Below are positions 1 through 64,000 of a DNA stretch of 64,000 bases, piece after piece; within the stretch, counting starts at the first letter, position 1; each line of letters opens with the position of its first letter. Location: NCBI RefSeq assembly GCF_032118995.1, contig NC_092652.1, forward strand, positions 20,444,544-20,508,543, read 5' to 3'. The position numbers were made by a program, and so were the translations under genes. The DNA is from Asterias amurensis (lineage: Eukaryota; Echinodermata; Asteroidea; Forcipulatida; Asteriidae). The notes beneath the pieces were generated by a model that made no database searches, had not been told where the DNA came from, and saw nothing but the letters and a program-made list of their open reading frames with translations.

Positions 1-60
1 CACGCCCAACAACAGCTGAGGGTAGAAAGAAACTTAAACTATAAATAAATAATTTACAGA

Positions 61-201
61 GTAAAAGGAAAACAAAGCAATTTCAAGGCATATTTGTATG
101 GATCATTATAAACATCCTTCTATAAACCATTCATTTTGTAACAATTAACTACAAACGCTTTACATAGAGCAACTCGCCTGATCCAAGGCAACATGTCCCT
201 T
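61..201. repeat. Palindromic TTAA-type MITE, family B, half copy
   Basis: This stretch matches the right half of the family-B element seen whole at 21453-21833. Shared words include TGGATCATTATA, ACAAACGCTT and GATCCAAGGCAACATGTCCC. Only one arm is present and it is diverged. Confidence 0.6.
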
Positions 202-504
202 GTGTATTTTGTTATGTAAAGGCAAGCCGCTACACACCCTGGCTTATTTTGGGCCTTGCCTCCACGTGCTTTCTCCTAGTTTATTCTTTTTCTGTATTTT
301 GCATATACTTACAGGCATTACAATGTAGTTCTGTATTATTTGTGGAAATGTGTTTGTGGAAATAAATTGAATTGAATTAAGAGAAGGGGTTTGCCAATGT
401 TTCTGGAATGGTTGGTTGAGCAGATTGCACAGCAGCACCTTATAAACCCTTACAAGGTGCTACATAAAGTGGTCTGATATTTCATATCCTTCTACCTGGC
501 CGTA

Positions 505-846
505 GGTAAAGGCAGTGGTAATTACTCAAAATAATTATTACCTTAAATCCTTACTTGGTAACGAGTAATAGGGAGCTGTTGATAGTATAAAACATTATTA
601 GAAATGGCTCCCTCTGAAGTAACGTAGTTTCGAGAAAGAAGTAATTTTCCACAATTGATTTTGAGACCTCAGAATTAGATTTTGAGGTCTCGAAATAAAG
701 CATCTGAAAGCACACAACTTCGTGTGACAAGTGTGTTTTTTCTTTCATCATTTTCTCCCAACTTCGATGACCAATTGAGCTCAAATTTTCACAGCTTTGT
801 TATTTTATGCATATATTGAGATACACCAAGAGAGAACACTGGTCTC
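505..846. repeat. Palindromic TTAA-type MITE, family A
   Basis: It begins with AAAGGCAGTGG and carries the family-A core: ACTTGGTAACGAGTAAT, TATAAAACATT, GGCTCCCTCTGAAGT and CACACAACTTCGTGTGACAAG. The right end is decayed. It lies directly downstream of the donor of the last DCTN6 exon in the window. Confidence 0.75.
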
Positions 847-870
847 TGTATTCATTATATTCCACCTTAC

Positions 871-3800
871 CTTTCGCCTCGATCACATTGTTGTCCCCAA
901 CACGAAGTGCTTCGCAACCTGAAGATAAAATTCACGGGTCAAGGAAAAATGGCCGACAAGGATTTAATACAAATTAAAGCCCAAATTTTTTTTTTGCACT
1001 CTCGTGCCCAGTGCCCATTGTTGTCCCTTCCTCTTATAGCTGCGGTGTTTTGTTGTGGGTGTAGTTTTTTTGTTTTCAATAGTCTGGTTTTGCTTGTGTT
1101 TTAATGATTTCTATTGTGTGATTTTAAAATGTTTCAGTGCAATCACCTTTTTATATTGTATAATTATATTTTTATCGTTGGCAGAGGTCTGGTTTTACAC
1201 ATCTTTTGATGACAGTTTTATACTTTTGTTTTAACCTTGGCAGCCCCTGTACAACTTGTAACTATTGTGTATGTCTAAAGATTTAAAATAAATAATTAAA
1301 TAAAATAAATAAACTGGCTTCTCCCCCCCAAAAAAAACCCAGAAAAAACCCAGGAGACTGGAGCGATTAAGATTAGTGGTTTACCACACAACACCACATT
1401 TTCACAACAAACACTTTTAAAGCCCAAAGTACCCAATCCAAGGTAAAGTGTCCAAACAAAGTGATTTGCATTGTGACATCACACTTTGATTAGCAGTTAA
1501 CATCTACAAGTATCTTAACTCTTACTAAAATTAATCAAGGCACAATGAGGTAATGATGAGGTAATAATAGTATCGAAGTCTTATACAGCGCAGGTATCTA
1601 CCAACAAGGTACTCAAGGCACATATACAGAAAGAGAGGTTATTGAAATTTATGAGTTCTGAGACCCAATTATGAAATCAGAGTCCAACTACAACAAATAA
1701 AGTGTTGGATTTCCTCCCCTGTCAACTTTAACTTTGTGTTCTTTGGGTAAAGGATACGGCAGCCAACCTCAAACACATTGTTAGCTCCAATCACCATCTT
1801 CTGACCTCCTTCTTTGGTTGGAGATGCATCGGACTGTCTGTAAAGAGAAATACAACAATGGATTGATCGCTGTGAAAGGCACTGGACACCTTTGGTATCT
1901 ACCAATAAACTAGTATTTTCACTCGGTGCATAAAATAATAATACCTGTGACAATTTTGACTTCAATTGGTCATCTAAGTTGCAAGAAACAAAGAAAAGAA
2001 AAATTGCCCTTGTTGCACAAATTTTTGTGCTTTTAGTTACCTAAAAAGGCTTCAGGTCTGAAGTTTTTTCATCAGATTCAAATAGTTAAGGTGAGAAATT
2101 ACCTCTTTCTCAAAAACTACATTACTTCAGAGGGAGGCTGTTTCTCACAATGTTTTATACTATTATCAGCTCTTTGATGCTTGTTACAAAGTAAGTTTTT
2201 ATGCTAAAATTTCTGAATTACACTTTTCTTTAATGTCTCACAGATTAACCTGATTGGGTAGAATTTCTATCACCATCAGAAATAGACCAATCCATGGTCC
2301 CGATACATACCTGTTGATGATGACCACCTGTTCTTCAATCAAATTGCTCTCTCCAATCACAATGGGACCACCTTCTGCAATAATCCTGGCTTTTGGATGC
2401 ACAACAGTCCGGGCACCTGACATAGTACACACAATGAAACCCAAAAATAATAATATCACTTGGTTGTTTACATGTCAAAAATGCTTTACCACACCCCTAA
2501 AAGGTGCGTATTAAAGCCATTATACACTTTCGGTAAACAGTATTGTCCAAGTCCCACACTTCGTGTATCACAACTTATATATAAAATAACAATCCTGTGG
2601 AAATTTAGGCTCAATCGGACATCGGAGTCGGGAGAAAATAACGGGAAAACCCACTCCTGTTTTCGCGCGTTTCGCCGTGTCATGACATGTGTTTATAACA
2701 AATCCGTAATTCTCGTTAACGAGAATTTATATTGTTTTACCGTTTTCTCAAAAAGTAAAGCATTTCATGGACTAATATTTCAAGAGAAGTCTTTCACCAT
2801 TACCTTCTGTAAACCCTGTAAATTATTTGTAAATCTGTGAACTTTTTTTTTTTTTTCTGTACCGAAAGGGTCCAATGGCTTTGAAGCACACAGTATTTTT
2901 TTCAGCAAGGTATGTAAAGCTATTATTAGAAGTATGAGGCCTATGGTGATGTGGTGCAAAATGCAGCCAATCAAACCAGGAACACCGGGACAAATCCCTT
3001 CTCTTTTTGATAAGTGCACTGGGTTCTTTTACGTGCGTTACAAAACATGAACATCCCATCCGAAGGAAGAAGCAATGGTTATGTGTCTTGCTTATAAGGA
3101 CACAATTGTCATGACTGGGACTCCACCCCACACTCTGCTGAACAGAAACAATTGGCCAAAACCCAATCAAATAAAGGTGTTGTGCCAGTGCTCAAATTTG
3201 CGAGAAAAATTCACACAAACGGCGACAGAAATGTTTATTGGCCACAAATGTTTGTACTGAACTGGAATCAAATTGAGCACTTTGCATGAGCTATAGGGCC
3301 TATGTATCTTGATCTAAGACAACGTGTAAAAACTGTAACTAAAACTTCAGGTAATTTGAGCAAAAGTGAAGCCGTTCCAAAACAGTTTGAACTGCATGGT
3401 TTCCACAAAGAACCTAAAAAGGGAGAAAGTTTTTACCTTAAAATCATATTTACTGCTGTTCCTAAAGACAACTTGATACTCAAGCTCAACCCTTTTGTTC
3501 ATACTTACCTATCGTAACATCTCCACGAATCTCTGCCTCAACGCAGACTACTGCTCCTGCACCAATCTTCACACTGCAAATTAATATGCAAATTCAGAAT
3601 TCACAATGGGCAAAGTTTATTCTTAATCTTTTTGAGCCACGCTTTTTTTAGTTTAAGTGGAAAACTTTCCGTATCCTGGTCCTGCCACCAATATTTTGCA
3701 CATTTTTACAAAATGAAAATGGAATAATAATATCACATTCATTCTCAATCTCATTCTGTCATTTTGACTCATTATTTGAATGATTGAGTAAATTATTTTA

Positions 3801-4187
3801 TATATACACTTCTTTTTACTTCATAACAAATTAAAAAGTGGTTGCAGCATATGGAAACCTTGGAAACCTTTCCCTGTATATTTGATAATATGGAGGTAGA
3901 AATTTCTACTCCAGTCCAGGACCTCCATGATTTGATGCAGTTGAAAAAAATGCTTTAAAAAAAGTAAATCTAAAAACAAAATTACAAAAATAAATAAAGT
4001 CGGCTAAATAAACATGTCGTAAAAACCAAATGACAGATTTTCAGTGAAATTTGCCAAGTCACCATGGTGCCCGTAGCGTCAGTTTCAATCAAAGTACAAT
4101 CCACTAATTTGTATGACTTCTTATAAAGGCAAAAGAACTATTATTTTAAATAAAAGTCCACCTTGGTCGATGAATTGTCGCCGCCAT
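871..4187 (-). CDS. DCTN6: Dynactin subunit 6 (p27), 5' part of gene
   Basis: Subunit of the pointed-end complex of dynactin, the cytoplasmic dynein activator; the family folds as a left-handed beta helix of hexapeptide repeats. Coding exons on the minus strand, in transcript order: 4187-4162, 3573-3509, 2416-2311, 1837-1758, 918-871. They join in frame (phases 2, 1, 2, 1) to give 108 residues starting [20 protein letters not shown], then [44 protein letters not shown] and [12 protein letters not shown]. These match the known DCTN6 blocks closely. The start is the ATG at 4187, whose 26-nt exon splices in phase to the next. The intron 919-1757 is U12-type. The last in-window exon ends at a GTAAGG donor, and the remaining C-terminal third must lie left of base 1, since I find no further exon there. 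Introns hold several palindromic elements. Confidence 0.93.
919..1757 (-). other. U12-type GT-AG intron in DCTN6
   Basis: On the minus strand the donor after the VGC codons reads GTATCCTTT, the exact minor-spliceosome 5' splice site. About 20 nt before the CAG acceptor at 919-920 lies TTTTTCCTTGACC, an exact match to the U12 branch-point consensus TTCCTTRAC. The flanking exons join in phase 1. This is a sequence-based call; no transcript data were available. Confidence 0.85.
1000..1315 (+). repeat. Possible LINE 3' tail or decayed repeat
   Basis: A T-rich stretch contains GCCCCTGTACAACTTGTAAC and ends in an A-rich AAATAAATAATTAAATAAAA tail. That layout resembles the 3' untranslated end of a non-LTR retrotransposon. 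I see no reverse-transcriptase coding here, so this is a weak call. It lies inside a DCTN6 intron. Confidence 0.3.
1873..2212. repeat. Diverged palindromic MITE, family A
   Basis: It starts with AAAGGCACTGGACACC and contains diverged family-A core words: CTGTGACAATTTTGACTTCA, ACTTCAGAGGGAGGCTGTTT and CACAATGTTTTATACTATTA. The copy is older than those at 14271 and 46890 and sits in a DCTN6 intron. Confidence 0.65.
2511..2880. repeat. TTAA-flanked palindromic MITE, family E
   Basis: A left TTAA (2511-2514) is followed by AGCCATTATACACTTTCGGT. The right end reads ACCGAAAGGGTCCAATGGCT, the inverted counterpart with a few changes. The interior shares the phrase CTGTGGAAATTTAGGCTCAA with family A. 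It is about 370 bp long and lies in DCTN6 intron 2. Confidence 0.7.
3657..3868. repeat. Short inverted-repeat element, family F (diverged, interrupted)
   Basis: It opens with AACTTTCCGTATCCTGGTCC and closes with AAAAAGTGGTTGCAGCATAT plus GGAAACCTT. This matches the arms of the better-preserved copies at 15205-15345 and 15724-15853, with unrelated A/T-rich sequence between the arms. Confidence 0.45.
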
Positions 4188-4366
4188 CTTCTTTTCCAGC
4201 TGTCGTGTAGTGTTATTTTTCTTTCCCAGGTTCAACTTAATATCCGTGTTGAACAAAACACACATGGGATTGATCAAAGTATAATTTCTGAATGCGAGGT
4301 TGTAACTGGAGAAGTTATCACAAGGTGGCGCTGTTTAACTTCCCCAGTACCGAGCTGAAGTTAGCC

Positions 4367-4472
4367 TAGACTTGTAGACAAGTCGTTAATTGTCTGTCGC
4401 GGTGATAGCGAGCGCGGCCACAGCTCGACTATTTCACCGCAGCAGACCATTAACGACTTGTCAACAAGTCTA
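4367..4472. repeat. Inverted-repeat element
   Basis: The left arm TAGACTTGTAGACAAGTCGT is mirrored by the right arm ACGACTTGTCAACAAGTCTA. A further copy of the right arm is at 42284-42345 (ACCATTAACGACTTGTCCAC). The element lies just upstream of the DCTN6 start. Confidence 0.6.
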
Positions 4473-4562
4473 TATGGCCGGGGCACTGGATATAGTTTGT
4501 CTGAGACTAGTTGGGGGCGTTCCAACTCCAAATTCTACCTCCATGATCATAGTTGCGATTAA

Positions 4563-4655
4563 TACTCCTAGAACTATGAAAATTAGGCTCGTTCGGCTAT
4601 TGTCTCCGTTCGTGGAGACGATAGCCGAACGAACCTCATAATTCTAGGACTCCTA
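4563..4655. repeat. Palindrome with CTCCTAG termini
   Basis: The sequence CTCCTAGAACTATGAAAATT is followed by GGCTCGTTCGGCTATTGTCT, and its inverted counterpart runs through CGATAGCCGAACGAAC to ATTCTAGGACTCCTAG. The hairpin loop is a few bases at about 4610. A fragment of the adjacent GATAACGTAACCCT sequence recurs at 18640-18690. Confidence 0.6.
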
Positions 4656-4861
4656 GATAGGAGTAAGTTGCGATAACATAACCCTCCTCCCGACCCTGCT
4701 CCCGTCATCGGGAGCCTCCTGACCCTCCTCCCAACATCAGGAGGAGAGTACGTTACCGCAGCATTTCTACCTCCATGATCGAAGCTACCATGATCACATC
4801 TTTTATGCAACATGAAGAAGAATTTGCTTTTTGGTGAAACAGTTTACCGATCAAATTATAT

Positions 4862-4977
4862 TGGGTGTGTTCGTTTAGCTTCCCTGGGTCGACCCCGGTG
4901 TGTGGCGTTTTTTTTTCCCAGAAAAAGAAAACGCCACACACCGGGGTCGACCCAGGGAAGCTAAACGAACGCACCCA
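4862..4977. repeat. Foldback element with about 50-bp near-perfect arms
   Basis: The arms read TGGGTGTGTTCGTTTAGCTT on the left and AAGCTAAACGAACGCACCCA on the right. They continue inward through CCCTGGGTCGACCCCGGTGT and its complement to a short T/A-rich loop. The low divergence between the arms suggests recent insertion or arm homogenisation. Confidence 0.75.
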
Positions 4978-5059
4978 TTGAGTCTTCATTGCTGTTGCTG
5001 AGTGACTGAAAATTGCTTGGCGGAATCCTCTCGCATAGATGATGAAGCCTTGAACAAAG

Positions 5060-5160
5060 ACAAAATGACCAGAGTGGGATTTGAACCAACGACCTCCGGA
5101 CAATCCGACCATTGTGGTTTATTACATCTATTATTGGGTGGAATCGGTCTTCAGTCAAGT
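5060..5160 (-). repeat. tRNA-derived SINE remnant
   Basis: Read on the minus strand, TGGTTCAAATCCCACTCT looks like a B-box of a tRNA-derived promoter. The plus strand therefore gives the familiar spurious peptide GFEPTTSG. No intact A-box could be assigned. Confidence 0.4.
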
Positions 5161-5169
5161 CAGTTGAGA

Positions 5170-6525
5170 TTAAGTTTACCTTTTACAAGAACACCTCAAG
5201 GTGTAGATTACCAAATACTGAACTCCAGAAAAAAAAATCCACAGGGAACTCCAAAATCAAATCACAGTTTCAACATTTATTAGCTGAAAAGCTACAATGT
5301 AAGAATAAGAATACATTTACCAGTAAATGTCCCGGACATTTCAAAGTAATTATACAGGATTGATATAACCACTCTGTTTAATTTTTAGTCTGAATACAAG
5401 AAAAACATTTGTGTGTGCCCTCAGAAAATGAAGTCATTATTCAAACAAACTGTTTCTGAACAAAAGTTCATTTTGCTTGTTGCAACCATGTTTACATGCA
5501 TTGAGCAAATTAGGACCAAATTATTTTCACAGGTCTGTCAATGGAACCAATGATTCAAGCATGAGCAATGTCTACATCTATTTTGTAAGCTCTTCAAATC
5601 CTGTATATTTATACCTTTAGAGTACACACAAATAATCACCAGACAAGTATTTGTTTAATATATACACAGCCTCAATTTAAAATGGTGAATATAAGCATGT
5701 TTTTAAAAATAGAAAATAGCGATTTGTTTTTCTTTTACAATAAGAATGTTTAAGGAGGAATGCAAAATTAACCAGGCGGTAACTCAGAGTTAGTTTCAAG
5801 GTTTTTTTAAAAGGTTTTCTGAGGTTCAACCAGGCATATATTTGGTCCTTGGAAAAAAGTATGAATATTTTATCAAGTACCAGGACCAACCTAAACACCC
5901 TAAACACATGGTGTAGGCTCTAAAAGACATTTCAGGCTATTTATTTACAATTTTAGCGCAAAAAAAAAACGGTAAAACAAACTTAGGAAAATCATGCCTG
6001 GGTTCAACCTCGAGTTACATCAAAGTACCACTTGTTCAATACTGCATTTCTCCCCAAACTGGACGGATAAAATTTTTGGTGATATTTACACATTATTTCT
6101 TACATATAATAAGACCCTCGTAAGACTACTTTCATGAGGGAATTGCACACATATCAAAACACATGCTTAATAATAAACATCAAACACATTATCAATAGAA
6201 TAAACCTGCCGCAAAATATATACAAATGTAATCTATTAGTTTTAAAATATGTACAACATATGAACGTACTAAGACAAGTAAGAGAAGATTTAGGCCTATC
6301 TCATTTGTCTTTACAGGTAAAATATAATAGAATTGGAATGTATTTTATTCGACTCAAGGGTAACATTTGATCACAATGTTTAACAGAGTCTAAAGATATT
6401 GCAATTCAATTGAATAAAGTAAAGGCCACCATGACTTGTCTGGATATGATTTTACTTGCATGGCACTAAAACCACTCGCCTTGAGCCTGTTGTCCAGTGT
6501 AAAACTTGATGTCTCCACTTCAAGA
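5170..6525. other. Intergenic sequence without recognisable genes
   Basis: This A/T-rich stretch lies between the DCTN6 5' end and the 3' end of the coiled-coil gene. All open frames are short and carry no recognisable domain. It may include part of the 3' untranslated region of the coiled-coil gene, but I see nothing that fixes its end. Confidence 0.5.
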
Positions 6526-6530
6526 CCCAA

Positions 6531-6712
6531 ATCCAGTTTCATAAATCCGCTTAGGCAAAAAAAGATTGCTTAGCAATTGTCTGCTAAGCAGAAATGAGCA
6601 GGATACCAGTCATAAATTGTACATGTGAAATACACTAACCTTACGTTAGTAACCCTATTGTAGTAAGTAAATTTTGTTGCTTAAGCAGCCCTATGAAAAG
6701 TGGCCCCAGTTG
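6531..6712. repeat. Inverted-repeat element, family K
   Basis: It contains TGCTTAGCAATTGTCTGCTA and AGCAGGATACCAGTCATAAA, and near the right end a TTGCTTAAGCAGCCCTATGA arm. The same module recurs at 17996-18135 and 32918-33085 with the shared phrases ACCAGTCAC and GGTAACC. Confidence 0.65.
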
Positions 6713-6734
6713 TGTCTAGAGCAGTAAAACTTAA

Positions 6735-7014
6735 ATGGAAGGTACACGTTTGGTAAATTACTCAAACCAAATATTAACTTAAAAACTGACTTGGAAACGA
6801 GCATTGAAAAGAATTCTAGCTAGAAGTCTTTTATTCCTATCTGAAAGCACACAAATTCGTCCAACAAGGGTGTTTTTTCTTTCATCATTTTCTCCCAACT
6901 CCGATGACCAATTGAGCTCAAATTTTCACAAGTTCGTTATTTTATGCATATGTTGAGATACACCAAGTGAGAAGACTGGTCTTTGACCATTACCAATAGT
7001 GTACCTTCCCTTTA
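6735..7014. repeat. Palindromic MITE, family A' (GGAAGGTACACG ends)
   Basis: It starts with TGGAAGGTACACGTTTGGTA and ends with ACCAATAGTGTACCTTCCCT plus TTAAA. The interior is family A (CACACAAATTCGTCCAACAA, TTGAGATACACCAAGTGAGA). The termini differ from the CAGTGGACAC type, so this is a subfamily that also occurs at 34892-35267. Confidence 0.8.
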
Positions 7015-7428
7015 AATGTTAATATGGAAAAAAAAATGTTCCATGAAATGCACTAGTGCACAACTATCAACCAATACTAGGTCTTCATTGTCCTCAGTGA
7101 GGGCGCTGTTAGGGTCACTATTTGAAGCCAAAAATGTAAGGGGTCAACCTTCAAAAAGTGTGTGTATACTCCAGACATGCAACTTTCTAATTGAAAATAG
7201 AAAGAAAATGAAATGATCGATCACACTTCACGTTTGTACAGTGTTATTCAGTATTCTATGGCACTGTTTTGAACAGAAAAATGAGGAAATCAGCGGATCA
7301 GCTGAAAGTTGCATGCCTGATACTCTCAGTTAATCTTGTTCCAAAAATTGTTTTATTCAAATGCGTTTTTAGTGTCTATGAAGAATCTAACTTAAGATAA
7401 AAATGGGGTTAACTGTTTTTTCTTCTTT

Positions 7429-10400
7429 CTAGCTGGTCTGTTCAGCCAGTGATTGCATCTCCGTCTCCTGTGCTTGGACCCGACGGCGTCTGCTCCGCCT
7501 CTTTGCAAGCTTAGCCTGAAGGTCCTGGTCAACTCTCGCCTTGGCCATGTCTTGTTGTCTGTTCAACTCCTTGACCTGTCGAGGTTGGGGAAAACAAACC
7601 AACATTGTCATCAATTGTTAACATAAGCAAGCTGTGTGGATCGAGTCATTGCATGGTGAGGTATCAATGGATATTTGTTTTATTTATATATTTAATTTTG
7701 TACACACTCAATAGCAAAATTAGCAAAGAAATGTAATGTTGTAGATTTGGGAGGAAAATCCTAAATGGGGAAAACCCACGCAATCAGGTGGGGACTGAAA
7801 ACCCAATCTTTGAAAGAAAACCTATCGTCAAAAGTTTGTATTTGCATCCACTATGAGGCCTATTTGTACAGCTGTGAAAGGCCTGCCTTTAGGCCTATAT
7901 AGTTGCGGTCACGTGACGTCAAAGCTGAAAGGCACAATCCTCTTCAGTGAATAGACATTGATCGCACGCCAAGTTTACAGCCGCGCGACCACCAACTGGA
8001 TTAAGCATGTACACGCGCATTGTAGTCTACCATGTAGCAGTGCAAAAAAGACGAAACAAAAGCCCTCTGAACAGTGCTGTACCTAGACCAGTGGTGGGCT
8101 CTAAATCCAATTTCAGTCCAAAAAGGGCGAGCGGATGAACAACATTATTCATGTTTAGATTTGGGGCCATCATTGCTGAAGTGCAATCTGGGGGAAATCT
8201 GTGCTGGGCAGCACAGTGTATTTCACTCAGAAGTGCTGGGAGAAATGATTAGTTCTGGCCAGGCCCGCCCCACACTGCCCACCGTGGCTGTACAAACACT
8301 GTACTGAATGGTACCAAAATGCTCGCTGTTCATATTGTGTTGGTAAAATGTACTTACATTTTCCTCATGCTGCTTCTTGAGCTGATCGATGTTACCAAAC
8401 AGATCATCCATGGATGGGGTAGGAGCAAGCTCAGTTAGAGGAATGGGTGTGATGGCTTGACGGTCGTTTCCTTCTGGAGCAAGCTGTGTACAGAGAGAGA
8501 GACAACCATACACTATTGAGAAGTCATCAGCAAATAAATGGTTTCTTGTTATAATAAAAAATTGAAGGGGGTGGATATGGGCAAAAGGGGGAAAACTGGA
8601 ATATGTTCATATAAAAAAAAAAAGAGGAATTACAGGACACTTTCTCAGTACATACATCACAGCTTATCAAGAAAATGCTGTAATGATCAGGTGAGGTTTT
8701 GCAGTAGCACCAAGTGTAAATCTCTTTGAGTAGTGGTGGTTTGGAGAAGCATCGGTGGTTTGAAAAATGGACTCTTCCTCCTGAAGACGATCAGAGTGTG
8801 CAGATCGAAATGTTGAGTGGTCAACCAATACACAGGAAATATATGAATGCGTAAGTTACTGCCCTGATTCATTCAGTCAATGCGGAGCATCGAATGATGG
8901 CCCTCCAAACACGTTGGTCCTCCATTGCTGTACACAGCTCTTCCCGTCGCAGGCCAGAGTCCCAGCACAAGGTGTCCACATAGGAGGTTTTTGGTATGCC
9001 ACAGGAACAGTGACCCTATGAGTAGGGGGCCATAGCAGCAGTCTGCTCACTGCCAGCTCAGCATGTCTGAGGCAGTGACCTGCTCATCTCAGCCACTTTG
9101 TTCTAATTTTGGTGCTAACTCTCGGTAGTCCACTATAGAGTTCCAGCTAAGAGGAGGTTAAGGGACTTGTTTTGGAGGCCAGCAACTTTAAGCTTTGCCG
9201 GTCAACTCTCTGAGGTTTCATTGTCACTCTTATAAAGAAAGAGCCAACAAAATTAGAACAGTGACTTACCGTAGCCAATTCTCCAGCCTGTGACACGGCG
9301 TCTGCCTCAACTAGCATCAACAGCTCTGCATCATCTTTGTCTACATCCTCAACCTCAGCTGGCACATCTAAAATAAAAAAATAAAACAAATAAATAAAAA
9401 CGCCTGCAAACTTAAAAGCCTAACCTAGAAAAAACATGGATGATCGACAAACAAGGTTTACTTGTTCTAAGGAGTGTCTCAAAAGGGGAAACGGTAGGAA
9501 CGTTCGAGTTGCACCGGATAAGAATTCCAGCACATGCACATGGATCATTCTGATGGGCCACTAGATTGTTCATTCGGGCGTTCAAAACACTAATGCTAGC
9601 TAATGTGAAAGAATTTACTGTTACTACACACGTATCTGCCACCTCTGCCATGTTTGCACATTATATGCACACTGTGCAATAACATAAGTGGAATATGACT
9701 CATACAAAGGGCACAACTATGATTTATGGTGGGTTACTGGGTAATGACGTCAGGCAGCTTGGATTAATCAAATCTTGTAACATACTCAGTTAACTTTGAC
9801 TGAGCTTTCTTCCTATTATAATGCGTTTTAAAAATGAATTTGTTCATTATTTTGACATGATTAATAAAGCCCATCGAGAACTTTGTTGAGACATCATATG
9901 AATTTTCTTTTTAAATCACCTTCTCTTTACATGCATAACTCCCAAAACAGCAGACAGTGGGCAGACGGCAGCTGTGTGTGGCATGGTGCAAAGGGGTTCA
10001 AAAGAAGAAATATGGAGGTTTTAACTCAATTTACCTGAAGAAATCTCAATCTTATCGGCTGCCTCATCTCCCAGCTGCTCACGAATCTTCTCTTTGATGA
10101 GTTTGAGTCTCTCATGCTTCAGTTCCTGCTTCTTGCTGGCGCACTCCTTCACTGCGGACTCAAGATCTTTTAAGATTGTCTTGTTGATGACCTGATCATC
10201 CAAAAGAACAACAATATTTCAACATAATGTTTTGATCATTTTATCATTTAAATTGCTTAACAGCATGATGCACCAATGGAGAAGGGTGCTTTAGTCCTCC
10301 GGTTTTCAAGAAACACAGAATGTAAACACCATGCATCTTTGAGAGGGCAAGGCAATTTTTATTTTGGAAAGGGCACTTCCATTGGAAAATCTTGTTGGGA

Positions 10401-13400
10401 AACTTTTGAAGGTACTGTATATAAAACAAACTGGCTTACATGGTCACAGGGGTCAATCAAGCAAAGCACTTCCTTGCTACAGGAGAAGCGGCAGAGGAGG
10501 ACATTGCGAGTAACAGCCCCCCACCCCCTGTGTCAGCCCCTCCCCGTTTGTCTGCAACATTCTTGCATGGCAGAGACTGCCATGCAAGAATCAGACTTCT
10601 CAGCCACAGCCACAGCTGCAAGAGAGAGGACAGCCCCCCGGGCGCAGACCATCGTCAGTATTGACGGACGGATGCCTACTACACTTACATGATCACACCA
10701 CTGGATGAGAGCTCCTGTCCGCTTGTACACGGTGACGTAACACTCCATGGCGTGCTTGTGTCTCTCCGGAGTCAGCAGATCCGTGAAGACGTGATTGATA
10801 GCCAAGGTAAGTACCTGCAACTCCTCCTTGGTGCAGTATGGGAACCGGATCGTGTTGAGATAATTCGCAGCGCTGGTGATGTTCTGTGATCCGGCAACGA
10901 GATTGTTCCGTGCCTCTGCAGCAAATTTGTACCTGAGGTCGGTGTTCCTAGATTGGTAACGGAAGAAAATAGAATATGTTATTTTATGGTATGAGGAAAT
11001 TAGAATTCTATTTTGAATTGCCAATCATGCTGAAGACTGACAATAGACCCTTCCCATGGCAAAATGAGGGAACGCTGCGCTGTTTTATATGCAGCCTCAG
11101 GCACACAATTGTGTGTCTGCTTAGTGCACATCTTTCTGGCATTTGGCATACTTCGAGGGAAGGGTCTATTATTAGAGCAGAATAAAGATTCAGAAAATTT
11201 GAAAAAATTAAAACAAAATTGAAAAATCATAATGCAGACTAACCAGTAAAACTTTAAATGGATTGACCTGTTCAGGACATAAAACTATTGTTTGAACAAG
11301 AAGCTTATTAAATTATGACTGTTGTGACTGAGCCTTCATTTTACCTATTTTTATAGGGACTCTACTTATGGTCCAGTGGTTAGACTGCAGGACTTGCAAT
11401 CACAAGGTTGCGGGTTTGAATCCTACCAAGCTAACCACTGATTTCACAATGACTAGAATAAATATAGTTTAAAAACAAATTGTGTAAGAGAGATTGGCTG
11501 TTGCCAGATTCGCATTTATATCTCTTTGTGGGGAATTTGCTGAGTTCCCTTGATGGGAAGATCATCAAAAAAACATACTTAAACAAACAAACTAAAAAGA
11601 TATTCTACTCACTGAGGAGGTATCTGCAGCACGTCTCCCCATCGCCTGATGGCAAATCCAAGTTGGCCACCAGCATGTTGAAGAAGGACTTTTGCGTTCT
11701 GCCATTTGTACTTAGCGACGCCGACCCTCTGCTTGCGCTCCAGTAGGATGTCCAAGTCTGACTCCAAGTTGAACTCTCTCTCGCTGCCGTATTTACCATC
11801 AAAGACGCTTGCTGTACAGAAAAAAATATTAGTGTAAATTGGCTGCCAAAATTTTAAAAAACGCTGTACCTTAATAGGAATTGCAAGTCGTGGCAAGTCT
11901 CAAAGTAATTTTCAGTCGATTAATTGAATGAATACAAAAACTAAAGTAACTAGAATTGCAACCTGATTTCCTGTCCTTGGTACAATGGTACAAAACTGCT
12001 AAATAATTTATACTTCATAGCCTTCAATATTCCGACCTAGCCCCATTTGTATATAATTTAAATTGTATTACATGTAGGCTATGTGATCATAAGAAAAGCG
12101 ATCGAGGGGCTGGGCTGAACTCACAGCAAGACAAGTCTTAAATTTTTCAACTATATATATATTTTTGCTTTAAAAATCCTAAATTTTGAGGGCAAGTCTG
12201 ATAAATATCTTTTAATTTAACCATTAGGACATTTAAAACTAAATCAAATTCTCACTCTTATCTCTACAATACACACTATAAATTATAATGACCATTTCAT
12301 GAATATAAAAGCCCCATTAAAACCGACTTCCTCAGCACTGTACAAGGGGGGAGTGTTTATCTGCGTTGCCTAGCAACGTGTAATACCAGCTTAAGATCAC
12401 CATGGAACAACCTGTTTATACACATTTCAGGGACGCTGTGAACACTGACAGATGTTAAATCTCTGCCTCTCATCAATGGATAAGTACCTGCTTGGATTTC
12501 AATCAGCTTAATGGCATTACACGGGCATCAGATCCTGCAAAGGAGTGACGGCACTAAGCTGCTACATATTAGCATGACAATTATTGCCACCAGACACAAA
12601 ATGATGAGCTTATTTCATATGAAACGGTCTTTTTTTTAAACTAACTCATAAGGGCCCAAAATTATAAAGCCTGAAAGCACAACAAATTGTTGAGCACGGA
12701 AAAGTCTTGCTTTTAAAAGCTAAAACAGATACTAGGCAAAATTTCATAAAATTTACTTGTTGCCACTGGTTATCTGTTTTTGCTTAGATAAGAAGTTTTG
12801 CTAAGGAGTATTTTCTGCTACCAGCTTTTTGCAATTGGTACCTGCACCTATGATGACCTCTGCCATGCATTAGACATATTCCCCATATGCCAAGTTCCCT
12901 GTAGCCAACATAGCAATGTAGCCTCTCAAGCAGAGGTAGCTATTACCCAAAATAATTAGGCTATTTCAAAGGAGTTTCGAAAGTAAAAACATCGGCAAAA
13001 TTTAACCATGAAGTTCCCAAGAAATTAGTCAGTGTCCAAGTGGTTTAACGCCTGAAATGTGCTTGATGTAAGAGCAAATTTCCTTGCTTTTGCAAACACC
13101 AATTCTTTGCTAACGAAAAGCAAAGCCAATAAATTGGTCCTAGATGTCTTACCACCAGAACACCGAGACAGCCCGATATCTCTGAATATGTTTAAACTGA
13201 CACCAACGGCAACAAACAATATAAACCTTGAAACGTCCCTTTAAAAACAAATGTCTCACCCAAAATGCCGTCTTGCTTGTCGTACAATGCCTTGAGATGT
13301 TCCGACTGCGTCTTGAGGGGTTCAACTTCTCTCTTGTAAGCCTCTAGCTGTTTAGCCGTTTCCTCTAACTCCTTCTTGTGAACCTCCTGCTTGGACAGGG

Positions 13401-15132
13401 CCTGCATATATTCCTCGTTCTCTTTGCTCATTTGCGCATTGAATTGACCTTGGGTCATCATCTGTCTCGTCGACTGATGGTTCTGTAAATCGATGACGTC
13501 CTGGTATTCTTTCCTCCTGTTAAAGGAACATTACAGAATTAATAAGAAAACAAATTGTCGAAGATCACAGATTTACATAAACCTTACATGGTCTAATGAT
13601 GATGATAGTAGAAAACATCCCTTGAAATATTTTCGTATGAAATGTCAATTTTGATGAGAAATAAGTAAAACTTATTTCTCATTTGAAGATATGTATGGTA
13701 GCTTGTACATGAGAAGAGCACTAGAAAGGCAGTATTTCTTCATATCTGACAAAATAAACAGCTATCCCTTTTTTTTGGGGGGGGAGGGGGGGGCAGGCAG
13801 TCAACAAGGTCTGAACTCCAGATATAAAAGTCTGACAACCTCTTCAACCTTAAACAAATCTAAACTTACGTTTGTTGATCAAGAGTCTGTTGCTCGTGAG
13901 CCATTTTCTTTACTTGCACAGTGAGTTTACCGAGTTGGTCACTCTTCAGCTGGTACTGCTTGGTGACATTTCGAGATTCCAGGGCCGATATCTCCTTGTC
14001 TAATTCCACAATGGTCTGGACGAGGGCTTCATTTATTTCTACAACTGCAGGCTATTTTTAAAACAAAAATAAAACCATACACATGGTTAGACACTTTTCT
14101 AATTTTTCTACCATTAACAAAACAAATTCTTGAGACATGCAGGCCATTCACTCATCATTTAAATATAAAAAAGTTGAATGAATAGAATGATGAAAATATA
14201 CATCATTGAAAAAAATCTTCTCAGAAAAATGGCAGAAAAACACCCAATTGATATAGAAAACTCCACAAAATTAAAGACACTGGACACTATTGGTAATTGT
14301 CAAAGGCTAGTCTTCTCACTTGGTGTAACAAACCTGTGAAAATTTGAGCTCAATTGGTCGTTAGAGTTGCGAGATAACTATGAAAGAAAAAAACACCCTT
14401 GTCACACGAAGTTGTGTGCTTTCAGATGCTTGATTTCGAGACCTCAAATTCTAAACTTGAGGTCTCTCAATCAAATTTGTGGTAAATTTACTAAATTACT
14501 TCTTTCTTGAAAACTACGTCACTTCAGAGTGAGCCATTTCTCACAATGTTTTATACAATCAACCTCTCCCCATCACTCGTTACCAAGTGAGGTTTTATGC
14601 TGATAATTATTTTGAGTAATTACCAATAGTGTCCACTGCCTTTAAAGCATAATTTCATACTGCGTTTCTCAATCACTTAAAGTTAATTCTGTAACCTGAG
14701 TGGAACAGAGATAAAGAGGCAAAGGTCAGGGGTTTTCCCCATTACTGGGGTTGAATCTGGTGCTCTTAACCAATAGGCCATGACAGGCCAATTAAATAGG
14801 CTCCAATTAAAACAAAATCCTACCTGAATATCATCATCTTGTGGAATTGGTTGAAGAGGCGGAGCTTGGCTCTGAAGAGGGCCTTGCTGCTGCACCTGCT
14901 GGGGAGGCGGGGCTTGCTGTGGGGGCGGGGCTCGCTGTTGAGGAGGGGCTTGCTGTTGGGGAGGAGCCTGATAGGGAGGTGGTGGGGCCTTCTGAAAGTT
15001 TTGCTGAGCTGGTTGGATGATGTGAGTCGGTTGCTGATGAGGGACCTGTGAGTGTACTATAACTTGAGGCTGCTGATGAGTGGTGTGCACCACATGATGA
15101 CGGACTGCTGGCTCGCTGGCAGCACAACCCAT
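7429..15132 (-). CDS. Unrecognised 577-aa coiled-coil protein, predicted N-myristoylated
   Basis: Nine minus-strand exons join in frame: 15132-14824, 14051-13870, 13516-13260, 11811-11613, 10947-10689, 10191-10035, 9367-9270, 8483-8358, 7575-7429 (stop TAG). The protein starts MGCAASEP: Gly2 and Ser6 fit N-myristoylation and Cys3 could be palmitoylated, so membrane anchoring is inferred. Residues 1-103 are rich in Pro and Gln (APPQQQ-type repeats). Residues about 104-250 are heptad-like coiled coil. Residues about 250-402 look globular (DILLERKQRVGVAKY, YCTKEELQVLTLAINH). These are followed by charged helices, an acidic stretch (VPAEVEDVDKDDAELLM) and a basic tail (KLAKRRSRRRRVQ). All splice sites are canonical. 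An untranslated upstream exon is likely, since a TTTTTGCAG acceptor lies 19 nt upstream of the ATG. I do not recognise the family and assign no function. It is divergent from PFDN5. Confidence 0.85.
8085..8310. repeat. Dispersed intronic repeat
   Basis: It shares GGGGAAATCTGT, then a GGC-type linker, TTTATTTTGCTCAGA-like sequence and CCTGCCCAGCAC-like words with 31193-31340 in the kinesin gene. The copies are too diverged for me to define ends or class. Confidence 0.35.
8770..8832 (+). repeat. Conserved hairpin module (CTGAAGACGATCAG...CGAAA)
   Basis: CCTGAAGACGATCAGAGTGT is followed by GCAGATCGAAATGTTGAG. The same module is found at 29130-29182 (minus), 34600-34740 and 43070-43215. See the findings for the comparison with hammerhead-type cores. 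Confidence 0.55.
8878..9115 (-). repeat. LINE 3' coding fragment
   Basis: The minus strand translates to a tail of the type KTSYVDTLCWDSGLRREELC, followed by AMEDQRVWRAI. This resembles the C-terminal end of the reverse-transcriptase ORF of non-LTR retrotransposons. Only this last portion is present. It sits in an intron of the coiled-coil gene. Confidence 0.55.
10262..10415. repeat. Dispersed repeat, family H (one arm)
   Basis: It contains GGGCACTTCCATTGGAAAAT and GGGAAACTTTTGAAGG. Similar words are found at 30650-30830 (GGGACACTTCCATTGCAAAA) and, more distantly, at 22195-22340 and 38045-38175 (GGGCACCAAGGCA). The class is unknown. Confidence 0.4.
11042..11173. repeat. Short TIR element (about 131 bp)
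   Basis: The terminal inverted repeats are AATAGACCCTTCCC on the left and GGGAAGGGTCTATT on the right. The interior has no coding capacity. It lies in the intron between exons 4 and 5 of the coiled-coil gene and looks like a non-autonomous DNA transposon. Confidence 0.75.
11372..11580 (+). repeat. tRNA-derived SINE, copy 1
   Basis: A tRNA-like head has an A-box region GGTCCAGTGGTTAGACTGCA and a B-box GGGTTTGAATCC. It is followed by a body with GAGATTGGCTGTTGCCAG and TATATCTCTTTGTGGGGAAT. A second copy with the same head and body is at 47832-48090, which defines the family. Confidence 0.75.
13518..13690. repeat. Half copy of TTAA-type MITE family D, abutting a splice acceptor
   Basis: It begins TTAAAGGAACATTACAGAAT directly next to the exon-3 acceptor of the coiled-coil gene, reading away from it. 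It continues through GATCACAGATTTACATAAAC and GAAAACATCCCTTGAAATAT. The full-length family member is at 41238-41621. Confidence 0.75.
14271..14645. repeat. TTAA-flanked palindromic MITE, family A, full length
   Basis: TTAA at 14271-14274 is followed by AGACACTGGACACTATTGGT. The right end is ACCAATAGTGTCCACTGCCT followed by TTAA at 14642-14645. It is about 375 bp with long arms meeting at AGACCTCAAATTCTAAACTT. It lies in intron 1 of the coiled-coil gene. Confidence 0.88.
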
Positions 15133-15204
15133 TGTGATAATTTCTTTTTATCTGCAAAAAGAATATAAGTAGGGTTCTGCACTTAAGAATTAAAATTATT
15201 TTTC

Positions 15205-15345
15205 TTGATAACTTTCTGTATCCTGCCACCACTTTTTATTTTTACAAAAAGGGATATTTCATTGAGGTACGTTAGATACTACATTATTTCATATCGATTG
15301 AAAAAGTGGTGTCGTGCCACGGAAATGTTTCCATTTTCCTTAATG
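15205..15345. repeat. Inverted-repeat element, family F
   Basis: The left arm AACTTTCTGTATCCTGCCAC continues to CACTTTTTA; the right arm is AAAAAGTGGTGTCGTGCCAC then GGAAATG. A closely related copy, better matched between its arms, is at 15724-15853. Both lie just upstream of the first coding exon of the coiled-coil gene. Confidence 0.75.
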
Positions 15346-15723
15346 GTTTAACAGAACTTTTATTGTAACTTTCGATAACATGTATACCGATTCCAGTCCA
15401 AATTATTGTTCCTGAGACAACATGCATAAGAAGCAAATGTCAACACACTTCTTGATAAAAATAGAACACCGACCGCAGTGCTCACATTTCCACCCCCCCA
15501 CCCCAAAAAAGGTGTGGCAGCCCACAAAGCAAAATATAAACATATTGTGGCCAATGAAGAGTTGCACTCCACCCTCAGACAAAGCCACCCCCCCCCCCGT
15601 CCGACCCCCCTCCCCCCCAAAAAAAAAAATGTATGCTGATTTAGGGGCCACTTATTCGCTTTTTTCCAAAGCCGGTCTTTATACCGACCGTTAACACACC
15701 CACACGTGACCGGGTTTTGACCA

Positions 15724-15853
15724 GACAACTTTCCGTATGGCGCCACCACTTTTTCACTCATTTTTACAAAAAGGGATATATCAATAAGGTAAATTAGATA
15801 CTATATTATTTTATTTCAAACGAAAAAGTGGTGGCGCCATACGGAAACTTTTC
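15724..15853. repeat. Inverted-repeat element, family F, well preserved
   Basis: The arms are AACTTTCCGTATGGCGCCAC and GTGGCGCCATACGGAAACTT, about 30 bp each, flanking a short A/T-rich core (GATATATCAATAAGGTAAAT). Its arm identity is higher than in the copy at 15205. Confidence 0.85.
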
Positions 15854-15863
15854 CTTTTGACCA

Positions 15864-16020
15864 ATAGACCTTATGCACATGACGTCATTTCAGTACGGCC
15901 CCCCCCCGCATTGAGGTCAAAAGGAGATTGTTCATTGGTCAATCTATGTGCTTTTTGATTGTTTCGTCACCGTTTGACCTCAAAGATGGCGGCTGGATGA
16001 CGTCAATGCATAAGGTCTAT
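15864..16020. repeat. Short TIR element, family G
   Basis: The termini are ATAGACCTTATGCACATGAC with GTCAT, and ATGACGTCAATGCATAAGGT with CTAT, giving about 25-bp inverted repeats. It lies immediately next to the family-F copy, so this promoter-side region has taken several insertions. Confidence 0.8.
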
Positions 16021-16149
16021 CAGAGACTTGAAACCGTCCAACCAAGGTACTATCTAATAAAAAAGTAATATTAATAAATAATATCTATTCTAATAAAGTA
16101 ATAAAACAGTACCAATAAAATAATTTAAAAAACATTAAGGTTGGTCGAA

Positions 16150-16230
16150 GGACCGAGTTGACCTGGGACCGAGTTGACTTGGGACCGAGTTGACTGGGAC
16201 CGAGTTGACTGGGGACCGAGTTGACAGGTA
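16150..16230 (+). repeat. Minisatellite, five units of about 16 bp
   Basis: Five head-to-tail copies of GACCGAGTTGACTTGG differ by one or two bases or one-base length changes. The motif resembles the GACGAGTTGACTTGGGG subrepeat of the large satellite at 57170-64000. Confidence 0.85.
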
Positions 16231-17995
16231 CCCATTTTTTGTATATCGTAGGAGGTCCTGTTTTCGCGGTGTCCCTATTATCGTTGCAAATCTTTTGCCT
16301 CTCTGTGCGTGATGTAAACAGTCCCAAGATAAAAATTGTGTGGTTTTATATGCCAAGCAAAGAGTCTCCTCTTCTTTGACAAAAACTTAGAAACATGTAA
16401 GGCTCCACTGGTCATTTGCACATGTAAATGCAAAAAGTTTGGTATTTTAGGCATTTCTACAAGGTACAAAAATATGTCATAATGTTGAGGCCATATAAAA
16501 ATATTTGCCCACCGAAAAAGTTTCATCAAACGCTATTTCAATTCACAATTCACGATGATCAAAATCATGTGACAGAATGTTTTGCTGAGCATTCTTGAAA
16601 AAAAATACCGAGGCTTAAAGAACCCATGTGCCTTATATCATTTTCTAATATTTTAGGAGATTTTTATTTTGTAACCCTCGTATCAATACTATTATTTATA
16701 TCAAAATTTAAACATCAGCTTGTTGATTCAATTATCACTGTTTATGTATATACTTTATTATAAATATTAAGAAAAAAATAGAACAAAAATAAATAGAAAT
16801 CAGATTTTGAAGCCAGTAATTATTCACACTTTTTATATATTTTTTTTATTTTGTGCAAGTTACCATGGTAATTTTAAAAATTTAATAAAAAAATATTTTG
16901 AATAAAATGAAGGCAACTGCTGGCTATACAGTCATACACAGAGTCTCAAAGAACACTTGTAGTCACTGCAGATGTTTCTTCCATGTACGGCTTCACCGGG
17001 AAACCATACTTTCTCGTTTGCCGTGAAAACAGGAAAAACTCAAAACAAATGGGGCCAGTTGAAGTCATCCAAGATCGGTGTGTGGTGTGAACATTTCAAT
17101 GTCCATCAAGTTTTAATACATGTTTGCATACTTCGTATTAACAAATGAAGATAATTAGGGCATCGGTTGATATAAGGCATCATTATTTTTTTCCCAATTC
17201 AAAGAAAAAGGCATAATAGCGTGATAACTGGTAAGCAGAGGATACACATACACTGTACACACACGGGGACACGACTACACAAAACACAACATTGTTGTTC
17301 CTCACCTAAAATTCACTAAATCACACGGTAGTCTCGATGCTAATATTATTCCAAAAGAAGTCACCAGCTTCCACAAACTGCAATCTTTGCCAAACTGTTA
17401 AATTAAGCAAGATCCGTGTCCGTGTTCTCAGATAAATAAAGATTCCACAGGTGGCACAGTTACACTTTTCACCTTTCGACGACGTCAATTTCTTTCCACC
17501 AATCGTGTACTGGACCAAAGCTCCATTACTTCAGCAGGTAAAAGTGTTGTGTGTGAGGCGGCGCTCAGACTCTAAACAAGGAGATTTGCATAACAAAGTG
17601 CCTGTGTGGTCTGTCGCTATAGCAATGCTCATCAACACATACGCACACATGCAGAGTGGCATTGTTAAAAGTGTGCCAGTGTCATAACAAACGAGTACAA
17701 ACACCGTCCGGGTTACTATTTATCTTGATAAATAAAAAACAATCATTCGGAAATTTCGTTCCATCATAATCATAATAACCTTGCAGAGGTCAGCATGCCC
17801 CCCCCCCTTGAAAAAAATACACACAATCATAAAATATAGAGGAACTAGTTTATTGCTATATATGATTGTACGCCAACACCAGACAAATATAATAAAGAAC
17901 TTTTATATTTCTTAATGTTTTGTAAGATTCAGGAATGTATTGCTTACCGCACCCATGCCACACCCCACACCCCGACCATCTCACTGGGCCAAACT
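16231..17995. other. A/T-rich intergenic stretch
   Basis: This lies between the divergent coiled-coil and PFDN5 genes. It contains long A/T-rich runs (16620-16910) and no convincing coding exon. The upstream untranslated exon and promoter of the coiled-coil gene may be here, but I cannot place them. Confidence 0.4.
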
Positions 17996-18135
17996 TCAAT
18001 AATTAGCAGCAAAACTCGGTTTTGCAAATTTCTTTGCTAAGCAAGAAATGAACAGGGTACCAGTCACAGCCAGGTGGTAAATTTACGGTATTTTGGCTGG
18101 TAACCTATTTTTACTAAGCAAGCGTTTTATGTCTA
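17996..18135. repeat. Inverted-repeat element, family K
   Basis: It contains TTGCTAAGCAAGAAATGAAC, AGGGTACCAGTCACAGCC, GGCTGGTAACCTATTTTTAC and TAAGCAAGCG. Related copies are at 6531-6712 and 32918-33085. Confidence 0.6.
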
Positions 18136-18169
18136 AAATAATTGTTAAGAAAATCTGAAGACTAAACCA

Positions 18170-18274
18170 AACCGCGGTTTCGAAAACGGCGGCCTCGCTC
18201 AAAAAAGCTTGACGCTCTTCGAAAAGGGCGCCCTCAACAGTCCATTTATAAACAGATTATCTATCATTATCAAG
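18170..18274 (+). promoter_or_regulatory. Probable PFDN5 core promoter and 5' UTR
   Basis: This is a short CpG-rich island in otherwise A/T-rich DNA, with AACCGCGGTTTCGAAAACGG and GCGCCCTCAACAGTCCATTT, directly before the PFDN5 ATG. No TATA box or start site can be fixed from sequence alone. Confidence 0.35.
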
Positions 18275-21115
18275 ATGGCGGGTGGAAGTGGCGAACCTCA
18301 AGGCGTGGATTTGATGCAGTTGGCTCTTCCTCAGCTGAACATGCTGAAGGAAGAAATCGAGCAGGTAGTCAAATAAACACCAATGCTATTTGTATATTAC
18401 TTTATTTGCTAATCTGGTTGGCTAAGGGGCTCAGTTTTGCTCGTATAAAGTAGGTTGTCCAGTTTCCGGACAACAGCAACACATGTTATTTTCATGATTT
18501 TGTTGTCATTTGTTATTGACATTTGCTGAAATTTTTGATTTTACATTTCATGAAAGAAAAGAGCATTGTTTAAATGTTTTGATAGATAATTTAAAACCAA
18601 GTTTTTTACTGTAGGGCCTACCTTGTTCCTGGATAGTTGCGATAACGTAACCCTATCTCGACGGCGTAGCCGGAGGGTTACGAAGCATGCTCTAATTGTA
18701 AAGGGCGAAATGGTCAAGTTGGTGTTCGAAGAATTTTTGCCATGATTTTCGGTTCGAGGGGCAACGGTTAGTCTGGTCCAACACGTACAATTTTGACAGC
18801 TAGTCACCAGATTTGCCCATTTTTACCACTTCCAAAAATCATGACACAAATTCTAAGGGCACGAACTTAATCCTCAATGTCTAACTCTAATGAACACTCA
18901 AAACACCATTGAGAAAATATTTTTGACGAAAAAGGACAAAAACTTACCAGATCCCGGAGCGAATTCCCAGGTTTATTTTTTGAACCTGTCGCATCGCTTT
19001 GCAAACGCATTATTTTGTTGTTGGGCTAAAACCATTCTGTGAAAGGGGTGTTACAATGTTGCAGTGCGTGTGGGCGCTGTCCGTTTGCATTGCGCGCCGT
19101 TCACTCATAATGGCGCGCACGCACTGCAGCACTGCAACATTGTAACACCCACTGGGCACTGACCTGCAAAATCGACAATGATAGCAGAGAAAACAAAAAG
19201 TTACCTTAACATTTACAATAAATTCACACACCCAGTTTCTCTGGGTCATTGAGGAAACAGAATCGTATTACTCATTAACTTTCACAATGTTCCTTGTCCC
19301 TTTGTTTATGTAGGAAGTTGAGATGCTTCAAGGATCTCTGCAGCAACTGAAGATAGCACAGACACGTTTTATAGAATCATCAGAGAGTCTTAATAAGTTC
19401 AAGAAGCCGGAATCCGAAGGTATATCATACTGTTGTGGCCAGTGGGCAGTGCTAGATTTAAAAATATTGTCCAGTGACGCATTGATCTGAGACAAAGCTT
19501 ATGAAAGGAGTATCAAAGTCACAGAAACAGAACACAGTCAAATGGCCATTTAACTTATTGCATGGCCCCCATAACGCAAATATGTTGGGATCTAGCTCCA
19601 CTTCAGCAATAATGGCCCCATAATTAAACATGAATAATTTTGTAATAATAAAAGTGCCACTCGGGGATACTTCCTTTACACAAAGCTGCATACTCAATTG
19701 TGTATAAATTTTCTGTTGTTTATTATGCTTGCCAATTGTTTTCTCTTTCAGGCAAAGAAATTCTAGTTCCACTAACAGCATCTGTATCCTTTTTGAATTG
19801 TCAATACTTAAACTAAATCGCCGTCAGCAGGGAGACGCTCAACCATTGGACTTGGATGGAGATGCTATTGGGCTCAATTTCATGGCGCTGCTTTCGGGAA
19901 TTTTGCGTCACCAACGTCCCCTCGATCCACTAAACCTGAAGTAGTAGTTCTGGCAAATTTTCTTCCTTCTGCCCAAGTAGTAGTTAATAAGCAGGACGGT
20001 TCTTTTCAGAACTGAAATATCTCCTGAATTTGGAAATCTACTCCGCGATAGTACATGTAGAACATAAGGCAAGACAAGTTCTCAAAAGAACATAATCTAC
20101 CTGGCAAATAGATACACACACATGGTGTTACCACAAATCAAGTATATATTTATACCTCACCATGCAGTGCCTCAAATCCGACTTTACAGGATTAGTTCAC
20201 CCTCCCCTACCCCTCTTCATTAAATTGCCCTAATTGATAAAACTATGTAATCATGAAACATGATTCCTTAATTTGCGTTAACAGCTGTATGTTCCTGGGA
20301 AGTTACAAGATATCAATAATGTTCTCATTGATGTTGGAACGGGATACTATGTTGAAAAGGTAAGATGGCAAATGATGTCTCTATTTCTAAGAACTGAGTA
20401 GGTTTACAGGTACCAAATGTGTGAATTAAATTGTGAGAACAAAAACAATACCATACTACTGTCAGGCACACAAAGTGAATAAGCATGTTTGATTTGATTA
20501 ATTTAATAACATTTGACTGCCATAGGTTAGGTACATCTTAGATGTGGTGTTCAAATATTATTATTCCTTCCCCCCCCCCCAAGACTTTACCCCAAGCCCA
20601 GGAGTACTTCAAGAGGAAAGTAGATTTTGTGACGCAGCAGATGGAGAAAGTGCAGCCTGTATTAATAGACAAGTCTAAAATGAGACAAGGTGAGGAAATT
20701 CAGTTTTCTGTTTGTGGGTTTAACATTTTTTTGTGTAATGTATGTTTTGTTCATGGTTACACCATGTGTATATACTTTGCAGTGTAGATTTATATATTTA
20801 TTTTTTTCATAGTAGTCTATATGACCTTTAAGGACTTGAGAATTTGTTACTGTCATATTTGGTTTGCGGTTATCAGTTGGTCAGGTTTGTCAGTTGATGT
20901 ATATGGTGGATTACATTAAGTGCTTACACTGCCAGCAACTGTTTTGTTAGCAAAAACTAATCCTGTAATGTTCCTTTAATCATAAAATAGTGAGGGTTGT
21001 ACTTTAATGGTTGTTTCTCGTTTCTCCGAATGTTTCTGCAGTTGTAACGGAAGTGATGAACATGAAGATCCAAGCTCAGATGTCTCAAGGTCAAGGTCAA
21101 GCGGTCAAGTCATAG
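18275..21115 (+). CDS. PFDN5: Prefoldin subunit 5
   Basis: Alpha-class subunit of prefoldin, the cytosolic hexameric co-chaperone that passes nascent actin and tubulin to the chaperonin CCT. Six exons: 18275-18364, 19314-19419, 19752-19783, 20285-20359, 20584-20689, 21042-21115 (stop TAG). They join in frame to 160 residues, the usual family length. Recognisable blocks are [19 protein letters not shown] (N-terminal helix), [19 protein letters not shown] (beta hairpins), [13 protein letters not shown] and [17 protein letters not shown] (C-terminal helix). The start ATG lies in CAAGATGG, a good context, right after the CpG-rich stretch. The 32-nt third exon is followed by a U12-type intron (19784-20284). 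The fourth intron ends in an unusual C10 run before AAG at 20571-20583. The gene is head-to-head with the coiled-coil gene. Confidence 0.95.
19045..19150. repeat. TIR element in PFDN5 intron 1
   Basis: The ends read GGGTGTTACAATGTTGCAGT and ACTGCAACATTGTAACACCC, inverted copies of about 20 bp. A GC-rich interior contains GCGCGC runs. Confidence 0.8.
19784..20284 (+). other. U12-type GT-AG intron in PFDN5
   Basis: The donor is GTATCCTTTTT, the exact minor-spliceosome consensus, after the codons LTAS. The acceptor is TTAACAG before LYVPGK. A branch-point candidate ATTCCTTAATT ends 13 nt before the acceptor and differs from TTCCTTRAC at the last base only. The exons join in phase 0. Confidence 0.8.
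19940..20200 (+). repeat. Dispersed repeat, family J
   Basis: It shares TTCTGCCCAAGTAGTAGTTA, TCTACCTGGCAAATAGATAC and ACATGGTGTTACCACAAATC with the kinesin intron copy at 32090-32390. It ends in CCTCACCATGCAGTGCCTCA. Short pieces of the end recur at 7640-7680 and 37319-37396. It lies inside the U12-type intron of PFDN5. Confidence 0.5.
20936..20980 (+). repeat. Short fragment of MITE family D
   Basis: CAGCAACTGTTTTGTTAGCA followed by CTGTAATGTTCCTTTAA is the inverted terminal part of the family-D element (compare 41238-41300). It lies in PFDN5 intron 5. Confidence 0.6.
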
Positions 21116-21452
21116 CCTTTTCCTGCCATCTGCTGTCTTTAAGTGTAGAGTTTGTAGATTTAGTATTCATGCCTGCAGTAGTTCATGATACCAAAATTCA
21201 CTCAGCAGACAAGTAAGAGGAATTCTCAAATGAATTCCATTAGTTTATGTTTCACTTTTTGTGTAAAACAATAGAAATATAGATGGGGATTTTCCAAGGT
21301 GTTTTTGAATATACAGACGGAGCGTAGCAAAGTTAAATTTTAAGAAAAGTTTAATTTTCCATTATCTATATGTATTGACATCTTGCATGCGCACGCGCGG
21401 CCACTGTGCCACACCTCGCTTAAAATGCGCACTTCACTGAATAACGTTTATG

Positions 21453-21833
21453 TTAAAGGAACACGTTGCCTTGGATCGGTCGAGTTGGTCTTTGAAAAGC
21501 GTGTGTAACCGTTTGTTATGAAATGCACATGGGTAAAAGGATGTTGTAAAAGTAGAATACAATGATCCACACAAACATGCCTCGAAATTGCACGGTTTTC
21601 CTTTTACCTCGTCGACTAACACGGTCGGCCATTTATGGGTTGACTCCCATAAATGGCCGACCGTGTTGGTTCGCACAATAAAAGGCAAACCTCGCAATTT
21701 CGAGGCAAACTTGTGTGGATCATTGTATTCTACTTTTAAAACATCTTTCTAACCATATGCATTTTATAAAAAACGGTTACAAACGCTTTTGTTTTGACCA
21801 ACTCGTCCGATCCAAGGCAACGTGTTCCTTTAA
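21453..21833. repeat. TTAA-flanked palindromic MITE, family B, full length
   Basis: TTAA, then AGGAACACGTTGCCTTGGAT; the right end is ATCCAAGGCAACGTGTTCCT, then TTAA. The arms extend to the centre (CCATAAATGGCCGACCGTGT), so almost the whole 381 bp is one inverted repeat. It lies downstream of PFDN5. Other members are at 61-201, 51454-51839 and 54894-55162. Confidence 0.9.
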
Positions 21834-21854
21834 AAGCACTAGCACTTAACATTC

Positions 21855-21860
21855 AATAAA
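21855..21860 (+). promoter_or_regulatory. Possible PFDN5 polyadenylation signal
   Basis: AATAAA lies 740 bp downstream of the PFDN5 stop codon, just past the family-B element. It is one of several A/T-rich candidates and cannot be confirmed without transcripts. Confidence 0.2.
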
Positions 21861-22029
21861 AGCAAAGCAGTGTCTATCTGATTATATACAATAAGCCAGA
21901 ACACGGTCAAATGTTATTTTCTCTGTATAGTACTTTGAATGGAATTAGAAATATTGAATTTTTTTTTTACCCACGATCCAGGTCCTTTAAAAGATACTGT
22001 TTTGTTCCCTAAAAAGCCCTTTGAAATGT

Positions 22030-22120
22030 ATATCCCCAGGGACACGATTTCACAAAGCAGTTACGATTGATTCAAATTTGAGATCAATCTCTAGCTCGTT
22101 GTGGAACTGATTCCTGTGAC
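22030..22120. repeat. Fragment of dispersed family L
   Basis: GGGACACGATTTCACAAAGC, GATTGATTCAAATTTGAGAT and CTCGTTGTGGAACTG are matched at 22840-22925 by TGATTTGAAGTTAAGATCAA and GGCTCGTTGTGAAATC. A further trace is near 1465-1505. Confidence 0.4.
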
Positions 22121-22194
22121 ATTTATTTCTTTTAAAATTTGTTGGCGATGACTCTTGGTCTTACCCCTGTGAGTCAGTATACATGTATCAGAGT

Positions 22195-22340
22195 TGTATG
22201 GTTCGTTTTTGAAAGGGCAAGGGCACCAAGGCATTTTCTTCTTGGTATAGGGCACCCTATGATGAAATTGCAAATTTGTACTGGAGCATTTCAAGGGCAC
22301 CAAGGGAATGACCAGGGGGCATGGAGGCAATCACCTTCGT
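22195..22340. repeat. Dispersed repeat, family H
   Basis: TTGAAAGGGCAAGGGCACCA, AGGGCACCCTATGATGA and CCAGGGGGCATGGAGGCAAT are nearly repeated at 38045-38175 in the kinesin gene. The ends and class are undefined. Confidence 0.6.
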
Positions 22341-23052
22341 TCCTCCATGAAATATCAGGCCTGCATGTATCATCCATTTTCATTTAAAAGTTATCCCATT
22401 ATAGACAAATTATACCAACCTATGACTGAGAACTTTACAGTGTGTATATTATTTTTTTTTTAAGCGTGCATTTCTGTCTTTTATGGTGTGATTAAAAAGA
22501 GTATCTGCATAGATATTTCATCCCAAACTGGTGTATAGCTGAAATTTGTTCATGTTGCAATAATATACTTGAGCCTGGTTTATACTTATTGCAAATGCGA
22601 TACAAATGTTGATATCACAGCTCCATTTTCACTGCAAATATTTTGCAGGAGTGCCCTACTAAATTATTGTAAATTTTGTGACTTCAAAATTTGTATCGCA
22701 GGATTGCTCATATCTCAACAAAAGAAACCTGTTTTGATATTCAGTTTTAGCATTGTGTACTAAGACTTGTGTACTAAGACTTGACCCAAGATTGTCAATA
22801 TTACCACATAGAAAGGTTTGCGGAAACAAATACTACCACAGTTTTGTGACATCACACTTTGCTTAGCAGTTACTATTGATTTGAAGTTAAGATCAATATT
22901 GGCTCGTTGTGAAATCGAGCCCCTGGGTCATGTTTGCTCTGTCTGGCCTTGTGATGTATTTAAAAAAGGAAACCAAAAAGTATAACAAAATTACATAAAA
23001 ACCTTCCAACATTTAGGCTATTGATATAAAATAAAACAATAAAATTTATTAG

Positions 23053-23208
23053 TACGGAGCCCCTAAAGGGACATTCCAATTTTTAAAATTATTTTAATTA
23101 TCTCGTGCGCACAAGATAATATGTCATGCCCACGAGATATTATCCTGTGCGCACGAGATAATTGAAATTTTTTTTTGGGGGGGGGAATGACCCTTTAGGG
23201 GCTCCGTA
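23053..23208. repeat. TIR element with TACGGAGCCCCTAAAGGG ends
   Basis: Ends TACGGAGCCCCTAAAGGG and CCTTTAGGGGCTCCGTA are inverted. The interior carries a second palindrome, TTATCTCGTGCGCACAAGAT and ATTATCCTGTGCGCACGAGA. It is a non-autonomous DNA element in the PFDN5-kinesin intergenic region, about 155 bp long. Confidence 0.85.
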
Positions 23209-23962
23209 GATTAGAGTTTTTTCATACATTTTTTAAAACTAACTTTGCTTTGATTAATTTATATGGAAAATGAATAAATAAATAAATAAATATAAAGCAA
23301 TTGAACAAACCAATAAATAAGAATTAAAACCAATAAGGGGATGAGTTTGATTTATTTTCTTCATTTTGAACTGTGTTTGTGAATATTAATTTGGGGAAAC
23401 TAAAAAAAAACAATTAACACTGTTAAAAAAAGCAGTTTAAACTTTCTGTGACCCAAACAGTGAAATGAAATGATGTCGAAAAAAACCCCCCCACAAAACA
23501 GGAGATCAATTTTGCCCTTTCTCTACTGATTCTCAGAATCCCTGATTTAAGTTTGATAAGTCTGTTATCAAATCCTTTAAAATGTCTCTTTTGTAAATAA
23601 TGTTTTCCCTATTTGCTTTGACGATAACTACGTAATAATCCTTTTGAAGGCAATGCGAAGAGAAGATGACGCAGTTTCCCCGGGGTAAGTTAAATAGCAA
23701 ACAATGGAAGATAATGATTAACAATGGAGGTCGGCTTTCATGGCTGCTTGGTTACCCGGTTGTCAACTATCAACATTTTCTATCACTCACACACGCCGTA
23801 CGTTCTTTATTGATTGGCTATTTATAGTCCAAAATGGCTGCATCCAGTGTGTGAGGAGAAAGGATAAACAGACTTTAGAAATTCTGTATTTTCTGGAAGG
23901 AGTTTACAATTTGACGGTGCATTTCTGAGGATTTTATACAGCTCGGTTTGCTTGGAATCAAC

Positions 23963-26900
23963 ATGCCTGAGGAAAGTGTGAAAGTCGCTGTGCGAGTGCG
24001 GCCTTTTATATCCTTTTGAAGCGTAGTTTTTGTGTTGGGGTTGGTACGGGGAAAAAGAAAGTGGGGCTAGCGTAGCAGCGTGTCCGAGCTGTGGTTTCGT
24101 GGGGAGCTTTACCGGGGGAGACGACTGGCGATGCTCGGTCAATGCTGAGGGAAGATGGGATGGGATCATGTGGACGATGTTGACCAGAGTTGGGGGTGGG
24201 GGATTTATAGTTGAAAGGGCGGTAGTTTTGTCATTGTCACAATTTTAATAACATTTATCAGATTCAGAGATGAGTCTTTTTGACTTTTTGACAATGTATC
24301 AAAATCATCATGATGAAAATGATTTGTTTGAAAATGTTTTCAAAATTAAACTATGCAAGAACAGTCATATTGCAATATTGGTGAGATTTTAGTTATAACA
24401 TAGAGCAAGGGTTAAAAAAAGTTATGTTATAAACTCAACATTATTAACTAGATTTAGAACTAAGCATGCCAAGGAAGGCCAAGGGGAGAAGTCGGTTAAA
24501 ATAAATCCTTGATTTTCTAATGTAATGGCTGAATTAATCCAATATTTTAGAAACTAGGGTGTTACAAAATAATTTTAATTAATGAGTGTACCCCATCATT
24601 TTTCTTTAAAATTTAATAATACTACTACAGTATTACTAACTATAGTTACAAAAAAAACTGCTAAGTTCAAAGGTAACAAACTTAAGAAAAAAAAACAATT
24701 ATAAGACTACAGAACAGGCAAACAATAAGACTGCCCCTAAATATTTCCCTTAATTTTGGTAAATTTTTGTCACAAACTTTTGAAAATCATGACAAAATAA
24801 GTCATTTTGGGGTGTAGGGTGGTCTTGCTAAGTGCCATTTTACTTCCTCAGGGCATGAGGTGAGTCCCAGCTGCGCAATGATTTTTTTGGTGTAATTTTA
24901 AATATGAATAATCGTCATTTTAAAAAGTCCTACATCCATTAACACATCTAACAAAAATTAAGGCATCGTCCCCCCACTATATAAATTATAGTGAAAGTTG
25001 GAAATGAAAATGTGGTACTTCACTTAGAAAATTAGCAGTCGTAATTGGATTTTTTTCCAGACAGTAGTCTTATAATGCAGGTCATGTTTGAAACAAAAGA
25101 TGTGTGTTGTGTTTGTTGTTGTTGTTTGTGTTTACCTTAACCTTTCACACAATGGCCGCGAATCTGCTCGTGGTGCCCAGCTGATTATTGGAATGAATGG
25201 CACCACCACAACAATCCAGAATCCAGCGGCCGTCGACGAGGAACCGAAAAAGTTTGACTTTGATTATAGCTACTGGTCACATGATGGCTTTGAGAATAAG
25301 AATGAACTGTTGGTCCCGACTTCTCCAAAGTACGATGATCAGGTATGGAATGTCACCATTATTCATAGTTCCATTAACTTGGCCCCCTTGCTCCTTCCTT
25401 GTTTTTAAAATAAACTTAACAATTTTCCTGGTAGTTTTTCCCCCCCCCCAAAAAAAAAAAAAAAATTTCACTCTCATAATGTGACTTTGTGTAGTTGAAA
25501 CCTAATTCAATGTCCCTTTGAGGCATGCAAATTAGAAATAAGAGTTCCAGTCAATTGTAAAAATTGTGTTATTTTCAGCCATGCAAAATCGGCATTCAAT
25601 TCAGATGCAACTAGAGATATCCCTGCGAAAAGCTGACTGGGAAGTTGAATCCTGTTCAAATGGATTGTTCAATTGAATTGTGTTTTTAATTGTTACCCTC
25701 AACATAGAAGAAGAAGTGCTTTAACACATAGAGTGAAACTTAATGATTGTTTTGAGGAGCTTTCACTTTCGGGTGAAAAGGATTAACGCAGCTTGTTGAA
25801 AGGCAAATTATGCACAAAAAAGTGACCGGAAAACCTAGCCTAATTATTTAGTGCTGACATGTATAACTTGCCAAGAAGAAAACTTTAAAACGGTCAAATT
25901 TTTTGAGAGTTAAGGTGGGGGGGGGGGGTGATTTTAATAGAGTAAAGAAAAAGGAAAACAGAAGAAATGTCAAAAACAAATGTTAGTTATTTATTTTGCT
26001 CTTTTCCCCTAGAGCCCCCATCTGATAAGCATAAGAGAGATCAGAAATAAAAAATAGAGAACCAATTCATTAAAGCAACTGTTTCCTCTTTCAAATATCT
26101 TCAGTCAGTTTTAAAGTTGTTTTAAGTTCTTTAAGCGAGTGTTTTCCTTATCTTCATTTACCGCTACAGACTAAGGTGTTTAAAGATCTTGGAGTGGGCA
26201 TCTTACAAAATGCTTGGGATGGGTACAATTCATGCCTCTTCGCTTACGGACAAACCGGTTCAGGGAAGTCTTACTCCATCGTTGGCTATGGACCAAATAA
26301 AGGTAACATGCTCATCCAAAGACAATTTTTTTATAAAGTAGGCCTATTGAATAAGATTATTAAACAGAATCCAGAGTGCACACTTGAGCAGTTTACTATC
26401 AAAGTTCATTCCTTACTCTAGTCTACCAAAATCCAGCACCATGGTAAGTCATATGCCAAAACTATTGACTCTGATTATGGTAGTATGCCTGATCCAGTGT
26501 AAGGGGTATCACTCTTAGGTGGTTTCTTTCCCTGCCTTTCTCCTCTGTGGACACTGGTTCAAATCCCACCTCAGACCTAAGTCTTGCATGTGGATTGGGT
26601 TTTCAATCCCTACCTGATGGCGTGGGGGATTCTCCCCTTTGGAGTTTTTTCCCACATTCGAAAATTGAACTCTCCCTTCTCATTTACTATTCATCTTTTT
26701 TTTGCCGCTAATTGTGACCTGTTGGGTTGTGCTGCTAATTGTGCAGCTGGATTTGAAAGGGTTATGTTTGGGACATAGTAAGGAAGAACATTAAAAACAA
26801 TTTCTTTGCGTGAAATTGTTTTACTCATTTTCAAAGACTACAGCACCTCAGAGCAAGAGTTTTTTTAAGGAAAGCTTTCAACCATCATTATCTTTTAAAT

Positions 26901-29900
26901 GTGTGAGATATAAATCTGTGGACTTTGGTGTTATGTGTTGTACAAAAAGTACCCAAACCCTTAAAATAATACAGATGGTAATTTGTTCTACTCCCATCAG
27001 GTGTTGTGCCGATGTTCTGCGACAGACTCTTTGTGGAGATAAACGAGAAGAGATCCTCCGGGACCAAGGCGGAGTACGAGGTCATGTTTAGTATGCTGGA
27101 GATCTATAATGAACAGGTGCGCGATCTCCTGAACCCGGCAGGTAACAAGAAAGGAGGGCTCCGGGTTAGAGAGCATCCAAAGAAGGGATTCTACGGTGAG
27201 TAGTCTCGGGTAATTATCACTCGATTGTTGCAAAATCACTCATTGTCTTATAGATCAGGTAGTTTTAAGCTATAATGAATAGTGGTGAATTATTATACCT
27301 CTATTGATACTACATGTGTAGATCACTAATTGTCTATCAATTTGGGTAGTTTTGAGTTTCTGAGTACTTAGTCTTTAGTAAATTGTCACTCATTTTGTGT
27401 CTTAACCACTCACTATCACTCAATTACATATAAGGTAGTTTTTAGTAAGTACTCTTGAGCTATAACATTAACAACTCATTTGTACTAAATCACTCATTGT
27501 CACTCAATTCAGGTGGATTTCAGTTATGAGTAGTCAAGTTTTTAGGCCTATCTCTCACTATCTGTGTAAATTTTGAGTTATTATGAGTAGTCTTGAGTTA
27601 TTATCACTCATTTGTTACGAATATCACTCAGTTCAGGAAATTTGTTGAGGGTTTCTTTGCTTATTTCAAAGTTTGTTTAATGTCTTTATTTATTGCTTTA
27701 GTTTACTCGATACTCTGTACCTTTGTTCTTTGTACATTTTGTGTTGTTTTGGGTTATGTTTTTTTAACCACTTCAGAAAGTCTGAAAACATTTCCCCTGT
27801 CCAATATGCAGCGTTGTTGTTCATCAGAACTCTTTTAAGTAGTTGTTTTTCTTTTAATATATTATTGTCACAATGAAATATTGACTTGAAAAAGGGTAAG
27901 ACAATAAAGGCTCTCATAGATTTGATGTTGTGTCAGAAAATATGAGAAGGCACTCACCAATACTTGCAGAACCTCATGAGCCATGGCTGATAATCCGCCA
28001 TGAGAGAGGTTACATTGTGACTCATGATCTTTAATTGATTGATTTGTTTCTTACCAACCAAATATAGTTGAACAACTTCGTAATGTGGCCGTGGAGAGCT
28101 ATCAACACATTGAAGATCGCATGGACGAAGGAACGCGCAACCGCACGGTGGCAGCAACACAGATGAACGCAACGAGTAGTCGTGCCCACACCATCGTCGG
28201 GATAACATTCACCCAGAAATCAGTCAACGATGCCGGTCAAGAGATGGCAAAGGTCGCAGTGGTGAACCTGGTAGACTTGGCTGGAAGGTGAGTAGAGGAA
28301 TCGGAGCAAGCAAAATTTTGACGCGAAAACACTCACTCACTTCACTCACTCAGTCAACCCAAGTTGTCGCGTTGCCGCATGTTTGAGTCAGGCTCGATGT
28401 ATGACATGCCACACAACTCTATCCTGCATACAGCTGATTAGCTCCTCCTTGTTGTTTACTCCTGTGCTTCAATCAGGGTCTTGAGCATGGTCTTGTAAAG
28501 GGTCTCCCGGGGCCGCGCCTGGCGTGAGTGGGGTCCCACACAATGACTTCATTGGCTGTCATTGGTTGACTCAAAAAGGTCAACAGCAAATGTGTTAATG
28601 TGAGGGTATTTCTTTGTGGTTTTGTTAAATATTTTAAGCTCCAATTAATGAATTGCTATTAAAGGGCTACATTTTATTTGGTGATTACCCTTAAAATCAA
28701 TGGCAATAAAAACTTTTGGTTAGAAGCCTACAAAGCATTTTGAGAAACATTTCAAAAACAAATAAATGTGGTTATTTAAGAAGATTTATGTTTTCGTATT
28801 CATTATTGGAGACACCTGTAATATTTCTTGCTTTCTTATTGGTCAGTGAGCGCGCTGAGTCCACTGGGGCCACTGGTGACCGCCTGAAGGAAGGAGCGGC
28901 CATCAACCAATCACTGTCCTCGCTCGGTAACGTCATCTCTGCATTGGCTGACCGATCCAAGGGCAAAAAGGTCAAAGGTCAGTAAAGCTCTGGAGTTTTT
29001 GCAATGTCACCTTAGGTCTTGATTGAAGCTTTGCATGGTGGGGATATAAATAGGAAGAAACTATAAATAGTCAACTTGCGAGTGCAATCATGTGTAATTC
29101 TCTTTTGTTGGAGTGTTGGCTCTGAAAAGAGCTGTTGTTGTCTCAACGTTTCGGACAGTATACTTTGCTCGTCTTCAGGATGTTGTTTCTTTCTCCTGAA
29201 AACAAGCAGAGGATACTGTATACTGTTCAAAACATTGAGTCCACACCGGCTCTTTTTTTACTGTATACAGTGCTTAGACATAACAATGGTTTGGTAAAAC
29301 AAAAGTTAATAGGTTTTGGTTTGATTTTCTAATTGTAGTTCCATTCCGTGACTCTGTACTGACCAAGCTCCTGAAGAATGCCTTGGGTGGTAACAGTAAG
29401 ACCATCATGATCGCTGCCCTCAGTCCTGCTGATATCAACTACGAAGAGACTCTCTCAACACTGAGATATGGTAAGTCTGTTGTAAAGCAGTTTGTTAACT
29501 GAGACCATATCCGAATTGGCGGCTACGACTACGGCTACAGCTGGATCGCAGCGTCGTCATGCATTGCAGTATAGGACGCCCTTAGCAACACCCCTGGCAA
29601 CGGTCGTAGCCGCAGCCGTAGCCACCAATTCGGACACGGCCTGATAGTCCTTGGCAACTATTTACAATAACATTTCAAAAGGGTTACCTTGTTTCAGCCC
29701 TTGGAGTAGGCGGCAACTGCCCCTGGAAGAACAAATTAAAATTGTAGCCCACCTTGCAAATTGCATACAAAAAAAAATGTCACTTTACATCATGTGAAAG
29801 AAAATGCAAAGCGAATTATGCCAAGTAAGGGAAATTTTTAAATTGTGACACAGAGAATTTATCTGCGTCAGATTTTGCTTGAGTATGAAGCAGGCTTTAC

Positions 29901-32900
29901 TTCAAAGTGCTAGGTGTTAAGAGGTGGTAAGGTTTACTTATAGTTTTGCAGACTTTTTAGGTGTAAAGAAAAATAAAAAAAACAGAAATAGAATCTAACT
30001 CTTAGAACACTTTCGATACTTTTGTTGCAGCTGATCGTGCCAAGCAGATCAAGACATCTGCCGTGGTAAATGAAGATCCCACTGAGAAACTCATCCGTGA
30101 GTTGAAAGAGGAGAACGCTCGATTGATGGACGCCATCAAGAAGGGAGGTTTAGTCATGGTAGGGGATGATGATGACAGGAAGGAAGGGGTCACTGACGAA
30201 GGTAGGTTGACGAACAGACTGCCCGATCATCATTGATTTAAAAATAGAAATCTTATTATTATTAATTATGTTCAGTGATGAGATAGTTCAGACTTTTATC
30301 TGAATTCAGACTTTTTAAAGTCTATCTCTGGTAATCAAGATCCTGTATTTTTCTCCAAATTAAATAAGTCAGGGCTTGAATCTGCTTTTCTAGCACCCCA
30401 TGAGGATACTGTTCACAAAAGCTCCTTGGAACCTATAACTCAAGGTGTGATCAAAAGGAGGAATTTCTATCATTTGAATGTACCTCGTTAGATCTGGATA
30501 CTAGTTTCAGACTTGGTTGTCAGCAATAACTCTCATCCCTGTATGTTTCTAGTAATGAAACCAGGGGTCTCTTATAAGTGAACTTAATTACTGAAGCTAT
30601 CTACCAGCCAGAAGCCAATCAATCTGAAACTGTCATGTAAACTTTTGGGGATCACACCCAAGCAGGCCTGGAATTTCATCTTTGATCGGGACTAAGGCCG
30701 TTCTCATTTTGTAAAGGGACACTTCCATTGCAAAATCTTAAAATCTATGGGAAACTTTGGAAGGGGCACCAAGGCCAAGATCAGGGCAACAGAGGCCGTA
30801 GCCTCCATGTGATTCCAGGCCTGCCTAAGTGTATGTTACAACCTGGGAAGCGGCAGTACTGGGATGGCTAGCTTTCATTCGACTTAGTGAGTTTTTTTCT
30901 GTCTTCCCTACAGAGCGTGCCGCTATCCGGAAGGAGCTTGAAGAAGAAATGCAAGCTCGTCTAGAAGCGACAGAAAGAGAGCTGGGGTACATGAAAGAAA
31001 GCTGGGAGGAGAAGTTGAGCAAAGAGAAGGTAATGTGAATGTAAATGCTTGGCGTACTAATTGGGTGGGATTCGAACACAAGACCCCAACATTTTAAGAG
31101 CAGAGAGCAGTTCCCAAACTGGTTGTCATTGGGCCATGCAATAAATTGACTGGCCTTTTGACTGTGTTCTATCTCTGTGACATTTGATACTCCTTATCAT
31201 CAGCTGTGTCTCGGTCTCAATGCACAGTGGACAGTATTATTATTTTTTCTAGGGGAAATCTGTTCTTGGCGACACAATTTATTTTGCTCAGAGTGCTGGA
31301 CACAAATTTTGATTCCTGGACATGCCTGCCCAGCACTGCGCTGCCCTGACAGCACACCTTGCTTGGCAATTAAGACTGATCACATTTTAGATCTATTCCT
31401 TAAAATACAACGCTTGGCTCTGGCACACAGAAGAGTTCATAAGTTGAACTTACAAGTGACCTTTTCTATTTTTGATTTGTCAGGGTGGTGAGGATGATGG
31501 TGAGCGAGCCAAGAAAGAAGCCAAGAAGACCACGCCCCATCTTTACAATCTAAACCAGGACACTCAGCTGAGTGGAATGATAGTCTTCCTACTCAATCCG
31601 GGGAGCTATAAAGTAGGAAACAACAAGGCCGAGTCTACTCCTGAGATCTTGCTGAATGGATTGAGGTAAGCAGATAATACACAGGGGGTTAATTTCACAG
31701 TGCCTTTAAGCTGCTCTTTTGTGTGACTTGCAAGACTCACTTTGACTCAATTTCACTCTCATATAACATTAAGCTGTTCTTTTTTGTGACTCGCCAAGAC
31801 AAGAATAACTCACTCTCACTCGCACACAACTACTCACTGTTTGCTTGACTCTCTTTCTCTCTGTACTCAGCATCCAGAAGGAGCACGCAGTCGTAGTGAA
31901 CGAGAACGGAAAGGTGTTCCTGGAGAAGGCCAGCTCCGATGCTAAGCTATTGGTGAATGGGGACACAGTCATTGGCAAGATTGAACTGGACCATAATGAC
32001 AGGTAACGACAACTTATTTCAGTTAAGAAAAGCTAATGGATTGATGTCACTCATTAGGACCTAAAATAGTTTATAATTTACCAAAATGTAGTCTCCTGAC
32101 GATGACCAGGGGAAGCTGGTGAAAAGAATTAGACCAATTAAGAACTCTCTCTCCGTAGTAGTGAAGCTAATACTGATGACACTAAAAGCAAAAGTAGTAG
32201 TCCTGGCTGATTTTCTACCTTCCGCCCAGGTAGTATTTAAAAAGCAGCACAATTCTTTATTGAAGCTGAAAAGTTTCACGAGTGCAAAAATCTACTCAGC
32301 GGTAGTAGATTATATATAGCAAGACAGTTCTCTAAAAGAATAAAATCTATCTGGCAAGTAGATACACTCATGGTGTTACAACAAACCAAATAACAAAAAT
32401 CTTTCTTTTTAAAAGTTTTGGGCTTTTTAAGAGCTTGTCAAATGCTCATTAGAAAGTTTTCCTGAAATTCATTGTTTTTTTTCTTTAATTAAAAGTAACT
32501 CTTCACCAGTGATTGATAATCCCTGGAACAAAATTATAAAGTTTCTTACAACTCTTTACTTTGTTTGGTGTGTTTTTTTCAGGATAATGTTCGGCAGTAA
32601 CCACTTGTACGTATTCCAACATCCAGCTATGTACAAAGCTAAGCCGACTAACTATGTGGGTGTGGTCACTTATGACTCCGCCCAAGAGGAGATTGCCAAG
32701 AAGAACGGCTTTGATATGACCTCCAATAAAAGCAAAGGTAAACTCCTCATGTTTCTTTAAAAAAAAAACTCAAGTGGAGAAAAAGTCTTTTAAATACTAA
32801 CTATTTTGAAAAGCATTGATTTATAAAGATCCATTGTGATGTGATGGTACTATTTTTAAACAAACTACTGGATAAACCCAAGTTTTCGGAAATGTGTGCA

Positions 32901-35900
32901 TGGGAAATTACCCGGGCCCAATTTTATAGAGCTGCTTATAATGCAGAAAATACTTCTTAACATGATGGGCAGCAGACCAGTCACAAATGGTACATGGAAC
33001 ATGGTTTTTGGGCGGGTAACCAGCTTTCTAGTTAAAATATTTTTGTTGTGGTTAGCTACTTTTTGTGCTTACAAGCAGCTCTAGTCTCCTAGTGTTCCAA
33101 AATTCGCTATTTGAAAAATCGAAACCACACATATCACCTGCTGGATCCCCAGCGGCTGCTTACTAAGCAGAAAATGTAATTTAGGTTTTCCTGATCTGTC
33201 TAAACTTTCCTCCTTGTGCAGATGATCTTTTACTCCAAGAGGACCTAGTTGAGTTGATTCCAGCCGTTGAGGAGGCCAATGCGATCAGTGAAGAGCTTGA
33301 CCAGAAATGCAAGTTTGAGATCGTCGTCATGTCGGCCAAAGCACGCGGCTTAGCTCACGGCCGCACAGAGGTATGATGAACACCAGTAATGCACTTTCAT
33401 CAGCAAACAGGGAGAAGCTGAATTAGTTGTGTAGACATGATCTGTGTATTTTCCAAAGAAATGAGCTTTCCAATTTGCATATCTTTCTACTTTTCATCAA
33501 CAAATATTCTGCTCCATTCTTTTTGAGAAATCAGTTTGAATGAAAACAAGATTGTTCATGTACCCGCCTGTAAAACTTTCTTTGGCATTCATCTATATTT
33601 TCCTCTTCCTTGCATCCTTTAAGGTGTGTGCCAAGCTCCGTAATCTAGAGAAGGATCTTGAATACATCTGGTCCAGGGATAAGTTCGTAAGGCGTAAATA
33701 CCTGATGCAGGAGATGTACCAGAACTACACTGAGGGAGAAGAATGGACCCTGCCTGATGTAAGTACAGTATGCTGGGATGGGGTACTTGGTAGTTTGTAC
33801 ACCTGAGGGGAATGGCATCTAAGGCGTGGCAGGAATGGCACCTAAGAGTGTGGATATTAAACCCATGGGCCCTGTTGGAGTTGAATTGAGCTAGATGATT
33901 TTTGGATGATTTATACATGTGTTCTGCAACGACTACCGTTCTTCTCAGAATAAAAAGTTGGTGGCCTATCAGAGTACAAAGTAGTGCGGTAATCTTCAAA
34001 TTTTTGAAGCAGCACTATAGGAAGAAGAAAAAAGTTGGTGGCCTATAAAAAATGCTTTTGAGTAATACAATGGATGATTTTGGGGTAAATTTACAAACAA
34101 ATATATAGAGCCAAAAGAAGCCAAAAAACCTTGGTCTGGCAGCAGATATGCAGGCAATATTGTTTACCTATGAGGTTGTCCGTCTTGCCCTTGCCATGAC
34201 AGATGGTGCCCTTACAAATGTCCCTGTGTGTATTTCATTTGAAAATGGGAGTGGTATTTACTCCAGATGTATTAAACTTTGCGTCACACCCAGTGGGATT
34301 GAAATGTGGAGATTACTACAATATAATAATGTCTTCTTTTAATTGCGTTGTCTAATAGGAGAAGAATCCATTTACAGAGCCCATTGACAAGGAAGTATTG
34401 ATCGGTACAGTCAACGTTTACATGCAGAGTCTAGCTTACCTGGTAAGAATCTCTTAGCACAACCTCATTTCTAGGGGTGGTCATTAAGACTAGGGGTTTG
34501 CCTTTGTGTCTCTGGAAGTGGCTGCTGACTGGCAGTCGCACCTTGTAAACCCCAGGTGTAACATAAGTTGGTCTCATAATCCAGAAACAGAATCCATCAT
34601 TCTCTTGAAGACGATCAGAGCATACTTATCGAAACGTTGAGTCGTTTAACCACTGGTTCTTTTCAAAACCAACACTGCTCAAAAGAGATATCCACATGTA
34701 TTACCTTTCTGTTAGTTATACTTTCACCATGCAAAGCTTCAAATCCTACAAACATAGCTTTGCTTGTCCTGTTGAAAACACGCAATAAGCACTTTGATAC
34801 ACATCTAGGGGTATGATGAAATGCTTTGTCAAAACGTCCATTACTTATAGTGTACTGTTGGGGTATTTAATCTTACATTCTTAATCCTTTCTTAAAGGGA
34901 AGGTACACGTTTGGGAATTGTCAAAGACCAGTCTTCTCACTTGGTGTATCCCATCATAAGCATAAAATAACAAACCTGTGAAAATTTGGGCTTAATCGGT
35001 CATCGAAGTTGCGAGAAAATTATGAAAGAAAAAACACCCTTGTGCGGCGAATTTGTGTGCCTTCAGATAGGAATAAAAGACTTCTAGCTAGAAGTCTTTT
35101 ATTATTTTAGTGAGAAATTACCTCTTTCTTTAAAACTACGTTACTTCAGAGGGAGTCGTATCCCACAATGTTTTAAACTATCAACAGCTCTCCAATGCTC
35201 ATTACCAAGTCAGTTTTTAAGTTAATATTTGTTTTGAGTAACTACCAAACGTGTACCTTCCCTTTAATCCAGATTGAATCCAAGGAGCAGCTTGATATCA
35301 CAGATTACCGCGGCAAGGAACAAGGCCTCCTAGACGTGGAGCTTGTCCCATGCGACAAGAAAGGAAACGAGATTAAAGAGGACGATGACCTCTTCATTGA
35401 TCATCCCAACGAGCTGGTGGGAAGAGATTTGAATTTTGTGGTGAAGATTAACGGCGCTCTGGGGATCCCAAGTAGATACACTGTGAGTTGATGAGGAGCT
35501 TCATTTTTTTGATGTGTATGGGCAAAAACGGTGTAAACTTAGATCATGAATAAGTAAATCGGGAACAACTAATTGGTAAAAATTTGTCCACTAGCTTTGG
35601 ATTGACCTGTAATGTTTATGTAAATATTATCATGGTTATAACTGATCACAATAACAATCCGCCTTGTTTTCTGTCATACACCCCTTTCTGTTCTGTCTTT
35701 TCATGTATGTCTGCCATTTTGTCTGTCCGTAGGTTGTGGAACAAAAGCTGCGGCTTCACCCCGGACCTAGATGTTGCCATTTGTTTAATGTTCAGTGGAT
35801 ATCACTTTTGTAAAATGTACATGTACTGTCAATTTGTACTATTCATTTTGAATTATTGTGATTTATGCAACATTGAATAAAGGTATATATCTTGACAAAT

Positions 35901-38900
35901 GGCAGCCGTTTTCTTTCTCTATTACAGAGCGTACATTGCAAGTATAATGTATTTTTGGACACGGAGATGATCGACACCAGCCAAATCCAGGGTACCTGCA
36001 ATCCTAACTTTAAACACAAGAAGAAATTCAACTTTACAGTTGTCACATCCAATGTAAGTAAAATGTGTAGAAAATAGTATTGATAAAATAGTATTGATGA
36101 AATAGTATTGATAAAGTTTTGCATTTTGAGATTGCAGCTTTTTAAGGCATATTATGCAAATTATGTATCTGGTGGTTCCCAAAATTGTTGCATAATAACA
36201 GTTGATGTTTCAAAGCACAGATGCGTTTCAAGTAAAACAATTTAAAGTGTCAAATGAAGGTGCTACTTGAATGTTGGCGAGTAGCTTGTTGCGAAGTGTT
36301 GGAGCTATGACCAAAAAAGCATGATCAGCATAGCGTGTCATGGTCCCAGGGAAAGCTGGAAATTAGCTGTGGAAGAAGAGCCAAGGCGAAGGATGTAGGG
36401 AAAATAAAAGTGGTTTCTAATTTTTAAGGTTTTTTTTAGTTCATCTAGACAGCTTGTGCAATATCTGCCATACCTTATTTTATAGGTGTAGTTTTTTTGT
36501 TTAAGGTAGCACAATTGATTTATCAGTATTCATGGTATATGGGTAAATGGTGTCACATGTGCATTGCTTATACAAACAATTGCGGTGAAGGAAACCAGTA
36601 TTTCTGGTCCATTGATCGACCCCTTGCACGCGTGTGACACACGGCGACTGATGCCACGCTTCCCATGTTGGTGGGCAAGTTAGGTTTACGTGTGTTAACG
36701 CCGCGTCGCCTAAAATGCGCACTACACTGCATAACCCACAGCATAGTCTATGCATAGAGTTATACATGAAAACGCACAGTGAAATTGCCCACCAGTATGG
36801 CGCATTCAAGATTTTTCTGATGATGACGTCAGGTGAAATGGGTCAACACATGCAAGTTAGGTATCTGAGGGGTATGGTCGCATGAAGTTGTCGCATAGAA
36901 TGTAAGCAAAATAAAAGCTATTTGAATTCTATGTTTGTTGTCCATTTACAGTTGGTGCAATATCTACTGCACGATCACTTGGTAATCCAGATCTGGGGAA
37001 CACAGAAAGCGTCTCAAGACGGCAAGAAAACCAAGAAGAATACTAAAGAGATCATGCTGGCTGAAGCCATCAACAAGGCACGGGATGTCAACGGCTCTGG
37101 TGTGAATCTGGTACGGTTCTACTCACACTAATTAACTTTATTTCTTTTCTATTAAATAACAATAATAATAATAATAAATAATGCTTATAAAGCGCCTTAC
37201 ATTCATGACTGGACCCCAAGGATCTGTACACATTAAAAATAGCTCCAAACAAGAGGCAGAAAATAACCAAAGAGCAAAAAAAAGATTTTACATGTTTATT
37301 TTACTATGTACAATGTGTATATGAGTTGAGGCATTGCATGGTGAGGTATCAATATTTATTTGGTTTGCAGTAACACCATGTGTGTGTCTACTTGCCAAGG
37401 GGTGGATTTCACAAAGGTAGTCCTAACTTAGGACTAGTCCTAGGCAATGCTAAGAGATAGGACCAGTCCTAAGTTAGGATGAGTTACTGGTCCTAACTTA
37501 GGACCAGTCCTATCTCTTAGCATTGCCTAGGACTAGTCCTAAGTTAGGACTACCTTTGTGAAATCCACCCAAGTAGAGTTTGTTATTCAGAGAATTGTCT
37601 TGCTATTATGTACAATATTCACTTTGTTTTCGAACTAGGAACTAATTGCTTGTTTTATTCATAAAAATTCTTTTGTTTGGGTGCTCCGTTACAGATGGAC
37701 AGTGGTTCTCTGGATGTCAATGTATTGTTCAATAGTGTATGATACATTTTTGATGACCATTATTCATTCTTTATCTGTAAGATTGTTTGAACAGAAATAA
37801 AACAAAGAAGCAAACAAAGATGTTGGGCAATGCAGATGATGTACGAATACCTTGCCTTTTATGTAGGCAAGTCGCCAGACACACAAGGCCTGAAGGCCTC
37901 TTCAAGGTGTGGGCTACAAATGTTTTTTTCCAAAGGCCGTTGCCATCTACTCGTGGGGCTGAAACAGGGTTACCTCTTTTGCAGTCCATACAGATGTAGG
38001 CTTGGGTATCATCAGTCCGAAGCCTGGCCGGTATGAGCACAGGCATGCTTCGTTTTTGAAAGGGCAAAGGCACCAAGGCATTTTCTCCTTGATAAAGGGC
38101 ACCCTATGAGGAGTTTATAAATTTCTCCTGGAGCATTTAAAGGGCACCAAGGCAATATCCAGGGGGCATGGAGGCAAACTTTGTCTATGTAATCTCTTTA
38201 TGCCAGCATACTTTTTGCCGTTTTTTCAACATATAGCTCTCAATATTTAGATCTTAGTTTCATACCTTTCTGTCAATGGTGACTCTCAAATTATAAACAT
38301 GGTTGTTATTTTAGTCTTTTATTCAAATGTTGATTGACTTTAATTAAGGTGTGGATGTCATTCTCTGTGTTTCATTGTTTGTGTTTACAGACCCTAGATG
38401 CAGAGACGAAAGCCAAAAACATGTTCCAGTTCGCCATCATGAAGAAAAGGCAAGAGAGAATGGAAGCCAAGATTGTAAGTTCACAACAGACCGCGCAAAT
38501 CTTGCACATTAGAAAGTCAAATCAAACGTTTGTTTTTTCCATACCTAAATCTTGTCAGTAATTTGTTGCTTTTTATTGAATCATTGTGTACCTAATGTAT
38601 CATACATGTATCTAATACTGAATTGCTTTTCAAATTCGACATAAATGTGCATTATTGTATTGAACTGATTGAATGACAGCATTGAAATGAAAGAAGCTAT
38701 TGAATGAAAATGAAGAATGAGTATTATATTATTGTATTCCAATCTTCTGCAACCCTTTCTGATCAAGACACTGCCGTTTGAAACTTAGTTTGTCTTTTAC
38801 ATCATACCCATGAAATGCCTTGACTACTTTTTTTGTAACGCTTGTCTACTATTTTTACATTGCCTTTACACTGTCCATGTATTTTGTGTTAACTTTTTTG

Positions 38901-40739
38901 CCCATACTTGCAGGTATTTGCAGAAATTTCAAATAATGTTTTAGCTTTAAAGGATGGTTTATTTAAATTTGTCTGCCCCTTGGAAACCACTTTAAAAGAA
39001 AGCCTGTGTAATGATGATACATATGCAGTTTTCAATTTAATTGTCATTTTCGTAACTTTTTCTCACTTAGATGTTCTATATCTTTAAGTTTTTTCTTCAT
39101 AAAGCCTGGTTCATTCTTCACGCAAATTGCGCAAGTGAAGCGAATTTCCCGGTATCACCTACTTCGCTCTGCATTTCCTTTTGCGTGAACCGGGCTTTAA
39201 TGCTCTGTCAAAATTTTGATGCTTGATTGCTTGGTACCCCCATGGGGCATTTATGTCTGAATTGGGTGCTTGGAATCTCATGAGTTCTTTAGGAGAGGTA
39301 CAATGTACTTCCGATAGGAAAGTAGTGTGTTGGTATAGGAACATACAGGTACCCTCTACCCCCAAATCAGGCATGGTTATTTCAAAAGGCTGATTGTTAA
39401 AGTTTTGACTTCTTTCTCAGTTCAGCCTCCATACTCTTCTTTAAATTTACTTGTATATTAATTGGTAATTTTACTTACTTTTCTGAATTTAATGTATAGA
39501 ATTGTGTAACAGTGTGGGAATGATGTTCTATTTGATTGAATTTTTGAAGGTGGATAACAAAGTCAGTACAGTGAACTTGTCCAGTACATCTACTGAGATT
39601 TTCTATTGTTATGCAGTTATCTTTTAGCCTTTTTGCTCTTTTTTTTTGTTTTTATTTTTTTATAATTTTTTTTTTTAAAGTGGTTTTATAATTGTATTCT
39701 CTGTATTATGTTTTTCCTTTTACCTAACTGTACTTTTTTTAAATTTTAATTTAAGCGTTTTGAGGTCGAGCAGAAGGCGCTATATAAATATCACCTTATC
39801 TTGTAGGCTATCTTTTAATCTTTATGCTCCTTTTGCTTTTGTTTGTTGGTTTTTTTTCTAAGTGGTTTTATAATTGTATTCTCTGTATTATGTGGTGCTT
39901 TTTACCTAACTTTATTTTTTTTTCTGGTAATTTTTTTCTGGTTATTTTTATTATCGGCCTAGCATAAGGAGGTATATAATAGCACCTTAACCTTTTTATT
40001 AATATTATTAAATATTATTACTATTATTATCACTGCATTGCCATTGACACAACACTGTGTGTATTTTTTTAACCGACGCAGGCTCAGTTCCGTAAGGTAG
40101 TTGCCACCGCTGAGAAGCACAATAAGGCTCGAGTGGAGACTATGGTCTTGAAGACGGTGCTCAATGCACAGAACGCCAAGATGGCTGACATGGCAATCGC
40201 TCGCATCCCAAAGGATGAGGCCGGAGGAAATCTAGGTGAGTGGTAGCACTTTGTCAAACATCTTTAAATTGATGAGATTTTTTGTGTGTGAAATGGTAAA
40301 CATTGTGTGAAGATAACATATTTTAAATGTTCTTTTATTTTTGTATGAACTGCAAGAACCACAGTTGAAATTAATTATAAGAGTTAAGGTTCTGATCATG
40401 TCAAAAAGCCCCACACTGCTGTTCATGAAAAAAATTAATACGCCAGTGGACTGCCAGAAATTCTGCTGGACCTTGACAGTTTGCCGATCTACAGACAATC
40501 CTACGCAAAAAAAACATTTTTGAAATTGTTCCATTAAAATAAAAAAGTACATCCCATGACTTGTTGCTTTGTTTCCAGCAAATCCATCACAACTGTTTTC
40601 ATTTTGTGTACAATTTTTACAAACTGTAGCTAAGGTCCTGTACTATATATAATCATTAAACCATTATTCTATATTTTGCCTTTTTTCATGCATTTTAGGA
40701 GAAGAGACTCAGAAATCTGGAGTTTGTGTCGTCATGTGA
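23963..40739 (+). CDS. KIF28: Kinesin-3 family motor, KIF28/KLP-6 type, with C-terminal CaaX box
   Basis: Microtubule plus-end motor. 21 exons join in frame to 981 residues: 23963-24007, 25151-25342, 26170-26302, 27001-27195, 28068-28287, 28847-28977, 29339-29470, 30031-30201, 30914-31029, 31484-31665, 31871-32002, 32583-32737, 33222-33370, 33624-33758, 34359-34442, 35273-35482, 35928-36053, 36952-37110, 38391-38474, 40082-40235, 40699-40739. Visible motifs: [10 protein letters not shown] at the start, P-loop GQTGSGKS (106-113), switch I NATSSRAH (222-229) and switch II DLAGSER (258-264), all intact. A coiled-coil neck follows the motor, then an FHA domain at about 465-560, a long beta-rich tail typical of this subfamily, and a charged helical end. 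The last four residues are CVVM, a prenylation-type CaaX box. The length fits KLP-6/KIF28P. Relatives act at mitochondria (vertebrate KLP6) or in cilia (worm KLP-6). Intron 1 is an AT-AC U12-type intron. Confidence 0.93.
24008..25150 (+). other. U12-type AT-AC intron in the kinesin gene
   Basis: After CGG CCT TTT (RPF) the donor is ATATCCTTTT, the exact AT-AC minor-intron consensus. The 3' end is TTTACCTTAACCTTTCACAC, with a near-perfect U12 branch point CCTTAAC 10 nt before the terminal AC. Joining here gives RPF|NGRES in phase 0, the expected kinesin motif RPFN. No usable GT donor follows the RPF codons before the in-frame stop. Confidence 0.9.
27190..27640 (+). repeat. Degenerate tandem array in kinesin intron 4
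   Basis: Words of the type GAGTAGTCTTGAGTTATTAT, CACTCATTTGTTA and AATCACTCATTGTC recur irregularly about every 60-110 bp. A related CTCACTCTCACTC-rich stretch occurs at 31770-31860. The units are too diverged to give a firm period. Confidence 0.5.
29130..29182 (-). repeat. Conserved hairpin module, inverted orientation
   Basis: On the minus strand: CCTGAAGACGAGCAAAGTAT then ACTGTCCGAAACGTTGAGAC. It is the same module as at 8770-8832, 34600-34740 and 43070-43215, here in a kinesin intron in antisense orientation. Confidence 0.55.
29501..29641. repeat. Palindromic element, family N
   Basis: Ends CATATCCGAATTGGCGGCTA and TAGCCACCAATTCGGACACG are inverted and continue into ACGACTACGGCTACAGCT. 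Two relatives are at 41831-41955 and 56469-56599. It lies in kinesin intron 7, a few tens of bases after the exon. Confidence 0.8.
30650..30830. repeat. Dispersed repeat, family H (longer copy)
   Basis: It is bounded by AAGCAGGCCTGGAATTTCAT and GTGATTCCAGGCCTGCC, which are inverted. Inside are GGGACACTTCCATTGCAAAA and GGGGCACCAAGGCC. The inverted ends suggest a DNA-element origin for this family. Confidence 0.55.
31193..31340. repeat. Dispersed intronic repeat (relative of 8085-8310)
   Basis: It contains CAATGCACAGTGGACAGTAT, GGGGAAATCTGTTCTTGGCG, TTTATTTTGCTCAGAGTGCT and GCCTGCCCAGCACTGCGCTG. A diverged copy lies in the coiled-coil gene. Confidence 0.35.
32090..32390 (+). repeat. Dispersed repeat, family J
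   Basis: It contains CTTCCGCCCAGGTAGTATTT, AAAATCTACTCAGCGGTAGT, ATCTATCTGGCAAGTAGATA and CACTCATGGTGTTACAACAA. It parallels the PFDN5 intron copy at 19940-20200. It starts CTCCTGACGATGACCAGGGG, reminiscent of the hairpin module found elsewhere. Confidence 0.5.
32918..33085. repeat. Inverted-repeat element, family K
   Basis: It runs from CCCAATTTTATAGAGCTGCT to GTGCTTACAAGCAGCTCTAG and includes GACCAGTCACAAATGGTACA and GCGGGTAACCAGC. The ends are inverted, and two relatives lie at 6531 and 17996. Confidence 0.7.
34600..34745 (+). repeat. Hairpin module with about 145-bp shared tail
   Basis: CTTGAAGACGATCAGAGCAT, then ACTTATCGAAACGTTGAGTC, then a body ending TTCACCATGCAAAGCTTC. The copy at 43070-43215 has the same order and spacing and ends TTCCACCGTGCAAAGTTGC. 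Confidence 0.6.
34892..35267. repeat. TTAA-flanked palindromic MITE, family A', full length
   Basis: TTAA (34892-34895) then AGGGAAGGTACACGTTTGGG; right end CCAAACGTGTACCTTCCCT then TTAA (35264-35267). The core is family A. Its right end lies five bases before the exon-16 acceptor and supplies the pyrimidine tract. Confidence 0.88.
37140..37265 (+). repeat. AAT microsatellite and LINE/SINE-type tail
   Basis: An (AAT)n-like run, AATAATAATAATAATAAA, precedes ATGCTTATAAAGCGCCTTAC and GGACCCCAAGGATCTGTACA. The phrase AAGCGCCTTA or its variants also appears at 39765, 43720 and 45830, suggesting a shared retroposon tail. Confidence 0.4.
37401..37569. repeat. Long near-perfect foldback element (about 80-bp arms)
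   Basis: The left arm begins GGTGGATTTCACAAAGGTAG and the right arm ends CTACCTTTGTGAAATCCACC. Within the arms TCCTAACTTAGGACTAGTCC repeats as nested small palindromes. The loop is only about 10 bases. It lies in kinesin intron 18. Confidence 0.9.
38045..38175. repeat. Dispersed repeat, family H
   Basis: TTGAAAGGGCAAAGGCACCA, GGGCACCCTATGAGGAG and CCAGGGGGCATGGAGGCAAA closely parallel the copy at 22195-22340. Confidence 0.6.
39100..39200. repeat. Short TIR element (AAGCCTGGTTCA ends)
   Basis: AAAGCCTGGTTCATTCTTCA at the left is mirrored by GCGTGAACCGGGCTTTAA at the right. The element at 52257-52731 has related termini (AAGCCCAGTTCATACTTCCT). Confidence 0.7.
39590..39995 (+). repeat. Two copies of a LINE-type 3' tail
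   Basis: TTATCTTTTAGCCTTTTTGC, then AAAGTGGTTTTATAATTGTA and TTCTCTGTATTATG, then CCTAACTGTACTTTTTTTA, occurs twice in tandem (about 39615-39790 and 39815-39985). The first ends GCGCTATATAAATATCACCT and the second GAGGTATATAATAGCACCTT, typical of non-LTR tails. It is directly upstream of kinesin exon 20. Confidence 0.55.
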
Positions 40740-41237
40740 GCTGTGCTTTCCTTACAAGGAGCTCTCCTTCAAAGAATATGTCTTTCAGTAATGAATATAT
40801 GTATATATTACATGCACTATAAGTCAGAGTTGTTGAAAATGAGTTAGTTAAACGAGTGGGAGGTGATCAAGTTTGAAGGGGGGGGGCAGCAGTGTTTTTA
40901 GCAGAAGGTGTTTTCCTGACTAGAAAATGGACACAGCAATAACATGTAAAGATTCAAAGGGGCTTGTCGCTATGATGAAAGCAGGTATGTGGCTAAATAT
41001 GGAATTGTGACATAAGTTATTGCAATGCACTCTCCATAGATATAATATGAAGAGAGGGCGTGCTTGTGTAGTAACTGGGTGAGATATCATAATTCCATGT
41101 ACAGCCATAAGCCCTGTTTGATCATGACAACACAGCCCCTTTATAAGTGTAGAAAATTGGTCATCCCATTTAATCACAAGTGCCTATTGAAAGTGGATTG
41201 CCAAAAAGGGAAATCTCAAAACTTTGAGATGCTTCCT

Positions 41238-41621
41238 TTAAAGGAACATTACAGAATTGGTTTTACTAGCAAAAAAATTGCTGGCAGTGTAATCACTTTA
41301 TGTAATCCACAATGTACATCAACTGACAAACCTGTAGAAGTTTGAGATCGATTGGCCATCTGGGTCACAAGAGAATAGTGAAAAACCGATTACAAATTTT
41401 TCATTGCATCGAAGGCAAAACAAAAATGAATAAAACGCTCATTGAGCGATAAACTCAAAATGCGAAATTAGATTATTTATTTCTCATCAAATATTAAATT
41501 TCAGACAAAAATATTTCAAGGGATGTTTTCTACTAGCATCATTAGTAGACTGTGTAAATTTTATGTAAATCTGTGATCTTCACGATTTCTGTTTCTTACC
41601 AATTCTGTAACGTTCCTTTAA
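41238..41621. repeat. TTAA-flanked palindromic MITE, family D, full length
   Basis: TTAA then AGGAACATTACAGAATTGGT; right end ACCAATTCTGTAACGTTCCT then TTAA. The interior includes GATCGATTGGCCATCTGGGT and AAAACGCTCATTGAGCG. It is 384 bp long, with partial copies at 13518-13690 and 20936-20980. Confidence 0.9.
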
Positions 41622-41830
41622 ATACGTAAGCAGGCAAATGATCACTGACTGTTCTTTTGTGTGATGGAGTACAATATGCCTTAACTGCTGCACATTCATA
41701 CAGTCATAAAAAATGTAGAATAATTTTTAAATATTACGAAATATTTTTGATCTGTCCACGTGTGAAATCTTTTCAGTAATTTTGAGACACAAAAAGAATT
41801 GTGTGTGCCTTATACCAACTGAAAAAAAGT

Positions 41831-41955
41831 CTACGGCCGGTCCGGCTTCGGCTACAGCTACGGCTAGGGTGCGCGCGTCTGCCTATTCTTCAACACTGAC
41901 AGACACGCTGATCTAGACGTTGCTGTAGCCGAAGTCACCAATGCAGACATGGCCT
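41831..41955. repeat. Palindromic element, family N
   Basis: CGGCTTCGGCTACAGCTACG and GCTGTAGCCGAAGTCACCAA are the arms. The interior GCGCGCGTCTGCCTATTCTT, CAACACTGACAGACACGCTG matches the copy at 56469-56599 in reverse orientation. Confidence 0.75.
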
Positions 41956-42283
41956 TACACTAAAGTTGTTTTGGGTGAGATCAGATATTGTAACTGAGGT
42001 GTCAAATTCAACCTCAGTTGGTTTTACATGTATATATTTTTTCTTCATGTGTAATTCAAGTTGTGTACAAAAAAGTGTTACACATGTTTATGAGGATTCT
42101 TTTATAGTTTTTGACCAAAATATTTCTAGCAGGAGTTTATTCATATGTATTGGAAATATTAGTATACCAAAGATTTACAGGGTGGGCATTATTTATATAT
42201 AGTTGAGGCCTTTTTCCAGATTATAAACAAACACTTTATATCGATGAGTTTCGATGGCGGAAACCTGAATTTTTACCCCACCA

Positions 42284-42345
42284 ACATGACTCGACTATCT
42301 CACCGCAACAGACCATTAACGACTTGTCCACAAGTCTACAATCAG
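42284..42345 (+). repeat. Arm of the 4367-type inverted-repeat element
   Basis: TCGACTATCTCACCGCAACA, GACCATTAACGACTTGTCCA and CAAGTCTA match 4422-4472 with few changes. No second arm is visible here. Confidence 0.6.
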
Positions 42346-43069
42346 TATAGAGCATGTCACATCGCTTGTTGACAAAAGAGCGTCAGAGCCTAGACTTCAT
42401 GTAGGAATGAATTGTACACAGCCCAAGAGAAGAAGACGTTTAATCTCACATATTATTGAGATTGCACTGTACAATTTGTATCAACTTTTTACAATATGAA
42501 GAAAGGAGGCACATCTCAAAACTTGTACAGATGTTACATTTATAACTCATGAATTTGTCAGAAATTATGGCACAAAATGTAAAATTTCCCATTACCAGTG
42601 TAAGTGGGCCGAGGGCACTACTATATTTAGCTGGACACAGATTCATATTTTAAGGCGGGTGGATTATTGATTTGTCTCTTAGCTTAAACTGGTTTATTTT
42701 GACGAAGCACGAGGGACCTATATCCTGCACACCAGTGTGAGTAAATTGCCTGCAAGAATGGCTCTGGAGTGAACACAAGGTCACTCTTTTTGTAAGGAAA
42801 GGTTACATGGTCTATATGATTGGTTCTGTGGAGTGTTCACGTGTATTGTTTGGTGAAACTTATTGCTCACCAATTGAGCTGTGACTTTCTGCGTTGTGAC
42901 CAGTGGGCTACATTTATTGAACTTTTAACCATAAAGCAGAAACTTTCCAAGAGAAAAATCTGTCTTGAACCCGCAGTTTACCAGCTGAAATGCCATTTTA
43001 ATGTACATTTGCTGTTGCTGGTGCCCTACTGCTCACCTTTTTTTTTGCTAATGCAACTTAACCAGAGCT

Positions 43070-43215
43070 TTCTCCAGAAGACGATCAGAGCATACTGATC
43101 GAAACGTCGAGTTGAAACCAACTGATCTTTTCAGAACCACCCCAAGTCATTAGAGAGAGTCATTACACCTTTCCATATCGTATTTCCACCGTGCAAAGTT
43201 GCTTATCCGACTTAA
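43070..43215 (+). repeat. Hairpin module with about 145-bp tail
   Basis: CCAGAAGACGATCAGAGCAT, then ACTGATCGAAACGTCGAGTT, followed by a body ending TTCCACCGTGCAAAGTTGCT. This is the same organisation as 34600-34745. Confidence 0.6.
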
Positions 43216-43676
43216 CCAGAGCTGTTATTTTCTGACAATCAGCATTCTTTCTTTTGGGAGATTTAAAAACACAAAAATTCAGAATATTATATATATTATA
43301 TAAGTAAACGTTTATTTTTGTTTTCTTTGAAATAAGTTTAACATTTTTTATTTATGTAGAGTTTTTACAGAAGTTAAAAAAAAGGATGTAAAAAATTCTT
43401 TCAAGAGGAGCATTTTCAGGAAGTTTCTTTTTTTTGTATTCAAGTTTTGAAAAATATCACTCTATATTTTATTTGTCTGTAAAGTGTGTGAACATGAGAA
43501 TATGACTGCAATAAAATAAACTAGAAACTACATTTTCCATCTCTCAGTGCAGAGCTTCTTGTTTTTATTTGTTTGACAAGACTTTCAGTCAACATTTAGA
43601 ATGACAACGAACATGTTTTATGTTTTTTTGTCAGTTTGATGCATAATTTATTTAGTACAATTTTTAAGATAACAAG

Positions 43677-46458
43677 CACATCAATATTATTAATAATAAT
43701 AAATACATATTTATTTATATAGCGCCTTATGGTGGGCCTCAAGGCGCTTAATACAAAATTAAAAAAACATTTATGTTAAAAGCAACACAAAATGTTTCAA
43801 CTATCCAAAGTTTGGTCACAATAATAAGTTCTAGCAGTGTTGTGGCGAAGCCCGAGTGTGACCCTGTGAGGCCCCCAAACAAAAAGCTTGAGTCCAAAAA
43901 TCGAAGGCTCTTAACTCTTTTTTTTTTTTTTTTTTGGGGGGGGGGTGGGGGCTCGCTTCTTACTACACAGCCTTTTTGGTCCTTCTAATACTTAGAACTT
44001 TTTGATACTGTTCAAGTTTTTAAAATTACATATAGTCAAACCCTGTTTTAAAGAGCACAGTTATAAAGAGGTTCTGCTTATATAAAGAGTACACACTGAA
44101 GACCTGAATCTCATTTCTGCTGTGTTTCTTGATGTTTTGGTATCCTCTTACAACAATTTTTGTTATAAAATGGTAATTTGGCCAGTACCAGCGATCTTGT
44201 TATAACAACAGACAACTGTACATGTAAACATTCCTTATATAATTTGAACTTTAGTTCTGACGAAAAATCAATGGTACAGTAAGTCAATTAAATCATTATA
44301 TATGTCTTGTATTAAAGCATGCATCGAACATTACTGTTAGTTGTAAATGACCAGTATCAAACTTCAGAATGGTCAAAGTGTAGTCTCAAATGCCTACAAA
44401 ACAAAACCCGAATCTGAACAAGAAAACATTGGAAAAATCTTGCCAAGAAAAAAATGTAGAGTAAAATTGAATGCATTGACAGCTAAACAAAAACCAAACT
44501 TTTGAGTAGATTGGAGGAACATTCGTGACTTTGGACAAGAGTTAATGAATTGCTGAAATTGGTCGAGAAAATCTGTACTTAAAAGGGAACTGAATCATGT
44601 GCTGCCCCTTGTAGTACTATTAACAAATATCTACAGAAATAGAACAACTATAAAGTACTTGAGTTCAAAAGAAAGTACAAACATTAGATTTCGATATGAA
44701 CATTGATTAAAGTAAATAAATATTTATAGAAAATATTTACAGAGTATGTATATTTCTTATTGATAATAATGCTGAAGTGCATTAAAACAGCTTCATGTAT
44801 CATTACAGTACAGGTAAATGGAAAATGAACATTTGGTAAACACTCTGAACAATAATGGCAGTAAAAACATTAGATTCGAGGCCCACAGAATGTTTTGTAG
44901 AATACAACATTTTGAGAAAAAGATTTTCCCTCAAAGTTATGTGGTTTATGTAAAAGCATCACTTTCATTAACGTTTCTGTTTTTGATTGTGTATTCATAA
45001 ATGCCTCAGACAGTTTCGCTATTCCTATTGGTGGAGAGCACGTCACGTGGGTGTGTATAAACCTTTGTTTATGACCAGTAAAAAGTGTTAAAACATGGGC
45101 GTGACACATGAGCTTGCACCTGTTCTTATAAGACAGTTTCTTCGTCTCGGTAAAATTATCAGTACCAGGCCTCGTTGGTATTAAACCACTAGTTGAAAAC
45201 CTCTTCACCACACATTGATTATCTTATTCCTACACAATAAGGCAAATTATTCTTCCTACCTGGACACATTCGCTCCCCTAGTTTCCACTAGTTTCACAGG
45301 TTAGTTTTGTTGTATACATCAACACTCAAACAGATCGATCGGTCCCAAAAAATCCAAAGGTATACTTTGCCTATAAAGGTGAAATGAACAGAGCTAATAC
45401 CTGGAGGTAATTAATTTATAGATCTATCAAATAGTTTGATGCATCAAGATTGTAAGAATAATAATAATATATTAAGGTAATTATAATAGTACAGAGCATC
45501 TGTATAGCGATTTGAAAAATAGCACATTTTTACAGGAAACATTAAATACAAAACAAAAAACCTACAACAAACATGAACAACATACAAATTGACCCTGGAA
45601 TTGCTTATGAAGACATTTGAATACAGGCAACGAGATCGCTTCACTCATACAAGCAAGGAAGCTCATTCCACAGACGTGGGACAACCACAGCTAATAAGCT
45701 ATCCCCTGCCTACCTTCTAGTTATAGGGACAGAAAGTTTGGCCTGACCGTCTTTTTACAAGGTGTTCAAGGCATTTGAACAAAGAGAAACACATTTAAGA
45801 AAGGTTATGTAGTTTTTACGAGACACATTTATATAGCGCCCTAATAAGGCTTCACAAGGTGCTGCTGCGCAATTGCCAGAAAGACTCAGGCCAATAAACC
45901 ACCGTCTCTTAGTCATAAGTGTAACTGGGATATTTTTTGTTTGGGTCATTACACCATACCCGTACCCACGGCTTTACGCCCTATCCAGTTTGCAGCAATA
46001 ATTGTTAAGTGTCTTAGTTGTAGGCATGTTATTTGGAAAAATGTAGGAATATTTTATCGAGTATGGGGGCTGACCTGCGTGTAGACATGGTATAGGCTTT
46101 AATAGGCATTTCAAGCTCTTTAATCACAAGTGTTCAGATTTTCCCAAGAAACCAGATTAAAGTAAGAAGAATATCATAAGGTTTATCGCCAATAGCAAAA
46201 TATCAAGAGAGGGCGCTGTTGAACCCACACAAAGATATAGGTGATGCGTGCGCGAGTCGTGTATGACAACATACATCGCATAGCAATCTGCCCCGTACCC
46301 CTTCCCACAACGCATTGCGCTTCTGAATCGTGATAAACTTTATGCCTGCGAGTGTCAAACCAGGACTGGAACCCACACTCTGCTCCTGTTGATAAGCTTG
46401 ATAACTCGGCCTCGGTACGCCAGGAGGGTGAAGACATCTTACAGTTGATCCATCAAGT
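43677..46458. other. Kinesin-SSUH2 intergenic region, repeat-rich
   Basis: I see no convincing gene. It starts with an AAT-rich run and a TTTATATAGCGCCTTATGGT tail (43677-43760). A T17G10-type homopolymer block is at about 43919-43950. An A/T-rich stretch follows, then a partial copy of the element also found at 54108-54632, and a 45820-45960 repeat with ATATAGCGCCCTAATAAGGC. The SSUH2 3' UTR probably occupies its right end. Confidence 0.45.
44983..45200. repeat. Partial copy of dispersed family M
   Basis: TTCATAAATGCCTCAGACAG, CTATTCCTATTGGTGGAGAG and CACGTCACGTGGGTGTGTAT match the start of 54108-54632. It ends with CGTTGGTATTAAACCACTAG. Confidence 0.65.
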
Positions 46459-49400
46459 TTACAGTACATTGCAGCCCCAGCAGCATTGGTGTGGGTAGTC
46501 TGGTGCATGGACCTTGTGTTCAAAGCCGTACACCCAGAAGCGTGTGCTCACGTCTTTCCAATCATAGTGAGCCTCGGTTACAGGTACTGAACGAAGAGTT
46601 TGTCTCTAAAAAAATAAAAAATGAAAAGAACAAACTCACAAAACTAGAAACAAAACTCATAGATTTAATAGATGTTGAATTTGCATCAGTGTTAAAGAAT
46701 ATCATTTGGTTTTACCCATTAACTGATGTGTGTAAAGCCAAGTTTACTCAGTACCTTACCCTAGTCCGGTGTAAAGAAAACCCATTTGCATATTACTTGG
46801 GTAATAATATAATAGTATTCTTTAACCCAAGGCAAATTTAACACCAATTAGATTGTTATTATAAGGTACCCACTGCTAAAATATAGGATTTAAAGGCAGT
46901 GGACACTATTGGTAATTACTCAAAATAATTGTTAGCATAAATCCTTACTTGGTAACGTGTAATGGGAAGAGGTTGATGGTATAAAACATTGTGAGAAACG
47001 GCTCCCTCTGAAGTGCCATAGTTTTCGAGAACGAAGTAATTTTCCACGAATTTGATTTCGAGACCTCAAATTTAGAACTTGAGGTCTCGAAATCAACCAT
47101 CTAAACGCACACAACTTCGTGTGACAAGGGTGTTTTTTTCTTTCATTATTATCTCGCAGGTTAGATGACCGATTGAGCTCAAATCTTCACAAAAAAATGT
47201 TTTAAAATGTTCACCAACTGTGAAGGCTAGTCTTTGACAACTACCAATAGTGTCCACTGCCTTTAAACTGCCAAAGGCCAAAGGACAAAAAGCATTGGTT
47301 CGAATCCCACCCGAGTTATATGGCAATGGATTCTTTGGTTTCCACAGGACTCGGGAAAATACTGAGTACGCACTGCCTAACAAAAATCAATGTATGGGTA
47401 AAATAATAAGAAAATTCATAAATAAGAACACACCATTATCTGATGAGAAAATAAACCCAGCTGTACATGCTGTAAGTTTTGGCAGCGAACAGCCTTGTTT
47501 TGGCATTGATAGCCACAAATCTCAATACACAAAGATAGAAGTCCTAGTTGAGATTGTCCATGCAAACCGTAACAAGATAATTACCTGATGTAACGTCTTT
47601 GCATATGGCCATGCAGTGCGATGCTCGTTAACAAGGCGGACTGAGTTTTCGTTCAGTTCAGCGACGGGATACTGTGAGATTGGCCACACCTGTTGAAATT
47701 GACGCAAGAACAAAACAAGAACTGATGACAAATTGAGCTAATGATAGACAAAGTCTAGGGTCCAGATAACTGGCACCAAGTACCCACATCATGAATAGTG
47801 TCAATAATAACTAGTTCTTATATAGCACACTTTGTCACTGTGATCCAGTGGTTAGACTGCAGGACTTGCAATCACAAGGTTGTGGGTTCGAATCCTACCA
47901 CGCTTACCGCTGATTTCACAATGACTATAATAAACATTTTCGACTAGGTACTGAATCAAAACTTCTTGATTTGTGCGATAAACCAATGTTTGTACGAGAT
48001 AGATTGGCTGTTGCCAGCTTGGTGTTTATATCCCCTTGCGGGATGCCAAGTTTTCCTTGACAGGAAAATAATTGTAACAAACATACAGTGCACTTTACAT
48101 TAGTGCCCTGGTCATTGGGCCAATAACGTTCCTTTAATTTTCCTTAGCTCCATGCGGAGTATACAGCCCCTGAGTTGCCGTAGCTCCAGAGGCTTTTGCA
48201 TACACATTATCAACCTTTATTGGGAGACCACCAGCATAGGGCTAGATAGCTCAGTTGGTAGAGCGCCGGCACGTTAAACCGGAGGTTGTTGGTTCAAATC
48301 CCGCTCTAGTCAATTTTTCTTTGTTCAATCCTAAATCATTTAAAAATGTACCCAGTCAGTTTCCCTTGTGGTTTATTATTTGATATCTGATATAAAAAGT
48401 CGCATCCCCTTAAGGTGATCCCCTGTCTGTCGCTTCCCAGGTTGTATCGTTACCCGGGTGTGATCCCTGGCTACACGGCAGTTTGCGGTTTAATGGCTTC
48501 TGACAGGCACCCCCCGAACAAAGATACTGACAAAATTGGGAGACCACCAGCACTGAGCTAGATAGCTCAGTTGGTAGAGCGCCGGCACGTTAAACCGGAG
48601 GTCGTTGGTTCAAATCCCGCTCTAGTCAATTTTTCTTTGTTCAATCCTAAAACATTATCAACCTGTACCCTCGCAGGTACCCATTTATACCCCTGGGTAA
48701 AGAGAAGCAGATCAGCACCTTGCTCCAGGACACAAGTATCGTGACCAGGATTCAAATTCCACACTCTGCTGATCAAACACCAGAGCCTGAGTTTGATGTT
48801 CTTAACCACTCGGCCAAGACATCCTACAAGGTGTAGTTAAAAATTAATTTATTACTTACAAAAGGTAGCGTCTGCTCAAAGACGACCTGCCCACTGACGT
48901 CTCTTATCAGCTCGTCAGGCATATCAGAACGCTCCAAGATGTAGTCAGATAAATTGTTGACGCTGGTCAAATATAAATATATAACAAGTGTCCAGTTATC
49001 TCAACTAACGTAGTCAAACCAACTCACTACTAGCACAATGGACTTAAGCTCTGGTGTTTCTGATCAGCAGAACCGCTATTGTTTCTGTGTGTTGTGTATT
49101 GAAAAAAAAACCACCCCCAAACATACACTTATTGTTAAGAGAAGGCTCCCATGTTTCTAGCATAGTAAGGCAGTAGATTGTGCAACATCACATTGTAAAC
49201 CCTTATAAAAAATAGGGTCTCAATATTAAAAAACTAAGCAAGCATACTTGTAGTAAAAAAAACATGCGCCTCAGAATATGTGACATGATCAATAGTGCAT
49301 TATAAATGCCCTATAGTTTTTATCCTTAATCTTTTAACAGATTCCCCCCCCCCAAAAAAAAGTACTCAATCAAAAAATTTAATTAATTTGTTTTTCTTCA

Positions 49401-52400
49401 CCTGCTCATGACTGTCTTCACTGTCTTTGACTCAAATATTTGTTTTTAATTGGTTCAAATGCTCAGATCTTTGTAGGGCGCTGTATAAATGCCTATTGTA
49501 TTGTATTGTACTATTATTCTCCCTTTATTCACCAGTTTGGAAATATAATTATGTTGATTGCATTGAATTGAATCAAACAGTGAAAATGGCTTTCTGAGCG
49601 GACATCTTTACTTGAGTGGGATAGCATCCTTTCTTTGTCAGAAAGTGGCAATATTAGCAGAGTGCATTGATCTAGTATCAAGAGCCGACAACTTCCAACT
49701 TACTACTTGACTGAAAGGAGAATAAAATGACGAAGCGTGCGAAATCCGCTACAAGTTGGGCAAGTCACTCTGCCATCTCCTCCACACCGTGTACATCTGA
49801 AAAAAAAAAAAACAGTAGGAAGGGTTTTAAAAAGATGCACCCTAATTCTTATGTCGGTGGGGAATGAAATTTGTGCCAATATTTGCAAAGGTTATGTACT
49901 TTAACGGTTGTTCTTCTACCTGTGGCAGTCTGTGGCACTGACGCACTAGGCCTTTTTCACACTGTGCCTTTTTTACATCTCTTATCCCCGTGGAATACAG
50001 GTAAGTGTGGCATGGCATGGGTTACAACACCATAGTGTGCATAGCATGTCAGAGATTTTCAGGTGTATTGGGTGTCATCGGGTATAACAGTGATTAATTA
50101 TAATAGTAATTAGAAAAATACCTTCTTCTACCCGAGCCATGACACCAGGAACAAGACACTCGTCTAGACTTCCCGTTACTATGAACAGTTCTTCTTCCAC
50201 TCCCACTACATGAAGAACAACGAACCTAAAAAAGCAAAAAAAAGTCAGACAGCCAATTTAAGACCTTTATGAGTGAACAATCAATGTGTGTGCCTGAATA
50301 AAGCAGAGGTAAATAAGCTGATAGATAGATAGACAGTCTATTGTTTTTAACACTCGTGGCCAGTGGCCAAAATACAGTAAAAATTACAATTCATACAAAA
50401 ATAGTTAAAATAAAAAAATAGTTTACATATACAAAAACAACTTATTTTGTGTATGGGTGATAAGTAAAAGGAGGAAAAAAACCCTTACAAATTTAGTGGG
50501 AAAAAACTCTACTAATGTGCCATGAATGTGATGATTTCCCCACGCCTGCTGATGACCCCACGTCTGCTACATTTTAAAGTTGTGATTTTAAAAGTATAAA
50601 TGCCAATCTCATTGAGTTGCTGAATGGGTTTTTTTCCCAAGAGAACTAGCGTTGGGACAGGACTAGAAATACGTCACACTAAACTTACCCTGCCTCGACC
50701 ATGACAGCGCCCACACTGTACAAAACCTGCCCCAGCACAACGATGGCAAGTCTGTAACCAAGTCAGTTTGAAAAATCTTTTGATTATTGTTCCCAAGTTA
50801 TATCTGAAATGATAGTTCTCGCTTGAGGTCACATAGTACATGCATGATATTTGATCTTTTGAAAATAGTAGGAACATGGTGCAGGCTTTAAAGGCAGTGG
50901 ACACTATTGGTAATTACTCAAAATAATTATTAGCATAAAACCTTACTTGGTAGCGAGTCATGGGGAGCTGTTGATAGTATAAAACATTGTGAGAAACGGC
51001 TCCCTCTGAAGTGACGTAGTTTTCGAGAAAGAAGTAATTTTCCACGAATTTCCAAGCATCTGAAAGCACACAACTTCGTGTGACAAGGGTGTTTTTTCTT
51101 TCATTATTATCTTGCAACTTCAAAGACCGATTAAGCTCAAATTTTCACAGGTTTGTTATTTTATGTATATGTTGAGATACACCAAGTGAGAAGACTGGTC
51201 TTTGACAATTACCAATAGTGTCCACTGCCTTTAATTGACATTTCAAAAGTCAAACACTCAGTGGACAAATGAACAAACTTGCGAGTACGGACAACTTTTT
51301 CACAAAGAATCCAGACAAGAAAAATACAATTCTCCAGAAGTGAACGCTGTCACTGCATTTCTTATATGCTTCTGGTAGTAGTTGGAGCCATGTTGTGGTA
51401 TACAGTGGATCAACATCCTATTTATGAACTGTTCTTCCGTGATTGTGTATCTTAAAGGAACATGTTGCCTTGGATCGGACAAGTTGGTCTATGAAAAGCG
51501 TTTGAAACCGTTTGTTATGAAATGCATATGGTTAGAAAGATGTTTTAAAAGTAGAATATAATGATCCACACAAGTATCACTCAAAATTGCACGGTTTTCA
51601 TTTTACGTCGCGAACTAACATGGTCGGCCATACATATGACATGCATGAGAGTCAAAGATTTGACTACCATAAATGGCCGACCGTGTTTGTCGATGAGAAA
51701 AACGAAAACCACGCAATTTCGAGGCATATTTGTGTAGATCATTGTATTCTACTTTTACAACATCTTTCTAACCATATCGATTTTATAACAAACGGTTAGG
51801 TTACAGGACGCTTTTCAAAGACCAACTCGACCGATCCAATGATGTGTGTGGGACCAGTTGCTTCTCATATTCTTTAAAAGGTTAAAAGTTTAATCCTGCG
51901 ACCTTTGGACCTTCGCTATTCCATCAAGCTTTTGCATACCTTAAGATATGATGTGTGTGGGACTTCCAGTTGCTTCTCGTGTGTATCAAACATTGTGTTC
52001 GGCATGCAGTGCATCGACCATGGTGGCGGTGGGGCACCATTAAGCGGCCCGTCCACTATACCACCTCTATAAGGCAGGAACTTACGCATTGTTGTCCTTG
52101 ACTCATTGAAGGTTTCTAAGAGATACTGTCAAAGAAAAACAAAACAAAACAGACCTTCTAATTGCTTAGATAACATGACAAGGGTTAGTGCGCTGTGATG
52201 TAGTTGTACATATAGGAATTCAAGGTGTGCCCGCGCCTTCAGTGTTCTTGAGACATAAGCCCAGTTCATACTTCCTGCGAATGCCATACAAATTTTGACA
52301 CCACAAATTGGCAACGACTAATTTGCATCAGTTGAATTGTGCTCAACTCCTGCGAGCCACGTGGCGACAAAATTTGTCTTGCAATCCCAGTCGCAGGAAG

Positions 52401-55400
52401 TAGAACCAGGCTGAGTGTAACTTTCTTTTTTACATATTCATTACAAAGTTTGCGACCTTTGGACCTTCTTTATTCCGTCTAGCTTTTAGCAGGAAAAGAA
52501 CACCTTACAAGTAGTTTCTCTGGGTATTTCTTGCTGTTTTTTGTTTCGTAGAGCATGGTTCTGGCAATGCTCCTAATGTAGTTTTCAAGAACTCTCTGTG
52601 AGTTTTGCTTTAATTGTGCAAACTGCAACGAATTGAGCACAGCTCAACTGTGGCAAAGTATTCGTTGAGAATTTGTGACATCAATATTCGTTTTGCATTC
52701 ACATTCGCAGGAAGTAGGAACCGGGCTTAACATGCTCCATTGTACAAGTCGAACTTACATGATACGCGTGAGTTGGTATGGTCCTAGTGATGTTCATGTT
52801 CTTGGCTGGTCTGGAACCGTAGCAACAGTGTTTATCAACGAAGGCCAAGATGGCTGCTCTCACAGCCTCCTCCCCTATTCCGTCATTGCTGTAATAAAAA
52901 GAGGAGAAATCTAAGCCAAGAAATTAAAAATCGATAACCATGATAATAACTTGGGAGATTGGAGCAGTTAAAGGAGGCCATCAGATGCGAGTAGGCATCA
53001 AGAGTCATGTTTTTTTACTTGCACACATCTCTATTTTTGTGCATATTTTGGCACCCACGGAGCACACAAACCGTCCACCGTCGGCAGCCGCACCCTTGTC
53101 TAGATGCTGAATAGGCTTTGACAAGAAGCTGAATAGATGTAGATGTAGATTTACTTACAATAACAATACTAAAAGTTGTTCTATTGTAATGCTTTATCAC
53201 ACCACTGGGGATGGGTGAATCAAAGTGTTCATTCATTGTGTTTTTAACAGAAAAGGCAGAGCAACTTTTGAAATTATGAGAACCATTTATGAAGCACCTC
53301 GTAATGGTTTACAAGGTGCTGCAGCGCAATCAGTAGCTACTGCCAGAAACACCAGGGCTAACTCCTCTCTCTTTGTGATAAGTTTCTTTTAGGTGCATCC
53401 CACAATAGAAAGGACCTTTGTCTGTACGTCCTATCCAAAGGATCAAGAAAGAATGGCCAAGTGTCTTGCTTACATGGTACAACAATTGCTTTTTGGGAGA
53501 CACCTCCCCTCATCCCAAAGTAAAAATCTTTAATCCACGCCTGGTCATGTGTATATTTTTAAAACCTTTTCCCTGCTAAAGAACCTCAATCAAATTGGAG
53601 GGATAAGGTGGTTATACTTACGAGTCAAATATTTGCTGTGGGCAACTGCTCTCTGTTGGAGGCTCATAGGCCGGTGGAGGAACGGGAGGCCCTGAAAGCA
53701 AAAGATAGTACCTAATGATAGTTAGGCAGATAATGTCTGCAACGACTACAGAACTAGGCAGCTAAACTTGTCTGTTGAGCCCTACCTAAAAGAACGACTA
53801 CGCCACACCTTGCTTAAAAGATCTTCACTGGCTGCCGATAAGGGAGAGGATTACCTTTAAGATCTTGGTATACAATGTATGAGTATAAATGGCTCAACCA
53901 CACAGCACCTGGCTATTTATCCATCCGCTGCCGCTTCCCATTTTGTTTTGTACATTTGGGGTGTGATCCCTGGCTACACATCAGTTACAGATTGGATGGT
54001 TTCTGACTTGTACCCCAAACACAAATATGGTGACTACCAACAATAAATCACCACTTCAAATCAGACGGCATGTATACAGGTACACCTGCCAATTTTGTAT
54101 GGTTAAAAGTTTATTCATAAATACCCCAAGCAGTTTATCTACTCCTATTGGTGGAGAGCGCGTCACGTGGGGGTGTTTAAACGGTTGATAATGACCAGTG
54201 TTTATGACCGGCTGGCTTCCGCGTGTCAGGCGCGCAAGATTATCACCCGGAACGCAATTCATAGCTTTAAGTAACAGCGCGTAATCTATTTCTAAGCGCG
54301 CATGTGTAATCTAATTCTAAGCGCGCGGGCGTACACACAACCCACGCGCACAGGGCAATTTGACCCTGCCGGCTTTAAACGGCCGTGTAAGAACTCGTCG
54401 CTACCCTTTTATTCCCTTATTATGACCAAAACAACTTTGGAGCCAACTGGCGAGAATATCCACCCGGACGTTCCATTGTGTAGCTGCACAGGCATGCACC
54501 ACCTACCGTGTTCAACTTCGTTTCACTTACAAAGAGGGACCAAACTATTGGAAAACATGCCTCGGAATCAACCTTTTTTGAATACCAACGAGGAGTGGTT
54601 TTTATCATGAGGTTATAAATGTAAGAAATTCTAATAGTAAAAGCCAAGAGTAACAGGAAATGTTAAGTGGAACGTGAACGTACCGCTGTTGAAAACTACT
54701 GTCTCATAGCCCGGTACGGGTTCCAACTCCCGAGGGTCAGGATTCGGTCCTCCTTCCTCCGTCGCGTTCTCATCGTCCTCTGGGTCGGAGTCCGGGATGG
54801 TATCCCAGGAATACGGGGGTGCGTCTGTAGATGCGGCTCCAGGCACCCATGCTCCTATCATAAGAAAAATTTTAATATTGTGAATGAGATCAGTTAAAGG
54901 GATGTTGCCTTGGATGAATCGGTCGAGTTGGTCAATGAAAAGCATTTGAAACCTTTTTTGTTATAAAATGCATGGTTAGAAAGATGTTTAAAAGTAGAAT
55001 ATAATAATCCACACTAATAATTAAATGCTTAAAGTTTGTGTGATTTTCCTTTTACTTTGGAAACTAAAACGGATGGCCATGTTGTGGAGTCAAAAATTGT
55101 ACTCCACAAATTGGAGTGTAGTGTTAGTTCAAAAAGGAAAACCATGCAACCTCGCTCTTAGTCTTATATAAGTAACTTTTTCTTCTAACTCAAAATCAAC
55201 ATGAAGAAATAGTTGTTTTAAATTTTGTTCAATATTAAAATAAGTTAAAAAGTTAATTTGTGTGAATTTTTTCAATAAACACTATTTTGGGTAGTCATAT
55301 TTAACACAGTTTTATTTTACCTGCTCCTGATGGTTGTGTAGGGGGAGGTGCCCCATAGCCGGGGGGTGGTTCTTGGCCCTGTGGCTGAGGTGCCCCATAT

Positions 55401-55939
55401 CCCTGTTGTTGGGGTGCCCCATAGCCCTGTTGGTGAGGTGCCCCGTAGCCCTGTTGGTGAGGTGCCCCATAGCCCTGTTGTTGGGGTGCCCCATATCCGT
55501 GTGGCTGTGGTGCCCCGTAGCTCTGCTGTTGGGGTGCCCCATAGCTCTGTTGTTGGGGCGCGCTATACCCTAGTGAAGGGGCACCTTGTTGAGCTGTCAA
55601 ACAATTAATATCAGTATCATCTAGCACAAAATTTCTTTGGCTTCTCACAATGAAATTCCTATTTTGAATAACTATAAATATTAATTAGAGTAATAAATAC
55701 AATAGTTAAGCAACTCAAATTAACTTCCTGCCTTCTTCTTCATCCAAGTATTCATGGTATGAATTAAAACGCACTGTGAGTTTGGTGCGCGCTGTCCACG
55801 ATTGAGCACAGGCAATCAAAATAAAAACTCATTTGTGCAGATTATGATGTACACTGCTGTGACTGTGGTGGTGCAGTTTAAAAAGCAGTTATTTTATTGT
55901 TATTTTTATCTTACCTGTTGTGAGTTGTGTGATAGGCAT
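46459..55939 (-). CDS. SSUH2: SSUH2 homologue, zinc-motif protein
   Basis: Twelve minus-strand exons join in frame to 489 residues: 55939-55915, 55593-55321, 54854-54684, 53691-53622, 52888-52759, 52125-51940, 50751-50689, 50225-50122, 49796-49704, 48962-48860, 47689-47585, 46605-46459 (stop TAA). The N-terminus (about 9-100) is a tandem YGAPQQQ-like repeat. Six CxxC motifs follow at 287-290, 298-301, 309-312, 331-334, 342-345 and 353-356, most in the CxxCxGxG form also used by DnaJ zinc domains. Family blocks include [50 protein letters not shown] and a Cys-rich end CCWGCNVL. Worm ssu-2 was found as a genetic suppressor and the vertebrate protein is linked to tooth formation; the biochemical role is not established. 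The ATG at 55939 is the first in frame before a GTAAGA donor and its exon is only 25 nt, so the start is the least certain part. It is convergent with the kinesin gene. Confidence 0.9.
46890..47265. repeat. TTAA-flanked palindromic MITE, family A, full length
   Basis: TTAA, AGGCAGTGGACACTATTGGT at the left and ACCAATAGTGTCCACTGCCT, TTAA at the right. It inserted in the last SSUH2 intron. The centre is GAGACCTCAAATTTAGAACT plus its complement. Confidence 0.9.
47832..48090 (+). repeat. tRNA-derived SINE, copy 2
   Basis: The head GTGATCCAGTGGTTAGACTG, B-box GGGTTCGAATCC and body GATAGATTGGCTGTTGCCAG, ATATCCCCTTGCGGGATGCC repeat the element at 11372-11580. It is better preserved in the B-box than copy 1. 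It lies in an SSUH2 intron. Confidence 0.8.
48219..48652 (+). repeat. Two tandem copies of a tRNA-like SINE unit
   Basis: Two units (48219-48335 and 48536-48652) share TTGGGAGACCACCAGCA, a 72-nt tRNA-like core (48241-48312 and 48557-48628) and the tail CAATTTTTCTTTGTTCAATC. The spacing is 316 bp. Each core has A-box TAGCTCAGTTGGTAGAGCGC and B-box GGTTCAAATCC, and a loop with GTT in the anticodon position. The intervening sequence (GGGTGTGATCCCTGGCTACA) also occurs at 53965-54000. Confidence 0.75.
48650..48830 (-). repeat. SINE/LINE-type fragment
   Basis: CGCAGGTACCCATTTATACC, ACACAAGTATCGTGACCAGG and CACTCTGCTGATCAAACACC resemble 3050-3150 (ATGACTGGGACTCCACCCCA, CACTCTGCTGAACAGAAACA). The minus strand gives a spurious GFEPTTSG peptide, a sign of a tRNA-like B-box. 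Confidence 0.45.
50888..51234. repeat. TTAA-flanked palindromic MITE, family A
   Basis: TTAA, AGGCAGTGGACACTATTGGT on the left; ACCAATAGTGTCCACTGCCT, TTAA on the right. It is slightly shorter than the 375-bp members because part of the centre is missing. It lies in an SSUH2 intron. Confidence 0.88.
51454..51839. repeat. Palindromic MITE, family B, right end truncated
   Basis: TTAA, AGGAACATGTTGCCTTGGAT at the left; the right arm stops at CAACTCGACCGATCCAA without the final AGGCAACGTGTTCCT. It directly abuts a duplicated piece of the neighbouring SSUH2 exon. Confidence 0.85.
52257..52731. repeat. TIR element in SSUH2 intron, composite
   Basis: Ends AAGCCCAGTTCATACTTCCT with GCGAAT and ATTCGCAGGAAGTAGGAACC with GGGCTT are inverted. 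The interior contains a further internal end (52395-52420, TCGCAGGAAGTAGAACCAGG), suggesting one element inserted in or recombined with another of the same family. Confidence 0.65.
53281..53470. repeat. Dispersed repeat fragment
   Basis: It contains AAGCACCTCGTAATGGTTTA, CAAGGTGCTGCAGCGCAATC and GGCCAAGTGTCTTGCTTACA. Similar words are at 45840-45960 (CAAGGTGCTGCTGCGCAATT) and 3075-3110. It is probably a retroposon remnant. Confidence 0.4.
54108..54632. repeat. Dispersed family M, long copy
   Basis: It starts TTCATAAATACCCCAAGCAG with CTACTCCTATTGGTGGAGAG and ends with ACCAACGAGGAGTGGTTTTT and ATCATGAGGTTATAAAT. The interior has AAGCGCGC repeats (54290-54330). The ends are only weakly complementary, so the class is unclear. 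A partial copy is at 44983-45200. Confidence 0.55.
54894..55162. repeat. Diverged palindromic MITE, family B, incomplete
   Basis: TTAA then AGGGATGTTGCCTTGGATGA, with GAAACCTTTTTTGTTATAAA and TAGAAAGATGTTTAAAAGTA. The centre is diverged and the right end is missing. It lies in SSUH2 intron 2. Confidence 0.7.
55372..55575 (-). repeat. In-frame 24-bp coding minisatellite in SSUH2 exon 2
   Basis: Eight or nine units encode [17 protein letters not shown] or YGAPQPHG variants. The DNA units keep TATGGGGCACCCCAACAACA with scattered third-base changes and no frameshift, so they expanded and are maintained as coding sequence. Confidence 0.9.
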
Positions 55940-56087
55940 GCTGGCGGTTACGTTTCCCCTCTCCCTCTCTACACACTACCAGCTAACTCTAACCCGAACA
56001 GTAACACACTGTCGATGTCGCAAGTAGCACTAGTTAGCAGGCCTACTACACAAAATACAGTTTGAGTGCATGAGTGGCTGATGGTGA

Positions 56088-56151
56088 CAGTGTCAACTCT
56101 TGTCAATCGCCATCGGTGATCACCGATGGCGATTGACAAGAGTTGACACTG
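56088..56151. repeat. Perfect 64-bp palindrome without spacer
   Basis: The two 32-bp arms meet at ATCGCCATCGGTGA/TCACCGATGGCGAT and pair without a mismatch out to TGACAGTGTCAACTC-type ends. The centre is between 56119 and 56120. It lies about 150 bp upstream of the SSUH2 ATG. Confidence 0.95.
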
Positions 56152-56468
56152 ACAGGAAACTAAATTATTAATATTATTGTTTGGTCGAAGCTGTGTAGTT
56201 CTGTAAACAGGCCAGTTGAGTTTATATTTTATGGTGATCAAACAAAAAACAGTCGCTAGCACTGCTCTAACTTTGTATGAAATTACAGCAAGATAATCAA
56301 AACTCTCGAGGAACCGTAACGCCCGGCTGAAGCTAACCTGGACGGTCCATAATAAATAGCATACGCCCAAAGGTTGGAGGCCAAAGTTCATTCGCTTTGC
56401 GTCGTGCGGAGATTGCGCAGCGAAGTTGCGCCGCGCACTCTTAGTGCCGCGCACTCTTTGGATAGGTG

Positions 56469-56599
56469 TGGCCGTGTCCGAAATGGCGACTTTGGCAACA
56501 GCTACGGCTAGATCAGCGCGTCTGTCAGTGTTGAAGAATAGCAGACGCGCGCGCCCTAGCCATAGCTGTAGCCGAAGTCGCCAATTCGGACACGGCCGT
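56469..56599. repeat. Palindromic element, family N
   Basis: Ends GGCCGTGTCCGAAATGGCGA and CGCCAATTCGGACACGGCC are inverted. The interior GCGCGTCTGTCAGTGTTGAA and GAATAGCAGACGCGCGCGCC fits the 41831 copy. It lies upstream of SSUH2. Confidence 0.85.
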
Positions 56600-56982
56600 A
56601 GACTTGATTCAATTCTTAGATCGCGGTTTGAGGTTGATTGCAAGAGGGCGCTTTTTGTAGCGGCTCTCGGCAGGACGACTAAAAAGCCACGATCAAACAC
56701 TTGAAACCAAGTCTACATACGTGGAAAAAGAAATGCTCAATGACAAGACTTCGTTTAAATTTTGATACAAGGGTCCACGATTAGATTTTTTAAGAAAACT
56801 TTGGGTCAATTAAATTATCTAAAATGTATCATCAATTTCCGTCCCTTAGTTGTTCTTATTTAGTCATGTTAGGCCTAGCCTAGGGCCTACATGAGTATTT
56901 TTTTTCAGTCTATGTGAATCTCGATTGTGGGGTGATGGGAAGGAAGTAAGCCTAGTATAGTAGGCTTAGATGTGATGTTAGT

Positions 56983-57078
56983 ATGGCACTAAAGAGCCAT
57001 CCAGCGGCAGAGCGTCGGATCCAGCCAGATGAAACCATAGAGTTACTCTATGATGAAACTAACTGTGTGTGGAGGAGG
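56983..57078 (+). CDS. Possible orphan first coding exon
   Basis: An ATG opens a frame, MALKSHPAAERRIQPDETIE then LLYDETNCVWRR, ending at AGG|GTAAGG, a plausible donor. Codon use and composition look more protein-like than the surroundings. No family is recognised and no second exon is visible before the satellite array starts about 100 bp later. It could be a real gene continuing beyond the array, a relic cut off by the array, or chance. Confidence 0.3.
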
Positions 57079-57169
57079 GTAAGGGGGGGGGGGGCACCAG
57101 GGGAGGGGATATGTTGTGGGGGTCAGACGCGTAGTGACAGCTTATACTATCTTGGACACTTAATTAACT

Positions 57170-60100
57170 TATTTTCTTACTTGGTTACGAGGTCACTTGA
57201 ATACGAATTCACCTCGGTACACGTTGACTTGGGGACGAGTACACATTGAGACGAGTTGACAACAATAATATAAAATAACAAACCTGTGAAAATTTAGGTT
57301 CAATCGGTCATGTCAGTTTAAAATTCCAACAGAAATAAATAGAACTTATTTTCTCATTCGGCGGACTTTAGCGCTCAGTGAGCTTTTACTAATTTACTTG
57401 GGGACGAGTTCCCTTTAGGACGAGTTGACTTGGGGACGAGTTGATTTTGGTACAAGTTCAGTAGGGTACGAGTTGACTTGGATACCATGTGATTTGAATT
57501 CGTCCAACACGTCAACTCGTGCCACAGTCAACTCGAACTCATGTCATAGCGTACCGGTTATTAACGCACGTTGTAGTGCAGAGGAGATGTTTGAGGCCTG
57601 ACGATTCCAATTTTGGGAAGGAGGCCTCCCAAAAACCACGTTTGAATAGCAAAGGTTGATAAAAACTAATTCATATAATCTTCTATAACCGTAAATGGAG
57701 TTCCTCTAATTTTTAAAAGTATTCAAACAATGAAACCAATCTAATAATACAATAAACTCAAAGGGGGAAATAACCTCCGAACCCCCCTCCCCCCACACAC
57801 AACATTGCTTATGAAGTAAAATAAGAAGGTTCAAATTAGTTTTTGGAACAAATATAAAAAAGTAACATCCCTTAAGAATTGTTAGTTTGAATTTCCATAA
57901 TAGAAATAAATAAAACACAATTCCCATACGGACTTTAGCGCTCAGTACGCCTTGACTAATTTACTTGGGTACGAGTTCACTTGAGTACGATTTCACCTGG
58001 GTACGAGTTTACTTGGGGACGAGTTCATTTTGGGACGAGTTGGTTTGGGGACGAGTTGATTTTCGTAAAAGTTGAACAGGGTACGAGTTGACTTGGATAC
58101 CATGTGATTTGAATTCTTCCAACAGGTCAACTCGTGCCACAGCCAACTCGTACCCATGTCATAGCGTACCGGCTCTTAACGCAAGTTGTAGTGCAGAAGA
58201 GATGCTTGAGGCCTGACGTTTCCCATTTTGGGAAGGAGGCCTCCCCAAACCCACGTTTGAATAACAAAGGTTGATGAAAACAAATTCATATATTCTTCCT
58301 AACCGTAAATGGAGTTCGTCTAATTTTTAAAATTATGTAAACAATTAAACCAATCTAATAATACAATAAACTCAAAGGTGGAAATAGCCTCCGAACCCCC
58401 CTCCACCACCCACAACATTGCCAATGAAGTAAGAAAAAAAGGTTCAAATTAGTTTTTGGAACAAATATAAAAAAGTAACATCCCTTAAGAATTGTTAGTT
58501 TGAAATTCCATAATAGAAATAAATAAAACAAATTTCCCTTACGGACTTTAGCGGTCAGTAAGCTACAACTAATTTACTTGGGTACGAGTTCACTTAAGTA
58601 CGATTTCACGTGGGTACGAGTTTACTTGGGGACGAGTTCATTTGAGGACGAGTTGGTTTGGGGACGAGTTGATTTTTTTTTAAAAGTTGAACAGGGTACG
58701 AGTTGACTTGGATACCATGTGATTTGAATTCTTCCAACAGGTGAACTCGTGCCACAGCCAACTCGTACACATGTCATAGCGTACATGCTATTAACGCACG
58801 TTGTAGTGCAGAGGAGATGTTTGAGGCCTGATGATTCCCATTTTGGGTAGGAGGCCTCCCAAAATCCACCTTTGAATAGCAAAGGTTGATAAAAACAATT
58901 TCATTTATTCTTCTTAACCGTAAATGGAGTTCGTCTAATTTTTAAAATTATGTAAACAATTAAACCAATCTAATAATACAATAAACTCAAAGGGGGAAAT
59001 AACCTCCGAACCCCCTCCCCCACACACAACATTGCTTATGAAGTAAAATAAGAAGGTTCAAATTAGTTTTTGGAACAAATATAAAAAAGTAACATCCCTT
59101 AAGAATTGTTAGTTTGAAATTCCATAAAAGAAATAAATAAAAAACAATTCCCTTACGGACTTTAGCGCTCAGTACGCTTTGATTAATTTACTTGGGTACG
59201 AGCTCACTTGAGTACGATTTCACCTGGGTACGAGTTTACTTGGGGACGAGTTCATTTTAGGACAAGTTGGTTTGGGGACGAGTTGATTTTTGTAAAAGTT
59301 GAACAGGGTACGAGTTGACTTGGATACCATGTGATTTGAATTCTTCCAACAGGTCAACTCGTGCCACAGCCAACTCGTACCCATGTCATAGCGTACCGGC
59401 TCTTAACGCAAGTTGTAGTGCAGAAGAGATGTTTGAGGCCTGACGTTTCCCATTTTGGGTAGGAGGCTTTCCCAAACCCACGTTTAAATAACAAAGGTTG
59501 ATAAAAACAAATTCATATATTCTTCTTAACCGTAAATGGAGTTCGTCTGATTTTTAAAATTATGTAAACAATTAAACCAATCTAATAATACAATAAACTC
59601 AAAGGTGGAAATTACCTCCGACCCCCCCCCCCACCCACAACATTACTAATGAAGTAAGAAAAAAAGGTTCAAATTAGTTTTTGGAACAAATATAAAAAAG
59701 TAACATCCCTTAAGAACATAATAGAAATAAATAAAACAAATTTCCCTTACGGACTTTAGCGCTCAGTACGCTTTGACTAGTTTACTTGGGTACAAGTTCA
59801 CTTAAGTACGATTTCACGTGAGTACGAGTTTACTTTGGGACGAGTTCATTTGAGGCCGAGTTGGTTTGGGGACGAGTTGATTTTTTTAAAAGTTGAACAG
59901 GGTACGAGTTGACTTGGATGCCATGTGATTTGAATTCTTCCAACAGGTCAACTCGTGCCACAGCCAACTCGTACCCATGTCATATCGTACATGCTATTAA
60001 CGCACGTTGTAGTGCAGAGGAGATGTTTAAGGCCTGATGATTCCCATTTTGAGTAGGAGGCCTCTCAAAATCCACCTTTGAATAGCAAAGGTTGATAAAA

Positions 60101-63100
60101 ACAAATTCATATATTCTTCTTAACCGTAAATGGAGTTCGTCTAATTTTTAAAATTATGTAAACAATTAAACCAATCTAATAATACAATAAACTCAAAGGG
60201 GGAAATAACCTCCGAACCCCCCTCCCCCACACACAACATTGCTTATGAAGTAAAATAAGAAGGTTCAAATTAGTTTTTGGAACAAATATAAAAAAGTAAC
60301 ATCCCTTAAGAATTGTTAGTTTGAAATTCCATAGAAATAAATAAAACAAATTTCCCTTACGGACTTTAGCGCTCAGTACGCTTTGACTAGTTTACTTGGG
60401 TACGAGTTCACTTAAGTACGATTTCACGTGGGTACGAGTTTACTTGGGGACGAGTTCATTTGAGGACGAGTTGGTTTGGGGACGAGTTGATTTTAGTAAA
60501 AGTTGAACAGGGTACGAGTTGACTTGGATACCATGTGATTTGAATTCTTCCAACAGGTCAACTCGTGCCACAGCCAACTCGTACCCATGTCATAGCGTAC
60601 ATGCTATTAACGCATGTTGTAGTGCAGAGGAGATGTTTGAGGCCTGATGATTCCCATTTTGGGTAGGAGGCCTCCCAAAATCCACCTTTGAATAGCAAAG
60701 GTTGATAAAAACAATTTCATATATTCTTCTTAACCGTAAATGGAGTTCGTCTAATTTTTAAAATTATGTAAACAATCAAACCAATCTAATAATACAATAA
60801 ACTCAAAGGGGGAAATAACCTCCGAACCCCCCTCCCCCACACACACAACATTGCTTATGAAGTAAAATAAGAAGGTTCAAATTATTTTTTGGAACAAATA
60901 TAAAAAAGTAACATCCCTTAAGAATTGTTAGTTTGAAATTCCATAGAAATAAATAAAACAAATTTCCCTTACGGACTTTAGCGCTCAGTACGCTTTGACT
61001 AATTTACTTGGGTACGAGTTCACTTAAGTACGATTTCACGTGGGTACGAGTTTACTTGGGGACGAGTTCATTTGAGGACGAGTTGGTTTGGGGACGAGTT
61101 GATTTTTGTAAAAGTTGAAAAGGGTACGAGTTGACTTGGATACCATGTGATTTGAATTCTTCCAACAGATCAACTCGTGCCACAGCCAACTCGTACCCAT
61201 GTCATAGCGTACATGCTACTAACGCACGTTGTAGTGCAGAGGAGATGTTTGAGGCCTGATGATTCCCATTTTGGTAGGAGGCCTCCCAAAATCCACCTTT
61301 GAATAGCAAAGGTTGATAAAAACAATTTCATATATTCTTCTTAACCGTAAATGGAGTTCGTCTAATTTTTAAAATAATGTAAACAATTAAACCAATCTAA
61401 TAATACAATAAACTCAAACGGGGAAATAACCTCCGAACCCACCCCCTCCCACACACACAACATTGCTTATGAAGTAAAATAAGAAGGTTCAAATTAGTTT
61501 TTGGAACAAATATAAAAAAGTAACATCCCTTAAGAATTGTTAGTTTGAAATTCCATAGAAATAAATAAAACAAATTTCCCTTACGGACTTTAGCGCTCAG
61601 TACGCTTTGACTAGTTTACTTGGGTACGAGTTCACTTAAGTACGATTTCACGTGGGTACGAGTTTACTTGGGGACGAGTTCATTTGAGGACGAGTTGGTT
61701 TGGGGACGAGTTGATTTTAGTAAAAGTTGAACAGGGTACGAGTTGACTTGGATACCATGTGATTTGAATTCTTCCAACAGGTCAACTCGTGCCACAGCCA
61801 ACTCGTACCCATGTCATAGCGTACATGCTATTAACGCATGTTGTAGTGCAGAGGAGATGTTTGAGGCCTGATGATTCCCATTTTGGGTAGGAGGCCTCCC
61901 AAAATCCACCTTTGAATAGCAAAGGTTGATAAAAACAATTTCATATATTCTTCTTAACCGTAAATGGAGTTCGTCTAATTTTTAAAATTATGTAAACAAT
62001 CAAACCAATCTAATAATACAATAAACTCAAACGGGGAAATAACCTCCGAACCCCCCTCCCCCACACACACAACATTGCTTATGAAGTAAAATAAGAAGGT
62101 TCAAATTATTTTTTGGAACAAATATAAAAAAGTAACATCCCTTAAGAATTGTTAGTTTGAAATTCCATAGAAATAAATAAAACAAATTTCCCTTACGGAC
62201 TTTAGCGCTCAGTACGCTTTGACTAATTTACTTGGGTACGAGTTCACTTAAGTACGATTTCACGTGGGTACGAGTTTACTTGGGGACGAGTTCATTTGAG
62301 GACGAGTTGGTTTGGGGACGAGTTGATTTTTGTAAAAGTTGAAAAGGGTACGAGTTGACTTGGATACCATGTGATTTGAATTCTTCCAACAGATCAACTC
62401 GTGCCACAGCCAACTCGTACCCATGTCATAGCGTACATGCTACTAACGCACGTTGTAGTGCAGAGGAGATGTTTGAGGCCTGATGATTCCCATTTTGGTA
62501 GGAGGCCTCCCAAAATCCACCTTTGAATAGCAAAGGTTGATAAAAACAATTTCATATATTCTTCTTAACCGTAAATGGAGTTCGTCTAATTTTTAAAATA
62601 ATGTAAACAATTAAACCAATCTAATAATACAATAAACTCAAACGGGGAAATAACCTCCGAACCCACCCCCTCCCACACACACAACATTGCTTATGAAGTA
62701 AAATAAGAAGGTTCAAATTAGTTTTTGGAACAAATATAAAAAAGTAACATCCCTTAAGAATTGTTAGTTTGAAATTCCATAGAAATAAATAAAACAAATT
62801 TCCCTTACGGACTTTAGCGCTCAGTACGCTTTGACTAGTTTACTTGGGTACGAGTTCACTTAAGTACGATTTCACGTGGGTACGAGTTTACTTGGGGACG
62901 AGTTCATTTGAGGACGAGTTGGTTTGGGGACGAGTTGATTTTAGTAAAAGTTGAACAGGGTACGAGTTGACTTGGATACCATGTGATTTGAATTCTTCCA
63001 ACAGGTCAACTCGTGCCACAGCCAACTCGTACCCATGTCATAGCGTACATGCTATTAACGCATGTTGTAGTGCAGAGGAGATGTTTGAGGCCTGATGATT

Positions 63101-64000
63101 CCCATTTTGGGTAGGAGGCCTCCCAAAATCCACCTTTGAATAGCAAAGGTTGATAAAAACAATTTCATATATTCTTCTTAACCGTAAATGGAGTTCGTCT
63201 AATTTTTAAAATTATGTAAACAATCAAACCAATCTAATAATACAATAAACTCAAAGGGGGAAATAACCTCCGAACCCCCCTCCCCCACACACACAACATT
63301 GCTTATGAAGTAAAATAAGAAGGTTCAAATTAGTTTTTGGAACAAATATAAAAAAGTAACATCCCTTAAGAATTGTTAGTTTGAAATTCCATAGAAATAA
63401 ATAAAACAAATTTCTCTTACGGACTTTAGCGCTCAGTACGCTTTGACTAGTTTACTTGGGTACGAGTTCACTTAAGTACGATTTCACGTGGGTACGAGTT
63501 TACTTGGGGACGAGTTCATTTGAGGACGAGTTGGTTTGGGGACGAGTTGATTTTTGTAAAAGTTGAACAGGGTACGAGTTGACTTGGATACCATGTGATT
63601 TGAATTCTTCCAACAGGTCAACTCGTGCCACAGCCAACTCGTACCCATGTCATAGCGTACCGGCTCTTAACGCAAGTTGTAGTGCAGAAGAGATGCTTGA
63701 GGCCTGACGTTTCCCATTTTGGGAAGGAGGCCTCCCCAAACCCACGTTTGAATAACAAAGGTTGATAAAAACAAATTCATATATTCTTCTTAACCGTGAA
63801 TGGAGTTCGTCTAATTTTTGAAATTATGTAAACAATTAAACCAATCTAATAATACAATAAACTCAAAGGTGGAAATAACCTCCGAACCCCCCTCCCCCAC
63901 CCACAACATTGCTATAGAAGTAAGAAAAAAAGGTTCAAATTAGTTTTTGGAACAAATATAAAAAAGTAACATCCCTTAAGAACATAATAGAAATAAATAA
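57170..64000. repeat. Satellite array, unit about 612 bp, eleven-plus units, open at window end
   Basis: The landmark CGGACTTTAGCGCTCAG recurs at 57362, 57930, 58542, 59156, 59750, 60360, 60972, 61584, 62196, 62808 and 63420. Spacings are 568, 612, 614, 594, 610 and then exactly 612 five times. Each unit has a block of about 17-20-bp subrepeats (ACGAGTT with TTACTTGGGG/TTCATTTGAGG variants), then inverted copies (GGTCAACTCGTGCCACAGCC), a unique middle (GTTGTAGTGCAGAGGAGATG) and an A/T-rich end. The first unit is the most diverged. Short open frames here are not genes. Confidence 0.97.

Follow-up and report, generated by a model that had tools for sequence, protein, structure and literature searches.

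A kinesin-3 gene of the KIF28/KLP-6 type

The window, a 64,000-nucleotide stretch of the Asterias amurensis genome (contig C5, 20444544-20508543; 491.5 Mb in 23 contigs), carries a kinesin gene on its plus strand, which we modeled manually, guided by splice sites and alignment, as 21 exons at 23963-40739 encoding 981 aa, with all phases consistent (Table 1). Intron 1 has AT-AC termini with U12-type signals. Using phmmer against PDB sequences, we found that kinesin-3 chains head the matches and that the top match is C. elegans KLP-6 (7wrg), at 819 bits over residues 4-869, versus 430 bits for KIF1A and 358 bits for KIF13B, a gap explained in part by length, as the KLP-6 chain is full-length and the other two are motor-only. 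Pfam identified a Kinesin domain (PF00225, 342.8 bits), and the FHA (PF00498) and KIF1B/MBS (PF12423) families also exceeded the cut-off; a PH domain was absent among the six Pfam families matched at E up to 0.1. A MATH region, placed by sequence only, directly follows the MBS, with the KLP-6 alignment extending through residue 851 (the MATH position in KLP-6 is taken from PMC9314371).

Because KLP-6 is the best PDB match and the protein combines Kinesin, FHA, and KIF1B domains with no PH domain found, the gene is, as judged from its sequence, a KIF28/KLP-6-type kinesin-3, in agreement with the KIF28-type assignment of a first-pass annotation of this DNA. Its motor-FHA-MBS-MATH order is that of C. 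elegans KLP-6 and of KIF28/KIF28P; the human gene, KIF28P, has been classed as a pseudogene (PMC12646758).

Table 1. Features of the kinesin gene in the window
Feature	Position	Strand	Basis
Exon 1, start codon	23963..24007	+	gene model
Intron 1, AT-AC ends, U12-type signals ATATCCTTT ... CCTTAAC ... CAC	24008..25150	+	sequence; U12 consensus
Exon 2, motor	25151..25342	+	gene model
Exon 3, motor, P-loop GQTGSGKS	26170..26302	+	gene model
Exon 4, motor	27001..27195	+	gene model
Exon 5, motor	28068..28287	+	gene model
Exon 6, motor	28847..28977	+	gene model
Exon 7, motor	29339..29470	+	gene model
Exon 8, motor end and neck	30031..30201	+	gene model
Exon 9, coiled-coil region	30914..31029	+	alignment to KLP-6
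Exon 10, leading up to/into FHA domain	31484..31665	+	gene model, Pfam
Exon 11, FHA	31871..32002	+	gene model, Pfam
Exon 12, FHA end and beyond	32583..32737	+	gene model, Pfam
Exon 13	33222..33370	+	gene model
Exon 14, start of KIF1B family match	33624..33758	+	gene model, Pfam
Exon 15	34359..34442	+	gene model
Exon 16, aligned to MATH-bearing KLP-6 tail	35273..35482	+	alignment to KLP-6
Exon 17, KLP-6 MATH region	35928..36053	+	alignment to KLP-6
Exon 18, KLP-6 MATH region end; alternative donor 37102, both phase 0	36952..37110	+	gene model
Exon 19, charged helix-like tail	38391..38474	+	gene model; homologous exon in C16 gene
Exon 20, tail, homologous to C16 last exon and KLP-6 tail	40082..40235	+	gene model, alignment
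Exon 21, last coding exon	40699..40739	+	gene model
S-G-V codons, -3/-2/-1 of CaaX cysteine; predicted high-affinity PDE6delta context	40716..40724	+	sequence; rule of PMC5512577
CaaX box CVVM	40725..40736	+	sequence

The window protein ends in a CaaX box

The last coding exon reported in the first-pass annotation holds: it joins exon 20 in frame (exon 20 donor TAG/gtgagt, phase 1; exon 21 acceptor cttttttcatgcattttag) and places Cys-aliphatic-aliphatic-Met at the extreme C terminus (CVVM-stop), with no second cysteine near the box in the modeled tail. Shifting the exon 21 acceptor to the AG 3 or 6 bases downstream leaves the CaaX the same; if the last intron were retained, the predicted end would instead be ...NLGEW-stop. 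The nearest downstream AATAAA is at 41429, ~690 bases past the CVVM stop. The annotation's further description of the motif as a farnesylation-type CaaX is borne out, CVVM being the same box as that of N-Ras; this box has been reported to give an FTase-dependent gel shift in humanized yeast (PMC11152559), and a CVVM peptide has been crystallized bound in a fungal FTase (PMC11121372). The window kinesin is probably farnesylated, judging by its terminus.

We assessed how often such ends occur by chance. Among 48 in-phase candidate terminal exons (those passing our own acceptor threshold) in the 10 kb beyond exon 20, one has a CaaX, namely the CVVM exon, which is the fourth met. Across 134 kb, on both strands and in three phases, 26 of 3513 candidate terminal exons end in a CaaX by a loose definition and 9 of 3513 by a tight one, and in the raw DNA of the same extent (both strands), a CaaX precedes 78 of the 9752 stop codons that have seven open codons in front (0.8%). 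Given this frequency among candidate terminal exons, the CVVM of one gene alone is only mildly significant, suggestive but not proof, and we rejected the use of a single CaaX as proof, since the motif occurs at 0.7 to 0.8% of candidate ends. The evidence beyond chance lies instead in two sister genes.

Two sister genes carry candidate CaaX ends

With a cut-off of E = 0.01, searching the genome with the FHA-to-MATH region as query yielded 17 matches, of which seven fell in the window gene, five on contig C16 (near 10.24 Mb), four on contig C3 (near 0.62 Mb), and a single weak one on C11; a tail-only search returned three matches, all in the window gene. In PDB, both sister genes match KLP-6 best (C16, 839 bits; C3, 664 bits), with KIF1A scoring 378 and 328 bits, respectively. 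The three genes and KLP-6 share 45-53% identity in pairwise comparison, so the duplications behind the three KIF28-type genes look old, as far as sequence divergence can tell; a tree of five sequences (the three genes, KLP-6, and KIF1A) gave supports of 23-48, too low to fix a branching order. Both sister models begin downstream of the first coding exon(s), the C16 start being set at 2532.

For C16, spliced alignment of the window protein identified a last exon homologous to exon 20 of the window gene, and the protein ends ...VTSAACSLQ-stop; an AATAAA lies 18 bases further on. This alignment stopped at query residue 959 of 981, upstream of the CaaX, which therefore gave no guidance to the placement of the C16 exon. 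The C3 model comprises 19 exons in frame plus either of two phase-0 last exons, one ending ...KKSQVCSLM-stop (17266-17325 of the joined piece) and the other ...GGSRACSVM-stop (21563-21667 of the joined piece), the latter with an AATAAA ~110 bases on and a poor acceptor (pyrimidine fraction 0.46). The CSLM exon came from scanning, as the 13th of 37 candidates, and is for this reason weaker evidence than the C16 end. The end pieces that the aligner proposed for C3 (13313-13343 and 13704-13842 of the joined piece) were dropped as noise, as were the first bits that the spliced aligner returned for both C16 and C3.

In collections of prokaryotic and viral sequence, the 349-aa FHA-to-MATH query gave 31 pattern matches among genome contigs and five among viral contigs, with no confirmed relatives; absence of relatives there is the expected outcome for this query.

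The ends share a context found in high-affinity PDE6delta cargo

All three proteins end in a CaaX: CVVM (window), CSLQ (C16), and CSLM or CSVM (C3). The residues up to and including the cysteine are SGVC, SAAC, and SQVC or SRAC, respectively, such that, counted from the cysteine, position -3 is Ser and position -1 is Val or Ala in all four candidate ends. The full context, CaaX with Ser(-3) and a -1 residue from the set AVILMF, occurs at 6 of the 9752 stops, four of which are the KIF28 ends (the other two are at C3 minus strand 8335 and window plus strand 44130); the pattern was picked after the ends were seen, and this count is descriptive, with no test attached.

The -1 and -3 positions were independently singled out by Fansa and co-workers as determinants for PDE6delta cargo (PMC5512577). 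In that work, GRK1 (Ser -3, Met -1) is reported to bind PDE6delta at 7.2 nM, and INPP5E (SSTIC) to bind almost 100-fold tighter than Rheb, an endomembrane protein with Lys at -3 and Ser at -1 (445 nM); high-affinity cargo such as INPP5E is described as being released by ARL3 alone and enriched in cilia (PMC5512577). The window gene and its sisters have the Ser(-3)/hydrophobic(-1) combination of such cargo, with Ala(-1) in C16 and one C3 end a weaker fit than Ile or Met. INPP5E and GRK1 share with the window protein a C-terminal CaaX, Ser(-3), and hydrophobicity at -1 (PMC5512577); they are, however, enzymes with Ile or Met at -1, whereas the KIF28 ends belong to motors with Val or Ala and are predicted binders. 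At the family level, the genome has prenyltransferase matches at three loci, and PDE6delta-family matches occur at two.

Nematode KLP-6 has a homologous tail without the tag

C. elegans KLP-6 is the one protein beyond this genome whose C terminus we compared. Reading the deposited chain with an X-extended query gave residues 919-928 as RSGSKKPKAK; the GTKLL that follows was taken as vector, because full-length KLP-6 is reported to be 928 residues (PMC10945585). The KLP-6 tail after the MATH region can be aligned with those of the window and C16 proteins. KLP-6 nevertheless has no CaaX (it ends KPKAK), and no cysteine is present in its residues 843-928, in contrast to the CVVM of the window protein. 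Since KLP-6 ends KPKAK yet works in cilia, the nematode motor is ciliary without a CaaX tag, which is unneeded there; the tag was either lost in nematodes or arose elsewhere, and we rejected it as a general feature of the KLP-6 family. The first-pass annotation had proposed a search for a conserved CaaX among orthologues and had named absence as the result that would count against its reading. Both sister genes have a CaaX, which supports conservation within this genome, whereas the nematode protein partly bears out the opposing expectation.

That absence, together with the fair frequency of ends encoding a CaaX in raw DNA, speaks for a wrong last exon or an accidental motif, in which case the protein would be unprenylated. 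We consider this highly improbable: the splice sites and phase of the window model are good, and a CaaX also closes the C16 gene, whose last exon was placed by homology, and both candidate C3 ends, the -3 and -1 residues agreeing as well.

A proposed farnesylated motor sorted to the ciliary membrane

Our best reading, to which we assign a probability of roughly 0.5, is that the window gene encodes a farnesylated kinesin-3, a lipid-tagged motor sorted to the ciliary membrane. The CVVM box would be farnesylated and then presumably trimmed and methylated, leaving one lipid at the tail end of the motor (a single lipid is expected because the box has no other cysteine close to it), which would let the motor bind membrane reversibly and be taken up by PDE6delta. 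Given its Ser(-3) and hydrophobic -1 residue, the motor would be high-affinity cargo, unloaded by ARL3 alone, in cilia; for this sorting step by itself, our expectation falls just short of even. The tail would then attach to the ciliary membrane or to membrane cargo, for example polycystin channels, and crowding on the membrane could also promote the dimerization that activates kinesin-3 motors; these cargo and dimerization roles are speculative.

Work on related systems points in the same direction. KLP-6 is reported to travel along ciliary axonemes and to carry LOV-1 and PKD-2 (PMC12646758, PMC10945585), and in worm ciliated neurons the intraflagellar movement of prenylated RAB-28 is reported to require the PDE6D and ARL3 orthologues (PMC7043889). 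Together with the -3/-1 context, these two lines of work led us to favor a ciliary motor rather than a tether to mitochondria. Such a tether had been suggested in the first-pass annotation, and in a broader form would make the farnesyl a general tether to a non-ciliary membrane (mitochondria, ER, or endosomes). A CaaX is indeed present in the window gene model, a review relates changes in mitochondrial shape and distribution in one study of KLP6/KIF28P (PMC8077471), and the formin INF2 is described in a review as a cytoskeletal protein kept on the ER by its CaaX. The review covering KLP6/KIF28P, however, regards the mitochondrial link as needing more study (PMC8077471), the Ser(-3)/hydrophobic(-1) pair is typical of cilia-enriched cargo rather than of endomembrane Rheb with its Lys and Ser (PMC5512577), and KLP-6, the best studied relative, is ciliary. 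A general tether therefore seems to us unlikely, and a mitochondrial destination is the part of the first-pass annotation that fared less well.

Farnesyl could alternatively serve in docking to a protein partner, or in control of a folded, inhibited state, and not in membrane attachment or sorting. Partner docking has been argued for CENP-E with microtubules or kinetochores (PMC3206815), and the tail domains of KLP-6 are reported to be strongly self-inhibitory (PMC9314371); the conserved -3/-1 context, in turn, suits a protein recognized by a carrier of membrane proteins, and we regard a docking or control role as improbable.

Extending the farnesylated ciliary motor from this gene to its family, we tentatively propose, with somewhat more doubt than belief, that the KIF28 branch includes farnesylated ciliary motors with a conserved terminus, acting as high-affinity PDE6delta cargo unloaded by ARL3, in which farnesyl would both address the motor and couple it to the ciliary membrane; in nematodes the tag would have been lost or would never have existed.

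Precedents and significance

Few kinesins are known to have a CaaX, as the first-pass annotation had remarked, naming CENP-E; T. brucei Kinesin-CaaX is a closer precedent. It also has a Ras-like CaaX (CVIM) that is farnesylated, and the protein is reported to be more diffuse without the motif, but it is described as restricted to kinetoplastids and as lying outside the known kinesin families, unlike the kinesin-3 of the window (PMC3206815). CENP-E is likewise a kinesin with a farnesylated CaaX, but a kinesin-7 acting at kinetochores (PMC3206815). A KIF21B variant (CFLT), in a cluster of nine sequences, is a further kinesin with an end predicted to be farnesylated; it is a kinesin-4, and its support consists of prediction and peptide-level evidence (PMC3188499). 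Farnesylated kinesins were thus already known, whereas a farnesylation-type end on a KIF28/KLP-6-type kinesin appears to be new: a literature search covering open-licence papers found no report linking KIF28/KLP-6 to prenylation.

A kinesin-3 that lacks a PH domain needs some means of holding membrane. If the proposal is correct, a farnesyl tag in a cilium-sorting context would answer both targeting and membrane attachment, and fluorescent tags fused to the C terminus, like those of the structural study of KLP-6, would mask the lipid tag in species that have it. How the KLP-6 dimer forms and how it is unlocked are described as open in the literature (PMC10945585, PMC12646758).

As a separate observation on this assembly, contig C23 carries an intact COX1. 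Of five genetic codes tried, table 9 (echinoderm and flatworm) and its close variant 14 yield the expected conserved residues, with AAA read as Asn, AGA as Ser, and ATA as Ile.

U12-type signals in the first intron of the kinesin gene

The first intron of the kinesin gene, which encodes a KIF28/KLP-6-type motor, combines textbook U12-type signals with AT-AC termini. Its 3' end (CCTTAAC and CAC|AATGAG) is common to the sister gene on contig C16, where it occupies the homologous position; no 5' end of the C16 intron was found within the C16 DNA examined.

Possible terminal exons in the sister gene on C3

For the sister gene on contig C3, two candidate last exons encode different CaaX ends, and these are possibly alternative last exons that would provide differing farnesyl ends.

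Coordinates of the intron, candidate exons and COX1 matches
Feature	Location	Strand	Details
Kinesin gene intron 1	window 24008-25150	plus	AT-AC ends, U12-type signals
C3 gene candidate last exon	17266-17325 of joined L024-L026 piece (C3 DNA; L025, C3:623000-632999)		CSLM, phase 0
C3 gene candidate last exon	21563-21667 of joined L024-L026 piece (C3 DNA; L025, C3:623000-632999)		CSVM, phase 0
COX1 match L030	C5:658874-660214
COX1 match L031	C5:675294-676634

Other features of the window and its contig

Beyond the kinesin gene model, SHFCCVS precedes a plus-strand stop codon at window 44130, a match to the CaaX context (Ser at -3 and one of AVILMF at -1 from the cysteine) that is at chance level. 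A minus-strand ORF (window 14683-15147) contains MGCAASEPAV..., followed by a Pro/Gln-rich stretch; its MGCxxS resembles an N-terminal myristoylation and palmitoylation signal. Another minus-strand ORF (55301-55684) carries repeats of [12 protein letters not shown], resembling the N-terminal regions rich in Gly, Tyr and Pro that occur in certain annexins or penta-EF-hand proteins. Elsewhere on nuclear contig C5, two nearly full COX1 matches lie ~16 kb apart, and these copies probably represent a nuclear insertion of mitochondrial DNA, with an assembly artefact as the alternative.
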